Assembly (NCBI GenBank): GCA_023252195.1
Contig: JAHEXI010000005.1
Coordinates: 89,999-153,998, forward strand
Direction: 5' to 3'
Source of the DNA: Pseudonocardiales bacterium
Lineage (GTDB): Bacteria > Actinomycetota > Actinomycetes > Mycobacteriales > Pseudonocardiaceae
DNA length: 64,000 nt
Part shown: positions 1 through 64,000 of the stretch, in pieces
Layout: each line of letters starts with the position of its first letter
Numbering within the stretch: the stretch's first letter is position 1
Made by a program: the position numbers and the translations under genes
The notes under the pieces: generated by a model
What the model was told of the DNA's origin: nothing
Seen by the model: the letters and a program-made list of their open reading frames with translations, nothing else
Databases searched by the model: none

Positions 1-316
1 ATCATGAGGGTCCGCGGGACGATGACGGGCCGCGGGATCATGAGGGTCCGCGGGACGATGACGGGCCGCGGGATCATGAGGGTCCGCGGGACGATGACGG
101 GCCGCGGGATCATGAGGGTCCGCGGGACGATGACGGGCCGCGGGATCATGAGGGTCCCCAGGACGATGACGGGCCGCGGGATCACGAGGGTCCCCAGGAC
201 GATGACGGGCCGCGGGATCACGAGGGTCCCCAGGACGATGACGGGCCGCGGGATCACGAGGGTCCGCGGGACAACGACGGACCCCGGGACAACGACGGAC
301 CCCGGGACAACGACGG
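1..316 (+). repeat. 36-bp tandem repeat array within the IniB-like gene
   Basis: Eight 36-bp units start at 1, 37, 73, 109, 145, 181, 217 and 253. They are followed by 18-bp half units (acaacgacggaccccggg at 271 and 289) and a partial copy. The first four are identical; later copies swap ccgcggg for ccccagg and atg for acg. The 36-bp period preserves the reading frame and encodes a 12-residue acidic Gly/Pro/Arg/Asp unit. The array continues to base 1, so its full length is unknown. Such arrays change copy number by slippage and are prone to assembly collapse. Confidence 0.9.
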
Positions 317-1796
317 CTCGGATAAGCCCGATGCTCGGTCGGGTCATCTTCAGCCCCGGGCCGAGCCTCAGGGTCATCCCAACCACCCTGAACAGAGCCA
401 TGGCAGTGCTACCCACGGCCAGGCCGTTGTGGACAGGCAGCCGGGAGCCCACCCAACCGGGATCGAGCACCACGCCGTCACGGCAAATCCTCAGGATCAT
501 GTCCTTTCCACCGCAGCCGGAGCCGGAAGGCAGCCGGGCGAGCACCATTCGATGTCTGTGCAACCGGGATCGTCAGCGCCATATTCGGCAGCGTCATTCT
601 CCTCGGGGCCGTCGGGCCCCTCGGGTCTGTCGACCGGTGGATCGCCCGGTTTGTCGCCGTCGTTTGCATCCGCATCGCCCGCGCTGAGTCAAGCAGTGCG
701 CACCGCGACCGCCCCGGCGAACGCAGCTGTCACCACGGAGAGCACAGCAGCCAGCCAGCCGGTGACGACCACCCCGGTGACTCCGGCCGCGGCGTCCCAC
801 GTGACATCCGAGCCGCTCAACACAACAGTGGAGAAATCATCGACAGTCAGCACCGGTTTCGCTCCGCAAGCTGATCTGGGCAACAGCTCCTCCCACGCGA
901 TCAGCGCGACCCCTCGGAGCTCCACCGTCGCGCAACCAGCAACGCACGGCACGGGATCAGGTAGCGCGGTGTCCACCTCCCAAAACGGAGCGTTCAGCGC
1001 AAACCACACCGGCGCACCTGCGCCCGGGTCCGCAATGGGGTCCACGACCGGATCTACCAACGGATCTACTCCGTTGAACCCTTCAGGCGCCCAAGCCCCG
1101 AGCGCAGATATGGGCCATTCGACGACCGCAGGTTCCGACCCGCACACCGCCGGCAACGTCAGCGCACTGCTCGGGTCTGACACCGGTACCACCGGCTCGT
1201 CGGGCGCTGCTGGCGCCGCGTCGAACACCCAGCCCTCTGGTGGCCAAACCGAACAAGCCGGACACACCACTGCGCACCCGACCGGCGCGTCCGGCACCGC
1301 CGCGGGTGGACCAAGCGCAGCTTCAGGCTCCACGAGCTACACCTCCGCTGGCGCCGTGCCGAGTGCGGGTGCTGCGCCTGCTGCTCACCCGGCGGTGCCG
1401 AGTGCGGATGCTGCGCCTGCTGCTCACCCGGCGGTGCCGAGCGGGGGTGCTGCGCCTGCTGCTCACCCGGCGGTGCCGAGTATGGGTTCTGCGCCTAGCA
1501 CCGGCGTCGGGTCTGCTACCGCTTCACCCGCAGGGTCCACCATGAGTGCGCCCGCTGCTACCACGTCGGCTACCAGCACGCACATTCCGACTGCTCCGGC
1601 ATCCAGTGCGGGGCCGAACCTTAATCCGCACCCGGCAAGCCCGAGTGTCAGCACAGTGTCGGCAACGGACAGCAGCCACACCGGCTTGTCGCCGACGTCG
1701 GATGGGCTGTCCAGCGGGCTCACCCCGAGTCCAACTGCCACGCACATCACGCCGGACCACGTCACGCCCGATCACGCCACGCCCATTCATCACTGA
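3..1796 (+). CDS. IniB-like low-complexity protein, 5' partial
   Basis: The frame beginning at base 3 is open from the window edge to the TGA at 1794-1796, so the start codon lies upstream. The first 100 or so residues are tandem 12-mers (HEGPRDDDGPRD and variants). The remainder is rich in Ser, Thr, Ala, Pro and Gly, with a second repeat (AAPAAHPAVPS) near the C-terminus. No enzyme motif, cysteine pair or membrane segment is visible. It precedes two dynamin-like GTPases, the order of mycobacterial iniB-iniA-iniC, where IniB is a repetitive Gly/Ala-rich protein. The IniB-like call rests on that position and composition; the conserved N-terminus, if present, is outside the window. A surface or linker protein of unrelated origin is the alternative. 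A GTG at 429 would start a shorter version, but the upstream repeats are in frame with no stop. Confidence 0.6.
   Translation, partial: HEGPRDDDGPRDHEGPRDDDGPRDHEGPRDDDGPRDHEGPRDDDGPRDHEGPQDDDGPRDHEGPQDDDGPRDHEGPQDDDGPRDHEGPRDNDGPRDNDGPRDNDGSDKPDARSGHLQPRAEPQGHPNHPEQSHGSATHGQAVVDRQPGAHPTGIEHHAVTANPQDHVLSTAAGAGRQPGEHHSMSVQPGSSAPYSAASFSSGPSGPSGLSTGGSPGLSPSFASASPALSQAVRTATAPANAAVTTESTAASQPVTTTPVTPAAASHVTSEPLNTTVEKSSTVSTGFAPQADLGNSSSHAISATPRSSTVAQPATHGTGSGSAVSTSQNGAFSANHTGAPAPGSAMGSTTGSTNGSTPLNPSGAQAPSADMGHSTTAGSDPHTAGNVSALLGSDTGTTGSSGAAGAASNTQPSGGQTEQAGHTTAHPTGASGTAAGGPSAASGSTSYTSAGAVPSAGAAPAAHPAVPSADAAPAAHPAVPSGGAAPAAHPAVPSMGSAPSTGVGSATASPAGSTMSAPAATTSATSTHIPTAPASSAGPNLNPHPASPSVSTVSATDSSHTGLSPTSDGLSSGLTPSPTATHITPDHVTPDHATPIHH
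1356..1500 (+). repeat. 39-bp tandem repeat within the IniB-like gene
   Basis: Units beginning gtgccgag start at 1356, 1395, 1434 and 1473. The first three are complete 39-bp units and the fourth decays. Each encodes a 13-residue Ala/Pro-rich module (VPS-x2-AAPAAHPA), so the reading frame is kept. It is the second, independent repeat family in this gene. Confidence 0.8.
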
Positions 1797-1800
1797 TCAC

Positions 1801-1837
1801 CACCGGCCCGCGCTGCACGAGCCGGCGCGGGCCGGTG
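1801..1837 (+). promoter_or_regulatory. Intercistronic hairpin between IniB-like and IniA-like genes
   Basis: A perfect 13-bp inverted repeat (1801-1813 with 1825-1837, arm CACCGGCCCGCGC) with an 11-nt loop lies 4 bp after the upstream stop. It is followed by an AAAGAGGA ribosome-binding site before the ATG at 1875. There is no T-run, so it may be a partial terminator, an mRNA stabiliser or a processing site that sets the ratio of the repetitive protein to the GTPases. Confidence 0.5.
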
Positions 1838-1874
1838 AGGTCCCTCACTCTTCGCATCGTAGAAAGAGGACGAG

Positions 1875-3668
1875 ATGTCCGTCATGACCGATCCCGCTGC
1901 CCGTAACGGCACCGACACCGGATCCACCACGGCCATAACCGAGCTGCTCGACCGGCTGCGCCTGCTCACCGACGCCGCGAACCGACCAGACCTCGGCACC
2001 CACCTCGCTCAGGCCCGGATCAGGGTTACTGATCCACGGTTGCGCATCGTGGTGACTGGACAGGCCGGCCAGGGAATGAGCTCGCTGGTCGAGGCCATCA
2101 CTGGCGCTCCGGTGATCGCCACTGGCAAGACTGCCCCCGTCGTCGCCAGCTACTCCGACTCCGACTTCGTACGGCTGGTCCCTGCCCCGACCGCCGGTGC
2201 CGAGCCCGAGGCAGGTGCCGGTCCGGTGCCCCGCGTCGAGGTCGGCGCACCCAACGATCTGCTAGCCGAGGGTGTAGTTCTCATCGACACCCCGGGAGCG
2301 TCCGGACTGGACACGGGCCGCGCGGGCGCGGTGCTGTCCCTGCTGCCCGCGGCTGGCGCGGTCCTGTTCGTCTCGGACGCGAGCCAGGAGTACACCGAGC
2401 CGGAGATCGCGTTCTTGCGTCAGATCCGGCAGCTGTGTCCCACCGTCATCGGTGTGATCACCAAGATTGACCTCTACCCGCGGTGGGCCTACATCCAGCG
2501 AGCCAATCGCACCCACCTGACCAACGCAGGGCTGGACATCCCACTGCTGCCGCTGTCAGCGACGATGGGCGAGATCGCCCGACGTAACAGTGACGCCGAG
2601 CTTGCAGTCGAATCGGGCGTACCGCAGCTGGTGGACCTGGTGCGCCACCGGGTGGTCGGCGACGCCGACATCGTGCTGCGCAACGCGGTGGTCAATGACG
2701 TCCGATTTGTCTCAGACCATCTAGCGATGGCGCTGAATGCTGAGCTGGATGCGCTCAACGATCCCAGCTGCGGAGCCGAGCTCGTCGCTCGACTGCGCGA
2801 CGCCTGGGAGGCCGCCGACCGGCTGCGGCAGCGCACAGCCAACTGGCAGGTCGTGCTCGGCGACGGCGCGACGGAGCTGACCGTCGAGGTGGAGCACGAC
2901 CTTCGGCACCGGCTGCGCGGCGTGGTCCGGGAGGCGGAAGCGGACATCATGACTTCCGACCCGGCCAAGCGATGGGAGGAGTTCGGCAGCTGGCTCGACG
3001 GTCGCATCGCCGAATCTGTCCAAGATAACTTCGTCCTGGCCCACACCCGTTGTCGTGCTCTTGCTGAGAAGGTGGCTACCCGGTTCGTCGCAGAAGGCCG
3101 GTCAGCGGTGCCGGAGCTCTACCTCGACCACACCGGCTCGATCCTCGATCCCGTGCAGTCCCTGGAGCCGCTGGACAGCCGCAAGACCGGCATAGTGCAA
3201 CGGGCGATCAGCAGCGTGCGGGGTTCTTATGGTGGCGTCCTGATGGTGGGGCTGATGACCGGTCTCGCGGGGTTGGCTCTGGTGAACCCTTACTCGATCG
3301 GCGCCGGCGTGCTGCTCGGCGCCAATACGTTCTGGGAGGACCGCAAATCACAGACCTCCCGGCGCCAAGCCGAGGCCAAGGCCGCCGTCGCCCGACTGAT
3401 GGACGACGTGATCTTCCAGGTCGGCAAGGAGTCGAAGTACCGGCTCCGCGAGGCCCAGCGGACCCTGCGTGACCACTTCACCACGGTCGCCACCGAGATG
3501 CTGCGCTCGGCCGACGACGCATGGCGAGCTGCCCAGGAGGCCAATCAGATCCACACCGAGCACCGCGCCGGCCGGATCGCCGAGGTTCACAACGCCTTGA
3601 GTGACCTACGTCAGCTGCGGGTCCGGGCGGCCGCCCTCGTCCCCGCCCGCACAATGGAGGTGACCTGA
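1875..3668 (+). CDS. IniA-like dynamin-family GTPase with degenerate P-loop
   Basis: This 597-residue protein has the bacterial dynamin layout: N-terminal G domain, long helical stalk, and a hydrophobic membrane paddle at about residues 445-480. G3 (DTPG in VVLIDTPGAS) and G4 (TKID) are present. The P-loop reads GQAGQGMSS at residues 62-70, with Met68 where the family has the phosphate-binding Lys, so nucleotide binding may be weak or lost. Mycobacterial IniA is a membrane-remodelling dynamin-like protein induced by cell-wall inhibitors. Length and order (IniB-like, this gene, IniC-like) fit. The stop overlaps the next ATG by one base (TGATG), so the two GTPases are probably translated together and may work as a heteromer. 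Start ATG 1875 has a good upstream AG-rich site; ATG 1884 is an alternative. Confidence 0.75.
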   Translation: MSVMTDPAARNGTDTGSTTAITELLDRLRLLTDAANRPDLGTHLAQARIRVTDPRLRIVVTGQAGQGMSSLVEAITGAPVIATGKTAPVVASYSDSDFVRLVPAPTAGAEPEAGAGPVPRVEVGAPNDLLAEGVVLIDTPGASGLDTGRAGAVLSLLPAAGAVLFVSDASQEYTEPEIAFLRQIRQLCPTVIGVITKIDLYPRWAYIQRANRTHLTNAGLDIPLLPLSATMGEIARRNSDAELAVESGVPQLVDLVRHRVVGDADIVLRNAVVNDVRFVSDHLAMALNAELDALNDPSCGAELVARLRDAWEAADRLRQRTANWQVVLGDGATELTVEVEHDLRHRLRGVVREAEADIMTSDPAKRWEEFGSWLDGRIAESVQDNFVLAHTRCRALAEKVATRFVAEGRSAVPELYLDHTGSILDPVQSLEPLDSRKTGIVQRAISSVRGSYGGVLMVGLMTGLAGLALVNPYSIGAGVLLGANTFWEDRKSQTSRRQAEAKAAVARLMDDVIFQVGKESKYRLREAQRTLRDHFTTVATEMLRSADDAWRAAQEANQIHTEHRAGRIAEVHNALSDLRQLRVRAAALVPARTMEVT

Positions 3669-5143
3669 TGAGCTCCCAGCCGTACAGCACCGTCGACCTG
3701 GCCCGGATGCTCATCCGCGACGCGCGTAGTGATCTCCAGGCCGGCTCCCAACTCAGCGCTGAAGTCGATGCCGAGCTCGCCGCATGCCAGCGCAGGCTGG
3801 ACGAGCCGCTGCGGGTCGCGCTTGCCGGGACGCTCAAGTCCGGGAAGTCGACCCTGCTCAACGCTCTGGTCGGGGAAGAGATCGCACCCACCGACGCCAC
3901 CGAGTGCACCCGCGTCGTCACCTGGTTCTGCGGGTCGGCGGGGCCACGCATCGAGCTCACCCACGATGGCGGGCGGCGCAGCTCGCTGCCGGTGCTTCGG
4001 ACCGACGGGCGGCTGCACCTCGACCTCGGGCCGGTGACCGCGGATCGGGTGCAACGCCTCGAAGTCGGCTGGCCCTCGTCGCTACTCGATCAGTACACAC
4101 TGGTCGACACCCCCGGGACGTCATCGAACTCCCGCGACGTCTCCGCGCGCACGCTTGCATTCCTCACCCCCGACGAGGGAACCTGCGAGGCCGACGCGAT
4201 CGTCTACCTGATGCGTTCCCTGCACAGCGCCGACGTGGCGCTGCTGCGCAAGCTCCACGAGCACGCCGGCACCGGACGTGGCCCGCTGGGCATTGTCGGA
4301 GTCCTGTCTAGGGCCGACGAAACCGACGGAGGCCTCACCACCTCGCTCGACGCCGCCCGAGCAGCCAGCGCGGAGCTGCGCACCGCCCGTGAGCTCAACG
4401 GCCTGCATCGAGACTTCCTTGCGGTATCCGGGCTGCTCGCGTTACGCGGTCAAACACTGCGGCAACAAGAGTTCAGCACCCTCGACCAGCTTGCGGCGCT
4501 GCCCGACGACGTCCGCGAAGCGATCCTCGTTTCCCCCGGGCGGTTCGTCACGACCGAGCTTGCGACACCCGCCGCCGGCCGGGAACAGCTGTTGACAGCC
4601 TTCGGCATGGTCGGTATCCGAATCGCCATATCGTTGATCCGCGGCGGCGCCCGGGGCGCACCCGCGCTGGCGGCTGAGCTGGTCCGCCACAGTGGGCTCA
4701 ACGACCTCCACCGCACTCTGCGCACCCGTTTCGGTAGCCGGAATCGCCAGCTCAAAGCACACTCAGCGCTGCGCACGCTGCGCTCAATCCTGCTGCGGCA
4801 CCGCAGCCCGAACACCGCACGGGTGGTCAGCGCAGTCGACCGGCTCCTCGCCGACACGCACCCGTTCACCGAACTACGGTTATTGGCCGGACTAGTCGCG
4901 CTGCCCGTCCCTGACCGGACCCGCAACGCCCTCGGCCAAGTACTCGGCGGCCAGGGCACCTCAGCGACGACCCGACTCGGCCTGCCACCAGATACCACTG
5001 CCACGCACACCCGCGCCGCCGCATTCCACGCCATCCGGTTCTGGCGTGACCAGCTCAGCGAACCGCTCCTGGATCAACCCACCACGCAGAGCTACCGGGC
5101 GGCGATCCGCAGCTGCGAAGCGATCATGGCAGGCGCCGCTTAG
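3668..5143 (+). CDS. IniC-like dynamin-family GTPase
   Basis: At 491 residues it is close to mycobacterial IniC (about 490). The P-loop GTLKSGKST at residues 54-62 is canonical, followed by the switch-I Thr in ECTRV, G3 DTPG in TLVDTPGTSS and a G4-like SRADE. The C-terminal half is helical. No strong membrane paddle is seen, unlike the preceding gene. It likely supplies the GTPase activity for a pair with the degenerate IniA-like protein, acting at the inner face of the membrane during envelope stress. It is translationally coupled to the upstream gene. Its 3' end overlaps the convergent glycosyltransferase by 20 bp. Confidence 0.75.
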   Translation: MSSQPYSTVDLARMLIRDARSDLQAGSQLSAEVDAELAACQRRLDEPLRVALAGTLKSGKSTLLNALVGEEIAPTDATECTRVVTWFCGSAGPRIELTHDGGRRSSLPVLRTDGRLHLDLGPVTADRVQRLEVGWPSSLLDQYTLVDTPGTSSNSRDVSARTLAFLTPDEGTCEADAIVYLMRSLHSADVALLRKLHEHAGTGRGPLGIVGVLSRADETDGGLTTSLDAARAASAELRTARELNGLHRDFLAVSGLLALRGQTLRQQEFSTLDQLAALPDDVREAILVSPGRFVTTELATPAAGREQLLTAFGMVGIRIAISLIRGGARGAPALAAELVRHSGLNDLHRTLRTRFGSRNRQLKAHSALRTLRSILLRHRSPNTARVVSAVDRLLADTHPFTELRLLAGLVALPVPDRTRNALGQVLGGQGTSATTRLGLPPDTTATHTRAAAFHAIRFWRDQLSEPLLDQPTTQSYRAAIRSCEAIMAGAA

Positions 5144-6323
5144 CGCGCCGCGCAAGACCGGGCGCAGCGAGCCGGCCCTTCCAGGCGCCGCCTTGGCCGG
5201 TTGCGTGGCGGCGCGCCGAGTCCACTGTCATGGCGGCATAAAGCGTGGCGACGGCCGGCAGGGTGAGCCCGCGCAGCGGCGAGAGACCGTAGAGCCGTAG
5301 CACCGGTCCCTGGGTAGCGGCCATCGCGGTCCACGCGCCGAATCCGGCCGCGGCGAGTCGCAGCGATCGCCCGGCCAGCCCGGTGAGTGCGGCAATCGGC
5401 GGGACGACGTAGAGCAGGCCCAGCCCGGCGAGCGTGCCGGCGAGCAGCAGTGGTGAGCGACATAGCTGGGTATAAGCGCTGCGCGTCACCATGGTCCACA
5501 GATCTGCCAGGTGCGGGTACGGCCGGACGCTGCGGACCTCGGGTGGGTCGCTTGTGAAGCCCAGCCAGGTTCGCGCGCCGGAGCGTTTGAGTAGCCGACC
5601 CAGGGCCACGTCGTCGATGAGGTTCCCGCGGACGCGGGCGAGGCCCCCAGCGTGCACCAGGGCCGTCCGGCGGACCAGAACGCAGCCGCCTGCGGCCGCA
5701 GCGGTCCGGCTTCCGGGCCGGGTGACCCGAGGGAACGGGTAGAGCTGGGCGAAGAAGTAGACGAACGCCGGCACGAGGACGCGTTCCCAGCCGGTCTGTG
5801 TGCGCAGTAGCGCCATCAGCGACACGAGGTCTCGATCGTCTGCCAGTGCTGTGGCGACGAGCCGGCGCACCGACCCGGGGTGGTGGGAGATGTCGGCGTC
5901 GGTGAGTAGCAGGAACTCGACCCCGGCGGTACTGGCCGACTCCACGCCGCACTGCACGGCGTTGAGCTTGCCCGTCCAGCCCCGGGCCGGCGGTGAGGCC
6001 GTCAGCACGGTCAGCGAAGCTCGTCCGCCACCGCGCTGAGCGAGGGTGTGGGCGAGTGCCCCGGTGCCGTCGGTGCTCCCGTCGTCGACCAGCCACACCG
6101 CGAGATCACCTGGGTAGTCCTGCGCGAGAAGCGTGGGCAGCGTCTCCGGAAGCACCGCCGCTTCGTCGCGCGCCGGCACGATGACTCCGACGCTGGGCCA
6201 GTGGCCGGGTTCCGGTGGATCGGCCGGCAGGCGGGGCGAAGCGAGCCAGAAGCCGCCGTGCCCGATGACGAGATAGGTCCACGCCGCAGCAGACGCCGTC
6301 GCAAGGAGGCCGAGCAGCGGCAT
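5124..6323 (-). CDS. hpnB: HpnB-type membrane glycosyltransferase, family 2
   Basis: The 399-residue protein has one N-terminal membrane segment and a GT-A family-2 catalytic domain starting near residue 44 (VGVIVPARDEAAVLPETL). It has the DDGSTDGT nucleotide-binding motif at about 80-87, an LLTDADI metal-binding motif and the AAAAGGCVLVRR segment. The C-terminus carries three or four further hydrophobic segments. The overall pattern, including FVYFFAQLYPF, matches hopene-associated HpnB, which is predicted to glycosylate hopanoid or other polyprenoid lipids at the membrane. No squalene-hopene cyclase or other hopanoid gene is visible nearby, so the acceptor is inferred. Start ATG 6323 is preceded by a weak ribosome-binding site. 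Confidence 0.75.
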   Translation of the reverse strand: MPLLGLLATASAAAWTYLVIGHGGFWLASPRLPADPPEPGHWPSVGVIVPARDEAAVLPETLPTLLAQDYPGDLAVWLVDDGSTDGTGALAHTLAQRGGGRASLTVLTASPPARGWTGKLNAVQCGVESASTAGVEFLLLTDADISHHPGSVRRLVATALADDRDLVSLMALLRTQTGWERVLVPAFVYFFAQLYPFPRVTRPGSRTAAAAGGCVLVRRTALVHAGGLARVRGNLIDDVALGRLLKRSGARTWLGFTSDPPEVRSVRPYPHLADLWTMVTRSAYTQLCRSPLLLAGTLAGLGLLYVVPPIAALTGLAGRSLRLAAAGFGAWTAMAATQGPVLRLYGLSPLRGLTLPAVATLYAAMTVDSARRHATGQGGAWKGRLAAPGLARRAKRRLP

Positions 6324-6378
6324 CCGTCGAGCATGCCACTCCCGCCAGCACAGCGGCGAGCTGCCCAGCAGTAGTGAA

Positions 6379-6394
6379 TGTGATGCAAGTCACA
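6379..6394. promoter_or_regulatory. CRP/GlxR-type operator
   Basis: TGTGATGCAAGTCACA is a perfect TGTGA-N6-TCACA palindrome, the consensus bound by CRP-family regulators in actinobacteria (mycobacterial CRP, corynebacterial GlxR). It lies between the divergent hpnB and the TPP-enzyme operon, 88 bp upstream of the latter's GTG. This suggests cAMP- or carbon-state control of that operon. Confidence 0.6.
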
Positions 6395-6481
6395 AAGGGA
6401 AGGTCGGGTGCGTAGCCGCAACGATCTCTGGGAACGCCACCGAGGGTCGGAAGACGAGCTGGGTCATCGGAGGGAAACATT

Positions 6482-8275
6482 GTGGCCGCACCGAAGGTTG
6501 CCGATTATCTGCTGAGCCGCTTACGGGACTGGGGCGTACACACCGTCTTCGCATATCCCGGCGACGGGATCAACGGCCTGCTCGCGGCCTGGGGTCGGGC
6601 GGACAACAGACCGCAGTTCGTGCAGGCCCGGCATGAGGAGATGGCGGCTTTCGAAGCGGTCGGGTACGCGAAGTTCACCGGGCAACTCGGGGTCTGCGCA
6701 GCGACCTCAGGGCCTGGCGCGATCCACCTGCTCAACGGGCTCTATGACGCCAAGCTCGACCACGTGCCGGTCTTGGCGATCGTCGGGCAGACCAATCGCA
6801 GCGCGATGGGCGGCTCCTACCAGCAAGAGGTCGACCTGCTGAGCCTGTTCAAGGACGTCGCCAGCGACTACGTGCAGATGGTCACCGTCGCCGAGCAGTT
6901 GCCCAATGTGTTGGATCGGGCGATCCGGACGGCTCTGGCGCGGCGGGCGCCGACCGCGGTGATCGTGCCGGCCGATGTGCAAGAGCTCGACTACTCCCCA
7001 CCGACTCACGAGTTCAAGATGGTGCCGTCCAGTCTGGGGATCCGCTGGCCGGAGCTGGCGCCGGATCAGGATGCGCTGCGGCAAGCGGCGGAGATCCTCA
7101 ACGCTGGCGACAAGGTCGCGATCCTGGCCGGTTCCGGGGCCCGGGGTGCGGCCCCCGAGCTCGAACAGGTCGCTGACCTGTTGGGCGCCGGGGTGGCCAA
7201 GGCGCTGCTGGGCAAGGACGTACTGTCCGACGAACTGCCGTACGTCACCGGGTCGATCGGGCTGCTCGGGACGCGCCCGAGCTACGAGATGATGCGCGCG
7301 GCTGACACATTGCTGACGGTCGGGTCGAGCTTTCCCTACACGCAGTTCATGCCTGAGTTCGATCAGGCCCGGGCCATCCAGATCGACCTCGATCCTGTGA
7401 TGATCGGCATGCGTTATCCCTACGAACTGAACCTGGTGGGCGACGCGGCGACCGCCCTGCGCGCGCTACTTCCGCTGCTGGCTCGCAAGGAGGACCGGTC
7501 CTGGCGGGAGAGCATCGAGTCTGATGTGGCCCGCTGGTGGGAGACCATGGGGATGGAGGCAGGTGTTGAGGCGGACCCGATCAACCCGATGCGGCTGTTC
7601 TCCGAGCTGAGCGACCGGCTGCCGGACGATGCGATCGTCACAGCGGACTCCGGGTCGTCAGCCAACTGGTATGCGCGGCAGTTGAAATTCCGGGGCCATA
7701 TGCGTGGGTCCCTGTCAGGCAACCTCGCCACCATGGGCCCCGGGGTGCCCTACGGGATCGGGGCGAAGTTCGGCTGCCCGGACCGGCCGGTGATCGTGTT
7801 CGCCGGGGATGGCGCGATGCAGATGAACGGCCTGGCCGAGCTGATCACCATCAAGAGGTATTGGGAGCAGTGGTCTGATCCTCGACTGGTCGTCGCCGTA
7901 CTGCACAACGACGATCTGAACCAGGTCACCTGGGAAATGCGGGCGATGGCGGGTGCGCCGAAGTTCGTCGAGTCGCAGAGCCTGCCCGACGTCGACTACG
8001 CCTCCTTCGCTGCTGGCCTGGGACTGCAGGCCATCTCGGTCGACAAACCCGATGACATCGCTCCCGCCTGGGACCGCGCGCTGGCTGCCGATCGGCCAAC
8101 GCTGCTCGACGTGCGCTGCGACCCCAACGTGCCACCGGTGCCGCCGCACGCCACTTTCGAGCAGATGGCTGACGCCGCCAAGGCCATGCTGGCCGGTGAT
8201 GAGGATCGCTGGGCCGTGATCAAGCAGGGTGTGAAGACCAAACTTCAGGAGTTCCTGCCGCATCGGCAGCGCTGA
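6482..8275 (+). CDS. Thiamine-diphosphate enzyme, pyruvate oxidase/acetolactate synthase type
   Basis: The 597-residue protein has the three-domain fold of the pyruvate oxidase/acetohydroxyacid synthase family. The N-terminal PYR domain carries the cofactor-activating Glu in QARHEEMAAFEA. A central Rossmann-like domain follows (about 190-340). The C-terminal PP domain has the ThDP/Mg motif GDGAMQMNG ending in HNDDLN. Known relatives decarboxylate pyruvate or related 2-oxo acids; the substrate here cannot be read from sequence. The GTG start at 6482 follows a clear ggaggg site. It leads a five-gene operon with a GMC flavoprotein pair, so it may produce or consume an aldehyde or hydroxy-acid handled by that dehydrogenase (inference). 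The CRP-type site upstream fits carbon-source control. Confidence 0.75.
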   Translation: MAAPKVADYLLSRLRDWGVHTVFAYPGDGINGLLAAWGRADNRPQFVQARHEEMAAFEAVGYAKFTGQLGVCAATSGPGAIHLLNGLYDAKLDHVPVLAIVGQTNRSAMGGSYQQEVDLLSLFKDVASDYVQMVTVAEQLPNVLDRAIRTALARRAPTAVIVPADVQELDYSPPTHEFKMVPSSLGIRWPELAPDQDALRQAAEILNAGDKVAILAGSGARGAAPELEQVADLLGAGVAKALLGKDVLSDELPYVTGSIGLLGTRPSYEMMRAADTLLTVGSSFPYTQFMPEFDQARAIQIDLDPVMIGMRYPYELNLVGDAATALRALLPLLARKEDRSWRESIESDVARWWETMGMEAGVEADPINPMRLFSELSDRLPDDAIVTADSGSSANWYARQLKFRGHMRGSLSGNLATMGPGVPYGIGAKFGCPDRPVIVFAGDGAMQMNGLAELITIKRYWEQWSDPRLVVAVLHNDDLNQVTWEMRAMAGAPKFVESQSLPDVDYASFAAGLGLQAISVDKPDDIAPAWDRALAADRPTLLDVRCDPNVPPVPPHATFEQMADAAKAMLAGDEDRWAVIKQGVKTKLQEFLPHRQR

Positions 8276-8297
8276 GCGTCGAGGAGCTGACATCGCC

Positions 8298-8819
8298 ATG
8301 CTAATCACCCGCCGTGCCGCCGACCGCCGTCGCGCTGTGCCCGAATCGGATCGCCCACCGTCGGCCGCCCATGGGCCGGTGGTGTCCGCTGAGCACCTCA
8401 TTGATCGGATGGTGCGTGACGTCCAGCACGGCCGGTTCGAACGCTCCCTGTCCGGGTTGACAGCGGCCGCGGCGGTGGTGACCGGGGCGGAGGTGTACCT
8501 GGAGCACTACAAAGCCAGCTTCGGCAACAAGTGGATGTGGAGCCCGGTCCTGCTGACTCCACCGCTGGTGGTGGCCGGGATCGGTGGGGTGTTCTCCAAG
8601 CATTGGGCCAAGACAGCGTTGCCGATTACTGCGGCGCTGTATGCCGCAAATGGGTTGCTGGGGGAGTACTTCCACGCCCGAGGCGTGGCCCGCAAGCCAG
8701 GGGGCTGGCGGGGGTACTCCTACAACCTGCCGATGGGACCACCGATCTCTGCGCCCGGCCTGATGGCGATGGTCGGCGGCATGGGTCTGCTCGCGGCCGT
8801 GCTGCGCCGGGAGAACTGA
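8298..8819 (+). CDS. Small membrane protein of the TPP/GMC operon
   Basis: A 173-residue protein with a hydrophilic N-terminus (about 35 residues) and then about four hydrophobic segments between residues 50 and 170. No cofactor-binding motif or haem CxxCH is present. I do not recognise a named family. It lies 22 bp after the TPP enzyme and 4 bp before the subunit-3-like gene. That position suggests a membrane anchor or quinone-facing partner for the GMC dehydrogenase, replacing the cytochrome subunit of classical gluconate dehydrogenases (inference from position only). Confidence 0.6.
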   Translation: MLITRRAADRRRAVPESDRPPSAAHGPVVSAEHLIDRMVRDVQHGRFERSLSGLTAAAAVVTGAEVYLEHYKASFGNKWMWSPVLLTPPLVVAGIGGVFSKHWAKTALPITAALYAANGLLGEYFHARGVARKPGGWRGYSYNLPMGPPISAPGLMAMVGGMGLLAAVLRREN

Positions 8820-8823
8820 ACCG

Positions 8824-9570
8824 ATGCCCGACCTCACCCAACCCGACCATCTACCCAACCGACGCCCGGGCGGCGTGCCGGCGCACCCATCGTGGCTGCC
8901 CCGGCAACGGCGGGGTACCACCCCGCAGATGATCGGGCGCTACCCCGACTTCGACGTCCTCGACGCGGTCGACACCTGGGATGCGGCCACCAAGAAGGTA
9001 GTGCTGGCCCGGTTGGACCCACCCGGCCCGCTACGCTTTTTCACCTCGGACGAAGAACCGGCATTGCGGGTCTTGTGCGACATCGTGCTGGATCAGGACA
9101 GCGAACCGCGGGTCCCCGTTGCCGAGATGGTGGACGGCAAGCTCGCTGACGGCAAGCTCGACGGCTACCAGTACGCCGACATGCCCGACGACCGGGAGAC
9201 CTGGCGGTTGGTGCTACGCGGACTCGACCACACCGCGACGACGGGGTATCAGGTCAACTTCGCCGGCTGTACCGAAACCCAGCGGGAAGCGATCGTGTCC
9301 GAGTTCGCGCATGGCCGGCTGGTCGGCGGCGGCTGGGATGACCTCAACGTCACGCGCGCCTGGTCGGTCGTGATGCGCATGATGCTCGCCGCGTTCTACT
9401 CCCATCCGTGGGCCTGGAACGAGATCGGCTTCGGTGGCCCGGCCTATCCCCGGGGGTACATGCGTCTGGGTGGTCCCGGCATGAATGGCGCCGCGGTGCG
9501 CGAGCCGTTCGAGAAACCCGGTGCTACCGACGAAGACCCGGTGCCGACCGTCGATTCCTGGCAGCAGTGA
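8824..9570 (+). CDS. Gluconate 2-dehydrogenase subunit 3-like protein
   Basis: The 248-residue protein matches the gluconate 2-dehydrogenase subunit-3 family in its central part (FFTSDEEPALRVLCDIVLDQ, then the AFYSHPWAWNEIGFGGPAYPRGY segment). In known enzymes the small subunit accompanies the flavin subunit and helps its export and assembly. No twin-arginine signal is seen here; the N-terminus is Pro/Arg-rich. The stop overlaps the next start (TGATG at 9568-9572), the arrangement expected for two subunits of one enzyme. Confidence 0.75.
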   Translation: MPDLTQPDHLPNRRPGGVPAHPSWLPRQRRGTTPQMIGRYPDFDVLDAVDTWDAATKKVVLARLDPPGPLRFFTSDEEPALRVLCDIVLDQDSEPRVPVAEMVDGKLADGKLDGYQYADMPDDRETWRLVLRGLDHTATTGYQVNFAGCTETQREAIVSEFAHGRLVGGGWDDLNVTRAWSVVMRMMLAAFYSHPWAWNEIGFGGPAYPRGYMRLGGPGMNGAAVREPFEKPGATDEDPVPTVDSWQQ

Positions 9571-11288
9571 TGGGCACGTTCTGGCGGGGCATCCTCAAAG
9601 GTGCGGTCGGGCCGCAGGACAACGACTCGCGGTTCCTGCTGGACGTGCACTCCCGGGATTTGCCGGGTGAGGCCACCATGGCTCGGTACCGCGACGACGA
9701 CGAGGTGGATCTGGTCATCGTCGGGGCCGGCGCGGGTGGATCGGTGCTGGCCCAGCGGCTGGCCCGGCGCGGGTGGCGGGTGGTGATCATCGAGGCGGGG
9801 CCGTTCTGGCACCCCGACGAGGATTGGGTGTCGGACGAGGCCGGTAGCCACGGGCTGTACTGGACCCAGAAGCGGATCATCGGTGGGGCCGATCCGATCG
9901 AGCTCGGGAAGAACAACTCCGGGCGCGGGGTGGGCGGCTCGATGGTGCACTACGCCGGGTACACGCCACGGTTTCATCCCAGTGACCTGTCCACCTACAC
10001 CGACGACGGCGTGGGCGCGGACTGGCCGATCGCCTATGAGGACCTGCGACCGCACTACGAGCAGGTGGAAGCCGAGCTGCCGGTGGCGGGCCAGGACTGG
10101 CCGTGGGGATACCCGCACCGGTACCCGTTCTCCCCGCACCCGGTGTCCGGTGCCGCCGACAAGCTTCGCGAAGGCGCGCTGCGCTGCGGCATCGAGATGC
10201 GCGTCGGCCCAGTCGGGATCGTCAACGGCACCTTCGGCAACCGCCCGCACTGCATCTACCGCGGCTACTGCCTGCAAGGCTGCAAGGTCAACGCTAAGGC
10301 CAGTCCCTACGTCACGCACCTGCCCGACGCGCTGGCCCACGGCGTGGAAGTCCGCGCGAACTGCATGGCCCTGCAAGTGCAGATCGAGCAGGACTCCGGG
10401 CGAGCCCGCGGCGTCGTGTACGCCACCGAGTCCGACGGCGCACACCGCCTGCAGCGCGCCCAGTACGTCGCAATCGCCGGTTACTCGATCGAGACTCCGC
10501 GGCTGCTGCTGGCCTCGTCGAGCCCTCGTTTTCCGCACGGCCTGGGCAACAATGCCGATCAGGTCGGCCGCTACGTCATGGTGCAAGGCGCCACCCAGAC
10601 CGCGGGGCGGTGGCCTCATGAGCTACGGATGTACAAGGCCCCACCGCCGGAGATCTCCTCAGAGCAGTTTTACGAGACCGACCCCAGCCGTGGTTTCGCC
10701 CGAGGGTTCTCCGTCCAGACGGTGTCCCCGCTGCCGATCGGCTGGGCCGAGCATGTGCTGGCTGATGGGCACTGGGGCCGGGCGCTGCGCGAATACATGC
10801 GTGACTACAACCACTGGGCCACTATCGGGGTGCTCAACGAGCTGCTTGCGCACCCGGACAACCGGATCACCCTGGCCGACGAAACCGACCAGTACGGCCA
10901 GCCCGTCGCCCGGATGGACTACACCCTCAGCGACAACGACAAGGCCAACATCGCCTACTCGACAAAGGTGATCACCGACATCCTGCATGGCGCCGACGCT
11001 CAGGATGTGCTCACCATCCAGCGCTTCGCGCACCTCATCGGCGGCGCGCGGATGGGCGCCTCGCCCGAACACAGCGTCGTCGACGCCAACCAGCGCGTCT
11101 GGGCAGTCCCGAACCTGTTCCTCGCGGACGGGTCGGTGTGTCCCACTCAGGGCGCCGCGAACCCGGCCTTGACGATCATGGCCCTGGCTTCCCGGTTAGC
11201 GCAGCGGATGGCCGATGGCGCCGCCATGGACGACGATCCTGCGGCCCGCGCCGGCCGCACCCGATCAGTTGCAGGGAGCCGACAATGA
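9570..11288 (+). CDS. GMC-family FAD oxidoreductase, gluconate 2-dehydrogenase flavin subunit type
   Basis: Translation from the ATG at 9570, coupled to the upstream stop, gives 572 residues. A longer in-frame extension to 9408 overlaps the upstream gene and is rejected. The FAD Rossmann motif GAGAGG sits at about residues 52-57, with the acidic E at the end of the second strand (IIEAG). The GMC C-terminal signature gives the catalytic His in RFAHLIGG and Asn in AANPALT. A Cys-containing stretch (CIYRGYCLQGC) typical of the gluconate/2-keto-gluconate branch is present. It probably oxidises a sugar acid or alcohol; no cytochrome c gene accompanies it, so the electron acceptor is unknown. Its stop overlaps the HtrA start (ATGA). 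Confidence 0.8.
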   Translation: MGTFWRGILKGAVGPQDNDSRFLLDVHSRDLPGEATMARYRDDDEVDLVIVGAGAGGSVLAQRLARRGWRVVIIEAGPFWHPDEDWVSDEAGSHGLYWTQKRIIGGADPIELGKNNSGRGVGGSMVHYAGYTPRFHPSDLSTYTDDGVGADWPIAYEDLRPHYEQVEAELPVAGQDWPWGYPHRYPFSPHPVSGAADKLREGALRCGIEMRVGPVGIVNGTFGNRPHCIYRGYCLQGCKVNAKASPYVTHLPDALAHGVEVRANCMALQVQIEQDSGRARGVVYATESDGAHRLQRAQYVAIAGYSIETPRLLLASSSPRFPHGLGNNADQVGRYVMVQGATQTAGRWPHELRMYKAPPPEISSEQFYETDPSRGFARGFSVQTVSPLPIGWAEHVLADGHWGRALREYMRDYNHWATIGVLNELLAHPDNRITLADETDQYGQPVARMDYTLSDNDKANIAYSTKVITDILHGADAQDVLTIQRFAHLIGGARMGASPEHSVVDANQRVWAVPNLFLADGSVCPTQGAANPALTIMALASRLAQRMADGAAMDDDPAARAGRTRSVAGSRQ

Positions 11289-12358
11289 ACCTGTCCCGTC
11301 CCGCGCTGGTGACCGCACTGACCGCCGCGGTGGTCGCTCTGGCCGGATGCGCCGCCGCCAGTAGCCCCACTGCTCAGACCGCGTCCAGCACGCCGTCGAT
11401 TCTCGCCAACGCGCCTGCACTGGAGCAGGCCTACGTCAGCGTGGTGGCCAAGGTGCTGCCTTCGGTGGTGCAGATCACCAGCGACCGCGCTCTCGGCTCC
11501 GGCATCGTCTTCGACACCAAGGGCGACATCGTCACCAACGCCCACGTGGTCGGCCAGGCGACCAAGTTCCAAGTGCGCCTGGCCGACAACCCGCAGGCAA
11601 TCCCCGCCACCCTGGTCGGTGCCTACCCACCCGACGACCTCGCTGTCATCAAACTCGATCAACCGCCGTCGACCTTGCACCCGGCGCATTTCGGCGATTC
11701 CTCGAAGCTGCAGGCTGGCGACATCGTGCTGGCCATGGGTAACCCGCTCGGGCTCACCGGCAGCGTCACCGACGGAATCATCTCGTTCACCGGACGTACT
11801 GTCACCGAGCCAGCCGAGGGTTCCTCCTCCCAACCCGCAACGCTGCCCGACATCATCCAGACCAGCGCTGCGATCAATCCGGGCAACAGCGGCGGCGCGC
11901 TGGTCGACCTGGCTGGTGATGTCATCGGAGTTCCTACGCTGGCCGCGCTCGAGCCGCAGTCCGGTGGTCTCGGCGGCGCCGCACCGGGCCTGGGATTCGC
12001 GATCCCCAGCAATATCGTCACCGATATCGCCGGGCAGCTCATCGGCCACAACGGCCACGTGGTCAACTCGCACCGGGCCGAGCTGGGTGTCCGAGTGGTC
12101 ACCGTCGTGGACCCAAATGGCCAGCCTGCTGGCATGGGGGTCGTCAGCGTGGTGCCCTCCGGCCCGGCTGCCGCCGCCGGGATACAGCCGGGCGAGGTGA
12201 TCACCGCGGTGAACAACACTTCAGTGCGCGGTGCCTCCGACCTCGCCCAAACCCTGGCCGGGCTAGATCCGGGTCAGAAGGTCGGGGTCACCTTGACCAC
12301 CGCGCAGGGCGCCACCCGCACTGTCACGGTGACCCTTGGCCAGCTCCCCGGTAGCTGA
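11285..12358 (+). CDS. HtrA/DegP-like serine protease lipoprotein with PDZ domain
   Basis: Starting at ATG 11285, which overlaps the GMC stop, the protein has 357 residues. An N-terminal signal ends in lipobox LAGC (Cys22), predicting an extracytoplasmic lipoprotein. The trypsin-like domain shows the triad His87 (TNAHVV), Asp118 (PDDLAVIKL) and Ser202 (NPGNSGGAL). One C-terminal PDZ domain covers about 265-350. HtrA proteases degrade or refold damaged envelope proteins. Its place at the end of a flavoenzyme operon suggests quality control of that exported or membrane-attached complex (inference). Confidence 0.85.
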   Translation: MNLSRPALVTALTAAVVALAGCAAASSPTAQTASSTPSILANAPALEQAYVSVVAKVLPSVVQITSDRALGSGIVFDTKGDIVTNAHVVGQATKFQVRLADNPQAIPATLVGAYPPDDLAVIKLDQPPSTLHPAHFGDSSKLQAGDIVLAMGNPLGLTGSVTDGIISFTGRTVTEPAEGSSSQPATLPDIIQTSAAINPGNSGGALVDLAGDVIGVPTLAALEPQSGGLGGAAPGLGFAIPSNIVTDIAGQLIGHNGHVVNSHRAELGVRVVTVVDPNGQPAGMGVVSVVPSGPAAAAGIQPGEVITAVNNTSVRGASDLAQTLAGLDPGQKVGVTLTTAQGATRTVTVTLGQLPGS

Positions 12359-12393
12359 CCTCAACACCGGCCGGCGCGGGACCATGATCGTCC

Positions 12394-12438
12394 TTTGTGT
12401 GCGACAAGCGACATATTTTGTCGCGAGAGACACACAAA
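12394..12438. terminator. Nested hairpin downstream of the HtrA gene
   Basis: Outer arms TTTGTGTG (12394-12401) and CACACAAA (12431-12438) enclose inner arms GCGACAA (12401-12407) and TTGTCGC (12418-12424). The stretch is AT-rich for this genome and lies between the ends of two convergent transcription units. A bidirectional terminator is likely, although the arms are imperfectly nested and there is no clean T-run. Confidence 0.45.
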
Positions 12439-12492
12439 CCGTGATCACCACGACAGCGGGCGAGGCTGACCGAGCTCGGTCACGGGGCGAGG

Positions 12493-12735
12493 TTAGTGGA
12501 CGACTGTGGTGAGGAAGGCGCGCCAGGCGGGGGTGGGGACGGTCAGGGCGGGGCCGGTGCGGTTCTTGGAGTCGCGGACCAGCACGGCGTCCGGCGCGGG
12601 CGCGACCTCGACGCAGGCGGCGGCGCCGTTGCTGCAGCTGCTGGTGCGCCAGCCGACCTCGACGCAGGCGGTCGCGCCGTTGCTGTAGCTGCTCGTGTGC
12701 CAGACAATCCTGTCCGGCTCAGGCGCGGGCATCAT
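12493..12735 (-). CDS. DUF397 protein with duplicated core motif
   Basis: The 80-residue product carries the DUF397 core twice: WHTSSYSNGATACVEV followed directly by WRTSSCSNGAAACVEV, then VLVRDSKNRTGPALTVPTPAW. DUF397 proteins are small actinobacterial partners of XRE/DUF5753 regulators, in systems that affect development and antibiotic production. The start is the ATG at 12735 behind aaagga (a second ATG is adjacent). It overlaps by 17 bp the 3' end of the DUF5753 gene that precedes it on the same strand. Confidence 0.8.
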   Translation of the reverse strand: MMPAPEPDRIVWHTSSYSNGATACVEVGWRTSSCSNGAAACVEVAPAPDAVLVRDSKNRTGPALTVPTPAWRAFLTTVVH

Positions 12736-13426
12736 AGTCCTTTCGATCCGCGGAGAGCTCGGTTGCCCGGGTGGCAATCAGCTCCCTAGATTGTCCCTCG
12801 CCCAGGGCGGTCTGCGCCAGCGACTCGAGGATGTCCTGGTAGGCGGCGATCTCCACGGGCTTCTCCAGGAACAGGCTGGATGTCTCGCTCTCCAGGTAGG
12901 CCACCGGCTTGAACTCGGCGAACTCCATCAGAATGAACGACCCGGCGGTTGCGGCGTGCGCGCCGAGTGACGCGGGCACCACCCGCAGCGTGAGATAGGA
13001 CCGTCGGGACATCCGCTCCAGGAGCTGCAATTGATCGTCCATCACCGCCGGGCCGCCCACCGGCAGCCGCAGCACGAACTCGTGCAGGTAGAAGGTGAAC
13101 CTGGCGGGACGGTCCCGGCTGAACAGGCTCTGGCGGGCCAGCCGGGCAGCCACCCGGTCGTCGATCTCGTTCGTCGGGACCCGCCCGGCCTCCTTGAGCA
13201 GCGCCCGGGCGTAGTCGCCGGTCTGCAACAGGCCGGGCACCAGCGTCGAGTCGAAGCAGCTGATCGCCACCGCCTTGTTCTCGTGGTCGATGTAGGTCAC
13301 GAGCTGCAGGGGCAACCGGGAGCCGTGCTGCTGGAACCAGCCTAAAAATCCTGACCGCGAATTTGTCGCCCTCCTCCGCCGAGCGCACGAGGATGGATGA
13401 TCACCGCAGACGATGCGCTCAGCCAC
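12719..13426 (-). pseudogene. DUF5753 regulator lacking its helix-turn-helix domain
   Basis: The DUF5753 sensor region is intact from about 13345 down to 12719 (STLVPGLLQTGDYARALL and onward to the usual C-terminus). Intact relatives begin with a roughly 80-residue XRE helix-turn-helix. Here the homology stops at GWFQQHG, and the sequence upstream is Cys/Arg-rich nonsense with an unusual inverted repeat. An in-frame GTG at 13426 could still express a 235-residue HTH-less protein. Its DUF397 partner remains downstream. I read this as a regulator truncated at its 5' end by deletion or insertion; a functional HTH-less variant is possible. Confidence 0.6.
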
Positions 13427-13429
13427 CTC

Positions 13430-13481
13430 AACTCCGCTGCAGAGCTGTCCGGGCGACTGTCCACAGCTCTGCAGTGGAGTT
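13430..13481. repeat. 19-bp inverted repeat at the truncation point
   Basis: Arms AACTCCGCTGCAGAGCTGT (13430-13448) and ACAGCTCTGCAGTGGAGTT (13463-13481) pair with one mismatch around a 14-nt loop. They lie just upstream of the truncated DUF5753 gene. Confidence 0.75.
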
Positions 13482-13484
13482 CGG

Positions 13485-13531
13485 GAACAGCAGAGTTGGC
13501 AAACAGCTAGAGTTCGCCGAACAGCAGAGTT
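13485..13531. repeat. Direct repeats GAACAGCAGAGTT
   Basis: Identical 13-mers at 13485-13497 and 13519-13531, with a related copy AAACAGCTAGAGTT at 13501-13514. The last copy overlaps the stop of the PAC2 gene. They share the CAG-AGTT core with the adjacent inverted repeat. This suggests a multi-site protein-binding region or the scar of a small element. Confidence 0.6.
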
Positions 13532-14435
13532 AGCTTTCGGCGGAGCCGTCGTGCTCGGCGAGGTACGCCTCGAACTCCGCGGCGATCTCGTCACCGGTGG
13601 GCAGTGCCTCGGCGTCGAGGGCCGCCAGGGGGAGCCGGTCAGGACTGCCCGTGACGGCATCGAACTGCGCCTCCAGGCTGGCCACCACTGACATGCTCTC
13701 CGGGGAGCGGGCGACTTGCTCGTTGACCTCGGCGAGGACCCGCTGCGCCGCAGGCAGTAGCGCATCCACGGGAAGGCTCAGCCCGCTGCTGCGAGCCAGG
13801 TGCTCCAGCAGTCCGCGAGCGGATTCTGGGTACTCATGGCGCGCCAGATAGTGCGGTACGTGCACGACGAAACCCATCGCGTCGTGCCCCGCCTCGCCCA
13901 ACCGCAACTCCACCAGCGCCCCTGCGTGACCGGGCATCTGCATGGTGTTGAACCACCGGTGATACCCGGAGATCAACTCGCGACGGGTGGCGTGTGCAGT
14001 GACCGCCGATGGGCGGGTGTGCGGAACGGCCATCGGCGCCGCGCCCAAACCCACCGTCAGACCCACTGCGAAGCGCTCGACCAACTCGCGAACCGCATCG
14101 GAGAACCGTTCCCACAGCAAATCCGGCTCCGGGCCGGTCAATAGCAAAAATCTGGTGCCCGCACAGTCCTCTACCTCGTAGAGAACCAACTCGGGCTGCT
14201 CGTAGCTCGCCCAACGGTCCTGGTCGAAGGTCATTACCGGTCGGCGAGAGCGGTAGTCCAGCAGCTGGTCGATGTCGAATGTGGCGACCACCCGGTGCTC
14301 CAGGTTTTCCAGCAAATGTGCAACCGCTAGTCGCCCGGCTTGACCTGCGTCGACAAATCCGGTGAGGGCGTGCACAAGTACCGCGCCCGCCGCGGCCGAA
14401 GGCTCGGCCTCAATGTGGTACAGCTCAACATTCAC
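13530..14435 (-). CDS. PAC2 family protein
   Basis: About 301 residues from GTG 14435; longer in-frame starts (ATG 14468 or further) give a tail without family character. Family features are the HALTGFVDAGQAGRLAVAHL N-terminal strand-helix, FDIDQLLDYRSRRP, LLLTGPEPDLLWERF, AMAVPHTRP-type loop and FVVHVPHYLA. PAC2 proteins share a fold with proteasome-assembly chaperones; in actinobacteria their molecular role is unproven. Mycobacteria carry a PAC2 gene near sigB-ideR, and here it is about 3 kb from the galE-ideR pair, which suggests ancestral linkage. No strong ribosome-binding site marks any start. Confidence 0.75.
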   Translation of the reverse strand: MNVELYHIEAEPSAAAGAVLVHALTGFVDAGQAGRLAVAHLLENLEHRVVATFDIDQLLDYRSRRPVMTFDQDRWASYEQPELVLYEVEDCAGTRFLLLTGPEPDLLWERFSDAVRELVERFAVGLTVGLGAAPMAVPHTRPSAVTAHATRRELISGYHRWFNTMQMPGHAGALVELRLGEAGHDAMGFVVHVPHYLARHEYPESARGLLEHLARSSGLSLPVDALLPAAQRVLAEVNEQVARSPESMSVVASLEAQFDAVTGSPDRLPLAALDAEALPTGDEIAAEFEAYLAEHDGSAES

Positions 14436-14599
14436 ACCGCATATAACGCGCCACGCGGGCAGATTCATCCCGTCTTTGGCTGGACAGTGTGCGAAAGGAT
14501 CAGCGAGGAAGTCGCAGCTTGGCACGAGGGCAGCAAGATGGCTCCACTTGACAGAGATCGACTTCACAACAGGGCGTGGCAGGGGGCAGGCTCGGCGCC

Positions 14600-15235
14600 A
14601 TGCCGCTCTTACCGCCACACCGCGTCGCCTTCCTCGCTGCCGTACTGCGCAGTCCGGTCACTGTGGGGGCCGTAGCGCCGAGTTCCCCCAAACTGGCGGC
14701 TCGCCTAGCCGCCGTCGTGCCGCGCATCGGGCAGCCGGTCGTGGTGGAGCTCGGCCCGGGCACCGGTTCGGTCACGACGGCCATCGAACATCGGCTCGCT
14801 GGCCGGGGCCGGCATGTGGCGGTCGAGATCGACCCGGCATTGGCCCGCTACCTGCGCACCCAGCATGCGGGCGTTGAGGTGCTGGTCGGTGACGCCGCCG
14901 ACCTGCCCCGGTTGTTCGCCGAGTACCAGGTCACTGAGGTTGATGCCGTGATCAGCGGGCTACCGTGGTCGCTGATCGATATCGACGTCCAGCGGGCGAT
15001 CGTTGCCGCGACGGCACGCTCGCTGCGGCCAGGGGGTTGCTTCACCACCTTCGCCTACGTGCACGCATTGTCAATGACCCGGGCCTGCCAGTTCCGGGCG
15101 TTGCTCGGTGAGATCTTCTTCGAGGTTCTCACCACTCGCACAGTCTGGTGGAATCTGCCCCCAGCGGTGACGTACGTCTGCCGACGGCCGCGTGCGGTTC
15201 AAGGAGCCCAGCGGCGTCCCGGCCCGGCAGGATAA
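14600..15235 (+). CDS. SAM-dependent methyltransferase, phospholipid N-methyltransferase-like
   Basis: The 211-residue class I methyltransferase has motif I VVELGPGTGSVT at about residues 45-56, an acidic motif II region (VAVEIDPALARYL), and VLVGDAADLPRL. The post-motif SGLPWSLID resembles the substrate-site loop of phosphatidylethanolamine N-methyltransferases and of rRNA adenine dimethylases. Length and the short N-terminal lead favour the phospholipid group, but the substrate is not certain. Start ATG 14600 is chosen because homology begins soon after; GTG 14576 is possible. It is transcribed divergently from the PAC2 gene. Confidence 0.6.
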   Translation: MPLLPPHRVAFLAAVLRSPVTVGAVAPSSPKLAARLAAVVPRIGQPVVVELGPGTGSVTTAIEHRLAGRGRHVAVEIDPALARYLRTQHAGVEVLVGDAADLPRLFAEYQVTEVDAVISGLPWSLIDIDVQRAIVAATARSLRPGGCFTTFAYVHALSMTRACQFRALLGEIFFEVLTTRTVWWNLPPAVTYVCRRPRAVQGAQRRPGPAG

Positions 15236-15364
15236 CCCGCTGCTCCGACATTCCGCACTGCGCGACTGCCCGGGTGGGGTAGTAGTCCACACCTATACCC
15301 GCAGTCCACAGCCGGCCCCGCCGTCGCTGTCCCCCGAGCCGCCGCGGGAGGACGGTTCGACGTC

Positions 15365-16408
15365 ATGAGCGCACCTACCGCCGGCCGTATCCGGCTATCC
15401 GACCCGTCCGAGCTGATCGCCGCTGTCCCGCATCTACTGGGCTTCCACCCGCGCAACTCCGTGGTCTTGTTGGCACTACACGGTAAGAGTCTTGGATTGA
15501 CTTTGCGGGCCGATCTGGTCGAGCACGACCAGGCCGCAGTGTTAGCCGAGCAGCTGCTGCCACCGATCGCCCGGCAGCGCCCCACGGGCGTCGCGCTGAT
15601 CGTCGTCGGAGGTACTTCCACTCCGGCTGGCGATCCGCCACATCGCGCGTTGGTCGACGCCCTTGACAACGTACTGACCGGCGCGGGGCTCCCCGTGGTG
15701 CACTCGGCGTGGACCGGCGAGACAGCGTGCGGCGCGCCATGGCGCTGTTACGACGATCCACTCTGCGCCGGCACGGTGGCCGATCCCACGACGAGCCCGT
15801 TGGCGGCCGCCAGCGTTGCGGCCGGTGCGGTCACGTTCAGCAGCCGGGAGGAGATGGCCGAACTGGTGGCCGCGGACGATCCCACCGCACTGCAACGGAG
15901 GGCGATCCTCCTGGATGCGGCCGATGCGGAGCATCCGATGAGCGCCCGGCTGATAGCCCAGCGTCTCGCGCAGTTAAAGAAGCTGCACGGAGCAGCAGCC
16001 GGGGGAGATCTGGCGTTGAGCGACGGCGTCGTCGCCGAGGTCGCTTCCGCGCTGTGCGACCACCGGGTCCGGGACGCCTGCCTGCCGTGGTGCACGGGTG
16101 CTGGCGCGGCCGCCACCGAACGGCTCTGGCTGGCCCTGGTTCGCGCGACTCCCGCACCGGAGCGGGCTGAACCTGCGGCACTGCTGGCGCTCACCGCGTA
16201 CCTTCGCGGCGACGGCGCGCTGGCGGGCGTCGCTTTGGACGCCGCGCTCAACGCGTGCCCGCATCACTCACTGTCCGGCCTGCTGCGGGCCGCACTCGAC
16301 GGAGGATTGCCACCGGAGCTGCTGCGCGGTATCGCCGAAGATGCCGCCGCCTCCCTTCGGCGACCTGCGCGCCACTCCGCCAAGCGACGATCGCGACGAA
16401 AGCGGTGA
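15365..16408 (+). CDS. DUF4192 family protein
   Basis: The 347-residue protein begins with the DUF4192 signature (IRLSDPSELIAAVPHLLGF, then PRNSVVLLAL). It continues as an alternating alpha/beta protein with Cys residues near 127-139 (CGAPWRCYDDPLC) and a helical C-terminal half ending in a basic tail. Its biochemical function is unknown. The ATG at 15365 follows a ggaggac site. The gene is convergent with galE. Confidence 0.75.
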   Translation: MSAPTAGRIRLSDPSELIAAVPHLLGFHPRNSVVLLALHGKSLGLTLRADLVEHDQAAVLAEQLLPPIARQRPTGVALIVVGGTSTPAGDPPHRALVDALDNVLTGAGLPVVHSAWTGETACGAPWRCYDDPLCAGTVADPTTSPLAAASVAAGAVTFSSREEMAELVAADDPTALQRRAILLDAADAEHPMSARLIAQRLAQLKKLHGAAAGGDLALSDGVVAEVASALCDHRVRDACLPWCTGAGAAATERLWLALVRATPAPERAEPAALLALTAYLRGDGALAGVALDAALNACPHHSLSGLLRAALDGGLPPELLRGIAEDAAASLRRPARHSAKRRSRRKR

Positions 16409-16428
16409 CTGGTGATGCGGCCGCGGGT

Positions 16429-17397
16429 TCAGCCGCGGCGGGCGAATTCCCACGCGTCGGCCACGATCACGGCCAGGTCCGTGCGTTCGGGCTTCCAACC
16501 CAATTCGCAGTGCGCTCGATCGCTGGAGGCGATCAGCACCGCCGGGTCACCCGGTCGGCGTGGCGCGCATTGCGCCGGGATCGGGTGCCCGGTGATCTGC
16601 CGGCAGGTGTCTATCACCTGCTGTACTGAGAAGCCGGTTCCGTTACCCAAGTTATAGATGCGATGCTCACCGGGTACGGCGTGCGTGAGTGCCCGCTCAT
16701 GGGCGTCGGCGAGATCGACCACGTGGATGTAGTCGCGGATACAGGTGCCATCCGGAGTGGGCCAATCCTCCCCGAAGACCCTGATCTTGTCTCGGCGACC
16801 GAGGGCGACCTGCAGTACCAACGGTATGAGGTGGCTCTCGACGGTGTGCCGCTCACCGTAGCGGCCGTAGGCGCCGGCGACGTTGAAATACCGCAAGCTC
16901 ACGGCCGCGATGCCATGCGCGACGGCATAGGAGCCGATGGCATGGTCGATCGCAAGCTTCGTCGCCCCATAGGGGTTCGTCGGTCGGGTGGCGGCCTCCT
17001 CGGTGATCGGCACCGAGGAGGGTTCGCCGTAGGTGGCCGCGGTAGAGGAGAAGACCAGTCGAGGAGTCCCGTGCTCGCGCATCGCCTCAAGCAGCCGCAG
17101 CGACGCCACCACGTTGCCGAACCAGTATCGCTGCGGCTGGGTCATCGATTCAGCGACCAACGAGCGAGCCGCGAAATGCAGCACACCATCGAAGCCCTCG
17201 GCCAGCACCGCGCTGGCATCCTCGATGGTGCCCTCGACCAGCCGGCAGCCGGCTGGTACCGCATCGCGGTGCCCGGTGGACAGGTCGTCCAGGACCACCA
17301 CGTCGTGGCCGGCCTCGCCCAGCCGCGCGGCGCAGATACTGCCGATATAGCCGGCGCCTCCGGTGACCAGCAGCCGCATCAGACTCGGCCGGATCAC
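16429..17397 (-). CDS. galE: UDP-glucose 4-epimerase
   Basis: An extended SDR enzyme of 322 residues interconverting UDP-glucose and UDP-galactose, which supplies galactose for cell-wall polymers. The NAD-binding motif GGAGYIGS is at about 13-20. The catalytic Ser/Thr lies in FSSTAATYG and Tyr/Lys in NPYGATK. The C-terminal RPGDPA and LGWKPE segments are typical of GalE. The GTG at 17397 overlaps the IdeR stop (GTGA), so translation is coupled; an internal ATG at 17379 gives the more usual N-terminus. The ideR-galE pair recalls dtxR-galE of corynebacteria. Confidence 0.9.
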
Positions 17398-18089
17398 CGC
17401 CGACGGCCCATGACCGCGTGCGCGAGAGCGCTGCCGACCTCCACCGTGGTCCCTCGACCGGACAGCACCACCGGATGGCTCGGCCGCGCCTGAGCGGCTA
17501 CCTCCACGACGTTGCCGGGCACCGCGTCGACTTTGTGTAGATCCGCCATCAGGGTCGGGTCGAGCTGCACGTGCTCGGAGATCCGTCGCACCTCCACAGT
17601 GCCGCCGCCGCGCCGGGCCACTTCATCGAGCCGGACCAGGTCGGGTTCGACCGGGCCAGCAGCCTCTCCGACCCCGAGCTCGTCCAGCCCCGGGATCGGG
17701 TTGCCGTACGGAGACATGGTGGGGTTGCCGAGCAGCGCGACCAGCTTGCGCTCCACCGCTTCGCTCATCACATGTTCCCAGCGGCAGGCCTCGGTGTGCA
17801 CCTGCTCCCACTCGAGGCCGATCACGTCGACGAGAAGAAGCTCTGCCAGCCGGTGCTTGCGCATCACCGAAGTGGCCCGGCTGCGGCCCTCCGCGGTGAG
17901 CTCGAGGTGCCGGTCGTCGGCCACCGTCAACAGGCCGTCCCGTTCCATGCGGGCCACCGTCTGGCTGACGGTGGGCCCGCTTTGTCCGAGGCGCTCAGCG
18001 ATACGCGCCCGCAGCGGGACCACACCTTCCTCCTCGAGCTCAAAGATGGTGCGCAGGTACATCTCGGTGGTGTCGATGAGATCGTTCAC
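17394..18089 (-). CDS. ideR: Iron-dependent transcriptional repressor IdeR/DtxR
   Basis: The 231-residue protein has an N-terminal winged helix (recognition region [19 protein letters not shown]), a dimerisation/metal domain and a C-terminal SH3-like domain. All metal ligands of the family are at their standard numbers: Met10, His79, Glu83, His98, Cys102, Glu105 and His106. It represses iron uptake and activates iron storage when ferrous iron is plentiful. Start is GTG 18089 behind gagggaga. It is coupled to galE. Confidence 0.93.
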
Positions 18090-18164
18090 ACCAGTCTCCC
18101 TCGGTTGTGCCTATGGTAGTGGCACGCTGGGGATATGGCGGAAACCCGCTGGCACTGACGCACA

Positions 18165-19022
18165 ATGGGCAGCATGCATCCGGTGATCACGCCTCGCGAG
18201 CTGGCTGTCCTGCTCACTGGCCCCGACGCTCCTGCCGTGGTCGACGTCCGGTGGTCGCTCACCGGGCCGCCGGGCCGCGCCGGCTACCAGGCCGGTCACC
18301 TGCCCGGCGCGGTCTTCCTCGACGTAGACAGCGACCTGGCCGGCCCGCCCGGCCTGGATGGACGCCACCCCCTCCCGGAGCCGGCGGCGCTGCAGGCCAC
18401 CCTGCGAGCAGCGGGCGTCAGCGCAACGACCTCGATCGTCGCCTACGACGCGGCGGACAGCTCGGTGGCGGCGCGGCTGTGGTGGCTGCTGCGCTGGGCG
18501 GGACACCGTGAGGTCGCGGTCCTCGACGGGGGGATCGCGGCGTGGCAGGCCGCGGGGCTGCCGGTGACCGTCGAGGTGTCCCGGCCGCAACCGGGCACGA
18601 TCACGCTGCGGCCCGGGGCAATGCCGGTACTTGACGCGGCGCAAGCCGCGGCGCTGGCCCGCGATGGCGTGCTACTCGACGCCCGAGCGGCGCCCCGTTA
18701 CCGAGGCGAGACCGAGCCGGTGGACCCGCGCGCCGGCCACATCCCCGGGGCGACCAACGCGCCGTTTCCCGAGCTGACCGATGCGCAGGGGTGTTGGCTT
18801 CCGCCGACCCGGTTGCGCGAGCTGGCGCAACGGTGGGGCGTCGGCGATGCCGAGGTCGGCGCCTATTGTGGTTCTGGGATCAACGCATGTGCGCTGGTGC
18901 TCGGACTGGAGCGCGCCGGCGTCACCACGCGGCAGCGCCCGGCTGCGCTCTACGCCGGATCATGGTCGCAGTGGTGCACCGACACCGCCCGCCCGGTGGT
19001 CACCGGCCCGAATCGCGGGTAG
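18165..19022 (+). CDS. Thiosulfate/3-mercaptopyruvate sulfurtransferase (two-domain rhodanese)
   Basis: A 285-residue tandem rhodanese. The N-terminal domain is inactive and carries the CH2A-like VVDVRWSL and YQAGHLPGA. The C-terminal domain has the active-site loop YCGSGINAC with the persulfide-forming Cys. The CGSGI loop (not CRKG) suits the mercaptopyruvate/thiosulfate class found in actinobacteria. It transfers sulfane sulfur to cyanide or cellular acceptors. Start ATG 18165 or 18174. It is divergent from ideR and 38 bp ahead of acuC. Confidence 0.85.
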   Translation: MGSMHPVITPRELAVLLTGPDAPAVVDVRWSLTGPPGRAGYQAGHLPGAVFLDVDSDLAGPPGLDGRHPLPEPAALQATLRAAGVSATTSIVAYDAADSSVAARLWWLLRWAGHREVAVLDGGIAAWQAAGLPVTVEVSRPQPGTITLRPGAMPVLDAAQAAALARDGVLLDARAAPRYRGETEPVDPRAGHIPGATNAPFPELTDAQGCWLPPTRLRELAQRWGVGDAEVGAYCGSGINACALVLGLERAGVTTRQRPAALYAGSWSQWCTDTARPVVTGPNRG

Positions 19023-19060
19023 CGGTCGGCACACCAGCGCGGCCGGTAGCGTGCTGGGCC

Positions 19061-20233
19061 ATGAACGCTTCCCGCGCGGTCGTCGTCTGGGACGAGGCCC
19101 TCCTCGGCTATGACCTCGGGAGCTGGCATCCACTGAATCCCGTCCGGCTGGATCTCACCATCCGGCTGGCCCGTTCGCTGGGGGTGTTGGACGGGGTGCA
19201 GCCGCTGGCGCCAATGCCGGCCACTGACGACGAGCTGCACACGGTGCACTCCGACGCCTACGTCGCCGCCGTCAAGCAGGCGTCGCGGGGATATGTCGGG
19301 CACGGTTTGGGCACTCCGGACAACCCCGTCTTCCATCGCATGCACGAGGCCTCGGCGTTGGTTGCCGGTGGCTCGCTGATGGCCGCCGAAGGGATCCTCG
19401 CTGGACGGGCGGCACGGGCGGTGAACATCGCCGGCGGCCTGCACCACGCGATGCGTGACCACGCCTCGGGCTTCTGCGTCTACAACGACTGTGCGCTGGC
19501 GATCCGCCGACTGCTCGATGGTGGAGTGTCCCGGGTGGCCTACGTCGACATCGACGTCCATCACGGCGACGGTGTGCAGGAGGCCTTCGCCGACGATCGT
19601 CGGGTGCTCACCATCTCGCTGCACCAGCACCCGGCGACGCTGTTTCCGGGTACCGGCAACTCCACCGACATCGGCGCCTCCGGAGCCGAAGGTTCGGCGG
19701 TCAACGTGCCGCTTCCACCAGGGACCGGCGATGACAGCTGGCTACGGGCCTTCCACGCGGTCGTGCCCGCGTTGCTGCGCGCGTTCCAGCCCGAGGTATT
19801 GGTCACCCAACACGGCGCGGACACGCACGTCGAAGACCCGCTCGCCAACCTTGCGCTGTCGGTCGACGGTCAGCGCGCCGCTCATCGTGCGCTGGCCGAC
19901 CTGGCCGACACCACGGCCGGCGGCCGCTGGCTCGCCCTCGGCGGCGGCGGATACTCCCTGTTCCGGGTGGTCCCGCGGTCCTGGACACATCTGCTGGGCG
20001 TTCTACTCGATCGCGAGGTGGAGCCGAACGCAGCGGTACCGGCCGACTGGACGGCGTATGCCGCCACTGTGGCCCGCGGCACAAAGCTGCCCACCTCGAT
20101 GACCGACGGCGCCGAGCCCCGTTGGACGCCCTGGGATCGCACTGCCGACACGGAGGTGGACCGGGCGATCCAGGAGACCCGGCGCGCCGTCTACCCGCTG
20201 CACGACTTAGACCCCGATAACCCTGAAGTGTGA
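19061..20233 (+). CDS. acuC: AcuC-type class I histone-deacetylase-like protein
   Basis: From ATG 19061 the product has 390 residues with the deacetylase signatures. These include the HHAMRDHASGFCVYND charge-relay region, zinc ligands in DIDVHHGDG, the distal Asp in QHGADTHVEDP, and GGGGYS near the C-terminus. In Bacillus AcuC deacetylates and reactivates acetyl-CoA synthetase; protein deacetylation of acyl-CoA enzymes is the likely role. The ORF can be read from 18791, but that part overlaps the rhodanese gene and is not credible. Confidence 0.85.
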   Translation: MNASRAVVVWDEALLGYDLGSWHPLNPVRLDLTIRLARSLGVLDGVQPLAPMPATDDELHTVHSDAYVAAVKQASRGYVGHGLGTPDNPVFHRMHEASALVAGGSLMAAEGILAGRAARAVNIAGGLHHAMRDHASGFCVYNDCALAIRRLLDGGVSRVAYVDIDVHHGDGVQEAFADDRRVLTISLHQHPATLFPGTGNSTDIGASGAEGSAVNVPLPPGTGDDSWLRAFHAVVPALLRAFQPEVLVTQHGADTHVEDPLANLALSVDGQRAAHRALADLADTTAGGRWLALGGGGYSLFRVVPRSWTHLLGVLLDREVEPNAAVPADWTAYAATVARGTKLPTSMTDGAEPRWTPWDRTADTEVDRAIQETRRAVYPLHDLDPDNPEV

Positions 20234-20252
20234 CCTGCGGGAGATCCAGAGT

Positions 20253-20287
20253 CGGAAGGCCGGACCCCCGACGGGTCCGACCTTCCG
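20253..20287. terminator. Bidirectional hairpin between acuC and sigB
   Basis: Fifteen-base arms CGGAAGGCCGGACCC (20253-20267) and GGGTCCGACCTTCCG (20273-20287) pair with one mismatch around a 5-nt loop, 20 bp after the acuC stop. It sits between two convergent genes. Factor-independent termination without a T-tract is common in such genomes. Confidence 0.7.
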
Positions 20288-20416
20288 CGGCGCGCGACAG
20301 CCCTGACTGACTTCGCGTGGTCTACGTCACACGTGGTGTGCATCACATGTTGAGGTGACAGTGCCGGTCAAGCGCGGCGGCGTCAATGCCGCCATTCGAG
20401 CGGTGACTCGGAGAAG

Positions 20417-21391
20417 CTAGCTGGCGTATGCCCGCAGCCGCTCCGCCCGCTCGCCATGGCGCAGCTTGGCCATCACCTCGCGCTCAATCTGACGCACCCG
20501 TTCGCGAGAGAGTCCGAAACGTTTTCCGATCTGGTCCAACGTGTGCGGCTGGCCGTCGTCGAGGCCATAGCGCAGCCGGATGACCTTCTGCTCGCGCTCT
20601 TCGAGAGTGCCTAGCACCCGGCGTAGGTCATCCTGCAGCAATCCGGAGATCACCACGGACTCAGCGTCGGTGGCCTCGGCATCCTCGATGAAGTCACCCA
20701 GCGGTGCTTCCTCCTCGGCGCCGACCGGCATGTCCAGGCTTACCGGATCCCGGGAGTAGTCGAGCAGGTCGGCCACTTTCTCCACCGGGATACCGGATTC
20801 CTCGGCGAGTTCCTGGTGCGTCGCCTCCCGCCCGCGCTGCTGGTGCAGGTCGCGTTTGATCCGGGCCAGCTTGTTCACCTGTTCCACCAGATGGACCGGA
20901 AGCCGGATGGTGCGTCCCTGGTCGGCCATGCCACGAGTGATGGCTTGCCGGATCCACCAGGTGGCGTAGGTGGAGAACTTGAAGCCCTTGGTGTAGTCGA
21001 ACTTCTCCACTGCGCGGATCAGGCCCAGGTTGCCCTCCTGGATCAGGTCCAGCAGCGGCATGCCGCGGCCGGTGTAGCGCTTGGCCAGCGACACCACCAG
21101 CCGCAGGTTGGCCTCCAGCAAGTGGTCTTTGGCTTTGTGACCGTCGCTCACCAGCCGGAGGAGATCGGCGCGCCGGCTGGGCGACAGCCGCGTCGCGGTA
21201 TCCAAAGTGTGGCGTGCGAACACGCCGGCCTCGATCCGCTTGGCAAGCTCAACCTCCTGCTGGGCGCTGAGCAACGCGGTGCGCCCGATTCCGTTGAGGT
21301 AAACCCGCACCAAGTCGGCCGCTGGGCTCTGGGCGTCAAGGTCAGCCTCGAGCATGGGGTCCGGTTCGACGAAAATCTGCGCGGCGGTCAT
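20417..21391 (-). CDS. sigB: Group 2 sigma-70 factor SigB
   Basis: From ATG 21391, behind aggaagga, the product has 324 residues, nearly the same as mycobacterial SigB (about 323). Region 1.2 begins at [12 protein letters not shown]. Region 2 has [37 protein letters not shown] and [13 protein letters not shown]. Region 3 is present, and region 4 ends with the helix-turn-helix [19 protein letters not shown]. It lacks the long region 1.1 of the housekeeping factor. SigB controls general stress and stationary-phase genes. It lies in the ideR/galE neighbourhood as in mycobacteria and corynebacteria, although acuC and the rhodanese gene are inserted between them. Confidence 0.88.
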
Positions 21392-21498
21392 CAGGTTCCT
21401 TCCTGCGGCGGATCCTCGTGCCGACTCCGGTGCGTGCGGTGAATCGGCGCGCAACGTTGCACCAGTCTGGCCATCGAGTACCCGCGGCGATGACTTTT

Positions 21499-21527
21499 AC
21501 AACGTCGGGAGCCCGGATTCCGTTCCC
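21499..21527 (-). promoter_or_regulatory. ECF-sigma-type promoter for sigB
   Basis: On the minus strand GGGAAC (21527-21522) is followed after 17 nt by CGTTGT (21504-21499). This matches the GGAAC/CGTT elements of SigE/SigH/SigR-type promoters. Mycobacterial sigB is transcribed from such promoters. Transcription would start near 21493, giving a leader of about 100 nt. Confidence 0.5.
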
Positions 21528-21653
21528 GGACTCTCACTCGGTCCGACGAACGAGTACCCGGCGAAGTGCCCGATGCGGCGGACCCTCAGAGACTTCTCAG
21601 GGTTGGTCGCCGGTTAAGGGAGGTATCGCCCGGTTGGTAGCTGTTCGACGGCA

Positions 21654-22079
21654 TCACACGTCGATCAATAGAGTGAACGGGCCGTCGGCCACGCTGCGTA
21701 CAACCATTGTCGCGCCGAAGCGGCCGGTGGCCACGGCGATCCCCCGGGCCCGGAGCCGGGCGACGACTTCCTCGACCAACGGTGCGGCGTGCGCCGGGTG
21801 GGCGGCTGCGGTGAACGAGGGGCGCCTACCCTTGCGCGTCGCACCGTAGAGGGTGAACTGACTGATCAGCAGCACCCCCGCACCGGTATCGGCGACGGAG
21901 CGTTCGTCGCGCAGGATCCGCAGCTCGTGTAGTTTCCGCGCCATTGTCTCGGCCTGCGCGGGACCGTCGTCGTGGGTCACCGCGAGCAACACCAGCAACC
22001 CGGGCGCGTCGAGCTCACCGACCAACTGGTCGTCCACCAGAACCGCTGCCTCGAGCACTCGGCTCGCTACTGCTCGCAC
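21654..22079 (-). CDS. dtd: D-aminoacyl-tRNA deacylase
   Basis: The 141-residue protein has the Dtd hallmarks: the catalytic SQFTLYG motif (about residues 72-78), the RRPSFTAAAHP segment, and a C-terminal strand ending ADGPFTLLID. It hydrolyses D-aminoacyl-tRNAs so that D-amino acids do not block translation. The start is GTG 22079. The C-terminal motif reads SVADGPFT where the family usually has a (T/V)NDGPVT loop, a mild divergence. It is divergent from phaC. Confidence 0.88.
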   Translation of the reverse strand: MRAVASRVLEAAVLVDDQLVGELDAPGLLVLLAVTHDDGPAQAETMARKLHELRILRDERSVADTGAGVLLISQFTLYGATRKGRRPSFTAAAHPAHAAPLVEEVVARLRARGIAVATGRFGATMVVRSVADGPFTLLIDV

Positions 22080-22160
22080 GGCGATGCATCCTGCCAGCCG
22101 AACAGGTCGCCTATGGTGTTCGCAGGCACTGAAGTAGCGCCGAGGTGGAGGTGGTCGTCC

Positions 22161-23912
22161 GTGAACCCGTCGAACCCGTCGACCGATGATCCATTCGGTG
22201 AGCTACGCCAAGACGCGGCTGACGTCGCCTCGTCGCTGCGGTCGCTGTTCGGTATGGACTCCGCGATGGCCGATCTGGACCCGGCCGGCTTTGGGCCGGC
22301 TCTGGGCAGGTTCGCGATGTCGGTCGCGAGCGACCCGCCGGCGCTGACCCGGTCGGCGATGGAGTACGGCATGCGCAGCGCCCAAGCCGCCGTCACCGCA
22401 ACGCTGCGCACTATCGGACTGGACCAGCAAGGACCTGTTGAGCCGGCCCAGGATGCCCGGTTCGCCGATCCCGCTTGGACCACCAACCCGCTGTTCTACC
22501 TGGTGCGACAGCAACACGCGCTGCTGGAGGGCTTCCTGCAGGACCTGCTGGACGGGGCCGAGCTGGACGAGGTCACCCGACGCAAGGCCGATTTCGCGCT
22601 TCGCCAAGCGCTCGACGCCGCCGCGCCGACCAACTGGCTGCCGACCAACCCAGCGGCGTTGAAAAAGGCGTTCGACACTGGTGGTCTGAGCCTGTTACGC
22701 GGCGCCAGCAACGCGCTCCGTGACATGGTGACCAATAACGGCATGCCCCGCCAGGTCACCCCGGGACAGTTCCGTCCCGGCCACGAGCTGGCCGCCACGC
22801 CGGGTTCAGTGGTGTTCCGGAACCGGTTGATGGAACTGATCCAGTACGAACCGCAGACCAAGACGGTGCACGCGGTTCCGCTGCTGTTCAGCCCGCCGTG
22901 GATCAACAAGTACTACATCATGGATCTTGCACCCGGAAAGAGCCTGGTGGAGTGGGCGGTGCAACACGGACATACCTGCTTCATGATCAGCTACCGGAAT
23001 CCGGATGAGACGCTGGCCAACCTGACGATGACCGATTACCTACGGGAGGGACTGCTCGCCGCACTGGAGGTCGTCGAGGAGATCACCGGAACCCAGCAGA
23101 CCAACCTGATCGGGCTGTGCCTCGGCGGCACCATGGCGACGGGACTGCTCGCCTGGCTCGCCGGCCGTGGCGAGGACCGGGTCCGCTCGCTGACCGTGCT
23201 GAACACCCTGCTGGACTACACCGTGCCTGGCCAGCTCGGCGTGTTCACCGACGAGACCGCGGTCCAGCGGCTGGAGCAGGTGATGGACCGCAAGGGCTAC
23301 CTGCCCGCGGACAGCATGGCCACCACGTTCAACCTGCTGCGGGGCCGCGATCTCGTGTGGAACTACGTGGTCAACGATTGGCTGCTGGGAAAGGACCCGG
23401 CGCCATTCGATATCCTGAGCTGGAATTCCGACTCCACCCGGATGCCCGCCGCCATGCACATCGAGTACCTCCGGTCCTTATATGTAGAGAACCGGCTGGC
23501 GAAAGGTGAGCTCGAATTGGCGGGGGAGAAGCTGGATCTCACCCGAATCAATCAGGACAGCTATTTCGTGTCCGCCGAGCGGGATCACATCGCGCTATGG
23601 AAGGCGGTCTACGCGGGTGCCCGTCTCATCGGCGGCACTGTGCGGTTCATGCTGTCCAATTCCGGGCATATCGCCGGCGTAGTCAACCCACCGAACCCGA
23701 AGTCCAAACACTGGGTTGGTTCTGCGAAGACATTACCGGCGGATCCGGAGTTCTGGCGCCAGCAGGCCACCGAGGTCGCCAAGTCGTGGTGGGAGGACTG
23801 GACGCCGTGGATTGCCAAGCGGGCCGGACGGCGGCAGGCTCCACCGCCGATGGGCAGCACCATGCACCCACCGTTGGAAGCCGCTCCGGGCAGTTACGTG
23901 TGCGAGAAGTGA
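22161..23912 (+). CDS. phaC: Poly(3-hydroxyalkanoate) synthase, class I type
   Basis: From GTG 22161, behind ggtggaggtgg, the enzyme has 583 residues, normal for class I. An N-terminal helical domain precedes the alpha/beta-hydrolase domain. The lipase-like box is GLCLGG with nucleophile Cys320, and the acid is Asp475 (SAERDHIALW). The general base is His503 (SNSGHIAGVVNPP). It polymerises 3-hydroxyacyl-CoA on storage granules. An XRE regulator and a phasin follow, forming a PHA-granule locus. No phaA or phaB is present here. Confidence 0.92.
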   Translation: MNPSNPSTDDPFGELRQDAADVASSLRSLFGMDSAMADLDPAGFGPALGRFAMSVASDPPALTRSAMEYGMRSAQAAVTATLRTIGLDQQGPVEPAQDARFADPAWTTNPLFYLVRQQHALLEGFLQDLLDGAELDEVTRRKADFALRQALDAAAPTNWLPTNPAALKKAFDTGGLSLLRGASNALRDMVTNNGMPRQVTPGQFRPGHELAATPGSVVFRNRLMELIQYEPQTKTVHAVPLLFSPPWINKYYIMDLAPGKSLVEWAVQHGHTCFMISYRNPDETLANLTMTDYLREGLLAALEVVEEITGTQQTNLIGLCLGGTMATGLLAWLAGRGEDRVRSLTVLNTLLDYTVPGQLGVFTDETAVQRLEQVMDRKGYLPADSMATTFNLLRGRDLVWNYVVNDWLLGKDPAPFDILSWNSDSTRMPAAMHIEYLRSLYVENRLAKGELELAGEKLDLTRINQDSYFVSAERDHIALWKAVYAGARLIGGTVRFMLSNSGHIAGVVNPPNPKSKHWVGSAKTLPADPEFWRQQATEVAKSWWEDWTPWIAKRAGRRQAPPPMGSTMHPPLEAAPGSYVCEK

Positions 23913-23957
23913 GAGTCTGCGCCGCACGGCTGCGCCGTAAGCGGGATGATGTGAGTC

Positions 23958-24368
23958 ATGGCGAGTGCAAGTGACGACGGCACCGCGCCCGATCCCTGGC
24001 ATGCCCAGCTAGGGGCATTGGGAGCGTTCATTCGAGCCCAGCGGCAGCTGGCCGACCTGTCGCTGCGGGAAATGGCAGCCTTGACCCGGATTTCCAACGC
24101 CTACCTCAGCCAGGTCGAGCGCGGTCTACACCAGCCCTCGCTGACGGTGTTGCGGGCCATCGCAGACGCGCTCGGGTTGACCACCGACCAGCTGCTGGCA
24201 AAGGCCGGCTGGACCAAAGCTGTGGCTGACGACGTCCCCGCCGGTCAACAGGCCAGTACCGAGGCCAGCATCCGCAGCGACCCGCGCCTCACCGAGGCCC
24301 AGCGCGAAGCTCTGCTCGGGGTATACCGCAGCTTCATCGACGGTAGAAGTAGTCGTAGCGGCGGATGA
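23958..24368 (+). CDS. XRE-family helix-turn-helix regulator of the PHA locus
   Basis: A 136-residue protein with one Cro/CI-type helix-turn-helix at about residues 20-75 (LSLREMAALTRISNAYLSQVERGLHQPSL... is the recognition region). A short acidic C-terminal tail follows, containing a DPRLTEAQREALL helix. It lies 45 bp after phaC and directly before the phasin promoter. A role as granule-responsive or autogenous regulator of the phasin and synthase is the simplest inference. No ligand domain is visible. Confidence 0.75.
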   Translation: MASASDDGTAPDPWHAQLGALGAFIRAQRQLADLSLREMAALTRISNAYLSQVERGLHQPSLTVLRAIADALGLTTDQLLAKAGWTKAVADDVPAGQQASTEASIRSDPRLTEAQREALLGVYRSFIDGRSSRSGG

Positions 24369-24388
24369 GTTCGCCGAAACGGCGTTGC

Positions 24389-24417
24389 TTGACATACTTA
24401 TCAAACGTGCGTACTTT
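24389..24417 (+). promoter_or_regulatory. Probable sigma-A promoter for the phasin gene
   Basis: TTGACA (24389-24394), a 17-nt spacer and TACTTT (24412-24417) lie 36 bp before the phasin start. The spacer is AT-rich for this genome, consistent with a strong regulated promoter for an abundant granule protein. Confidence 0.5.
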
Positions 24418-24452
24418 GGTGATCGTATCCGATGACTAGGAAAGGGATGACG

Positions 24453-24824
24453 ATGACCACGTCGCAGGAGACCATGGCCGAGGCTGCCCGTCGCGGCCAG
24501 GAAGCAATCGCCAGCGCGCTGCAGATCTGGACGGACAGTGTGCAGAGGTTCGTCCCCGTTTCGGACACCAAGTTGCGCGGAGCCGTCGAGGCAGTGGACA
24601 CCATGTTCGACTTCGCCGAGCAGATGCTGATGACCCAGCGAGAGTTCACCAAGAGCATGCTGGCCGCCACTACGTCGGCTGCCACCAAGGCTGCCTCTGC
24701 TACGAAAGAGGCCGCGGTGGAGATGAAGGACGCCGCCAAGGACACCCAAGAGGGCCCCAACGGCCGCCCAATGGCCAGGCGCTCAGGCTCGGTGGCGGAC
24801 GCGGACGCGACCTCGAAGAAGTAG
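24453..24824 (+). CDS. Phasin-like PHA granule-associated protein
   Basis: A 123-residue protein dominated by amphipathic helix (ALQIWTDSVQRFV, VEAVDTMFDFAEQMLMTQ) and an Ala/Lys/Thr-rich coiled region (KSMLAATTSAATKAAS). It ends in a charged tail, as in actinobacterial phasins that coat PHA granules. The ATG at 24453 is chosen because the aggaaaggg site sits 6 nt upstream; in-frame ATGs at 24432 and 24447 overlap that site. Its place after phaC and an XRE gene supports the call. Confidence 0.75.
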   Translation: MTTSQETMAEAARRGQEAIASALQIWTDSVQRFVPVSDTKLRGAVEAVDTMFDFAEQMLMTQREFTKSMLAATTSAATKAASATKEAAVEMKDAAKDTQEGPNGRPMARRSGSVADADATSKK

Positions 24825-25055
24825 CGAAACCATGCGCCGGGTGCAGTCCGGTAGCGAACCCACCCAGCCCTGGGGTCCCGACAAGGGAACTCCAGGGTTG
24901 GTGCGTATGCCGCGGCAGCCATTCGGGGGACTCGCTGTCCGATACCTCCGGTGCCCTCGCCAGGCGGCGCCACCGGCTCCTACGATGACCTGACACGGTG
25001 ATCAGCCGATCGAGTGATCCACCGATCGGTGCGAACGCACCTGCAGGAGGGGTCG

Positions 25056-25631
25056 ATGTCGTCTATCGGGTTGCTGAGCGGGTCTGCCGACCGGGCGCAA
25101 CGGCTTGCTCAACTTCTCAAGGACGCCGGCGCCGACCCTGTGATCATCACCGATCCCGCGGCGCTGCCGGGTGAGCCGAGCAATGATGGCCTTGACTTCT
25201 ACATCCAGCTGCCGATCACCATCCATCCCGATGGGGACACCGCCGTTGCGCGCGTCGGCTCGTTTCTGTCCGCGGGCCTGCTGGCACGGTTCAGCGCGGT
25301 CGATCGAGTGCTTCCGGTGCTGGCGCCTGGTGCGACCGTGGTGTTGGTGTCCGGCAATACCCCGGATGAGTTGTCGTTGCCCGACGACCAGCAGTCCCGG
25401 CTGGCCCTGCTGCATTTGCTGGCGCACGCCACCCGGGCTGAGCTCGCCACCAAACATGTGGCGGTGAAGGTGGTCAGCAGCCGCCGCAGCGATCAGGAGA
25501 TCGTGCACTACGCGCTGGGTGGCGACGAGGATGCGCAGACGCAGCGTAACCCTCAGGAACGGTCCGGCGCGGCCACCGCCTACCAGGACTGGCGCACCGA
25601 AGTGATGGGCTTGGTCGGCATCGACATCTGA
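25056..25631 (+). CDS. Conserved hypothetical alpha/beta protein
   Basis: The 191-residue product starts at ATG 25056 behind a strong aggagggg site. It looks like a Rossmann-like short alpha/beta domain: strand GLLSGSADRAQRLAQLLKDAG, and two further hydrophobic strands (PVIITD, GATVVLVSG). A mixed C-terminal part follows with VAVKVVSSRRSDQEIVHYAL. There is no catalytic motif, membrane segment or cysteine cluster. The resemblance to an NAD-binding fold without the glycine motif is weak, and I do not assign a function. Confidence 0.6.
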   Translation: MSSIGLLSGSADRAQRLAQLLKDAGADPVIITDPAALPGEPSNDGLDFYIQLPITIHPDGDTAVARVGSFLSAGLLARFSAVDRVLPVLAPGATVVLVSGNTPDELSLPDDQQSRLALLHLLAHATRAELATKHVAVKVVSSRRSDQEIVHYALGGDEDAQTQRNPQERSGAATAYQDWRTEVMGLVGIDI

Positions 25632-25707
25632 TCGGTGCGCGCCGGGCAGTGCGGCGCTGGCGAGGAGTAGGCTCAGGCGGGTACTCGTCGGTGCCGAGGA
25701 GGTCTTG

Positions 25708-26280
25708 GTGAGCTTGATGTTGAGCCAGGACGCACCGGCAGATTCGTTGCTGGAGCGGGATCCGCTGGCGTTGCTGCTCGCGATGCTCCTCGATCAACAA
25801 GTGCCCATGGAGCGAGCCTTTGCGGCCCCCTATGAACTTCAACAGCGCCTCGGGCACGACCTCGACGTCCAGGAGCTGGCCGACTACGACGCTGTTGCGC
25901 TAGCGGATTTGTTCGCGCGGCCGCCCGCTTTGCACCGGTATCCGAAGGCGATGGCTGGACGGGTCCAAGATCTCTGTCGGGGCTTGGTCGAGCACTACGA
26001 CGGTGATGTGACGGGGTTGTGGCGCGATGTCTCCGAGGCGTCGGAGCTGTTCGATCGGTTGGTCGCGCTACCTGGCTTCGGCACGTACAAGGCGCAGATC
26101 TTCGTGGCCCTACTCGGCAAGCAGCGCGACGTGCGGCCGCACGGCTGGCGGGAAGCGGCCGGCGCCTTCGGGGATGAGGGTGTCTATCGGTCGGTCGCCG
26201 ACGTGACCGACGCCGAATCGCTGGCCAAGGTTCGAGATTACAAGCAGCAGGTCAAGGCAGCCGCAAGAGCTAAAAAGTAG
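25708..26280 (+). CDS. HhH-GPD-type base-excision repair protein
   Basis: A 190-residue protein of the HhH-GPD superfamily, small actinobacterial branch. The helix-hairpin-helix is at about 125-145 (LPGFGTYKAQIFVALLGK), with the catalytic-type Lys in the hairpin region. The downstream VRPHGWREAAGAFG motif takes the place of the Gly/Pro-Asp loop of larger glycosylases. It probably removes damaged or mismatched bases. Start GTG 25708 follows gaggagg with 5-nt spacing. Confidence 0.75.
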   Translation: MSLMLSQDAPADSLLERDPLALLLAMLLDQQVPMERAFAAPYELQQRLGHDLDVQELADYDAVALADLFARPPALHRYPKAMAGRVQDLCRGLVEHYDGDVTGLWRDVSEASELFDRLVALPGFGTYKAQIFVALLGKQRDVRPHGWREAAGAFGDEGVYRSVADVTDAESLAKVRDYKQQVKAAARAKK

Positions 26281-26286
26281 GAGGTC

Positions 26287-26664
26287 GTGAGTATCAGATC
26301 GGGACGTGAGGACGCGCGGGATCAATCTGAGCGCGGCCGCCGACGAGGTGATGCCGCGGTTCTCATCACGGCGGCTGAACCGTCCTACGCCGAGCAGTTC
26401 GCAGCCAGACGGCGCAAGTATGCGATTCTGATGTCGGCCCGTATACCGTGCCTGATCCTTGCCGGTGTCTTCTACCAGACCTGGTGGCTTGCGCTGGCCT
26501 TCGTCGTGCTTTCGGTGCCACTGCCCTGGATGGCGGTGCTCGTCGCCAATGACCGTGCGCCCCGCAAGGCCGAGCAGGTCAATAGCCTGGGCCAGGGTCT
26601 GGAGCAGGGTGATCTTCGTGGCCGTGAGCTGGAGAGCGGCGATCACCCCGTGGTGGAGGGCTGA
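26287..26664 (+). CDS. DUF3099 membrane protein
   Basis: A 125-residue protein with a basic N-terminus, the ITAAEPSYAEQFAARRRKY lead-in typical of DUF3099, two membrane segments at about 47-90 (separated by YQTW), and a charged C-terminal tail. Function is unknown. It sits 6 bp after the HhH-GPD gene behind aggagg, so co-expression is likely. Confidence 0.8.
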   Translation: MSIRSGREDARDQSERGRRRGDAAVLITAAEPSYAEQFAARRRKYAILMSARIPCLILAGVFYQTWWLALAFVVLSVPLPWMAVLVANDRAPRKAEQVNSLGQGLEQGDLRGRELESGDHPVVEG

Positions 26665-26670
26665 AAACCG

Positions 26671-26716
26671 CTCGTGAGTGGCATTGGGTGCCATAACACT
26701 GTTTGCCACTCACGAG
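26671..26716. repeat. Dispersed palindrome, copy 1 (CTCGTGAGTGGCA arms)
   Basis: Perfect 13-bp arms CTCGTGAGTGGCA (26671-26683) and TGCCACTCACGAG (26704-26716) with a 20-nt loop, beginning 7 bp after the DUF3099 stop. The same core recurs at about 40.9 kb in an unrelated intergenic gap. It may act as a terminator here, but recurrence points to a repeat family. Confidence 0.75.
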
Positions 26717-26731
26717 TGGCATCATGAGACG

Positions 26732-26989
26732 GTGAGTACGTCGACCCAAACGCTGCCCGATGTCGATACCCGCCCTGAGGGAACCGACGGCACCGGCCAC
26801 GACACGCCCAAGATGTTCCACTACGTGCGCAAGAACAAGATCACCGAGAGTGCGGTGATGGGCACGCAGGTGGTCGCCCTGTGTGGCGAGGTGTTCCCGG
26901 TGACTCGTGCCGCCAAGCCGGGTTCTCCGGTATGCCCGCAGTGTAAGGAGATCTTCGAGTCGCTACCCTCGGGAGGCGGCGCCGGCTGA
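26732..26989 (+). CDS. DUF3039 protein
   Basis: An 85-residue protein from GTG 26732. The family signature is the MFHYVRKNKITESAVMGTQVVALCGEVFPV segment followed by a CPQC pair; together with the earlier Cys (ALCGE) this could bind zinc. Function is unknown. It is widely conserved in actinobacteria. Confidence 0.8.
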   Translation: MSTSTQTLPDVDTRPEGTDGTGHDTPKMFHYVRKNKITESAVMGTQVVALCGEVFPVTRAAKPGSPVCPQCKEIFESLPSGGGAG

Positions 26990-27022
26990 CCGATCGCGTC
27001 GCGCTGCGCGGAGGCGCGGTGG

Positions 27023-27703
27023 ATGCCATGGTGTGGGTATGCCAGGGCAGCTCGGGTGACGGCGGGGCTGGCGCTCACGCCGGCCGCGCGCGGCATCCGC
27101 CGCCTCGATGCCGCGGTGGTGGCCTTGGTGGTGATCTTCACCGGCCTGGGTGTACTCGCCGGGGTTGAGCTGACCCGGCTGGTCCGGTTCAGCGCCAGCC
27201 TGCTCGACGCCGCGACGGCCCTGGACCAGATCGGGCACACGCTCGGTGTGCCCGCCCAACTGCCCCTGGTGGGGCCGCGCATTGGGCCGGTGGCCGCGAG
27301 CGTGCAGCAGACAGCGGCAAGCACCAGGGGCAACGCGGTGGAAGCGGCGGCAAGCGTCCACGTGCTCGCGGTGGTCATCGGGGTGGCGATCGCCGCAGTG
27401 CCGATGGCCCCGCTGCTAGGCGGATACCTTCCGCTACGGTTGGCAAGGCTGCAGCAGATCCGCGACCTGCGCCGCGTGCTGGCGGCGGGACCGGTCGATC
27501 CGCGGTTCATCGCCTACCTGGCGCACGGCGCGGTGGCTCGGCTTCCCTATGATCGTCTGATTGGCACCAGCGACCCCTGGGGTGATCTGGTGGCCGGAAG
27601 ACACCACGAGTTGGCGGCCGCGGAGCTGCGACGGTTGCGGATCGAGCCACCCCCGGACTGGCTTCGTGGCCAATCTTCGGTTCCCCGGCGAAGCCAGCGG
27701 TAG
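27023..27703 (+). CDS. Hypothetical membrane protein next to an MmpL transporter
   Basis: A 226-residue protein with two clear membrane segments, at about 29-50 and 112-138. A periplasmic-sized loop rich in Ala and Thr (about 60-110) lies between them, and the Arg-rich cytoplasmic C-terminus is helical. No family is recognised. It ends 8 bp before the MmpL-type gene, which suggests co-transcription and perhaps an accessory role. ATG 27023 follows ggaggcgcggtgg. Confidence 0.6.
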   Translation: MPWCGYARAARVTAGLALTPAARGIRRLDAAVVALVVIFTGLGVLAGVELTRLVRFSASLLDAATALDQIGHTLGVPAQLPLVGPRIGPVAASVQQTAASTRGNAVEAAASVHVLAVVIGVAIAAVPMAPLLGGYLPLRLARLQQIRDLRRVLAAGPVDPRFIAYLAHGAVARLPYDRLIGTSDPWGDLVAGRHHELAAAELRRLRIEPPPDWLRGQSSVPRRSQR

Positions 27704-27711
27704 GGTCGGCG

Positions 27712-29991
27712 ATGCGGCTGGTCGAGCGGTACGCGACTCTCGTGGTCCGCGTACGCTGGCTGGTGCTGCCCGTCGTGGGCGCGATCTTGTGGGCGGCCCT
27801 GACCATGCTGCCCAGTGTGGCGGCTACCGGCGGTGGGCTCTCCGGCGTGATCGGCTCTGGTGAACCGGCGATCCAGGCACAGATTGCCGCGGTACAGCGT
27901 TTCGGCCTGCCGCTGCTCAGCGGAACCGCTGTGGTGCAGCGCGATCCCGGCGGCTTGGACCCGCAGGCCGTCCGGCGTGCCGTATTGCGTGCACTTCAGG
28001 TCGACCGGCGCACCCTGGAGACCGGCCGTCAGCCTGGTCAGGACCTGCTGGGGGCACTGCCGCTGATCAATGCCCCGCAGCTGGTACCCGGCGCGCGCGA
28101 GCAGAACACCACCATCGTGACCTACCTGTTCGCCGACCCGACGCTCGGGCTCAGCGGGCAGGACCGGGTGGCTCGAACTTACACGGCGCAGATTGACCAA
28201 CCAGCTGACGCGCTGGTCGGGATCGCCGGGACGATCCAGAACCAGGCCGAGGAGAGGAAGATCCTCGAAAACAGGCTGCCACTGGTGGAGGCCGCCACCT
28301 TGGCGGCGATCGCCCTCATCGTCGGGCTGACCTTCCGCTCGGTGGTCGCACCGTTGGTCACGCTCATCACCGCCGGCATCGGCTACCTGCTGGCTGACCG
28401 GGTCATTGGAGCTCTGGCCGGGGCCGCTGGATTGATTGTTCCGGTGGAGATTGAACCGATCGTGATCGCCCTGATGTTGGGAATCACCACGGACTACAGC
28501 ATCTTCTTCCTATCCGGTGTGCGACGACGGTTGCGGGCCGGACAGACCAACCCAGCGGCCACCATCGAGGCCGTCAGCGAGTACCTCAGCATCGTGTTGA
28601 CGGCTGGTCTGACAGTGGCGGCCGGTGTCGCTGCGCTGGTGGTCGCGAAGTCCACACTATTCCATGCCTTCGGGCCCGGCCTTGCGGTCACCGTGCTCGT
28701 CGGGGTCGCGGTGGCCGTGGTCTTGGTGCCCGCGATGCTGGCCGTACTGGGTCGGTGGGCGTTCTGGCCCTACGGTCTCGCTGCGCAGACACCGTCCGGG
28801 GTGGGACGTGCGGCGATATCTGAACCTATCGACGCCGATGATCCGGCGGCTGCGGCGCCGAGTCGGGTGGTTCGACTACTGCGCCATCGCGGGGTCGCCG
28901 CGGTGGTCGCGGCCTTGGTCATCGCGGTACTCCTGGTGGCCGGCAGTCCCGTGACCGGATTGCGCACCGCGGTATCGCCGGTGGCTGCGCTGCCGGCGGG
29001 TAACCCGGCGCGCGAGGCAGCAGCAGCGGCCTCCGCCGGGTTCACTGCGGGCATCCTGTCCCCGACCGGGATCATCGTGTCGGCCCCTGGCATTACCGAC
29101 CGCCGCGAGGCGCTGACGACACTTGTCAGCCAGCTACATCATCAGCCCGGCGTGGACATCGTGCTCGGTCCGAACATCGCGTTGCCGGTCCAGCGGCTGC
29201 CGGAGCAGTTGGGAGGGGTGTTTCTTGCCCCGGACGGCGGCGCTGCCCGCATGCTCGTCGTGTTCGACAGCGATCCGCTGGGTGCCACCGCCGTAGGGCA
29301 CCTGCACGAGCTGCGTGACGCGATGCCCGCCCTGCTCACCGGAGCTGGCTTGGCTGGGGCGCAGGTGTCCTACATCGGTGATACCGCGATCGGAATGTCG
29401 CTGGTGGATCAAGCCAGCGCCGATTTGGTCCGGGTGGCGGTCGCGGTGGGACTGGTCAACCTGCTGCTGCTCGCGCTGTTCCTCCGCGCCCTCGTCGCCC
29501 CGCTGTACCTACTGGCCAGCAGCGTGCTCGCGGTCGGCGCGGCGCTCGGACTGACCGTGGCGTTGTTCCAGGGGCCGCTCGGGCAGGACGGTCTGGTGTT
29601 CTACATCCCGTTCGCGGCTGGCGTGCTACTCGTTTCCCTTGGCAGCGACTACACGATCTTCAGCGTGGGCTACGTCTGGGATGAGGCCCGCCGTAGACCA
29701 CTGCGCCAAGCGCTTGCGGTGGCGGTGCCGCGCTCGACTCGGGCGATCACTGCCGCGGGAATGACGCTTGCGGCGAGCTTCGCACTGGCCGCGCTCATCC
29801 CGCTGGCGCCGTTTTACGAGCTCGCCTTCGCGATGGCGGCCGGCGTGCTGATCGACGCCTTCGTGGTCCGGTCGGTGCTGGTGCCCGCGCTGATCTCGGT
29901 GGTGGGCCGGGCCAGTGGGTGGCCCGGAAAGAGGTTGGTTAAGCCACCGCTGGGTCTGGGTGGCGAGCGCAATCTGCCACCACCCGGTTAA
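27712..29991 (+). CDS. MMPL-family RND transporter
   Basis: A 759-residue protein with two repeats of one membrane helix, an extracytoplasmic domain and five further helices (12 in all). The family motifs GITTDYSIFFLSG (first half) and LGSDYTIFSVGYVWDEARRR (second half) contain the Asp-Tyr pairs of the proton relay. MmpL proteins export lipids, siderophores or hydrophobic compounds. Its stop overlaps tail-to-tail (TTAA, 29988-29991) with the acyltransferase gene of the Lar/lipid operon. A link to export of that operon's product is possible but not shown. Confidence 0.85.
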   Translation: MRLVERYATLVVRVRWLVLPVVGAILWAALTMLPSVAATGGGLSGVIGSGEPAIQAQIAAVQRFGLPLLSGTAVVQRDPGGLDPQAVRRAVLRALQVDRRTLETGRQPGQDLLGALPLINAPQLVPGAREQNTTIVTYLFADPTLGLSGQDRVARTYTAQIDQPADALVGIAGTIQNQAEERKILENRLPLVEAATLAAIALIVGLTFRSVVAPLVTLITAGIGYLLADRVIGALAGAAGLIVPVEIEPIVIALMLGITTDYSIFFLSGVRRRLRAGQTNPAATIEAVSEYLSIVLTAGLTVAAGVAALVVAKSTLFHAFGPGLAVTVLVGVAVAVVLVPAMLAVLGRWAFWPYGLAAQTPSGVGRAAISEPIDADDPAAAAPSRVVRLLRHRGVAAVVAALVIAVLLVAGSPVTGLRTAVSPVAALPAGNPAREAAAAASAGFTAGILSPTGIIVSAPGITDRREALTTLVSQLHHQPGVDIVLGPNIALPVQRLPEQLGGVFLAPDGGAARMLVVFDSDPLGATAVGHLHELRDAMPALLTGAGLAGAQVSYIGDTAIGMSLVDQASADLVRVAVAVGLVNLLLLALFLRALVAPLYLLASSVLAVGAALGLTVALFQGPLGQDGLVFYIPFAAGVLLVSLGSDYTIFSVGYVWDEARRRPLRQALAVAVPRSTRAITAAGMTLAASFALAALIPLAPFYELAFAMAAGVLIDAFVVRSVLVPALISVVGRASGWPGKRLVKPPLGLGGERNLPPPG

Positions 29992-30947
29992 TCCGTCCAG
30001 ACCTGGCGGGGACCGTCATCGGCGGCGGGGCGGGTGGCCTCCCAGACTCGGCGCCACGGGGCCACCTCGTTGTCCTGGGGGAGCGGCTGGCCGGACGCGG
30101 TGCTGGGCAGCGCGCTGCGCGATCCGGTAGGCAGCGCCAGCGAATCGTCGGCTGCCGCTCGCAGGGCGCCATACCAGCCAAGATCGTCTTCGGCCCACAG
30201 GGTGGCCACCGCGCGCACCAGCCTGATGCGGAATTCGGGCACGGTCTCATCTGCTTCGATGCGCAGCGGTCGGCCGATCCGGACGGAGACCCGCGGTCGG
30301 CCCGGCTGCGGCCAGCGCCGACCGCGGGGCATCGCGGCGAACGTGCCACGCAGCGCGATAGGCACCGCCGGTATCCCCTTCATCGAGCACAGTTGCGCGG
30401 CACCCAGCTTGAACCCGGTGAGCCAGCCGTCCACCGTGCGGCTGCCCTCGGGGTAGAGCAACAGGCTCCAGCCGCCGTCGACCAACTCGGCGGCCAGGCT
30501 GCGGCCCCGTCGTGCGCGCCGCTCCACAGGGAAGGCGTTGAACAGCAACGTGGTGGCTGCGGCGACGGTCCGAGAGTCGAAGAAGTAGTCAGCGGCGGCC
30601 CCGACGGCGAGCTTCTTGGTGATCCGCGGTGGCAGCGCGCCCAGGATCAACGGGGTATCCAGGTGGCTGGAGTGGTTGGCGACGAAGACTGCCGGGCCAC
30701 GGACGCTGTCGAGATATTCGCGGCCGCGCACCACCGGCCGGGTCTGGCTCCAGATCACCGGCTTGAGCATCGCCTGCTGCAGGGCGCTGCGCAGCGCCCC
30801 GGCCGCGGCAGTCCGGGCCCACGCGGTGGGGAAGTCGTCGCCATTGTCGGGCGGTTCCCAGCACTGCGCCGACCGGGGAACCCGCGACCGGCCCCGCCAG
30901 TCCCGGCCGTGGCGCAGCAGCCGAAGATCGTCGCGTAGGCCACTCAT
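29988..30947 (-). CDS. PlsC-like 1-acylglycerol-3-phosphate acyltransferase
   Basis: A 319-residue acyltransferase of the PlsC superfamily. The catalytic NHSSHLD (NHx4D box) is at about residues 90-96. Motif III YPEGSRTVDG and motif IV GIPAVPIALRGT follow. Such enzymes acylate lysophosphatidate or other hydroxylated lipids. It is the last gene of the six-gene operon, overlapping the LarA-like stop by ATGA. A final O-acylation of the pathway product is therefore plausible (inference). One hydrophobic segment near residue 120 may associate with the membrane. Confidence 0.8.
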   Translation of the reverse strand: MSGLRDDLRLLRHGRDWRGRSRVPRSAQCWEPPDNGDDFPTAWARTAAAGALRSALQQAMLKPVIWSQTRPVVRGREYLDSVRGPAVFVANHSSHLDTPLILGALPPRITKKLAVGAAADYFFDSRTVAAATTLLFNAFPVERRARRGRSLAAELVDGGWSLLLYPEGSRTVDGWLTGFKLGAAQLCSMKGIPAVPIALRGTFAAMPRGRRWPQPGRPRVSVRIGRPLRIEADETVPEFRIRLVRAVATLWAEDDLGWYGALRAAADDSLALPTGSRSALPSTASGQPLPQDNEVAPWRRVWEATRPAADDGPRQVWTD

Positions 30948-32518
30948 CGCACGTCTGCCAGCACCATCGGCGGGGCGTGTAAGTAGCTGATCTCCGGGTT
31001 GGCGCCGACGGTGTCTCGAGCCAGCTCGAGCGCGTCAGCCAAACTGGACGCGGCCCGGAATCCCAGCCGCGCTGTGGTCGACCGGTCACCCCCGACGAAG
31101 ATCACGTCGGCCAGATGCTGCATCGCGTGCGCGCCCCAATACCACATGTAGAACGGGTGTACACCATGGTAGGCGTAACTGGTTCGGTACAAATGGGTGT
31201 ACCACGGATCGGTAGCAAACTGCTTCTCGTATTTGGTTTCCAGCATCACCGGGTCGGTGGTCTCGGCGAGCAGATCGTAGAAATCGATGTAGCTCGGGTG
31301 GTGCACTGGATGGAACTCGTGCGGCATCGGGTGGTAGAAGATCGCCACTCCGCCTTCACGCACGATCGGCTTGCCGCGGTAGAGATTGAAGAAGTAACCG
31401 AGGCCCAGGGACATCACCAGGATCGGGTTCATGATCGAGTTCACGTTGTACGGGCAGATGTAGGGCAAGCCGAAAATCGCCACGTCGGCCTGCCCTTGCA
31501 CCTCGGTGAGCTGCTGGCGGTGCACCGCGGCCAGGGTGTGCGGGTGCACCTGGCTCGGTGCCCCGGCGTGCACCCCGGTGACACCGTACGGCGCCTCGGT
31601 GGCCTGCCAGATCCGCCGCCGCAGCTTGCCGGTGGCCAGGTCGTTGCTCCGCTTGACCGCCAGGTAACTGGCTTGGTCGGTGAGGTTCCACTCCCACTCG
31701 CGACGCGTGAGGAAACGCAGCGCCGTGGGGAACGGTTCGTTGTTCAGTGTTGTCTCGATGGTGAATACCGGGACCTGCCCGCCGATGACGTCGGCCATCC
31801 GGTCGTAGGACTGGTGCATCGCCGAATGCGGGGGATCGTTGAACGAGCGCGAATGCCGCAATGTGTGCACATTGTGGTGGTGGCGCAGGCTGGCATAGCT
31901 GGCCAATCCCACCGCCACCGACTTCGAGCCGCCGTTCATCGCGGTGAGGGTGATGTTGACGTAGACGATCAAATCACTTTCGGCGGCCCGGCGGTTGATC
32001 TCCACGTCCTCGCCATGCGGGGTGGTACCCAGATGCGCGAGATCGTCCGGATCCTCGGCGTCGTGATTGCGCAGGTGATCCGGGTGGAAGGCGCGGAACA
32101 CCCGCTCGCCGACGGTGCGCTTGAGTTCCGCCGGAGTCATCCGCCGGTGCAGCGAGTTCGCGGCGATGAGTTCGACGTCGTCCACGCCGGCGGCGGCGGC
32201 CAGCTCCAGAACCTGTTCGATCACCCGCTGCCGGACGTCCGGTGTACGCATCTGTGGCAGCGGCAGGGACAGATCGTCGAAGACGATCGTCAGCCGCATC
32301 CCGCGCCGGAGCAACTGCGGCAGCGGGTCGCTGCCGTGTGGATGCAGCAGGGCGTGGTGGATCGCGCCCTCGAGGTCGACGATGCCCGGCAGCGATTCCG
32401 GCGGGTAGATCACTCGACTGCCCAGAGGCAGGCGCTCCAGCCGGAACCCCTCGCCCTCGTGCATCAGCAGCGGCGGAGTCCGCTCGTCGACGTCGAGCAT
32501 GAAACCTGGTCTGCCCAC
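30944..32518 (-). CDS. LarA-like nickel-pincer (DUF2088) protein
   Basis: A 524-residue protein whose N-terminal half is a LarA/DUF2088 domain: VFDDLSLPLP at about 79-88, NSLHRRMTPAEL at 121-132, and NGGSKSVAVGLAS at 195-207. Against lactate racemase, Lys199 corresponds to the Lys that tethers the nickel-pincer nucleotide. His215 lies 16 residues later, as does the nickel-ligating His, and His124 matches the first catalytic His. The second catalytic His, 10 residues before the Lys, is replaced (Ile189 or a neighbouring Asn/Thr). The C-terminal half (about 250-524) is longer than in LarA and rich in His, Tyr and Trp. It may be an epimerase or isomerase of a bulky hydroxylated substrate. Start GTG 32518; ATG 32500 is an alternative. 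Confidence 0.75.
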   Translation of the reverse strand: MGRPGFMLDVDERTPPLLMHEGEGFRLERLPLGSRVIYPPESLPGIVDLEGAIHHALLHPHGSDPLPQLLRRGMRLTIVFDDLSLPLPQMRTPDVRQRVIEQVLELAAAAGVDDVELIAANSLHRRMTPAELKRTVGERVFRAFHPDHLRNHDAEDPDDLAHLGTTPHGEDVEINRRAAESDLIVYVNITLTAMNGGSKSVAVGLASYASLRHHHNVHTLRHSRSFNDPPHSAMHQSYDRMADVIGGQVPVFTIETTLNNEPFPTALRFLTRREWEWNLTDQASYLAVKRSNDLATGKLRRRIWQATEAPYGVTGVHAGAPSQVHPHTLAAVHRQQLTEVQGQADVAIFGLPYICPYNVNSIMNPILVMSLGLGYFFNLYRGKPIVREGGVAIFYHPMPHEFHPVHHPSYIDFYDLLAETTDPVMLETKYEKQFATDPWYTHLYRTSYAYHGVHPFYMWYWGAHAMQHLADVIFVGGDRSTTARLGFRAASSLADALELARDTVGANPEISYLHAPPMVLADVR

Positions 32519-32581
32519 ACTCTCACCTGCTCCTGTCCGCCAGCGCTGCGCTTATCACTGACTCTTAACGCTGACTGCCTC

Positions 32582-33793
32582 TTATCCTCGACCGGGGGCG
32601 AAGACGACCTTGATGGTGCCCAGCCGGCCGGCCGCAGCCGCGTGATCGAGCGCGTCGCGCCACTGTTCCAGCGGATACTTCGTGTCAACGTAACCGTTCA
32701 ACGCCGCTGATGCCGCCAGGGCGATGGCCGCCGGGAAATCACCCTCACTCGGCTCTTCCCCTGTCGCCGAGGCGTAGGCCCCGACGAGGTGCAGCTCGCG
32801 GTACCACAGTGGGGTGAGATCCACCCCACCCGTGGGCATTCCGGAGGCCACCACCGTGCCCCCAGCCCGCAGGGACCGCAGCGCCGTGTTCAAACCCGAG
32901 GTACCCCCGGTGCACTCGAAGGCCAGGTCCATCCCGCCGAGCAGGTAGCCGTCGCCGAGTTCGGGCTCGACCAGCAGCGCTCCGGTGCTGCGGCGCAACG
33001 TCCGTGCGGTGCTGTCGGTGCCGATGACCTGGGTGGCGCCCAGCTCGCGAGCTCGGTCGGCTTGGTGGCGGTGTTTGGCGATCACGTGAATCTCGCCGGC
33101 CGCGGTGAGCTTGCGCAGCGCGAGCAGCGTGAGCAGGCCCACCGTGCCCGCGCCGATCACCAGCACCGAGGCGCCGGGACTGACCGGTACCCGGCGCACC
33201 GCGTGTACCGCGCAGGCCAATGGCTCCACCAGGACGGCGATCTCGTCGGGCAGCGAGTCCGGCACCGGGTGCAGTTGGCTGGCATGGGCGATCATCCGGC
33301 GGCTCCAGCCACCTCCGGTGTCGGCGCAGAAGCCGGTCTGTAGCCCAGCAGCCAGCCGTCCGGTGGTGATGTGGTCGCAACGACTGGTATGCCCGGCGAG
33401 GCAAGCCCGGCAGGACGCCACGCCGCGCGCCGCGCATCGCAGTACCGGATCGATCACTACCCGGCTGCCCCGGGGTAGCCCGGGCAGCTCGTCGAGGGTG
33501 CGCCCGAGCACCTCATGGCCGGGGACGAAGGGCATCGAGGTCAACGGCCCGAGGTAGGGCGACGACCGGCCGGTGAGCAGGCCGAGATCCGACCCGCAGA
33601 TTCCGGACAGCACCGGCTCGATCCGGCTCCAGGACTCGTCGGCCGGGACCGGGTCGGCCTGCTCGACCAGCCGTAGCGGCGCGACATTGCTGGCCAGCAT
33701 GCTGGCGAGCCGCCCGCCCGCGCGACTGCCACTGACCGCGCGGGCGGCGAAGTAGCGTCCGGCGGAGCGGTGATACTGCAGCGCGAGGCTCAC
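32582..33793 (-). CDS. Zinc-dependent alcohol dehydrogenase (MDR family)
   Basis: A 403-residue medium-chain dehydrogenase. Catalytic zinc ligands are Cys66 (GICGSD) and His93/Glu94 (PGHEVLG). Four structural-zinc cysteines are at 120, 128, 131 and 139. The NAD(P) motif is VIGAGTVGLL near 215. It would interconvert an alcohol and an aldehyde or ketone. The GTG at 33793 overlaps the upstream stop (GTGA), coupling it to the acyl-reductase fusion, whose aldehyde or alcohol product could be its substrate. It lies 63 bp ahead of the LarA-like gene. Confidence 0.85.
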   Translation of the reverse strand: MSLALQYHRSAGRYFAARAVSGSRAGGRLASMLASNVAPLRLVEQADPVPADESWSRIEPVLSGICGSDLGLLTGRSSPYLGPLTSMPFVPGHEVLGRTLDELPGLPRGSRVVIDPVLRCAARGVASCRACLAGHTSRCDHITTGRLAAGLQTGFCADTGGGWSRRMIAHASQLHPVPDSLPDEIAVLVEPLACAVHAVRRVPVSPGASVLVIGAGTVGLLTLLALRKLTAAGEIHVIAKHRHQADRARELGATQVIGTDSTARTLRRSTGALLVEPELGDGYLLGGMDLAFECTGGTSGLNTALRSLRAGGTVVASGMPTGGVDLTPLWYRELHLVGAYASATGEEPSEGDFPAAIALAASAALNGYVDTKYPLEQWRDALDHAAAAGRLGTIKVVFAPGRG

Positions 33794-36069
33794 CGCGGCG
33801 CTGCTCTGCAGTCGGCTCCGGTGACGTCGAGCAGCACCTCGAGCAGCCCACCGGTGTGGGCACCCCAGCGGTGCACGACCCAGCGGCGCCGTCGGGCGTG
33901 CCGGAACAGCTGGGAGTCCGGGTTGACTACTTGCGGATGCCCGACGGCCTCAAGCAACGGGCGGTCGGAGTAGCTGTCGGCGTAGGCGTAAGACCGGTCC
34001 AGGTGCAGACCGTTCGCCTGGGCATAGTGCCGCAGCCACGCCGCGCGCGCCTCGTCGACCAGAGGAGGCGTTTCGAGGAACCCGGTGAGTACACCGTCTT
34101 TGGCGTGCATCCGGCTGGCCACCACCTCGTCGAAAAGCACTGACAGCGGCTCCACATGCAGGTCGACCGCACCGGTGATCAGGACGGTTCGGTGCCCGGC
34201 TGCGCGGTGGCGCCGGATCTGGCGAGTTGCTTCGGGCATCACCCGGTGCAGCAGCGCGTCGCCGAGAACGTCGGTGACCAGCGCACGCAGCTCGTCGACC
34301 CGCGCGCCGGCGTAGCGGCGCAGGAAGGCTCGCAGCAGCTCGCCGCGGTCGTGGCGCTCCGCCGAGAGATACTGGGGGGCGCACCGGGCCAGGTCGGCCA
34401 GCTCGCGTAGCCAGCCGGAGCGGGGCATCGTCGCCAACCGGGCCCACAGGTATGACTCGACGACGTTGGAGTTCACGATGGTGCCCTCCAGGTCGAACAC
34501 CGCGGCCACGTCGGTGCGCTCGGGCAGTGACCGCGGCGATGGTGACCGGACCTTTGAAGAAGATCCCCGCCGCTGCCCGGCCCGCCGGACCGTGGCCGTG
34601 ATCGATGGGCAGTGCACGTCCTGCAGGTAGGCCCGCCAGTCGATGACGGTGGGGTCGAAGCCGTGCTCAAGCGCCCGCTGTGGCGGCAGTGCCGCATGCA
34701 GCTCCCGCAGCCGGCTGTCGTCGTAGATCACCTCGGCGCGGGCGTAGACGCCATAGAGGTCAGCGTATTCGCGCAGCTGCACCAATTCCTGCTGCTGGCG
34801 GCCAAGACTGGTCAGCCAATCCTGGGAGCGCTTCGACGGTGGCAGCGCCAACAGGGCCCGTTCTGCTAACGCCGCGGCCCGTTCCCCGGCGCGCAGCCTC
34901 AGCTCTACCTGCTGGCTGCCGGGAAACCGCCAGGTGGGTGGCGCGATATGGCCGCGATCACCGTCGGGAATGGGGTGGTTGTCGAAGTACGCCCGGCACA
35001 GCACGTACATGTTCTGGAAGGTCAGCGGGTTAGTGGCGCCGGAGCTGACGTGTAAGTAGGCCGGCCCGGTGGCGGGCGGCCGGGCGGCGGTCGCGAGGAT
35101 CGCGTTGATCACCAGATCGACCGGGATGACGTCGAGCACGGAGTCGGGCAGCCCAGGGAATTCGCGCAGTAGCCCTCTGCCAAAGGAGATGATCAACGGA
35201 TCGGCCATCTTGAAGCCGTCGATCCAGCCCGGGTAAGGGTGCCGCAGCGCGCTTTCCACGATAGCGGGACGGACCACCGACAGCGGTCGACCCGGCTGTG
35301 CCCACAACGTTTCGGCGACTCGCTCACCCAGGGCTTTGGTGAACGTATAGACGTCCGGCCAGCCCAGACTCCGGGCCCGGGTGCGGCCGTAGTCCACCAG
35401 CCGGCGAGTGACCCACTCGGTGCGCAGCCGTTCGGCGTCGGTGGCGGTGGACTGTGGGCCGGCTTTGGCGTGCTGCTCGCCTGCTTGGGCCAGCGCGCGG
35501 CGGAGCACCTCCGGTCGCCGGGAGTCCCGCTCCACGTCGAGTCGGGCGGCGAGCGCCATTTCCAGCTCGAGGCGCCAGTCCACCCCGTGGTCCAGTGCCA
35601 CCTCAGCCACGACGCCCTTGCGGGTGCCCGCGACGTAGGCGGTGGAGATGTGCACGATATGCGGTGAGCCGGTCAGTGCCTGATAGAGGGCCGCCACACC
35701 CGAGACGTTGGTGCGGAAAGCTTCGTCGACCGGGGGGTCGAAGGACACCGTCGAGGCACCGTGGATCACGACGTCGAGATCGGCGGGCAGGGTGACCGAA
35801 CCGAGGTCGCCCTCGATGACGGTGACCCGCTCGCGCACCAGCCGCGTCAATTTCTCCGCGCCGAGGCGCTCACTCAACGGGCGGAACACGTTCTTGCGCA
35901 GCAACGCGCTGAGCCGGTCGGTCGCGGTGCGCTCGCCCCGGGGTCGGATCAGTACCGAGACATGGGTGTCCGGGTAGCTGGACAGCAGCCGCTCCAAAGT
36001 CGCCTGCCCCAAGAACCCGGTCGCGCCGGTGAGCAGCACGTGAGATCCGGCGAGCTCATCGGCACTCAT
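33790..36069 (-). CDS. Fatty acyl reductase-like SDR fused to a HAD-IB phosphatase-like domain
   Basis: A 759-residue two-domain protein. Residues 1 to about 400 form an extended SDR of the fatty-acyl-CoA/thioester-reductase type (TGATGFLG at 14-21, HISTAYVAGT, and Tyr241/Lys245 in VYTFTK), followed by a helical 'sterile'-like region to about 500. The C-terminal HAD-IB domain starts near 520: nucleophile Asp526 in FDLEGTI, Thr in LITGA, and the DSYSD acidic motif. The usual second Asp of motif I is Glu528, so phosphatase chemistry may be altered. The reductase would turn an acyl thioester into an aldehyde or alcohol. It overlaps LarC (ATGA) and the alcohol dehydrogenase (GTGA). Confidence 0.75.
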   Translation of the reverse strand: MSADELAGSHVLLTGATGFLGQATLERLLSSYPDTHVSVLIRPRGERTATDRLSALLRKNVFRPLSERLGAEKLTRLVRERVTVIEGDLGSVTLPADLDVVIHGASTVSFDPPVDEAFRTNVSGVAALYQALTGSPHIVHISTAYVAGTRKGVVAEVALDHGVDWRLELEMALAARLDVERDSRRPEVLRRALAQAGEQHAKAGPQSTATDAERLRTEWVTRRLVDYGRTRARSLGWPDVYTFTKALGERVAETLWAQPGRPLSVVRPAIVESALRHPYPGWIDGFKMADPLIISFGRGLLREFPGLPDSVLDVIPVDLVINAILATAARPPATGPAYLHVSSGATNPLTFQNMYVLCRAYFDNHPIPDGDRGHIAPPTWRFPGSQQVELRLRAGERAAALAERALLALPPSKRSQDWLTSLGRQQQELVQLREYADLYGVYARAEVIYDDSRLRELHAALPPQRALEHGFDPTVIDWRAYLQDVHCPSITATVRRAGQRRGSSSKVRSPSPRSLPERTDVAAVFDLEGTIVNSNVVESYLWARLATMPRSGWLRELADLARCAPQYLSAERHDRGELLRAFLRRYAGARVDELRALVTDVLGDALLHRVMPEATRQIRRHRAAGHRTVLITGAVDLHVEPLSVLFDEVVASRMHAKDGVLTGFLETPPLVDEARAAWLRHYAQANGLHLDRSYAYADSYSDRPLLEAVGHPQVVNPDSQLFRHARRRRWVVHRWGAHTGGLLEVLLDVTGADCRAAPR

Positions 36070-37304
36070 GGCGCTACCACGCCAGCCGGACGGCTGTGAT
36101 GGTAAGCCGACAGGGCAGCCTCACACACCCGGCGCACCGGCCAACCGAGTAGCTCGGCGACGCGCTCGGCGTCGGCGAGTTCGGGCTTGACAGTTTGCCC
36201 TCCCGGTCCGGCGGCAACCTTGATGTTGATCTCCTGCTCGGCCCCAGGCGGTCCCACCGGCACCGGGACGGTGGTCCGCGGCAGCGTAGTGCGTCGCCAG
36301 GCAGTCCACCGTACGCCCAGCGTGGTGCTGTGCCGGAACACCGCATCCACCACCGCCGGACGGATCTGCTCGGTGCACAGCGCGGTGAGCACCTGCCCAG
36401 GCCTGCCGTGTCGACCAACGGTGGCGGTCGTCCAGCAGTCCCACGCTCCGGCCGCCCGGACCGCGAGCAGCACCCCCGGCCACAGCTCCGGATCGAGATC
36501 ATCGACGGTGGTCTCCACCACGGTGACCGGCTCGGCGGGGCCAGGCGCCGACCCCGGTTCGGTGCGGCGACCGATCACCAGCCGGGTGATGTTCGGTCGC
36601 TCCGGGGTGTCCAACCGTCCGGCGCCGCTACCCACCGCGTCCACCGTCATCGGTGGCAACGGCCCGGGTGTGGCCAGGATCGCGACCAGGGCCGCCCCGG
36701 TGGGCGTGCTGCGTTCCCCGGCGAGGTCCCCGCCGGTCAGCGACAGCCCACAGTCAGCCACGATCTGCAGGACGGCGGGTGCTGGAACCGGGATCGTGCC
36801 GTGCGCGCTGCGCACCGTCCCGCTGCCGGCCGCGAGCGCCGAGCACGCCACCAGGGCGCCGTCGGCGAGCAAGCCGAGCTGTTCAGCCGCGACGGCGGTG
36901 CCGACCACATCGGCGAGAGCGTCGGCGGCCCCCACCTCATGGAAATGCACCAACTCAGCGGGCATGCCGTGCACCGCGGCCTCCGCATCCGCGAGCAGCC
37001 GGAATGTGTCGGCGGCTACCCGGGCGGCTGCTGCGCCCAGCGGGGCCTGCTCGATGGCGGCGAGCACCTCGGCCAATCCCCGGGTGGGCTGGTCAGCGGC
37101 CGGAGTGACGACCACAGTGCGTGCGCAGCGCAGCCCGCAGCGCCGGGTCTGCGAGATTGTGACGTCCAGATCGGGCACCCCGAGCGATGTCACCGCGGCC
37201 CGTACCGCAGCAAGGTCAGCGCCGGCGTCGAGCAGCGCACCGAGCAGCATGTCACCGGCCACGCCGGCGGTGCAGTCCAGATACGCCGCCCTGGGCTCAG
37301 CCAC
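36066..37304 (-). CDS. larC: LarC, nickel insertion enzyme of nickel-pincer cofactor synthesis
   Basis: A 412-residue single-chain LarC (DUF111). Features are AAYLDCTAGVAGDMLLGALLDAG at the N-terminus, ELVHFHEVGAADALADVVG with its metal-binding His/Glu cluster, GERSTPTGAAL, and the VVETTVDDLDPEL start of the C-terminal domain. LarC is a CTP-dependent cyclometallase that inserts nickel into pyridinium-3,5-bisthiocarboxylic acid mononucleotide. Start GTG 37304 overlaps the larB stop by 8 bp. Longer in-frame readings run antisense-like through larB and are rejected. In Lactobacillus plantarum larC is split by a frameshift; here it is continuous. Confidence 0.9.
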   Translation of the reverse strand: MAEPRAAYLDCTAGVAGDMLLGALLDAGADLAAVRAAVTSLGVPDLDVTISQTRRCGLRCARTVVVTPAADQPTRGLAEVLAAIEQAPLGAAAARVAADTFRLLADAEAAVHGMPAELVHFHEVGAADALADVVGTAVAAEQLGLLADGALVACSALAAGSGTVRSAHGTIPVPAPAVLQIVADCGLSLTGGDLAGERSTPTGAALVAILATPGPLPPMTVDAVGSGAGRLDTPERPNITRLVIGRRTEPGSAPGPAEPVTVVETTVDDLDPELWPGVLLAVRAAGAWDCWTTATVGRHGRPGQVLTALCTEQIRPAVVDAVFRHSTTLGVRWTAWRRTTLPRTTVPVPVGPPGAEQEINIKVAAGPGGQTVKPELADAERVAELLGWPVRRVCEAALSAYHHSRPAGVVAP

Positions 37305-37995
37305 CGTGCACCCTCGCAACGATCTTGACCGCGTGCGCCGCGGCGCCGAAGCCGTTGTCGATGTTGACCACCGACAGCCCCGGTGCGCAGGACGCGAGCA
37401 TGGTCGCCGCGGCGACGTGTCCGCTCGCACTGACTCCGTAGCCCACACTGGTGGGTACCCCGACCACGGGTGCTCGGATCAGCCCGGTTACCACCCCCGG
37501 CAGGGTGCCCTCCATTCCGGCGATGGCGATCACGCAGTCGGCCTCGGCCAGCTCGTCGAGGTGTGCGAGCAGCCTGTGCAGTCCGGCGATCCCGACATCG
37601 GCGATCAACCGGTGTCCGGCGCCGAGCGCCTGCAGAGTGGCGATCGCTTCGCGCGCGACCGGCAGGTCCGAGGTACCTCCGGTGAGCACGGCGACGAACC
37701 CGCGGGCCGGCGGCAGCGCACCGACGATCACGGTGCGCCCGGTCGGGTCAGCCACGACCGGCTCGGCCGCAAACCAGCTCGGTGCCCGGTGCAGCACACC
37801 GTCGGGGCACCGGGTGGCCAGCGCTGGGAACCCAGGTTCGCAGCTGCGCTGTGCGGCGAGCAGCCGCAGCGTCTGCTCCTCGGTCTTGCCCTCGGCGAAG
37901 ATGACTTCGGGCACGGCGGTGCGTCGCCGGCGATCGGAATCCAGCCGGGCGATACCGCTGACGTCTCGCGATGAGTGCGGTGCTGAGTCGACCAC
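37297..37995 (-). CDS. larB: LarB, nicotinate dinucleotide carboxylase/hydrolase
   Basis: About 232 residues from GTG 37995. The family pattern is clear: RTAVPEVIFAEGKT near the N-terminus and the AIR-carboxylase-like VLTGGTSDLPVAREA. Then come VGIAGLHRL, AGMEGTLPGVV and VGVPTSVGYG, ending NIDNGFGAA. LarB carboxylates and hydrolyses nicotinic acid adenine dinucleotide, the first step of nickel-pincer synthesis. Its N-terminus is short against typical LarB (about 250 residues). A longer frame exists but runs across the larE start on the other strand. The exact start is uncertain, as no strong ribosome-binding site is seen. Confidence 0.85.
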   Translation of the reverse strand: MVDSAPHSSRDVSGIARLDSDRRRRTAVPEVIFAEGKTEEQTLRLLAAQRSCEPGFPALATRCPDGVLHRAPSWFAAEPVVADPTGRTVIVGALPPARGFVAVLTGGTSDLPVAREAIATLQALGAGHRLIADVGIAGLHRLLAHLDELAEADCVIAIAGMEGTLPGVVTGLIRAPVVGVPTSVGYGVSASGHVAAATMLASCAPGLSVVNIDNGFGAAAHAVKIVARVHGG

Positions 37996-38052
37996 GGTGC
38001 CGACTATCTCACGCAAGCCGGTGCCACTTCGGGCATGCGAGGATGGTCGACC

Positions 38053-38889
38053 ATGCACACTGCGGATTCCGTCGTCACTACCTCTGCCGCGGCGGCGCTG
38101 CTCGACCGGCTGGGACGCTTGGACGGGCTGGTGGTGGCCTTCTCCGGCGGGGTTGACTCCGCGGTGGTGCTGGCTGCAGCCGTCCGGGCGATCGGCGCCG
38201 ATGCCGTACTTGCCGTCATTGCGGACTCGCCCAGCCTGGCCCGCGCGGAGCTGGCAGCCGCCCGGCACGTCGCCGGACAGATCGGGGCCCGATTGCTGGT
38301 GCTGGCTACCGACGAGCACGTCGATCCGGGTTACCGGGCCAATGCCGGCGATCGCTGCTACTTCTGCAAGCGAACCGTGCTCGCGGCGGTGTGCGGTGTC
38401 GCGCAGCGCAGTGGTTTCGCCCACGTCGCTACCGGCACGCACCTCGATGACCGCCGTGCCGCGCACCGCCCGGGCTTGCGAGCGGCTGCTGAGCTCGGGG
38501 TGTGCGAACCGCTCGCCGAGGTGGGCGCTACCAAGGAAACCGTGCGCTTGCTGGCGACGCACTGGAACCTGTCGGTGCGCGACAAGCCGAGCACGCCGTG
38601 CCTGGCCTCCCGGATCGCCGTCAGGGTCCCGGTGACCGTCGAGCGGCTGGCGTTGGTCGAGCGGGCTGAGCTGGCTGCCCGCCGGTACCTCGCGGAGAAT
38701 CGCGTTGCGGTCCGCGACCTGCGGGTCCGGCTGCTGGGCCGCGCCGGATTCCGGGTAGAGCTCGATCAGGACGCGCTGGACGGCGTCTGTCTGCCGGCAC
38801 GGGAGGCGCTGCTGGCCCGAGTCGCGGAAGCGGGTCTCGGTGGGCAGGGCGATCTGGCGCGTTACCACTCAGGCTCACTCAGCGGTTGA
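38053..38889 (+). CDS. larE: LarE, ATP-dependent sacrificial sulfur transferase
   Basis: A 278-residue PP-loop enzyme with SGGVDS at 31-36. Cys183 lies in STPCLASRI, the position of the Cys that LarE of L. plantarum sacrifices to give its sulfur. Another pair, Cys102/Cys105 (RCYFC), lies in a family-conserved segment. LarE thiolates the LarB product before LarC inserts nickel. It is divergent from larB with about 57 bp between starts, so one control region probably serves both directions. ATG 38053 follows gagga; ATG 38035 is an alternative. Confidence 0.88.
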   Translation: MHTADSVVTTSAAAALLDRLGRLDGLVVAFSGGVDSAVVLAAAVRAIGADAVLAVIADSPSLARAELAAARHVAGQIGARLLVLATDEHVDPGYRANAGDRCYFCKRTVLAAVCGVAQRSGFAHVATGTHLDDRRAAHRPGLRAAAELGVCEPLAEVGATKETVRLLATHWNLSVRDKPSTPCLASRIAVRVPVTVERLALVERAELAARRYLAENRVAVRDLRVRLLGRAGFRVELDQDALDGVCLPAREALLARVAEAGLGGQGDLARYHSGSLSG

Positions 38890-39763
38890 GCAACGGACAG
38901 CGCAGCAGAGACCACAGCATGGACCCGGCTCGCTGGACCGGACCGGTGGCGCGGCCAGCGGCGTCGGGTCCCACCCCGTAGCCGGCAGCAGCGCGGCTGA
39001 CCAGGTGCATGCCGGCCAAACCGGGCAGCCGGTCGATCTTCTCGTCGATCTGCCTGATCATCCGGGTCCCGTCGGTGCCGCCCATCAGATAGCGCAACAA
39101 GAACTCTGTCTCTGCGCCGGGCATGATCCCTGACCCTACCGGCGTCCAGGCCATCCTCAGGACGGCTCGGGTCAGCAGCCGGGCGGCGCGCGACCGCTGC
39201 AGCCGCTCCCGCGCCTGGCTGGCGTAGAAAGCCACGTGCCGGGTCTCCTGCCGCTGGATGCGCCCGACGAGCTTGATCAGCTCAGGATGGTCGGTCTGGG
39301 CGAGCAACCGGCTATAGCCCGCGTAGGTGGACCATTCGTTGATCGCGCCGAAGGTCATGTGCACAGCGATGAAGTCATCGCCGATCAAATTAGCTGCGAC
39401 TGCCTGGTAGATCGGAGACAGCCGGTCACCGCGGCCCTGGGCCAGCCGGATGCGGCGGATCCGATCGGGGCCGACGTTCCGACCATGCGCGGCCAGCACC
39501 TTGTCCAGCACCTCGCCGTGCCAGAACTCCTCATAGACCCACATGGTGAGAAACGTCGTGATCTCCGGGTCCTGGTGCGATGGCGTGACCAGCAAGTCCC
39601 GCAGGTAGCAGATGGTGTGGCTCTCCACGTCGGACATGTACTGCACCGCCCGCAGGGCGGCTTCGGGTAGCGGTGTGCGCTGGAAGGCGGAGTAGTCGAC
39701 GTCGTCGTCGACCACCCGGCGGGCAGTGGTGCTGTAGTTCACAATGTCGAAGGACATAGGCAC
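38879..39763 (-). CDS. Ferritin-like diiron oxygenase/desaturase-type protein
   Basis: A 294-residue helical protein with the four-helix diiron pattern: Glu47 (DVESHT), Glu79-x2-His82 (EEFWH), Glu143 (NEWS) and Glu173-x2-His176 (QETRH). This matches acyl-ACP desaturase and AurF-like enzymes that activate oxygen. The C-terminal hundred residues are basic and hydrophobic. Substrate is unknown. It converges on larE with an 11-bp overlap. Its proximity to acyl reductase and acyltransferase genes suggests a lipid substrate (inference). The alternative is a diiron N-oxygenase. Confidence 0.7.
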   Translation of the reverse strand: MPMSFDIVNYSTTARRVVDDDVDYSAFQRTPLPEAALRAVQYMSDVESHTICYLRDLLVTPSHQDPEITTFLTMWVYEEFWHGEVLDKVLAAHGRNVGPDRIRRIRLAQGRGDRLSPIYQAVAANLIGDDFIAVHMTFGAINEWSTYAGYSRLLAQTDHPELIKLVGRIQRQETRHVAFYASQARERLQRSRAARLLTRAVLRMAWTPVGSGIMPGAETEFLLRYLMGGTDGTRMIRQIDEKIDRLPGLAGMHLVSRAAAGYGVGPDAAGRATGPVQRAGSMLWSLLRCPLLNR

Positions 39764-39845
39764 TCCTACTGCGTTGTTCGCCCCGAGTTGCCCACTGAAT
39801 CACCCGAGTGCGGGTGGCCCGCGCCACGCGGATGTGCGCACCCGC

Positions 39846-40853
39846 TCAAGAGGATTCGGGTGCCCGACTCAAGCGGTTCGCCCGGTCGCTGCCGGCGGCG
39901 TCGCTGTCGGGTCGATCGCTGTCAGGCTGGGTGCGCGCGGCCACGCGAGTCATCGTCTGCCGCCGCTGGCGTCGGGTCGGATGCGCCGGCCAGATCTCCT
40001 CGATAGCGCTGTTGAACTCTGCGCCGAGCAGGATCGCCATCGCGATGAAGAACGAGAACAGCAGGTATGCGATGGGAGTGGCGAGCGCCCCGTAGGTGTA
40101 TCCGGTGCCAGATACCCACGCGATGTAGAACCGCAGCCCGGTGCTGGTGAGCAGGAATACCGCCATCGCCAGTAGGGCGCCCGGAAGCCCGCGGTGCCAC
40201 GGCAGCTTGTTGGGTAGCACCACCTTGTAGAGCGTGGCCAGTCCAACCATCAGCAACACGCCAAGCCCGGGGTAGTAGAAGATGTTCACCAGCAGGGCCA
40301 CCGTGCGTCGCCCTCCCGCCGGCACCAGATCAGGTATCAGGTCCGGGCCCAGCGCAGTCAGCGGTAGTACGAACACCGATCCGATCAGTGCCACCGCGTA
40401 GAGCAGTAGGGCAAAGATCCGTTGCCATACCGGGTGGCGGACGGTGTGCTGTTCATAGGCGGCGGTGATCGAGTCCACCAGAGATGCCAGCGCCGACGAA
40501 CCGGCCCACAGTGAGATGACGAACCCGACCGACACGATCGAGCTGTGCCCTTGGGTGAGGATGTCCGACACAGTCGGACGGATGATCTCGTTGACCACAT
40601 CGGCGCTGAACACCGTGGTGGCCCACCGCACGATTTCCCGCTGCGCAGCCTCGACCGTGGCCGGGCCGAACCAGCTGGTGACGAAGCCGAGGCTGCCCAG
40701 CATTCCCAGCAGCAGCGGCGGCAGCGACAGCGTCATCCAGAACGCTGCCTGGGCGGACAGCGAGATGAAGCTGTCGCTCCAGGCTTTTGTAGCGGTCCGG
40801 GAAATCAGGCGCAGCGGGGCGCGCCGGGCGGTGGACTCCACGGGAGTATCCAT
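39846..40853 (-). CDS. YihY/BrkB-family membrane protein
   Basis: A 335-residue integral membrane protein with about six hydrophobic segments and the YihY pattern: SLSAQAAFWMTLSLPPLLLGMLG at the start, ISLWAGSSALASLVDSITAAYE in the middle, and LLFSFFIAMAILLGAEFNSAIEE near the end. Early annotation of this family as 'ribonuclease BN' is incorrect. Function is unclear, with links to envelope integrity. The C-terminal tail is Arg/Asp-rich and cytoplasmic. Confidence 0.85.
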   Translation of the reverse strand: MDTPVESTARRAPLRLISRTATKAWSDSFISLSAQAAFWMTLSLPPLLLGMLGSLGFVTSWFGPATVEAAQREIVRWATTVFSADVVNEIIRPTVSDILTQGHSSIVSVGFVISLWAGSSALASLVDSITAAYEQHTVRHPVWQRIFALLLYAVALIGSVFVLPLTALGPDLIPDLVPAGGRRTVALLVNIFYYPGLGVLLMVGLATLYKVVLPNKLPWHRGLPGALLAMAVFLLTSTGLRFYIAWVSGTGYTYGALATPIAYLLFSFFIAMAILLGAEFNSAIEEIWPAHPTRRQRRQTMTRVAARTQPDSDRPDSDAAGSDRANRLSRAPESS

Positions 40854-40932
40854 GTCGCCTCCCAGGATGGTCCATTCGCCGGAGTGCGCACAGCATGACC
40901 CGCCGAGGCAGGTAGCGTGCGGCTACCCCAAC

Positions 40933-40978
40933 CCCGTGAGTGGCGATGAGAGCAATCGCTCGTATCGCCATTCACGAG
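40933..40978. repeat. Dispersed palindrome, copy 2
   Basis: Twenty-one-base arms (40933-40953 and 40958-40978) pair at 17 of 21 positions around AATC. The core cgtgagtggc/gcca-tcacg is the same as at 26.67 kb. It lies in the gap between the divergent YihY and helicase genes, so it is not simply a 3' terminator. Confidence 0.65.
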
Positions 40979-41018
40979 CGCGTCAGCGCCCGCCGAGCAG
41001 AAGGAGTGCCCGCCCGCC

Positions 41019-42752
41019 GTGTCCCGCCCCGCCGAGACCACCGCCGTTGGCACCTCTTCGCGCCAGCCATTGCGCGCCTGGCAGCGCAGAGCGCTGGCCC
41101 GGTACCTGGCCACTGCGCCCCAGGACTTCCTGGCGGTCGCCACGCCGGGTGCCGGCAAGACGACCTTCGCCTTGCGAGTGGCAGCGGAGCTGCTGGCCGA
41201 CCGGACCGTGCACGCGGTGACCGTGGTCACCCCGACCGAGCACCTCAAACATCAGTGGGCGGCAGCGGCCGCCGAGGTCGGTCTGGCCCTGGATCCCGAT
41301 TTCCGTAACTCGGTAGGCGCCACCTCTCCCGACTATCACGGTGTCGCGGTCACTTATGCCCAGGTCGCGGCACACCCGACGCTGCATCGGGTGCGGACTG
41401 AAGGACGCGCCACCCTGGTGGTGCTCGACGAGATCCACCACGGCGGAGATGCCAAGAGCTGGGGTGACGGAGTGCGGGAGGCCTTCACGCCGGCGGTTCG
41501 CCGGCTTGCCCTGACCGGGACCCCCTTCCGTAGCGACGACACTCCGATCCCGTTCATCAACTATGAACCCGATAGCGCCGGCGCGCTGCGCTCCGTCGCG
41601 GATCACTTCTACGGGTATTCCGAAGCTCTGGCCGACGGGGTGGTCCGGCCGGTGATGTTTCTCGCCTACTCCGGGGAGGCCCGCTGGCGGACCAGCGCGG
41701 GGGAGGAGTACTCGGCGCGGCTGGGCGAGCCGCTCACCGCCGAGCACACCGCCCGGGCCTGGCGCACCGCGTTGGATCCGACGGGAGAGTGGATGCCGGC
41801 GGTGCTCACCGCCGCGCACACCCGGCTTACCCAGCTACGTGCTGGCGCGCTGCCCGACGCAGCCGGGCTGGTGATCGCCACCGACCACACCACCGCGCGG
41901 GCCTACGCTGGGATTTTGGCAATGATCACCGGTCGGGAGCCGGTGTTGGTGCTGTCCGACGACCCATCGGCCACCGGCCGGATCGCGGCGTTCGCCGACT
42001 CCGACGAGAGCTGGCTGGTCGCGGTCCGGATGGTGTCCGAAGGCGTTGATGTGCCTCGACTCGCCGTCGGCGTGTACGCGACATCGGCAGCCACCCCGCT
42101 GTATTTCGCCCAGGCGGTGGGCCGGTTCGTCAGATGCAGGCGACCCGGCGAGACCGCGACGGTGTTCCTGCCCAGCGTGCCGGTGTTGTTGGGGCTGGCC
42201 AGTGAACTCGAGAAACAGCGCGATCACGTGCTCGGTGCACCGCACCGGGCCGCGGAAGGCTGGGATGACGAGGCGCTCGCGCAGGCCAACGCGCAGCGCG
42301 ACGAACCTGGCGAGCAGGAGCGGGCGTTCACTGCGTTGGGCGCCGACGCCGAGCTGGATCAGGTGATCTACGACGGGGCATCCTTCGGCACGGCCGCCTT
42401 CGCCACCTCCGAGGATGAACAGGACTACCTCGGCCTACCCGGTCTGCTGGAACCCGATCAGATGCGGGCGCTGCTGCGACAGCGCCAGCAGCAACAGTTG
42501 GGCCGCGCGACGGAGCGCTCCGTCGGACGCTTGGGCGGGCCGTCGGCGAAGACCCAGCCGCCCACGGTGCGCCAACGACTCACCGAGCTGCGCCGGGAAC
42601 TCAACACCCTCGTAGCGATGGCCCACCACCGGACCGACCGGCCACACGGCGCGATCCATCAAGAGCTCCGCACCGCGTGCGGCGGCCCGCCTACGGCCAT
42701 GGCCACCGTCGAGGATCTCGAGAGACGCATCGCCTACCTGCGTTCCCGATAG
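41019..42752 (+). CDS. SF2 DEAD/DEAH-box helicase
   Basis: A 577-residue superfamily 2 helicase. Motif I is TPGAGKTTFAL, motif Ia VVTPTEHLKHQW, motif II DEIHH, motif III LTGTPFR. Motif V is VRMVSEGVDVPRL, and motif VI QAVGRFVRCRRPG. The DEIHH box and SEGVDVP place it with the XPB/ResIII-like DNA helicases rather than RNA helicases. The C-terminal 150 residues are charged and Gln-rich. Not adjacent to any nuclease, methylase or defence gene. The initiator is GTG 41019. Confidence 0.85.
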   Translation: MSRPAETTAVGTSSRQPLRAWQRRALARYLATAPQDFLAVATPGAGKTTFALRVAAELLADRTVHAVTVVTPTEHLKHQWAAAAAEVGLALDPDFRNSVGATSPDYHGVAVTYAQVAAHPTLHRVRTEGRATLVVLDEIHHGGDAKSWGDGVREAFTPAVRRLALTGTPFRSDDTPIPFINYEPDSAGALRSVADHFYGYSEALADGVVRPVMFLAYSGEARWRTSAGEEYSARLGEPLTAEHTARAWRTALDPTGEWMPAVLTAAHTRLTQLRAGALPDAAGLVIATDHTTARAYAGILAMITGREPVLVLSDDPSATGRIAAFADSDESWLVAVRMVSEGVDVPRLAVGVYATSAATPLYFAQAVGRFVRCRRPGETATVFLPSVPVLLGLASELEKQRDHVLGAPHRAAEGWDDEALAQANAQRDEPGEQERAFTALGADAELDQVIYDGASFGTAAFATSEDEQDYLGLPGLLEPDQMRALLRQRQQQQLGRATERSVGRLGGPSAKTQPPTVRQRLTELRRELNTLVAMAHHRTDRPHGAIHQELRTACGGPPTAMATVEDLERRIAYLRSR

Positions 42753-42771
42753 CTGCACGGCGGTCCACTAG

Positions 42772-43113
42772 CTATGCCGGAGCGAAACCGTCGATCTTGG
42801 CGGCCATGACGAAGTCGCTTTCGGTCAGACCGCCGGCGTGGTGCGTCGTGAAGGTCACCGCCAGCTTGCCCCAGCTCACCTCCAGGTCGGGATGGTGGCC
42901 CTGAGACTCTGCCAGCAGGGCGATCTGGGTAGCCAAGGCGAATGGTTCCCGAAAGTTCGAGAACGTGAAGACCCGACGGATCACTTGATCAGCGTCGCGT
43001 TCCCAGGCGGCATCGATCTGCCGGTGCAGCTTGGCCGCCTGGGCTTCGTCGAGTCGGGCAGAGCCGGGGGCGCAGTCTTTGCAGCTCTGCGTAGCGAGTT
43101 CTGGGGCGCTCAT
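42772..43113 (-). CDS. Pterin-4a-carbinolamine dehydratase
   Basis: A 113-residue protein with the PCD/DCoH pattern. The catalytic His pair is in SQGHHPDLEV. Then comes WGKLAVTFTTHHAGGLTESDF, with the third His. It recycles 4a-hydroxytetrahydrobiopterin after aromatic hydroxylation, or acts in folate or molybdopterin side pathways. The N-terminus has an unusual CKDC pair. No phenylalanine hydroxylase gene is nearby. Confidence 0.88.
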   Translation of the reverse strand: MSAPELATQSCKDCAPGSARLDEAQAAKLHRQIDAAWERDADQVIRRVFTFSNFREPFALATQIALLAESQGHHPDLEVSWGKLAVTFTTHHAGGLTESDFVMAAKIDGFAPA

Positions 43114-43135
43114 ACAATCAAGCTATCCCGCTTGG

Positions 43136-43321
43136 CTACTCGTCGCTGACCTGGATGTCCGCCGCGAGCTCCGTCAACTTCGACGAGTGCTCGCGGGCGT
43201 GGTGGTTGCAGAACAGCAGTTCTCCACCTGAAGGCAGCACTGCTCGGACGCGGGCAGCGGCGCTGCACCGGTCGCAACGGTCGGAGGCAGTCAACTCAAG
43301 GCGGGTAAGCGTGCTGGTCAT
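43136..43321 (-). CDS. Small zinc-ribbon-like actinobacterial protein
   Basis: A 61-residue protein from ATG 43321 behind ggagggagaagcc. The upstream in-frame extension to 43393 is less likely. It has a CDRC pair and a later CNHH that together could bind one zinc ion (pattern C-x2-C...C-x-H-H). It matches small actinobacterial DUF7455-type proteins. Function is unknown. Confidence 0.7.
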   Translation of the reverse strand: MTSTLTRLELTASDRCDRCSAAARVRAVLPSGGELLFCNHHAREHSSKLTELAADIQVSDE

Positions 43322-43538
43322 GGCTTCTCCCTCCGTCGTGCCTGATCTTTGCGACCAGGCCGGGTCAAACCGGCTGCAACTCACGGGAGCCACCCGTCAA
43401 CCCTGACATCGCATCCCAAGGTCCCACTGTTGCAGACGAACGCTGTTCGCGCTGTGTTCCCGAGGTGACCATTGTGTGTCTGGAGCTAGTACCGCACCCC
43501 TGCGCCGTCGCGCGCAAGAGTGAGTCAGGATTGGGTGC

Positions 43539-43553
43539 TGGACACTGTGTCCA
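43539..43553. promoter_or_regulatory. Palindromic operator candidate upstream of the GS-like gene
   Basis: TGGACACTGTGTCCA is a perfect palindrome about a central T, 123 bp before the glutamine-synthetase-like ATG. It is the only clear structure in the roughly 350-bp gap 43322-43675, which otherwise shows no ORF or RNA gene I can support. The form suits a GntR- or TetR-type dimer. Confidence 0.4.
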
Positions 43554-43675
43554 ACAGGGTTTCGGGTCGGAATGTTCCTGCTCCGCTGCTGTTCGTGGCC
43601 GGCGGCGGCGTAGCCGTTGCACGCTAGCCTGGTCACGAGCACGGTTGGCCTGGGCGAGCGGGTGGGAGGATCGAC

Positions 43676-45037
43676 ATGGTCGATGCGCGGGCGTTGGCTG
43701 CGGACCTGGCCGCTTACGGCGTCGTCGGGGTGACCATCGCGTGGGCGGACAACAACGGGATACCGCGCTCCAGGACAGTGCCGATCGCGTCGCTGCCCCA
43801 GGTGGCCACCCGCGGCGTCGGGGTGAGCACGCTGTTCGCCGTGTTCGACACCCACGACGCGATCACCTTCGCCCATCAGGGTCTGGCCACCCCGTCCGGC
43901 GACGTCCGGTTGGTGCCGGACCTGCGTGGGCTGACTCGGCTGGCCGGGCAGCCTGCGTTGGCGTGGGCTCCGGGCCGGCAGATCGCGGTGGACGGCTCGC
44001 CGTGGCCATACGACCAGCGTGGGGTGCTCGAAGCCCAGGTGGAGGCGGCCGCCGCGGAGGGGCTGGAGATCAAAGCCGGCTACGAACTGGAGTTCGTTCT
44101 CACTCAGGCCAGCGATCTCGACGGGGAACCTCGGCTGGCCTACCAGGCCCCTGCCTACAGCCCGCACGCCATGCTGGCGGTCGACGAGTTCGTGGCTGAT
44201 CTGCTGGCTGATCTGGCGGACAACGGCGTGCCGGTCAACCAGCTGCACGCTGAGTACGGACCGGCTCAAATGGAACTCAGCATCGTCGCATCCGATCCGA
44301 TCACCGCCGCGGATCGGCAGCTGCTGACTCGCCAGACGATCCACGCCGCGGCCAGGTCACATGGTCTACGGGCCTGTTTCGCGCCGCTGTTCACGGCTGC
44401 CGGTGTAGGCAACGGCTGGCACCTGCACACCTCGGTGTGGCGGGGCGAACGCAATCTGCTGACGAGCGCCGACGCTGCGCCCGACCGCCCTGGCCCCGAC
44501 GGCGCCGGCTGGCTGGGCGGATTGCTCCGCGACCTGCGCGCACTGGCCGCGATCACAGCGCCGAGCGTGCCGTCACTGGCCCGGCTGCGGCCCGGATACT
44601 TCGCCGGCGCTTACCAGTTCTGGGGGGCGGAGAACCGTGAGGCACCGCTGCGTTACGTCCTCGGTTCGAAGCTGCTCGGCGCCGACCACGCCAACGTCGA
44701 GCTCAAGGTCTCCGATGCCTCAGCCAACCCGTACCTCGCGCTGGCCGCGGTGATCGCGTCTGGGGTGGCGGGACTGCGCGACGACGCCGATCCCGGCGAG
44801 CCGATCCAGGCCGATCCCGGTGGGTGGAGTGAGCAGGACCGCGCGGCCCGTGGCCTCACCCGGCTACCAACTACACCCGCCGAGCAGGAAGAAGCGCTCA
44901 GCGGTTCCAAGCGGCTCACCGCGATGCTCGGTGAGCCGCTGCTCGGCGCGTTCCTCGCGGTGCGCCGGTCCGACGCCGCATGGGCCGCCGACCGGCCGCT
45001 GGACGATGTCGTGGCCGCGCACCGCTGGCGGTATTGA
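43676..45037 (+). CDS. Glutamine synthetase-family gamma-glutamyl ligase
   Basis: A 453-residue protein with the GS fold. A short beta-grasp domain (to about 105) is followed by the catalytic domain: YELEF metal ligands, EYGPAQMELS, GNGWHLHTSVW and the ENREAPLRYV arginine region. It lacks the C-terminal adenylylation-site region of GlnA. The GNGWHLH variant and length resemble the GlnA3/GlnA4 type, which glutamylates polyamines or amines rather than ammonia. Substrate unproven. It has its own promoter region with a palindromic operator candidate. Confidence 0.8.
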   Translation: MVDARALAADLAAYGVVGVTIAWADNNGIPRSRTVPIASLPQVATRGVGVSTLFAVFDTHDAITFAHQGLATPSGDVRLVPDLRGLTRLAGQPALAWAPGRQIAVDGSPWPYDQRGVLEAQVEAAAAEGLEIKAGYELEFVLTQASDLDGEPRLAYQAPAYSPHAMLAVDEFVADLLADLADNGVPVNQLHAEYGPAQMELSIVASDPITAADRQLLTRQTIHAAARSHGLRACFAPLFTAAGVGNGWHLHTSVWRGERNLLTSADAAPDRPGPDGAGWLGGLLRDLRALAAITAPSVPSLARLRPGYFAGAYQFWGAENREAPLRYVLGSKLLGADHANVELKVSDASANPYLALAAVIASGVAGLRDDADPGEPIQADPGGWSEQDRAARGLTRLPTTPAEQEEALSGSKRLTAMLGEPLLGAFLAVRRSDAAWAADRPLDDVVAAHRWRY

Positions 45038-45050
45038 GCCGCCGAGCCGC

Positions 45051-46139
45051 TCACCCCACGGCGTCGCCCGACCATGCCTGCAGCAGCGCCTCGGGAATGC
45101 CCCACCAGCCCAACGGTGTGAGACGCTCGTTCTTGTCGAGGGCGCCAAGGACCTGCCACTGCTCCACGACGGGGATGAACCACCCGGCTAGCACGCGGAC
45201 GTCGTCATCGTCGTCCGCATCGACGATAAATCGGGCGAGGTCCGGGCCGGAGGCCGGCGTGGTGGGTCCGCCACGCGCCAGTCCCGCCACCGCGGCAAGC
45301 CAGTCTTCGTGATCGAGAGCGATCCCGGCGACCTCGTCGGCCGCAATAACGTCAGATGGCTCATACACCGGGTTGATGACACCCGCGGCCAACCGCAGCC
45401 ACAGCCGCGGATCATCGGAGTCCAGATTGTCCGGATCGACGCCACTGTACGCGTGGAGCAGGCTCGTCGACAGCGCCCGGCTCCGCAACGAGGTACGCAG
45501 CCTGCGGCACGCAGCCTGCAGCTCCGAGTCTGGCCGAGGGCGTTCGCCTACCTCGGCAAGGACGTCCCGGAGCTCGCCGGCAGCGGCCCGTTCGGCAGCG
45601 TCCCACTCGGCGAGAAAGTCGTCGTCCTCCTCGTCGAGCAACTCGCCCATGGGCACCCGGCCGTCGGGCAGCGGCGCGGTCATCCACCGTTCCTGCAACG
45701 CCACGTACTCCTGCGTCGCTGCCGGATCATCCGCGACCAGCCGATCAGGGTCGATGGCTCCCGTGCGCAGGGCCGCCTCGAGGTGCGTGACCAGTAAGTC
45801 ATGCAACTCGCGGCCGAGCGGGGTGCGTGCTGATTCCTCATCCCACACGTACATCCCAATGATCGCTGTCGGTTCGGTTCCGGTCGCCTCCAGCCAGCCG
45901 TGTACATCGCCGACAGTGGCTGCTCCGGTACCGATCCGTCGCAGGACGGACTCGGCGGATCCCCAGAAGCCGGCCGACAACGGATTGCCTGCCGCGAGCA
46001 GCTCACGGCGCAAGGTAGGCAGCGCAGCCAGTGCATCCTTCGAGGGCATGGTGAGCATCAGCCGGGCCACATCGCGCCGGGTGAGCTCTGCAGGTGCGCG
46101 GTGTGCTCGAGCCAGCAGCCGCGCAGCATCAATTGCCAC
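45051..46139 (-). CDS. Hypothetical actinobacterial protein
   Basis: A 362-residue soluble protein, mostly helical and strongly acidic in two stretches (LLDEEDDDFLAEWDAAE and VDADDDDDVR). The N-terminal third (LTRRDVARLMLTMPSKDALAALPTL) and a C-terminal W/G-rich stretch (LTPLGWWGIPEALL) are the most structured parts. No cysteine cluster, signal or known catalytic motif is seen. It converges on the GS-like gene with a 13-bp gap and is divergent from the acyl-CoA dehydrogenase gene. I do not recognise a family. Confidence 0.6.
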   Translation of the reverse strand: MAIDAARLLARAHRAPAELTRRDVARLMLTMPSKDALAALPTLRRELLAAGNPLSAGFWGSAESVLRRIGTGAATVGDVHGWLEATGTEPTAIIGMYVWDEESARTPLGRELHDLLVTHLEAALRTGAIDPDRLVADDPAATQEYVALQERWMTAPLPDGRVPMGELLDEEDDDFLAEWDAAERAAAGELRDVLAEVGERPRPDSELQAACRRLRTSLRSRALSTSLLHAYSGVDPDNLDSDDPRLWLRLAAGVINPVYEPSDVIAADEVAGIALDHEDWLAAVAGLARGGPTTPASGPDLARFIVDADDDDDVRVLAGWFIPVVEQWQVLGALDKNERLTPLGWWGIPEALLQAWSGDAVG

Positions 46140-46179
46140 CCACCGATGCTAGGACGCAGGCGAGGGTAGCGTTGTTCGG

Positions 46180-47223
46180 GTGCCGAGCATGGTGGAGCGG
46201 GCCCACATGATCGCGGAGGAAGTGCTGTTTCCAGCGGCCCTTGAGGTCGACGCCCAAGGAGCCATCCCCGGCAGCCATTTAGACCTGCTCGCCGCACAGG
46301 GTTTCTACGGCCTGGCAGGCGACCCCCAGCGCAGCGGGGTCGAGGTCGATTTCCCGTCCTTGATCAGGATTCTTGAGACGCTGTCAAGCGGTTGCCTTAC
46401 CACCACTTTCACCTGGATTCAGCACCACAGCGTGGTACGCGGCCTCACCGGCACGGCGAACGCAGACCTGCGGGAGAAGTACCTCGACGCGGCGATGCGA
46501 GGTGAGCTGCGTGGGGGAGTGTCCTTCGCCGGCGCGATCCCGCAGCCTCCGCGGCTGTGGGCGACGGCCACCGACGGTGGTTGGCTGTTGACCGGCGAGG
46601 CTCCGTTCGTCACCGGCTGGGACATCATCGATGTGCTGCAGATCTCGGCGCGCAACACAGTGCTGCGGGCCGGGCAGTCCACCGGCACCATCGTCACCGG
46701 ACTGGTCGATGCGCAGGCCGGCGCGGGCATCACCGTCGAGCCGCTCCACATGATCGCAGCCCAAGGCAGCCACACCGTCCGGCTCCGGTTCGCGGACTAC
46801 GTCCTACCGGCCGAGAAGGTCACCGCCGAGGTCACGCACTGCGACTTCCTCGCCAACCAGGTGATGAGCTCACGGCGCAGCGCCTGCCTCGCGATGGGCG
46901 TCGCCGAGCGGTGCATCCGGATGATCGGCGAGGCGGGGCGACCCGAGGTCGCAGAGCTACTGCGCACGGAGCAGTGCGGGATCCGCCACCGGCTCGATGC
47001 TGGGCTTGGTGACCCGGAGACGTTGCCAGCAGCCCGCGCCGCCGCGTCTGAGCTCGCCTACCGCGCGGCCGGCGCACTCGTAGTAGCAGTGGGAAGCGCG
47101 GGGATCCTGGCGCGCCAGCATGCCCAACGGCTGGTTCGGGAGGCGACGTTCACCCTCGTCGCCGCCGGCCGACCGGAGATCAAGGACAACCTGCTGAAAA
47201 CGTTCAGCCACGGCCATGGGTAA
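46180..47223 (+). CDS. Acyl-CoA dehydrogenase-family flavoprotein
   Basis: A 347-residue protein with the acyl-CoA dehydrogenase arrangement: N-terminal helices with GFYGLAGDP. The middle beta domain (GVSFAGAI, ATATDGGWLLTGEAPFVTGWD) binds FAD. C-terminal helices follow. It is shorter than typical (about 380), and I cannot find the catalytic Glu or the R-x-G loop with confidence, so the substrate may be unusual. A monooxygenase-like member of the superfamily is an alternative. Confidence 0.7.
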   Translation: MPSMVERAHMIAEEVLFPAALEVDAQGAIPGSHLDLLAAQGFYGLAGDPQRSGVEVDFPSLIRILETLSSGCLTTTFTWIQHHSVVRGLTGTANADLREKYLDAAMRGELRGGVSFAGAIPQPPRLWATATDGGWLLTGEAPFVTGWDIIDVLQISARNTVLRAGQSTGTIVTGLVDAQAGAGITVEPLHMIAAQGSHTVRLRFADYVLPAEKVTAEVTHCDFLANQVMSSRRSACLAMGVAERCIRMIGEAGRPEVAELLRTEQCGIRHRLDAGLGDPETLPAARAAASELAYRAAGALVVAVGSAGILARQHAQRLVREATFTLVAAGRPEIKDNLLKTFSHGHG

Positions 47224-47299
47224 GCTCACGCGGTGAACGGGCCCAGTTGCAGGCAGTGATCATAACTGGGTGACAAGTACCGGGATAAGGGGAGCTGGG

Positions 47300-48934
47300 A
47301 TGAAACGTGCGCCTGCGCTGTCCGTTGGGCCGGTGCTCGCAGCGGTCGCGGCCTTAGCACTGGGATGCTCCGCCGCCACGGGCACCGCTGCGCAGCACGA
47401 CGGTCCCGTCGGCGCGGTCCCCACGGGGTTGGAGCAGTTCTACGGGCAGAACCTGTCCTGGGGCGGGTGTTCCGCGTTCGCCACCACCCCCAGCGACAAG
47501 AAGTCTTACGCTGACCCAGGCCTGCAGTGCGCCTATCTCAACGTGCCGCTGGACTACGCCAACCCGAAGGGCCGGGCGATCAAGGTCGGCCTGCTGCGCC
47601 GACCCGCGTCGGACCCAGCGCACCGCATCGGTTCGTTGGTGATCAACCCTGGTGGGCCTGGCGGGTCTGGGATGAGCACCGCGGCCAGCCTCGCCGACCA
47701 GATCACGAACAACGACATCGGACGACGTTTTGACTTCGTGGGCTTCGACCCACGCGGTGTCGGCTCCAGCAAACCGCAAGTCGTCTGCCGGACCCCAGCG
47801 GAACGCGATGCTGAACGCCTGATGAACCTCAACGTCGACACCTCGCCGGCCGGGGTAGCGCAGACGGAGAATCAGGAAAAGGCCGACGACGCTGGCTGTG
47901 TCACCCGCACCGGACAAGAGGTACTCGCAAACGGCGGCACGCCCGAGACGGTCGGCGACATTGGAAAGCAGGTCCTCGAAAACATCGGCACCCGCGATGC
48001 GGTCCGCGACATGGACGTCATGCGGTCAGCCCTCGGGGATGAGAAGCTCACCTACCTCGGTTACTCCTACGGTACCCGGATCGGGTCCAGCTACGCTGAA
48101 GCGTTTCCCAAGAATGTTCGTGCGATGATCCTCGATGGCGCTCTCGATCCTGCGCAGGACCAGATTGGTGAGCTTATCGACCAGGGCCGAGGATTCCAGA
48201 AAGCTTTTGATGCATTCGCCGCGTGGTGCTCAGCGCGTCCTGATTGTGGCTTGGGACAGGACAAGACCCAGGCTGTGAGCAAGTTCCAAGCCCTTGTTCG
48301 CCCGCTGATCAACAAACCGATCGGTGTGCCCGACGGGCGCAAGCTTTCTTACAGCGATGCCACGATCGGGACCGTTCAGGCGTTGTACCTGTCCGACCTG
48401 TGGCCCACCCTCAACCGTGGTCTGGTCGAACTCACCCAGGGCCAGGGGAACATTTTGATGCGTCTTGCCGACATCTACTATGGACGCGGGCAAGATGGCT
48501 CCTACTCGACCGAGATGGATGTCTTCCAGGCCGTCCAATGCGTCGACAACCCACCGATCAAAGATCCGAACGTGGCCCGCGATATCGACGCCCAATACCG
48601 GAAGGTCGCTCCCTTCCTCGACACCGGTCTACCACCATCGCCGGCCCTTGACAACTGCGCATTCTGGCCCGTGCCGCCCACCGGCGGCCCGCACGATCCG
48701 CATACTCCCGGGTTGCCGACAGTCATGGTGATTTCCACGACCCAGGATCCGGCCACCCCTTACCAGGCCGGCGTGAACCTCGCCCGCGACCTCAATGCAC
48801 GGTTGCTGACCTACGAGGGCACCCAGCACACCGCCTTCCTGCAAGGCAACACCTGCGTCGATGATGCTGGGATCAGCTATCTCGCCGACCTCAAGCTGCC
48901 GACTGAGGGGACCCGCTGCAAACCCACCAGTTGA
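47300..48934 (+). CDS. Secreted TAP-type tripeptidyl aminopeptidase lipoprotein
   Basis: A 544-residue alpha/beta-hydrolase peptidase from ATG 47300 behind aagggga. The signal peptide ends in lipobox LALGC. The oxyanion-hole GGPGGSG comes first. The nucleophile Ser lies in GYSYGTRIG, Asp in TQDPATPY and His in GTQHTAF. The C-terminal TAP-like domain with paired Cys is present. It cleaves N-terminal tripeptides or small esters outside the cytoplasm. A sampled line in its second half (48121-48180) is 57% GC, below the window norm. Confidence 0.85.
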   Translation: MKRAPALSVGPVLAAVAALALGCSAATGTAAQHDGPVGAVPTGLEQFYGQNLSWGGCSAFATTPSDKKSYADPGLQCAYLNVPLDYANPKGRAIKVGLLRRPASDPAHRIGSLVINPGGPGGSGMSTAASLADQITNNDIGRRFDFVGFDPRGVGSSKPQVVCRTPAERDAERLMNLNVDTSPAGVAQTENQEKADDAGCVTRTGQEVLANGGTPETVGDIGKQVLENIGTRDAVRDMDVMRSALGDEKLTYLGYSYGTRIGSSYAEAFPKNVRAMILDGALDPAQDQIGELIDQGRGFQKAFDAFAAWCSARPDCGLGQDKTQAVSKFQALVRPLINKPIGVPDGRKLSYSDATIGTVQALYLSDLWPTLNRGLVELTQGQGNILMRLADIYYGRGQDGSYSTEMDVFQAVQCVDNPPIKDPNVARDIDAQYRKVAPFLDTGLPPSPALDNCAFWPVPPTGGPHDPHTPGLPTVMVISTTQDPATPYQAGVNLARDLNARLLTYEGTQHTAFLQGNTCVDDAGISYLADLKLPTEGTRCKPTS

Positions 48935-48948
48935 GGTGCTACCTGGGC

Positions 48949-50643
48949 TCAGAAGGCTGATGCCGTCAGGCTTATGTCGGCTTTGCTCCAAGCCTGCTGG
49001 AATTGTTTCTCCACGTTTTCCGCTTCAGGGTTCCTGTTCTGTGCCTTCAGCGTCTGGGCCAGCCCGTACAGCGCCCAGCCGTTGTGCGGATGGAGCGCGA
49101 GATCCTTACGGTAAACGGCCCCTGCCTCGCTGATATTTCCGGCTTTGAGCAGTTCAGCGCCGAGAATATGTCGGACCGGGAAGAACCAGTCGGACGGCTC
49201 ATCGTACGCCGTCTGATCCTCCTTGGTGACGGCGTCGCGCAAGAAGGACAGTGCCTCGTCCGGCTTTCCTTCGGCATCGGCGATGCGCGCCTTGGCGACG
49301 AGCACGCCGATCGCGAACATATCGCGGGCAGTATTGTTGCCTGCGCCATAGTCGGTCGGCGTGTTCGTTGACAGTTCCTCAAGCTGGGCGACCGTAGCCT
49401 TTGCATCGTCCACGCGGCCCTTGGCGGTCAGCGCCACGGCTCTGCCGAACAGGTAACCGCCGGTTAACCCATGCAGCTTAGGATTGGGCGCAGGCTCAGT
49501 CAGCATCTCGTCCCACAAGCCGAAGCGAACCATGGCCGTGTAGCGTTCAGAGATTAACCAGTCGAAACCGGGCATTGCCAGCAGCATCTCGTCCGGGATG
49601 ATCTCGCGTGCTTTGCGCACGGCTTCCAGCGTCTCGGCCTTGCGGCCCTCCATCGCTGTCGAGAAAGCGAGGAACTGATAGTTGTGGCCGGTGTACATGG
49701 TGTAGTAATCCAGCGGCTTAGCCCGGGCGTAGTACGCTGCGTCCGCCGCCGCGCCCTCACGGTTGGCCTCGGCAGCGTCTTCGTACCGGCCGACGCGCTG
49801 CATGATGTGAGCGGGCATGTGCTGCAGATGTCCGGCGGCCGGCATCATCCCTCTCAACCGTTCCGCGCAGACGAGCGCTTTTTCGGGATACGGCGAAGCT
49901 TCCATCACGTGGATGTAATAGTGGTTGGCACCCGGATGATTCGGATTCTGCTTCATGACGGATTCCAGCGTCGCAATTATTTCCTCCGTGCCCGGAGCCG
50001 GACTGCCATCTGATGTCCATAGCTTCCACGGCTTCAAGTTCATCATCGCCTCGGCATACATTGTCTGCACATCGAGGTCGCCAGGGAATTGCTGCGCAAC
50101 GCCTTTCATCGCCTCCGCATAGGCATTGAGCACCGGCCCCTCGTTGGTCGGGTCGAGCGGCTGAGCACCGTTGTAGCGCTTGGACACTGCGTCGACCAGC
50201 GCCCGCTCCACCGGGGTGGTGCGCAGCTCGGCCTTCTGCGCCAGTTGTACCGCTTCCCACGCTGCCTTGGCGCGTGGCTGCGCCATGAATGGCACGTTGT
50301 AATTAGGACCGACCGTCAAGGCCACGCCCCAATAGCACATGGCACAAGCGGGATCGACTTGCGCAGCCTTGGCGAAGGAACGTGTGGACTCGTCGTGGTT
50401 GAAAGCCCAGAGGTAACGCATGCCCTGGTCGAAGTACCGTTGCGCGTCCGGCGACGACGTGGTGACCGTGCGGTGGAAGTCTCCCAACCCGTCGAAGAGC
50501 TGCGCTCCCGTCGACCACGCCGCCACGGTCTGCGGTGGACCGGACACTTCATGCGCCGACGGCGCGCTTTGCTGCCCGCACGAGTAACTGCCGAGACCGA
50601 GGGTGGCGACTACCACCACAGCGGCCAGTTTTCCGCGGCTCAT
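48949..50643 (-). CDS. TPR-repeat exported protein, lower GC, probable acquired gene
   Basis: A 564-residue protein with an N-terminal hydrophobic signal ending at Cys22 (LGSYSC, a loose lipobox). A tetratricopeptide-like helical body follows. Conserved spots are YFDQGMRYLWAFNHDES, CAMCYWG, NPNHPGANHYYIHVMEA, HLQHMPAHI and MYTGHNYQFLAF. The His/Tyr-rich segments suggest a ligand or metal site inside the TPR solenoid. Two sampled lines (49921-49980, 49981-50040) are 52% and 58% GC against about 75% in the helicase gene at 54.2 kb. This gene is probably a horizontal arrival. Function is unknown. A CRP-type site lies 67 bp upstream of its ATG. Confidence 0.7.
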   Translation of the reverse strand: MSRGKLAAVVVVATLGLGSYSCGQQSAPSAHEVSGPPQTVAAWSTGAQLFDGLGDFHRTVTTSSPDAQRYFDQGMRYLWAFNHDESTRSFAKAAQVDPACAMCYWGVALTVGPNYNVPFMAQPRAKAAWEAVQLAQKAELRTTPVERALVDAVSKRYNGAQPLDPTNEGPVLNAYAEAMKGVAQQFPGDLDVQTMYAEAMMNLKPWKLWTSDGSPAPGTEEIIATLESVMKQNPNHPGANHYYIHVMEASPYPEKALVCAERLRGMMPAAGHLQHMPAHIMQRVGRYEDAAEANREGAAADAAYYARAKPLDYYTMYTGHNYQFLAFSTAMEGRKAETLEAVRKAREIIPDEMLLAMPGFDWLISERYTAMVRFGLWDEMLTEPAPNPKLHGLTGGYLFGRAVALTAKGRVDDAKATVAQLEELSTNTPTDYGAGNNTARDMFAIGVLVAKARIADAEGKPDEALSFLRDAVTKEDQTAYDEPSDWFFPVRHILGAELLKAGNISEAGAVYRKDLALHPHNGWALYGLAQTLKAQNRNPEAENVEKQFQQAWSKADISLTASAF

Positions 50644-50709
50644 GGTTCACCTTCCCGGTACCAGACGCACGAAGGTCGCGGTGCCTGCTCTCCTGCACCG
50701 GTTGATCGT

Positions 50710-50725
50710 TGTGACGCCCATCACA
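50710..50725. promoter_or_regulatory. CRP/GlxR-type operator upstream of the TPR gene
   Basis: TGTGACGCCCATCACA is a perfect TGTGA-N6-TCACA site, 67 bp from the TPR gene start. It is the second such site in the window. Confidence 0.55.
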
Positions 50726-50869
50726 CATGGTTCCCCCGGGGTGCGAGGCCGTCTATGCGCCGACCGGGCTACGCGTTCGGACATGACTAGAACTACGACA
50801 GTCAGTGCGTAGATCACGCCCCCGAAGATCTCGAGAGGGAGGCTCGGGCAGGGAGGTCGCTGGTATCTC

Positions 50870-50927
50870 GGTTGCAGACCGGCTCACCAGAGGGCATGCT
50901 GACCGCAAGTAGTTGTATTCTGCAACC
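50870..50927. promoter_or_regulatory. Inverted repeat and MarR-like operator before the MFS remnant
   Basis: GGTTGCAGA (50870-50878) and TCTGCAACC (50919-50927) form 9-bp arms 40 nt apart. The right arm belongs to an imperfect dyad, GTTGTATTCTGCAAC (50913-50926), of the type bound by MarR regulators of drug pumps. It lies about 70 bp ahead of the truncated MFS gene. The rest of the 350-bp gap 50644-50996 holds no gene I can support. Confidence 0.4.
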
Positions 50928-50996
50928 AATAAGTGAGTCCGCCGTGACCGTCGCGGCGGAGCATACCGGGCTGGCCAAACACGAAGATCCCTGTTC

Positions 50997-51401
50997 ATGA
51001 CCGCCACCGCGGCGGCGCCGCAGCATCGCACTTCGCCGGGTGCCGCGCCCGGAAGCTTCACGCACCGGCAGATTGTGACGATCCTGCTCGGCCTGATGCT
51101 GGGGGTCCTGCTGGCCGCGCTGGACCAGACGATCGTGTCCACGGCCATCCGTACCATCGCCGATGACCTGCACGGGTTGAGCCTGCAAGCCCGGGCGACC
51201 ACCGCCTACTTGATCACCGCGACGATTTCCACTCCGCTGTACGGGAAGCTATCTGATCTTTACGGGCGCAAGCCGTTCTTCCTCACCGCTATCTCGACTG
51301 CTGCTCTACCTCCGTTTGCATGTCGACACCTCGCTGCTGGAGGTGGAGATCTACCGCCGTGTCTGCCCTGCGCGATTGGGGCCACCGCGGGACCTACTTG
51401 A
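50997..51401 (+). pseudogene. Truncated EmrB/QacA-type MFS drug transporter
   Basis: The first 100 residues are a clear start of a 14-helix drug-proton antiporter: VLLAALDQTIVSTAIRTIADDL (motif D1 region) and YLITATISTPLYGKLSDLYGRKPFFLTAIS (motif A). Homology ends near 51300, after helix 3. The frame then runs through unrelated sequence to 51401. Another frame over 51301-51429 reads like the tail of a different gene, so an internal deletion fused two gene ends. The operator region remains upstream. Confidence 0.7.
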
Positions 51402-51447
51402 CCCCGGCCGGATGGGCACCGCCCTGTAGCACCCGGGCGGCTAGCGC

Positions 51448-52653
51448 TTATCGGGAGGCGAGTTCGGCTGCGGCGGAACGCACTTCTGGCTCGCTGGCAC
51501 CGGCGGCCACCAGCCGGCGGTAGCGGTTGAGCAGCCGGGGCGCGTGAAAGGCCAACACGGCAACGAGAGCGCCGTCGGAGAAGTAGCCCGCGACGGTTCC
51601 CTTGATCGCGCCGGGATCGTGCAGCACTTCAACAGACGTCGCCAGATCGCAGCGCCCGATCAGCTGCAGCGTCAGCCCATACTGGTCGGACCAGAAGTAC
51701 GGCACGGCATCGGCTAGCCGGGTGATCTCCGCGCCGGCGATGCGCTGCGCGACGACGGCGGCCTGCTCGGTGGCCGAGGTCCAGTGCTCGATGCGCGGCC
51801 GGTCTCCGAACGTGGGGTGCCGCCAGGCGGCGATATCACCGACCCCGTAGACGTTGCCGGTGCCCTCTACCAGACCGGTGGCATCGCAGAGCAGCCCGCC
51901 TGCAGTCGGTACCCCGAGCCCGGCGAGCCACCCGGCGTCGACCACAGTGCCCACTCCGACGACGCCACAGTCGGCTCGCAGGACGGTTCCATCGGCTAGT
52001 TGGGCGGCGATCCCGCCGTCACCGTTGAGAAGAAAGCCATCGAGCCGCGTCCCGCAGCGCACCGTGACCCCATTGTCGGTCTGCAATCGGGCGCACAGCT
52101 GGCCCATCTGCTCGCCGAGCACTCGGCCGAACGGCACCGGCAGCGCCTCCAGCATAGTCACCTCGAGACCGGCCATCCGGGCGGTGGCGGCGACCTCAGC
52201 GCCGATGAAGCCGGCGCCGACCACAAGAAGCGAGCGTGCCCGGGACATCGAACCCCGCAGCGCCCGGCAGTCCTCCAGCGTGTGCAGTACGTGCAGCTCC
52301 GGGTGATCGGGCTGGCCGGGTAGTCGCCGTGGCCGGACCCCGGTGGCCACTACGAGGGTGTCGTAGCGCAGCCGCGCGCCATCGTCGAGCTCAACCACAC
52401 CGTCGTCCAGGCTGATAGCGGATCTGCCCAGGTGCAAGGACACAGTGAGATCGGCCAGCTCACCGCGATGCAGGATGGCCCGTTCCTCGGGCCAGGTTCC
52501 GGCGAGGATCTGCTTGGACAGCGGGGGGCGGTCGTAGGGTTCGTGCGCCTCGTCGCCGACAAGGGTGATCCGGTCGGAGAATCCCTCTGCGCGGAGGAAC
52601 TCGACGGTGCGCAGCCCGCCCAACCCTGCGCCAACGACCACCACGTGACTCAT
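51448..52653 (-). CDS. FAD-dependent ferredoxin/rubredoxin reductase-like oxidoreductase
   Basis: A 401-residue pyridine-nucleotide-disulfide-type flavoprotein of the ferredoxin-reductase subgroup. FAD motif VVVGAGLGG is at the N-terminus, with PYDRPPLSK. The NAD(P) motif VVGAGFIGAEVAA lies near 150, and the second FAD motif VYGVGDIAAW near 275. A C-terminal reductase domain follows. It would pass electrons from NAD(P)H to a ferredoxin or rubredoxin for an oxygenase or P450; none lies beside it. The ATG at 52653 follows ggaggg. Longer in-frame starts overlap whiB. Confidence 0.85.
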   Translation of the reverse strand: MSHVVVVGAGLGGLRTVEFLRAEGFSDRITLVGDEAHEPYDRPPLSKQILAGTWPEERAILHRGELADLTVSLHLGRSAISLDDGVVELDDGARLRYDTLVVATGVRPRRLPGQPDHPELHVLHTLEDCRALRGSMSRARSLLVVGAGFIGAEVAATARMAGLEVTMLEALPVPFGRVLGEQMGQLCARLQTDNGVTVRCGTRLDGFLLNGDGGIAAQLADGTVLRADCGVVGVGTVVDAGWLAGLGVPTAGGLLCDATGLVEGTGNVYGVGDIAAWRHPTFGDRPRIEHWTSATEQAAVVAQRIAGAEITRLADAVPYFWSDQYGLTLQLIGRCDLATSVEVLHDPGAIKGTVAGYFSDGALVAVLAFHAPRLLNRYRRLVAAGASEPEVRSAAAELASR

Positions 52654-52691
52654 GCGCCCTCCGATGTCAGGGCACATGGTGTCACGGATCG

Positions 52692-52985
52692 TCAGCTCAC
52701 CAGCAGCTCGCGTTCGCCGGTCCAGAGCTCTCGGCGTTCCTCTTCGGTGAGACCTCCCCAGACGCCGTACGGTTCCCGCGCGGATAGCGCGTGACGGCGA
52801 CATTGCTCCAGAACCGGGCAGTGCTGGCAAATTGCCTTCGCCCGATCGGCACGGCGGGATCGCGCTGAACCTCGTTCGCCGTCTGGATGGAAAAAGACGC
52901 TGCTGTTCAACCCCTGGCAGGAGCCCTTGAGCTGCCAGTCCCATTCATTAGCGACCGGCTTGGGAAGTCGTCGGGTGTCCGTCAT
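52692..52985 (-). CDS. WhiB-family iron-sulfur transcription factor
   Basis: A 97-residue Wbl protein. The cluster cysteines are in LKGSCQG and CQHCPVLEQC (C...C-x2-C-x5-C), followed by the GVWGGLTEEERREL turn that binds region 4 of the sigma factor. Wbl proteins carry an O2/NO-sensitive 4Fe-4S cluster and control development or redox stress. I cannot assign it to a numbered WhiB class. ATG 52985 is preceded by a 300-bp gap (52986-53286) shared with the helicase gene. Confidence 0.88.
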   Translation of the reverse strand: MTDTRRLPKPVANEWDWQLKGSCQGLNSSVFFHPDGERGSARSRRADRAKAICQHCPVLEQCRRHALSAREPYGVWGGLTEEERRELWTGERELLVS

Positions 52986-53139
52986 TTCCAACACCGTCCT
53001 TGCTGGTCGATCGGTCCTGGGTTGTTCGATTGATACCCGTGGAGCGGTGACCGCAAACCTGACCCGACCTTCCAACCGGTGTGTTCGGGTCTGTTGCACG
53101 GTATGTGGACCCTCGATGCACCGAGTGCGGATGATCGGG

Positions 53140-53145
53140 CATAAT
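53140..53145 (+). promoter_or_regulatory. Possible -10 box for the RNA helicase gene
   Basis: CATAAT at 53140-53145 is a good -10 hexamer in a GC-rich gap, about 140 bp before the helicase GTG, implying a long leader. No convincing -35 element is seen at 17 nt. Confidence 0.25.
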
Positions 53146-53286
53146 GGGACTTGCGATGCTGCCACCGACGTTCGGTGCAGCCGAGGTCGACTGTGAGCGC
53201 CTTCGCGGCGCAGGAGCTTCTCCGCGGGACAGCGGGGTGGCCACGCATCAGCGGCCACCAGCTCTCCAGGAGAGGATCACCCCCGC

Positions 53287-54624
53287 GTGCCTTCGAACCA
53301 CCCCGCCTCCGGGCAACCATGCAGTTTCCGCGAGCTCGGAGTACGAGCAGAACTGCTTACCGTGCTTACCCGCCAAGGCCTCACCACGGCATTTCCGATT
53401 CAGACCGCAACGCTGCCAGACGCACTCGCCGGCCGTGACGTGCTCGGCCGCGGCCGCACCGGCAGCGGCAAGACGCTTGCCTTCGCGATCCCGACGACCA
53501 CCGCACTGGCTCGCTCTGGGCTGCGCCGCACCGCAGGGCGCCCGCGCGCTCTGGTGCTAGTGCCCACCCGGGAACTCGCCAACCAGGTCGCCGATACCTT
53601 CGTCCCTCTGGCTGCTGCGCTCGGGCAACGAATCACCACCGTCTACGGCGGTGTCGGGCAGGGCCGACAGGTGTCCGCGCTCCGTGGTGGGATCGACGTC
53701 CTCATCGCCTGTCCCGGCCGCTTGGAGGACCTACTCGGCCAGGGCCATGTGCAGCTCGACGAGGTCGAGGTCACCGTACTGGACGAAGCCGACCACATGG
53801 CCGACCTCGGTTTCCTGCCTGCCGTCCGCAGGTTGCTGGACCTGACTCCGGCTGGCGGCCAGCGGCTGCTGTTCTCGGCCACCCTGGACAACGCCGTGGA
53901 CGTGCTGGTGCGCCGCTACCTGACCAATCCGGTGGTGCACTCGGTCGACCCCGTGGTGGCGACGGAATCGAAAATGGCGCACCACGTGTTCACGGTGGAT
54001 CACGCCGATAAGCCGTCGGTGATCCGAGAGCTTGCCTCTGGCCAGCGCCGAAGCCTGCTGTTCACCCGCACCAAGCACGCCGCGAAGAAGCTTGCCAAGC
54101 AGCTGACGATTGCCGGACTTCCCGCAGTGGAGCTACACGGGAACCTCTCACAGCAGGCTCGGGCCCGTAATCTCGCGGCGTTCAGCGCGGGTAGCGCCCG
54201 GGTGCTGGTGGCGACCGACATCGCCGCGCGCGGCATCCACGTCGATGAGATCGGCCTGGTAGTGCATGTGGATCCGCCGGCGGAGTGCAAGGCGTACCTG
54301 CACCGCTCCGGGCGTACCGCCAGAGCTGGTGCCGAGGGGGTTGTCGTCACCCTGTCGACCCCTGACCAGATCAGGGATGTGCGGACACTGACGCGGTTGG
54401 CCGGCATCAAGCCGGTAATGGCGCAAGTGCGTCCCGGTGCCGAGCAGATCACCGCGCTGACCGGACCGCCGGCTGCGCTGGTCCTGCCACCCGCGGGTGC
54501 TTCGGTTTCCACCCCGGCTCTCGCGCCGGCAAAGCCGCGACGCCGCCAGGGCGGCGTTGTCGAAGCCTCCCGGCGCGGACCACGGCGGCCCACCCGCCGC
54601 CGCTCCACCCGTCGAGCTGCTTGA
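53287..54624 (+). CDS. DEAD-box ATP-dependent RNA helicase, RhlE type
   Basis: A 445-residue helicase. The Q motif FRELGV...TTAFPIQ is followed by motif I GRTGSGKT, Ia PTRELA, II DEAD (VLDEADHMADLGF) and III SAT. Motif V is ATDIAARGIHV and motif VI HRSGRTARAG. The basic C-terminal tail (PRRRQGG...RRRSTRRAA) would bind RNA. Likely roles are ribosome assembly or RNA turnover at low temperature. The initiator is GTG 53287. It ends 10 bp before the next gene. Confidence 0.9.
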   Translation: MPSNHPASGQPCSFRELGVRAELLTVLTRQGLTTAFPIQTATLPDALAGRDVLGRGRTGSGKTLAFAIPTTTALARSGLRRTAGRPRALVLVPTRELANQVADTFVPLAAALGQRITTVYGGVGQGRQVSALRGGIDVLIACPGRLEDLLGQGHVQLDEVEVTVLDEADHMADLGFLPAVRRLLDLTPAGGQRLLFSATLDNAVDVLVRRYLTNPVVHSVDPVVATESKMAHHVFTVDHADKPSVIRELASGQRRSLLFTRTKHAAKKLAKQLTIAGLPAVELHGNLSQQARARNLAAFSAGSARVLVATDIAARGIHVDEIGLVVHVDPPAECKAYLHRSGRTARAGAEGVVVTLSTPDQIRDVRTLTRLAGIKPVMAQVRPGAEQITALTGPPAALVLPPAGASVSTPALAPAKPRRRQGGVVEASRRGPRRPTRRRSTRRAA

Positions 54625-54634
54625 CTGGGGGGCA

Positions 54635-55816
54635 ATGGTCGCCACGTCCACGCCGACCCCGACGAATCAGCCGGATCGCCCACGGCGTCGTCGGTGGCGG
54701 TGGTTGTTGGTGGTCGGGCTCGTCGCGGTAATGGTCGTTGGATCCGTGGTGGGTGTCTCGGTGGCGGGCGCGTTGCGGGCGCCCGCCACCGACAGCGTGG
54801 CGGCCCGGTTGGCTGAGTGGGGCCGCGACCACGGCTTCGACGGGCTGATCACCTGGTTGGAGAAACAGCAGTACGAACACAATCGGCCGTTGACCGGCGG
54901 ACTGCCGGTGGGAGGGATCCCGCGGGTCGGAGCGGTGCCGGTGGCACCGACTGATCCGCACGTCAGGGCATTCGTAGCGCACTTGCCCGCGCCGCCGCCA
55001 CTGCCTCCGCCGGCGGGTATCGCGCCGTTACCCGGCGAAGGTCAGTGGGAGACCGTGACGACGGTGCACGGTAAGCCCGCGGTTCGGGTGGCTCACGTGC
55101 GTCCGGATCGCGAGCACACATCCTTCCTGGCCGGGGTGATGTGGTTTGATCCCACCCTGGTACGTGGTCAGCTACACCCGGGCTTCCAGGATCCCGGTGG
55201 AAGCTGGCAGGCCGCAACGGCATTGACTCCCGCCGAGGGACGCACCGTGGTCGCCGCGTTCAACGGTGGGTTCCGCCTCAACGGTGCCAGCCACGGCGGC
55301 TACTACAGCCAGGGCCGCACCGTGCGACCGCTGGTGGACGGGGCCGCCAGCCTGATACTGCGCACCGATGGCACGGCCACCGTCGGCGCCTGGAATCGCG
55401 AGGTGCGGATGGCCCCGGACGTGGCCAGCGTCCGGCAGAACCTCGTCCCGCTGGTCGACGACGGACAGGTCAACCCGACCTGCCGCAGTGGCGGCACCGC
55501 CGAGTGGGGTAGCACGGTGGGGCAAGTCGCGTTCATTCACCGCTCGGGCTTCGGTATCACCGCCGATGGTGGCGAGGTCTACGTTGGTGGGCCCGCCCTT
55601 TCGGTGTGCAGCCTGGGGCAGATCCTGCAGGCCAGCGGCGTGGTGCGCGGTATGGAATTGGACATCAACCCGAACTGGGTCAGCGGTGCCTATTTTCATC
55701 CCACGCTCAATGGTGCACCAGAAGCCTTCCGGCTCTTTCCCGGCGAGAAAGTCGCCGCCGAGCACTACTTCAGCCCGTCGAGCCGGGACTGGTACGCCTA
55801 CTACGCCCGACCTTGA
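54635..55816 (+). CDS. Exported phosphodiester glycosidase (NAGPA)-family protein
   Basis: A 393-residue protein with an Arg-rich N-terminus and one membrane segment (about 23-48), then an extracytoplasmic domain. The NAGPA/DUF2233 pattern is seen in VVAAFNGGFRLNGASHGGYYSQG, then GFGITADGGEVYVGG, and a late MELDINPNW. Relatives cleave GlcNAc-1-phosphodiesters, and bacterial members are found near cell-wall polymers. ATG 54635 is used; upstream in-frame sequence overlaps the helicase. The Pro-rich linker at about 115-130 suggests a stalk. Confidence 0.8.
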   Translation: MVATSTPTPTNQPDRPRRRRWRWLLVVGLVAVMVVGSVVGVSVAGALRAPATDSVAARLAEWGRDHGFDGLITWLEKQQYEHNRPLTGGLPVGGIPRVGAVPVAPTDPHVRAFVAHLPAPPPLPPPAGIAPLPGEGQWETVTTVHGKPAVRVAHVRPDREHTSFLAGVMWFDPTLVRGQLHPGFQDPGGSWQAATALTPAEGRTVVAAFNGGFRLNGASHGGYYSQGRTVRPLVDGAASLILRTDGTATVGAWNREVRMAPDVASVRQNLVPLVDDGQVNPTCRSGGTAEWGSTVGQVAFIHRSGFGITADGGEVYVGGPALSVCSLGQILQASGVVRGMELDINPNWVSGAYFHPTLNGAPEAFRLFPGEKVAAEHYFSPSSRDWYAYYARP

Positions 55817-55834
55817 CAACAGCAGCCGCGCCGA

Positions 55835-56254
55835 TCATCGTCGGATATGAGTAGTGCAGCCGATGCAGGCTCCGACCGCGGGAAGTGCGGCCAATCGCTC
55901 TGGGGCGATAGTCTGCCCGCACCGCTCACAGACGCCGTAGCTGCCATTGAGGAATCGTGTGATTGCCCGATCGACAGCCACTAGGTCCTTTTTCGCCCCG
56001 GCCAGCAGCGCACCGACCTGCGCGCGTTCGAACGCGACAGTCGCCCCCTCGGGATCGTGTTCGTCGTCATTGGTGGTCAGCGCGGAGGACTCGACGATGG
56101 CGTCGAACTGGCGGGTCAGCGACGCGATGCGGTGCAACGTGGCGGCCCGCTCGGCGTTCAGGCGGTGGTCCACCGGCTGGTGCTCAGCCGACGATGCCGA
56201 GCCGGCGAGCGGGTCATTCACAAGGGAGGTCAACCGAACCCACGTGGCAGTCAT
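55835..56254 (-). CDS. DksA/TraR-family C4 zinc-finger protein coupled to pqqE
   Basis: A 139-residue protein. A coiled-coil helical region (RAATLHRIASLTRQFDAI... and GALLAGAKKDLVAVDRAI) is followed by a C4 zinc finger CERCGQ...CIGC near the C-terminus. DksA/TraR proteins insert into the RNA polymerase secondary channel or act as small RNA polymerase-binding regulators. Its ATG overlaps the pqqE stop (ATGA), so it is translated with the PQQ genes. This linkage is unusual. Confidence 0.8.
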   Translation of the reverse strand: MTATWVRLTSLVNDPLAGSASSAEHQPVDHRLNAERAATLHRIASLTRQFDAIVESSALTTNDDEHDPEGATVAFERAQVGALLAGAKKDLVAVDRAITRFLNGSYGVCERCGQTIAPERLAALPAVGACIGCTTHIRR

Positions 56255-57327
56255 TCCACCGACGGATTCGACCGGGGGTGCAACGGCTGATGCGGTGGCC
56301 CGACGACTCGGAGAGCCGCTTCGACGAGGTGGTTATCGGGCGACAGTTGGCATACCGGGTCTGCTCGGGATGCGTCGCCGGTGAGTTGGAAGGCCTGGCA
56401 GCGGCAGCCGCCGAAGTCGATCTCCTTGCGGGCGCAGCTGCGGCACGGCTCGGACATCCAGCCGTATCCGCGAAATCGGGTGAACGCAGGGGAGTGGTGC
56501 CAAATCTCGTTCAGCGGGCGCTCGCGCACAGTCTCGATGCCGAGCCCGACAATCTGCGCCGCCGCCGGGCAGGGCAGCACCCGCCCGTCAGGAGCGATGA
56601 CAATGTGTCTGCGCCCCCAACCGTGCATGCACGGCTTCGGGTACGACTCGTGATAATCCGCGACGACATAGAGGATCTCGAGGGTGTCGCCGTAGGTTGC
56701 TCGCGCGTGCGCGACGGCGTGTTCCGCGGCGACGACCTGGTCACGTGTCGGCAGCAGCGCGGAGCGGTTGAGCAGCCCCCAGCCGTAGTACTGGGTGTGC
56801 GCGAGCTCGAGGCGGTCCGCGCTCAGGGCAGCGGCGAGATCGGCGATCGGCCCGATCCGGCCGATGTTGCCGCGATGCAGGACGACGTTGATCGTCAGCG
56901 GCAGCTCCACTGCCGTCACGGCTCGTGCAGCAGCCAGCTTGTGGCCGAAGACGCGGGCACCCGCTATCTCGTCGGCTGCCCCGCGGTCAGCGTCTTGCAT
57001 GCTGAGCTGGACGTGGTCGAGTCCCGCGTGGGCCAGCTCGCTCGCCCGCCGCTCATCGAGACCCACCCCACTGGTGACCAGATTGACGTAGAAACCCAGG
57101 TCACGGGCCTGGGTTATCAGCGGTGTGAGGTCAGGTCGTACCAGCGGCTCGCCTCCGGTGAGGTGCAGTTGCAGTACACCCAGCTGCCGAGCTTCGGCCA
57201 GCACTCGGCACCACTCGTGCAGCGTCAGCTCCGCTGCCCGCGGGACAGCCACGGGGTTGGAACAGTACGGGCAGTGCAGCGGGCACTTGTAGGTCAGCTC
57301 CGCGAGCAGGCCCAGTGGTCTATCCAC
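56251..57327 (-). CDS. pqqE: PqqE, radical SAM PqqA cyclase
   Basis: A 358-residue radical-SAM/SPASM enzyme. The SAM cluster motif CPLHCPYC places Cys at 15, 19 and 22. Auxiliary-cluster cysteines follow in the C-terminal SPASM part (PCMHGWG, LPCPAA, and the EPCRSCARKEIDFGGCRCQ group). PqqE forms the Glu-Tyr carbon-carbon bond in PqqA, with PqqD as chaperone. It overlaps pqqD by 8 bp and the zinc-finger gene by 4. Confidence 0.95.
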   Translation of the reverse strand: MDRPLGLLAELTYKCPLHCPYCSNPVAVPRAAELTLHEWCRVLAEARQLGVLQLHLTGGEPLVRPDLTPLITQARDLGFYVNLVTSGVGLDERRASELAHAGLDHVQLSMQDADRGAADEIAGARVFGHKLAAARAVTAVELPLTINVVLHRGNIGRIGPIADLAAALSADRLELAHTQYYGWGLLNRSALLPTRDQVVAAEHAVAHARATYGDTLEILYVVADYHESYPKPCMHGWGRRHIVIAPDGRVLPCPAAAQIVGLGIETVRERPLNEIWHHSPAFTRFRGYGWMSEPCRSCARKEIDFGGCRCQAFQLTGDASRADPVCQLSPDNHLVEAALRVVGPPHQPLHPRSNPSVE

Positions 57328-57601
57328 GGTTGGCCACCAGCAGCTTCTGCGCTATCAAATCCCGCAGCAGCGACATGACGTCGGCGACCGCGACGTCGTC
57401 GTAGACCTCACCGACCGCCTGCGCCACCTCGGCCACGCTGAGACATCCGTCGCACTGCCGGACCACGGCCGCCGCCGTCTCATTGAGGATGAGCACACCC
57501 TCGGGGAACAGCAGCACCGTCTCGTCGCTGAGCGGGTCGGTAGCGGCGCGGACCCCTCGGCGCAGCTGCGGCCGATCAGTGAGCAACAACGCTGCCGTCA
57601 T
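57320..57601 (-). CDS. pqqD: PqqD, PqqA-binding chaperone
   Basis: A 93-residue PqqD with the family core: RRGVRAATDPLSDETVLLFPEG, LILNETAAAVVRQCDG and the C-terminal winged-helix-like LLRDLIAQKLL. PqqD presents the precursor peptide to PqqE. It overlaps pqqC (ATGA at 57598-57601) and pqqE. Confidence 0.93.
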   Translation of the reverse strand: MTAALLLTDRPQLRRGVRAATDPLSDETVLLFPEGVLILNETAAAVVRQCDGCLSVAEVAQAVGEVYDDVAVADVMSLLRDLIAQKLLVANRG

Positions 57602-58302
57602 CTATCCGCCAGCAGCGAGTGCTCGATTGCGTCCAGCATGCTCCACAGCACGTCGGTCTTGAACTCCAGTGCGCGGACCGCGGCGTCCTGGCTGGGCCGT
57701 GACGTGCAATGCGACAATACGATATCCAGCGCATCGACGCATTCTTGTTGGGCGCGATTGATACGGGAGTCAAAATATCCGAGCGCGTCATGGTCAAGCC
57801 ACGGGTAATGCTGCCTCAGCGCGACGGTGCGCGCGGCCATCGCGGCTGGCGCGAACAACTCGGTCAGCGACGACGCGACGCCCTCAATCCACGGCCGAGT
57901 GCGAGCAAAAGTGACGTAGGAATCGACCGCAAAACGTACACCCGGCAACAGGTGGCGCTCGTCGATGACTTCCGCGCGGGTCAATCCGACCGCATCCGCC
58001 AACACCAACCAGCGGGCGCAGCCGCCGTCACCGTCCGCAACGCCGTCGTGGTAAGCGATTCGTGGCAGCCACCGTCGACGGACCTCTGGCAGCGGGCAGT
58101 TCGCGACGATGGCAGCATCTTTCTGCGGCAGGTTCCGCTGGTAATACCACCGGTTGGCCACCCATACCCGCAGCTCAACAGGACCGAGCTCACCGGCGTG
58201 CATGCGCTGATGAAAGGGATGCTTGTCCCAATAGCCGCGCTCGGTACTGCGCAGCATCCCCTCGAACTCGCCACGATCTAGCGCCGGATGAATTTCGCCC
58301 AT
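57598..58302 (-). CDS. pqqC: PqqC, pyrroloquinoline-quinone synthase
   Basis: A 234-residue all-helical cofactorless oxidase that performs the last eight-electron ring-closing oxidation. Conserved positions include YWDKHPFHQRMHAGEL, VANRWYYQRNLPQKDAAI, the HDGVADGDGGCARW active-site segment, and a C-terminal LWSMLDAIEH. It lies 12 bp after pqqB. Confidence 0.95.
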   Translation of the reverse strand: MGEIHPALDRGEFEGMLRSTERGYWDKHPFHQRMHAGELGPVELRVWVANRWYYQRNLPQKDAAIVANCPLPEVRRRWLPRIAYHDGVADGDGGCARWLVLADAVGLTRAEVIDERHLLPGVRFAVDSYVTFARTRPWIEGVASSLTELFAPAAMAARTVALRQHYPWLDHDALGYFDSRINRAQQECVDALDIVLSHCTSRPSQDAAVRALEFKTDVLWSMLDAIEHSLLADR

Positions 58303-58314
58303 CTTTCCCCTGTC

Positions 58315-59232
58315 CTACAGCTCGTATTCGGCCCCGTCGTGAGCGATACTTGCGCCGGCACTGGCCAGGCATGCTCGTTGCGGACCGTCTTCGAACAGCA
58401 TCGGATTGGTGTTGTTGATGTGGGTGTACACGATGTGCGGCTGGGTCAGCTGGCGCAGCCGCCGCAGGCTGCCATCCGCGCCGTTGATCGGCAGGTGACC
58501 CATCGATCGAGCCGTTGCCGTGCCACGCCGGTGCTGGTGCATCTCGTCGTCGTCCCAGAAGGATCCGTCGACGAGAACCAGATGTGTTTCGCGCAGCTCC
58601 TCGACAACGCCGGCGTCGAGTGCCGCCACCGACGGGAGGAACACGGCGGCGCGAGCGGTGCGTTGGTCGGTGATCCGGTAACCGATGACTACGCCGGAGC
58701 TCGGACCGGAGCCACGGGCGTAACGGGGCAACCGACCACTGGAAGCCTCGAACGGCTCACACCATAACGGCGACGTCGCACCGTCGCGGTATTGCAGCGC
58801 GAATCGCTCACGTGGCCGGACTTCGTGCCAGTGCACCACGGTGTAGCTTTCCAACGTCGGCAGCAGCCCGCACTGGGAAAGCAGCGTTCGCACCGCCGCA
58901 GTGCCATATACGTGCAGTTCGCTCGCCTGGCGCAGCGACAGCAAACCCACGGTGTGGTCGAGTTCGGCGTCGGTGAGAAAAACGCCGTGAATCGGCGCTG
59001 TTGCATCGCCGGGCCGAGGCCATAAGGGGGTGCATTCGCGCAGCGCAGCCCCGAGATCTGGCCCAGCATTGCCCAAAAACCACTGACCATCACCATCGCC
59101 GACGGCGATGGTGGATGACCGTCGTGGCGTCACCGGACGCGAGCCTGACCGTGCGGCGGCACACACCGGGCAGCCGCAGTTCCATTGTGGTACTCCACCG
59201 CCGGCCGCAGAACCCAGGATGCGAACGAGCAT
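58315..59232 (-). CDS. pqqB: PqqB, metallo-beta-lactamase-fold hydroxylase
   Basis: A 305-residue PqqB from ATG 59232 (MLVRILGSAAGGG). A zinc-binding CGCPVC-type Cys motif follows. TDAELDHTVGLL replaces the MBL HxHxDH motif, and GHLPINGADGS and THINNTNP lie near the C-terminus. It hydroxylates the Glu-Tyr-derived diamino acid. The in-frame extension to 59418 overlaps pqqA and is rejected. The gap to pqqA is 20 bp. Confidence 0.93.
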   Translation of the reverse strand: MLVRILGSAAGGGVPQWNCGCPVCAAARSGSRPVTPRRSSTIAVGDGDGQWFLGNAGPDLGAALRECTPLWPRPGDATAPIHGVFLTDAELDHTVGLLSLRQASELHVYGTAAVRTLLSQCGLLPTLESYTVVHWHEVRPRERFALQYRDGATSPLWCEPFEASSGRLPRYARGSGPSSGVVIGYRITDQRTARAAVFLPSVAALDAGVVEELRETHLVLVDGSFWDDDEMHQHRRGTATARSMGHLPINGADGSLRRLRQLTQPHIVYTHINNTNPMLFEDGPQRACLASAGASIAHDGAEYEL

Positions 59233-59252
59233 CTCAGCTGAGCTGATGAGGT

Positions 59253-59348
59253 TTAACGACGACCTACGTACATGGTGACTTCCATGGGGGTGTCCAGTCG
59301 TTGCCAGGTCGGCGTCACCCATTGCCGGCGGACGCGCGCCGTGCTCAC
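59253..59348 (-). CDS. pqqA: PqqA precursor peptide, 31 residues
   Basis: A GTG at 59346-59348, with ggaag 7 nt upstream, opens a 31-residue peptide ending TPMEVTMYVGRR. The EVTMY segment is the hallmark of PqqA: the Glu and Tyr four residues apart are joined by PqqE. The preceding WVTPTWQRLD matches the W-x-P lead of other PqqA peptides. It is the first gene of the operon and easily missed because of its size. In-frame sequence upstream of the GTG shows no PqqA character. Confidence 0.88.
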   Translation of the reverse strand: MSTARVRRQWVTPTWQRLDTPMEVTMYVGRR

Positions 59349-59507
59349 GGTCGGACTTCCGGGCTTCCCGCTGACGACGCGATGATTGTGAACAGCGACC
59401 ATCTCGACCTCCGCCCACGCTGCCGTCAGCGCGACCGGCAACATTCTGGTGGCACTACGAAAAATTGTGAATCACTCACCGGAGCTGATGCTGACAGAGC
59501 GCATCGG

Positions 59508-59529
59508 TTGATGTCAAGGATGATCATCC
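59508..59529. promoter_or_regulatory. Paired palindromes upstream of pqqA
   Basis: TTGATGTCAA (59508-59517) is immediately followed by the perfect palindrome GGATGATCATCC (59518-59529). They lie between the sensor-kinase stop (59532) and pqqA (start 59348), about 160 bp before the pqqA GTG. Either a response-regulator operator for the pqq promoter or the terminator of the kinase gene. The remaining gap 59349-59507 shows no gene. Confidence 0.35.
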
Positions 59530-59531
59530 AA

Positions 59532-62366
59532 TTACCCTGTGCCGACTTGTGCCAGCAGCTCCTCGCAGGTTCGGACCAGGACTTCGGCCGCGTCCCGCAC
59601 GGCTCTCGTGGTGGCCGGATGTGCGGCGCGGAGCTGCCAGCGAGCCAGCTGCTGCCCGGCAGCCTGGCGCACTTCGCCGATCTCAGCATTGGCTCCCAAC
59701 CCAACTCTGGCTCTCGGCTCGGTACCAGCAGCCCCCAGCAGTTCTTCGGCCACCTGGCGTTCGTCGAGGGTCAGCGGCAACATGCCGGATCGCAGCTCAT
59801 CGAGAAGATCGATTTCGGCCAGCTCATGGGCTTCCGAACGGACTTGCTCAAGCTGGTAGCGCAGCCGAATCGTGCGGTCCCCGCCCAGCGGCGACGAACG
59901 TACAACTGCATCGAGCACTCGCAACGCCGAGTGGGCTCTGAGCGTTTCGGCCCGTCGGATATCGCCCACCCGCGTCATCCCTGGCTGCCGCGGCTCGTCC
60001 AGCTGGGTCTGTACCGCGCGCAGCCGTCCACTTTCCGCGCGCCCGTCATAGAGCTCGTGAGCCTCGCGGGCGACCGCACGGACCCGGTCGAGCAGGGACT
60101 GTTCGACCGGGTGCACCTCCGCGGGTGCGATGTTTTCGACGATGGCCGCCGGGCGGGCATCGCGAGGCAGCGGAACAGAACCCTCGATTGTCGTGCCGAC
60201 ACCCGGAACCGAACGGATCAAGATCTTGCCGCTGACCGCGGTGATCCGCGCCGTGACGTTACGCAACCCCCGCCCGCCAGGACCGGGTCCACTGCCCGCC
60301 CCGTTGGTCTGGGAGATGAAGCCCGGTCCCTTGTCGCGGACCGTGAAGCGCAGCGTGTCCTGCACCTCGCAGACTCCGACTGTGACGGCAGCGCCCGGTG
60401 CGTGCTTGCGCGCGTTATTGACCGCTTCGAGGCAACAGAAGTAGACCGCCGTCTCGACCTCCGAGGGAAAGCGGACATCGGACAAAGCGTCCGGTGACGT
60501 CACGACAATCGGTGGGTGCGCACCGGACAGCTCCGCGTTGAGCGCCGCGACGAGTCCCCGCTCGGATAGCAGGATTGACGACACCCCGCTCGCAGTGTCC
60601 GCAAGTACGGTCTCCGCGGTATCGATCTGGGTGGCGAGCTGACCCAGCCGATCCCGTGCCTGGTCGAACTGGCCGCACGCGAGCTCGTGTTCGACGAGGC
60701 CCAGCGCCATCCGCAGGGACACCAGATGGTGCTGCGCCCCATCGTGCAGATTCCGCTCGATCGTTCGCCGCTCGCTGTCCATTTCCGACACTGCCTGGCG
60801 TCGGGAGACTGCGATCTCTTCGGCGTGGGCGAGCGCGGCCCGGAGCTGCCTTTCGAGCTCAATTTCGAGCCGGCCTAGTTGCAGGATGGCGCCTAGGCTG
60901 TCCGCGATGTCCTCCAGCAGGTGACGGCGCTGGGTGTGCAGGCCCGCGAGCGCTGCCCGATCCACCGCGATCCTGCCGATCGGCTCGCCACCCGCTCGGA
61001 TCGATAGCGTGACGACTTCATCGGTATCTGCAGCGACGTCGCCGTCCACCCATGTGTAGGTGCGGTCCTGCATGCCAGGGCGGATGACGGTCAGCCGGCA
61101 TGTGCTCGCGCCCAGCCCACGAGCGATAGCCTCGGCGACTCCGGCGAGGTCGGGCGTCTCTGTCGCGGTGATCTGCGACCGCGAAGTGAGGTCGGCCAAG
61201 ACGCTGTAGGGCGTCGGCCGGCTACCGTACAGCAGCCTGTCCACGAGTCGCTCGGCGTGCGTATACAGCGGCAGGAACAGCAGCGCGACGAGCGCGGTGG
61301 CCAAGACAGCCGCGGTGGACGGCTGGCTGTCGGTTAGACGAACAGCGACGGCCCGGACGACAACGAATGTGCCCCCCACGAGCACGACGACGAGCGTGAT
61401 CGCGAGACCGCGGCTGAACAGCCGCTCTGCAGTCCACAGCCGATTGCGCCGCGCGGCTATCAGTAGAGCGACGGCGATGGCGGCTGACCCCAGGCGGGAG
61501 AACCAGAACAGCGGTACGGACACCGGAACGTCGGCGAAGGGACGGGTCAGTTCCGCGGTGGGGTCGACGACGGTCAGCCCCGGCTCGTTGAGGTGCCGCA
61601 GCAGCAGGGTAACGATGCACAGCACGGCGAAGGTGCAGAATGCAGCTGCGAGCACGCTGAACAGCAGGCGTGCTTGCGTCCGTTGCTCAGCAGTCGTCCC
61701 CTGCCGGATGCGGCGGGGCAACGCGAGGAGTCCGACGATGGGGACGACTAGCCCGAAGAACAGCACAGAGCTGATCGCATAGGGGGGCAGAGTGGTAACC
61801 AGCCCGATCGCGCCGAAGATGCCGCCATATGTGGTCACCACGAGGTGACGGCGCCACCCAGAGCTCGGGGTAATGTCCCACCGCCCGGCGGGGAACAGTA
61901 ACAGTGCGAGCAGATAGGCGGCGCAGGCGACGACATGCAGCAACGCGTCATGCAGTCCCGCGATGCTTCGGCCTGTTGCAGTCTGCACCGCCAGCTCTGC
62001 GGTGTCAGCCTGGAGATTGAAGGCGGCGGCCGACCCGATCAGCCCGAGCGCCAGCAGCCGGATGACCCAGCTTCGGCCACCAACACTGAGCAGAATGACG
62101 GCGATGGTGAGATTCAGGACGCTGAAGGCGTAGTCCAGTAGCGCCTGACCGGGAGGCTCGCTCCTGGGGCTTGCGGCCAAGATGCCACGCGCCCACGAGC
62201 TGCCGTCCGACGCGGCGGCAGCGAGGGTCGCGGACATGCCGGACGAGTGCGTTGCGACCGCCACGATCCCGCCGATGGCCAGCGACCCGACCGCCACCAC
62301 GCCGCAGGCTGCGAACAACGCCCAGTAGGCGACGGTGGGGATGCGTTCCGATAGCCGGCTGATCAT
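59532..62366 (-). CDS. Large membrane sensor histidine kinase, NarL/DegS type
   Basis: A 944-residue sensor. Residues 1 to about 370 hold some ten membrane helices in two blocks. A GAF-like domain covers about 395-500, then a coiled coil. The HisKA_3 motif ERRTIERNLHDGAQHHL has phospho-acceptor His541. The HATPase N-box is LEAVNNARKHA (about 647-657), with DKGPGF near 678 and GRGLRNV near 698. An extra helical region of some 190 residues (750-944) follows the ATPase and is absent from typical members. It overlaps the upstream degenerate kinase by 4 bp. Placed directly before pqqA, it probably senses the signal that turns on PQQ production (inference). Confidence 0.85.
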   Translation of the reverse strand: MISRLSERIPTVAYWALFAACGVVAVGSLAIGGIVAVATHSSGMSATLAAAASDGSSWARGILAASPRSEPPGQALLDYAFSVLNLTIAVILLSVGGRSWVIRLLALGLIGSAAAFNLQADTAELAVQTATGRSIAGLHDALLHVVACAAYLLALLLFPAGRWDITPSSGWRRHLVVTTYGGIFGAIGLVTTLPPYAISSVLFFGLVVPIVGLLALPRRIRQGTTAEQRTQARLLFSVLAAAFCTFAVLCIVTLLLRHLNEPGLTVVDPTAELTRPFADVPVSVPLFWFSRLGSAAIAVALLIAARRNRLWTAERLFSRGLAITLVVVLVGGTFVVVRAVAVRLTDSQPSTAAVLATALVALLFLPLYTHAERLVDRLLYGSRPTPYSVLADLTSRSQITATETPDLAGVAEAIARGLGASTCRLTVIRPGMQDRTYTWVDGDVAADTDEVVTLSIRAGGEPIGRIAVDRAALAGLHTQRRHLLEDIADSLGAILQLGRLEIELERQLRAALAHAEEIAVSRRQAVSEMDSERRTIERNLHDGAQHHLVSLRMALGLVEHELACGQFDQARDRLGQLATQIDTAETVLADTASGVSSILLSERGLVAALNAELSGAHPPIVVTSPDALSDVRFPSEVETAVYFCCLEAVNNARKHAPGAAVTVGVCEVQDTLRFTVRDKGPGFISQTNGAGSGPGPGGRGLRNVTARITAVSGKILIRSVPGVGTTIEGSVPLPRDARPAAIVENIAPAEVHPVEQSLLDRVRAVAREAHELYDGRAESGRLRAVQTQLDEPRQPGMTRVGDIRRAETLRAHSALRVLDAVVRSSPLGGDRTIRLRYQLEQVRSEAHELAEIDLLDELRSGMLPLTLDERQVAEELLGAAGTEPRARVGLGANAEIGEVRQAAGQQLARWQLRAAHPATTRAVRDAAEVLVRTCEELLAQVGTG

Positions 62367-63706
62367 GGTGGAACCCGGTGGGATCGGACCAGGCTGGGCC
62401 GTCGGGTCAGGTCGTCCACCGACGGCTCGAGTTGATCGGGCAACCAGGCTCGGAGTGCTATGCCGCCCGCGCCGTCCTCGGTGATCTCCACGTCACCGCC
62501 CAGCGCCGCCAGCCGGTCCATATCGATGGTCAGCGCCGCGAGCAGGTCGTCGGTCGCCATGGCTGGGGTGGGATCCGTGATGCGGACGGCCAGTTGCCCT
62601 TTGGTGTGCTCAAGGTGCACGTGCAGCGGCTGTTCGGCGGGCCGGTCGGCGAGTTGCTGCATCGCCGAGGCTGCCAGGTAGTAGATCCCCGATTCGACCT
62701 CCCAGGTCAATCGCTGGGAGACGCTCCCGGACAGGAGCACCGGTCGCGGCCGATCGGTCGCCAGTTCGTCGAGAGCGCCGTAGGGACCTTGGGCCCGCAA
62801 CACCGTCGGGTACACCCCCCGGGCGATCACGCGGAAGCGGTCGAGCAGCTCATCCAGACCGGTCCGGGCTCGTGCGACGGCGTGCTTCGCGCGCTGGGCC
62901 GACGCCGCGTCATCGGAGAGGAGCTCTTTTGCGTCGGCGAGTTCGGTGCGTAGCGCGACGAGTCGATCGGTCGTCACGTGGGTGAGCTCGGTGATCAGCC
63001 GGCGGCGTTCGACATCCCGTGCGCGGGTCAGTCGCTGCCGGGAAGCCTGCAGATCGGTGGCGAGTTCGTCGGCCCGCCGCACCCGTTTCTCGAGTTCAGC
63101 GTTCAGCTGGGCACCACGCAGTAGCAGTCTCGCGCCGTTAGCGACGTCCTGCATGAGCCGTCGGTCGGCCGGCGTCACGGCAAGCCCCGGCTTGCTGATC
63201 GTGAGCGCCGCCCGGAGCATCGATTCGTCGAGAACAGGCACCACATGATCCACATCCGGCAGTGCCAGCAGCGCCGCCAGGCTGGCAGTGGTGCGAGCTT
63301 CGACACCCTCGATGACGGGATGGGATGCGGCGCTGACCAGTTTTTCCTCTACCGCCAACCAGATGACGGCGCATTGAGCTCGGGTGCCATCGGCCAGCAC
63401 TTCCGCCAGGCCGGGTAGGGCCTCTTCCACCGAACCCGCACGGATACGGGCGGCAGTTTTCGCGAGCGATGAATAAGGGGTGGTCATCGGGTGGCGCGTG
63501 ACGCCTTGGGCCAGCCGGTCGATCCAGGGCAACGCGACTGCAAGGACGGCCACGCTCACTGCCGCCGCCACGAACGGCAGCAGGAGCGCGGTCTGGGCGG
63601 ATTCGACGCCGAGTCCGACGCCACCGACGATGACGGCGAACACAGCCCCCACCAGGCCGGCGACCAGCAACCGGCACAACGGCCTCACCGCAATGATCCT
63701 GTTCAT
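62363..63706 (-). CDS. Degenerate sensor kinase (pseudokinase) with GAF-like domain
   Basis: A 447-residue protein with two membrane segments (about 10-60), a GAF-like domain (about 75-200) and a coiled coil. The kinase-like domain reads ERRRLITELTHV: Thr242 occupies the phospho-acceptor position and His243 is shifted by one. The N-box (AASAMQQLADRP) lacks the essential Asn. It therefore probably does not autophosphorylate, but may dimerise with or gate the active kinase encoded next. Its stop overlaps the next start. Confidence 0.75.
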   Translation of the reverse strand: MNRIIAVRPLCRLLVAGLVGAVFAVIVGGVGLGVESAQTALLLPFVAAAVSVAVLAVALPWIDRLAQGVTRHPMTTPYSSLAKTAARIRAGSVEEALPGLAEVLADGTRAQCAVIWLAVEEKLVSAASHPVIEGVEARTTASLAALLALPDVDHVVPVLDESMLRAALTISKPGLAVTPADRRLMQDVANGARLLLRGAQLNAELEKRVRRADELATDLQASRQRLTRARDVERRRLITELTHVTTDRLVALRTELADAKELLSDDAASAQRAKHAVARARTGLDELLDRFRVIARGVYPTVLRAQGPYGALDELATDRPRPVLLSGSVSQRLTWEVESGIYYLAASAMQQLADRPAEQPLHVHLEHTKGQLAVRITDPTPAMATDDLLAALTIDMDRLAALGGDVEITEDGAGGIALRAWLPDQLEPSVDDLTRRPSLVRSHRVPP

Positions 63707-63716
63707 CGGGCACCGA

Positions 63717-64000
63717 TCATACTTCGGTCCGCTGGGACCGCAGGTAAGTCAGGACGGCAAGCACCCTGCGGTGATTCGCGGCCGTGTCGAGATGCAGTCC
63801 GAGCTTGGTAAAAATGTTCGCGATATGCTTTTCGACCGCCTTGGGTGTCACGTAGAGCTGTCCGGCGATCCCATTGTTCGAGCGCCCCTCGGCCATCAGC
63901 CCGAGCACCTCCAGCTCACGAGCCGAGAGTGCGGCGACGATATTTTTCTTGTCCCCTCTGGGTCGGTCGATCAGCCGTTTCGCCAGTACCGGCTCGATGA
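63717..64000 (-). CDS. LuxR/NarL-type response regulator, 5' partial
   Basis: The frame is open from 63717 to the window edge, so the N-terminal receiver domain is outside. The visible part covers the linker (EPVLAKRLIDRPRG) and a complete LuxR helix-turn-helix (LSARELEVLGLMAEGRSN, VTPKAVEKHIANIFTKLGL). It is the likely partner of the two kinase genes that follow 10 bp later and a candidate activator of pqqA. Confidence 0.85.
   Translation of the reverse strand, partial: IEPVLAKRLIDRPRGDKKNIVAALSARELEVLGLMAEGRSNNGIAGQLYVTPKAVEKHIANIFTKLGLHLDTAANHRRVLAVLTYLRSQRTEV

Follow-up and report, generated by a model that had tools for sequence, protein, structure and literature searches.

Genome comparison suggests that a nickel-pincer operon of a Pseudonocardiales bacterium takes the place of the classic enzyme of ether-lipid synthesis, the FAD-dependent alkyl-DHAP synthase (ADPS, also AGPS). 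What is new here is the mutual replacement of two proteins among the genomes of a class sample that encode a fatty acyl-CoA reductase fused to a HAD phosphatase domain (FAR-HAD): a LarA homologue competent to carry the nickel-pincer nucleotide (NPN), and ADPS. The best reading, which we put forward tentatively, is that the conserved gene cassette around FAR-HAD specifies an NPN-dependent route to ether lipids, with LarA substituting for ADPS. An ether-lipid product appears rather probable; that LarA itself performs the step equivalent to that of ADPS is somewhat more doubtful than the reading as a whole.

In the window (the whole 64,000-nucleotide stretch that was analysed), larB, larC, FAR-HAD and the genes for a Zn-dependent dehydrogenase (ADH), the LarA homologue and a PlsC homologue form a single minus-strand operon, with larE divergent from larB (Table 1). 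The first-pass annotation had described six consecutive genes on one strand and a divergent larE, and Pfam and NCBIfam matches name all of them at the positions it gave. Its count of stop/start overlaps at four of five junctions is borne out by the coordinates: the larC/FAR-HAD, FAR-HAD/ADH, and LarA/PlsC junctions overlap by 4 nt each, and larB/larC by 8 nt if the likely larC start is used, while the ADH/LarA junction, the only one without overlap, has a 63-nt gap. Among the candidate starts, GTG at 37304 (overlapping the larB end) for larC and GTG at 37995 for larB are the most likely; larE may start at 38035 or 38053. The solved structure closest to FAR-HAD is a fatty acyl-CoA reductase (7eoz, E 2.2e-45), those closest to ADH are ketose reductase, idonate dehydrogenase, and sorbitol dehydrogenase, and the sole solved-structure match of the PlsC homologue at E 0.01 is PlsC itself (5kym, E 1.8e-13). 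The diiron protein (model pLDDT 79; top Foldseek match stearoyl-ACP desaturase, E 9e-4) is a possible accessory of the cassette, its homologues adjoining FAR-HAD in 8 of 80 LarA-type loci and 5 of 16 ADPS-type stretches. The MMPL transporter, with a match in 1 of the 80 related loci, lies in all probability outside the unit.

Table 1. Genes of the nickel-pincer operon and its neighbours (window coordinates).
Gene	Coordinates	Strand	Product or role	Evidence
MMPL transporter	27712..29991	+	Transporter; convergent neighbour	PF03176
PlsC homologue	29988..30947	-	PlsC-like 1-acylglycerol-3-phosphate acyltransferase	PF01553 E 4e-15
LarA homologue	30944..32518	-	LarAH14/15/16 family	NF052592 891.6 bits; Lar_N
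ADH	32582..33793	-	Zn-dependent polyol/ketose dehydrogenase	PF00107/PF08240
FAR-HAD	33790..36069	-	Fatty acyl-CoA reductase (NAD_binding_4) + HAD-IB phosphatase domain fusion	PF07993 E 1.6e-47; PF12710 E 2.9e-33
larC	36066..37304	-	Nickel insertion	PF01969 E 1.4e-107; TIGR00299 169.5 bits, cut-off 90; NF052512 96 bits, cut-off 50
larB	37297..37995	-	NPN synthesis	NF033503 226 bits, cut-off 175
larE	38035..38889	+	Sulfur transferase, NPN synthesis	TIGR00268 235 bits, cut-off 150
Diiron protein	38879..39763	-	Ferritin-like, acyl-ACP desaturase-like fold; possible accessory	Foldseek; no Pfam match

Eighty related loci were fetched. All 70 that hold the four genes FAR-HAD, ADH, LarA, and PlsC have them in this order and on a common strand, so the linkage is not due to chance, and by the test that the first-pass annotation had itself proposed, consistent linkage in relatives, the four genes belong to one pathway. 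The six-gene pathway that it envisaged is thus narrowed: the four genes are linked across Actinomycetota, but larB and larC fall outside the conserved core, since larB, larC or larE is linked to the cassette in just 26 of the 80 loci. Neither of the outcomes named as counting against the idea, unlinked neighbours in relatives or a canonical LarA elsewhere, was found for FAR-HAD, ADH, LarA, and PlsC. The genome (97.8% complete, 48 contigs) encodes a single Lar_N protein, and the LarA homologue is indeed the sole visible client of the cofactor. Cassettes were also seen in Kribbella, Nocardioides, Actinomadura, and uncultured actinobacteria; one locus (L157) has no ADH between FAR-HAD and LarA. 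LarA occurred without FAR-HAD in 12 of 72 genomes of the phylum, in 11 of them at just 38–43% identity. LarC is present in 27 of the 28 class genomes with NPN-competent LarA; it was also found in 27 of 196 class genomes without this LarA and is therefore not diagnostic.

The class sample comprised 196 genomes, 49 of which yielded FAR-HAD at E 1e-60. ADPS was scored as the type that adjoins FAR-HAD elsewhere (64–100% identical to the query), which matches Dictyostelium ADPS at E 2e-128. NPN-competent LarA was present in 27 of the 49 genomes, none of which has that ADPS type, and all 22 remaining genomes, which have no NPN-competent LarA, do. The NPN-attaching Lys199 was seen in 26 of the 27, the fragments of the other (G113) not including its position. 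A Fisher test on this exclusion ignores phylogeny, and just three switches are seen: in a FAR-HAD tree built by a quick method, ADPS types are nested within LarA types and three changes are required. In one family (f19, 22 genomes), LarA occurs in 2 genomes, ADPS in 18, and both in none. No ADPS match was obtained in the window's genome at E 1e-60. When 16 stretches around FAR-HAD from genomes without strong LarA were read, ADPS, SDR, and PlsC-like genes adjoined it in 14, and LarA and ADH in none. In chosen genomes, ADH accompanied LarA in 14 of 14 of the LarA type (three of them Frankia-like) and was present in 0 of 8 of the ADPS type; one LarA-type genome (G139) has an SDR relative (54%) about 9 kb from LarA.

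One of the three switches is a Frankia-like genus (four genes), in which LarA has no Lys199, ADPS is present, and ADH and PlsC are retained. LarC was not found in this genus, and its ADPS stands alone in the two loci read (L168, L169). Retention of the Lys-less LarA in these ADPS genomes may point to a cofactor-independent role. The Frankia-like LarA keeps the C-terminal histidines His396, His451, and His454. ADPS-like paralogues of 32–42% identity occur in 22 of the 28 genomes with NPN-competent LarA and are absent at E 1e-60 in the other six, the window's included. Every paralogue read keeps the HHH motif, the one compared with solved structures matches ADPS best, and a further ADPS in some LarA genomes is conceivable; no SDR or PlsC relatives were found within the few kb fetched around eight paralogue loci (L161–L167, L171).

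Rubrobacter radiotolerans and R. indicoceani, assigned through plasmid contigs of 100% identity, carry the order PlsY, FAR-HAD, ADH, LarA. In the Rubrobacteraceae ADPS was searched for at E 1e-140, and a lower-scoring ADPS may occur there; no linked PlsC match was found at their loci. The available part of one report gives about 46% ether-linked core lipids for Rubrobacterales (PMC10821996). Both the LarA/ADPS exchange and the occurrence of the cassette in Rubrobacter, whose order makes ether lipids, point to ether-lipid synthesis. The earlier suggestion of a hydroxylated intermediate (lipid, alcohol or polyol) as the substrate of LarA can be made more precise in this way, and the first-pass interpretation as a whole is partly supported.

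Rather unlikely, in our estimate, is that the cassette makes some other lipid derived from a fatty alcohol (e.g., of an alkyl, 1,2-diol or glycerate type), with LarA epimerising or oxidising a hydroxyl, ADH oxidising or reducing, and PlsC acylating, and with LarA and ADPS serving two alternative sinks for the fatty alcohol made by FAR. ADH does belong to a polyol/ketose dehydrogenase group, the acyltransferase family that includes PlsC is broad, and the NPN activities shown in those parts of the literature examined are 2-hydroxyacid isomerisations. However, the exclusion is exceptionless in the 49 FAR-HAD genomes, the Frankia-like genus that has ADPS and has lost the NPN site still retains ADH, PlsC, and FAR, ether lipids are reported for the Rubrobacterales (PMC10821996, in part), and PlsY links the operon of the Rubrobacteraceae to glycerol-3-phosphate.

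The active site of LarA bears on a further alternative. Its NF052592 score (cut-off 740) covers residues 7–524 and places it in LarAH14/15/16 (groups 14–16 of Desguin 2020), and its model (pLDDT 91) has the LarA fold. Lys199 (K184 in LarA Lp) is kept in 107 of 107 main and 19 of 19 distant alignment rows and lost in all six Frankia-like rows (four genes). The first catalytic histidine, His124 (H108 Lp), and the nickel ligand, His215 (H200 Lp), which lies 16 residues after Lys199 as H200 does after K184, occur in all 107 main rows. The second catalytic histidine (H174 Lp) is absent, there being no histidine in residues 184–199 (alignment consensus YVNINLVAMDGGxK), as is the Arg/Lys that binds the NPN phosphate and substrate carboxylate (R75 Lp), replaced by Leu85 (L in 83, I in 23, and V in 1 of 107 rows). 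To judge from these two absences, which the first-pass annotation did not notice, the protein is unlikely to be a 2-hydroxyacid racemase of the ordinary kind. According to the sections of PMC7583248 available to us, a Frankia protein represents group 14 and had no activity in seven 2-hydroxyacid assays. The family is named, with no substrate given, in the portions of the literature examined, and these mention no link to FAR-HAD, ADH, PlsC or ADPS replacement. Among solved structures, LarA Sp and LarA Bw (PDB 9q2u, 9q3j, 9q3k; PMC12611868) come nearest in both sequence and fold; they are about 22–23% identical and share the single catalytic histidine, the NPN lysine, and the missing His174 equivalent. 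They differ in having Asn, His306-Tyr307, and Lys76, where the window LarA has Pro356-Tyr357 and Leu85, and, as far as the accessible text of that paper goes, in being surrounded by sugar rather than lipid enzymes.

It is accordingly improbable that LarA is an ordinary NPN racemase or epimerase inverting a hydroxylated intermediate such as the glycerolipid sn-2 centre, as the general proposal of the first-pass annotation would have it. The predicted fold, the NPN lysine, and one catalytic histidine would suit such an enzyme, but the two missing residues would not, the related Asn-type LarA Sp showed no lactate racemisation (PMC12611868, in part), and the ADPS pathway that replaces LarA contains nothing equivalent to an epimerase step. 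That LarA chiefly binds substrate or serves as a scaffold in a lipid complex, with NPN chemistry secondary, is very improbable: the Frankia-like lineage, with its intact cassette, Lys-less LarA, and conserved C-terminal histidines, would fit, but Lys199 is kept in all 126 other aligned rows, LarC accompanies nearly every NPN-competent LarA, and loss of the lysine goes together with presence of ADPS.

In the favoured ether-lipid pathway, FAR would produce a long-chain alcohol or aldehyde by reducing an acyl thioester. The single-histidine LarA would carry out NPN hydride chemistry at the C2 hydroxyl of glycerol-phosphate or acyl-glycerol-phosphate, leading to attachment of an alkyl chain at C1, as ADPS does in other lineages. 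The Zn-polyol dehydrogenase would then reduce a 2-keto (alkyl-DHAP-like) intermediate in place of the SDR of ADPS operons, PlsC would acylate sn-2, and the HAD domain would dephosphorylate a product or intermediate. The transient oxidation from one face and later reduction, our own proposal, would fit a LarA with one acid/base histidine. We know of no precedent for an NPN enzyme making a C–O bond. In its most specific and speculative form, which we consider unlikely though worth stating, LarAH14/15 would be nickel-pincer alkyl-ether synthases, in which the C2 hydride of acyl-glycerol-phosphate passes transiently to NPN, allowing a fatty alcohol to displace the C1 acyl group.

If true, this would give a rare nickel cofactor a new job, forming a bond rather than inverting a stereocentre, and would add a further bacterial route to ether membrane lipids beside ADPS, ElbD, Ger, and PlsA/PlsR; an alkyl-ether-synthase LarA would date far back in Actinomycetota, ADPS having displaced it on at least three occasions. 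The literature examined, seen in part, assigns no function to LarA groups without the second catalytic histidine, and one such group now has a concrete, testable pathway. It is a candidate answer to how ether lipids arise in actinobacteria like Rubrobacter, which break the lipid divide, and such lipids would be expected in Kribbella, Nocardioides, Actinomadura, and the uncultured actinobacteria that bear the cassette.

Among known systems, Ger and PlsA-PlsR, as described in the excerpts consulted, provide another bacterial route to ether and vinyl-ether lipids, by ester reduction with a different protein family. The aerobic ADPS pathway, including Myxococcus MXAN_1676-1674 and the elb operons, has FAR, HAD, acyltransferase, and reductase parts in common with the window. 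The actinobacterial ADPS/SDR/PlsC-like/FAR-HAD clusters, which resemble the myxobacterial AGPS/FAR/SDR operon (PMC9131029, in the part available), contain FAR-HAD and PlsC-like genes homologous to those of the LarA cassette. The window thus has FAR, acyltransferase, and dehydrogenase of the ADPS-operon type, the dehydrogenase being a Zn-ADH and not an SDR, and LarA with NPN and the Zn-ADH sit where ADPS and the SDR would.

In the window, which lies on contig 7 of a 4.74-Mb genome, larB, larC, a fatty-acyl reductase/HAD fusion (FAR-HAD), a Zn-dependent polyol dehydrogenase (ADH), a LarA homologue, and a PlsC-like acyltransferase are arranged on the minus strand with larE divergent, and genes overlap at four of the five junctions, as the first-pass annotation had stated. 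Its proposal that the LarA homologue is the client of the nickel-pincer nucleotide (NPN) cofactor held as well: the Lar_N family has a single match in this genome, and the LarA homologue is thus the only visible client. The broader interpretation, a pathway acting on a hydroxylated intermediate made or modified by the neighboring enzymes, stood in outline and can be made more specific, namely as a proposed ether-lipid pathway in which LarA would substitute for alkyl-DHAP synthase (ADPS), the classic FAD-dependent ether-lipid enzyme. Coordinates and locus identifiers are collected in the table.

Features of the window and of compared loci
Feature	Location	Coordinates
FAR-HAD	Window	33790-36069
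Ferritin-like diiron protein	Window, flank of the unit	38879-39763
MMPL transporter	Window, convergent flank of the unit	
LarA closely followed by SDR	L144 (one Rubrobacteraceae genome)	8904-11758
Lys-less LarA loci	Frankia-like genus: L108, L110, L111, L128, L129, L130	

At least 579 related stretches were confirmed, and the best 80 loci (61-97% identical) were fetched; 79 were labeled actinobacterial, and one (L072) Acidobacteria. Of the 80, 75 had a FAR-HAD match, 78 an ADH match, and 76 a PlsC match; nine of the 11 missing-gene cases fell at contig ends, while L026 lacked PlsC and L029 lacked ADH despite available room. FAR-HAD, ADH, LarA, and PlsC occurred together in 70 loci, all of which shared one gene order and orientation (70 of 70). 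The linkage expected by the first-pass annotation was therefore confirmed for these four genes but not for larB and larC: larB, larC, or larE was linked in just 26 of the 80 loci (all three in 24), which rules out larB and larC as obligatory operon members. The next commonest family after the four, as judged with a crude frame caller, was seen in 18 loci; the diiron gene was linked in eight of 80. The MMPL transporter was ruled out as a member of the unit (one of 80 loci). In a phylum-level sample of 276 genomes, 72 contained LarA (E 1e-50), 62 contained FAR-HAD (E 1e-60), and 60 contained both. FAR-HAD without LarA was limited to G237 and G403, whose assemblies are split into 210 and 370 contigs, respectively, and in 11 of the 12 LarA-only genomes LarA was only 38-43% identical. 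FAR-HAD was absent from the five LarA-only neighborhoods examined, apart from a weak HAD-type match in L151. A LarA branch of 38-42% identity (L148-L152), which keeps the NPN lysine and has no FAR-HAD nearby, occurs in other Actinomycetota families.

The LarA homologue was assigned by NCBIfam to LarAH14/15/16, scoring 891.6 bits against a cut-off of 740. Its AlphaFold model (mean pLDDT 91) has the LarA fold, with 9q3k as the top match (TM-scores 0.76/0.83), and the solved structures closest to it are 9q2u/9q3j, both of single-histidine LarA proteins. Residue roles were taken from PMC12611868. Alignment and spacing indicated that the first catalytic histidine (His124), the lysine of NPN attachment (Lys199), and the nickel ligand His215 are kept, while the aligned segment corresponding to the second catalytic histidine contains no His, and Leu85 occupies the position at which other LarA proteins have an Arg/Lys binding the phosphate of the cofactor and the carboxylate of the substrate. 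Since two defining residues are missing, classification as a canonical lactate/2-hydroxyacid racemase was rejected. In an alignment restricted to rows of at least 450 residues (L001 and L082, which are the window itself, were excluded from all alignments), Lys199 was conserved in all 107 main rows, 97 of them distinct, and in all 19 rows of greater divergence. According to PMC7583248, a Frankia LarAH14 had no activity in seven assays, and its authors considered that groups without equivalents of His174 or Lys298 may catalyze another hydride-mediated reaction. A plasmid search for LarA relatives returned eight records, none covering 80%; seven were annotated as nickel-dependent lactate racemase and one carried no annotation. 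A gene on the Rubrobacter indicoceani plasmid NZ_CP031116.1 is annotated larA (lactate racemase), and this species also has a chromosomal cassette.

The relation between LarA and ADPS was examined in a class-level sample of 196 genomes. Six genomes with LarA ~28-31% identical (G014, G074, G123, G141, G170, and G190) were dropped before counting, reducing 39 matches to 33 with strong LarA; LarC was found in 54 genomes, 27 of them without strong LarA, and FAR-HAD in 49. FAR-HAD occurred without strong LarA in 18 genomes, and the stretches around it were examined in 16 (G171 and G179 were left out). Of the 16, 14 had ADPS, 15 had the reductase of ADPS operons (SDR), 15 had a PlsC-like gene, five had the diiron gene, and none had LarA or ADH. 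In L125, the contig ends inside the PlsC-like gene; in L127 (from G190), FAR-HAD is isolated, with ADPS, SDR, and PlsC grouped elsewhere in the genome (L170). The ADPS of FAR-HAD clusters matched Dictyostelium alkyl-DHAP synthase with E 2e-128. An ADPS search (E 1e-60) detected 99 of the 196 genomes, 24 with a 64-100% identical type and the other 75 with 32-42% identical paralogues alone; the 24 comprise every one of the 18 genomes in which FAR-HAD occurs in the absence of strong LarA, together with six of one Frankia-like genus. Among the 49 FAR-HAD genomes, the 64-100% type was present in 0 of 27 with NPN-competent LarA (LarA outside the Frankia-like genus) versus 22 of 22 without it (Fisher 2e-14, in a test that ignores phylogeny). 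Of the 28 genomes whose LarA counts as NPN-competent, 27 showed Lys199 (26 of 27 when FAR-HAD is also present); the exception is G113, whose fragments do not span the position. Within one family of 22 genomes (f19), LarA was found in two, ADPS in 18, and both in none; the remaining two, in which neither was found, have a completeness of 75% and 81%. In 22 hand-chosen genomes, ADH (E 1e-50) was present in 14 of 14 LarA types (three of them Frankia-like) versus 0 of eight ADPS types, while SDR (E 1e-40) was 51-100% identical in the eight ADPS types and 41-54% identical or absent in the other 14. The simplest reading of this pattern is an exchange of LarA for ADPS and of ADH for SDR.

The 32-42% identical ADPS-like paralogues were treated apart rather than as equivalents, and they remain a caveat to the replacement of ADPS by LarA, being present in 22 of the 28 genomes with NPN-competent LarA. 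The HHH motif was kept in every paralogue examined, and the best match of the L162 paralogue among solved structures was Dictyostelium ADPS (E 2.5e-87). No SDR or PlsC relatives were seen within the few kb fetched around eight such paralogues (L161-L167, L171). Seven of these loci (L162-L167, L171) represent a clade of ADPS-like FAD proteins, ~35-39% identical, that is widespread among actinobacteria.

In a tree of 104 FAR-HAD rows, built by a quick method with SH-aLRT support alone and excluding rows shorter than 650 residues, ADPS-type genes were nested inside LarA-type genes, requiring three changes. The first involves f19 genera together with family f33, with Haloactinopolyspora as the nearest LarA-type row; the second involves the Frankia-like genus, nearest to Parafrankia; and the third is G190, on a long branch. 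LarA of the Frankia-like genus is ~50% identical, with Lys199 replaced by Gly or Ala and His214 by Val (four distinct genes, six rows), and none of the five LarA-bearing genomes of this genus has a LarC match. FAR-HAD, ADH, and PlsC remain beside this LarA in the three neighborhoods examined, and ADPS stands alone, away from the cassette, at the two loci examined. LarA is here retained in the cassette without its cofactor site. The genus is a switch caught halfway; its retention of a Lys-less LarA is also a weak point of the ADPS replacement, as are the number of independent switches, just three, and the presence of LarC in 27 genomes that lack this LarA.

Beyond placement in an ether-lipid pathway, we infer the following steps. 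FAR would provide a fatty alcohol or aldehyde, and LarA would use NPN to accept the hydride from C2 of a glycerol-phosphate lipid, an oxidation that would activate C1 for alkyl-chain attachment. The ketone would be reduced by ADH, sn-2 acylated by PlsC, and the phosphate removed by HAD. Having one acid/base histidine fits an oxidation and a reduction on the same face more readily than it fits an inversion. HAD motif I of the window FAR-HAD is DLEGT, with Glu replacing the second Asp; across 104 FAR-HAD rows, the Glu form was found in 22 (DLEGT in 19, DMEGT in three), Asp forms in 59, with the other 23 falling outside the motif pattern used. The diiron protein neighbors FAR-HAD in a subset of clusters of both the LarA and the ADPS type (the window, L116, and L123-L126), and is encoded twice in L123 and L126; it has no Pfam family match, its model is acyl-ACP desaturase/R2lox-like, and it could desaturate or oxidize the alkyl chain.

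Rubrobacteraceae (family f48) may connect the cassette with lipids reported for their order. The operons of G247 and G267 read PlsY>FAR-HAD>ADH>LarA; G247 was assigned to R. radiotolerans by a contig identical over 9,000 bases to a plasmid of that species, and G267 to R. indicoceani by a contig identical to NZ_CP031116. PlsY, a glycerol-3-phosphate acyltransferase (PF02660 in all three tested), is upstream of FAR-HAD in seven of seven f48 loci with FAR-HAD (eight f48 loci were examined). LarA was found in 22 f48 genomes, none of which had ADPS at E 1e-140, a threshold that a weaker ADPS would escape; the sole genome with ADPS at this threshold, G309, has no LarA match. In the L144 genome, the SDR is 46% identical to that of ADPS operons, no ADH is nearby, and FAR-HAD is on another contig. 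PMC10821996, citing Sinninghe Damste 2023, gives ~46% ether-linked core lipids for Rubrobacterales, an order-level figure. The LarAH14/15/16 family is known by name; in the open-licence papers searched, we found neither its proposed placement in ether-lipid synthesis as an ADPS substitute nor any account of a LarA-ether lipid link or of this gene set, although the gene context of groups 14-16 may already be tabulated in published supplements. Myxobacterial ether-lipid operons, as described in PMC9131029, are built from FAR, HAD, acyltransferase, and SDR components, with AGPS (ADPS) added in one of them, a set of parts similar to that of the actinobacterial cassette.
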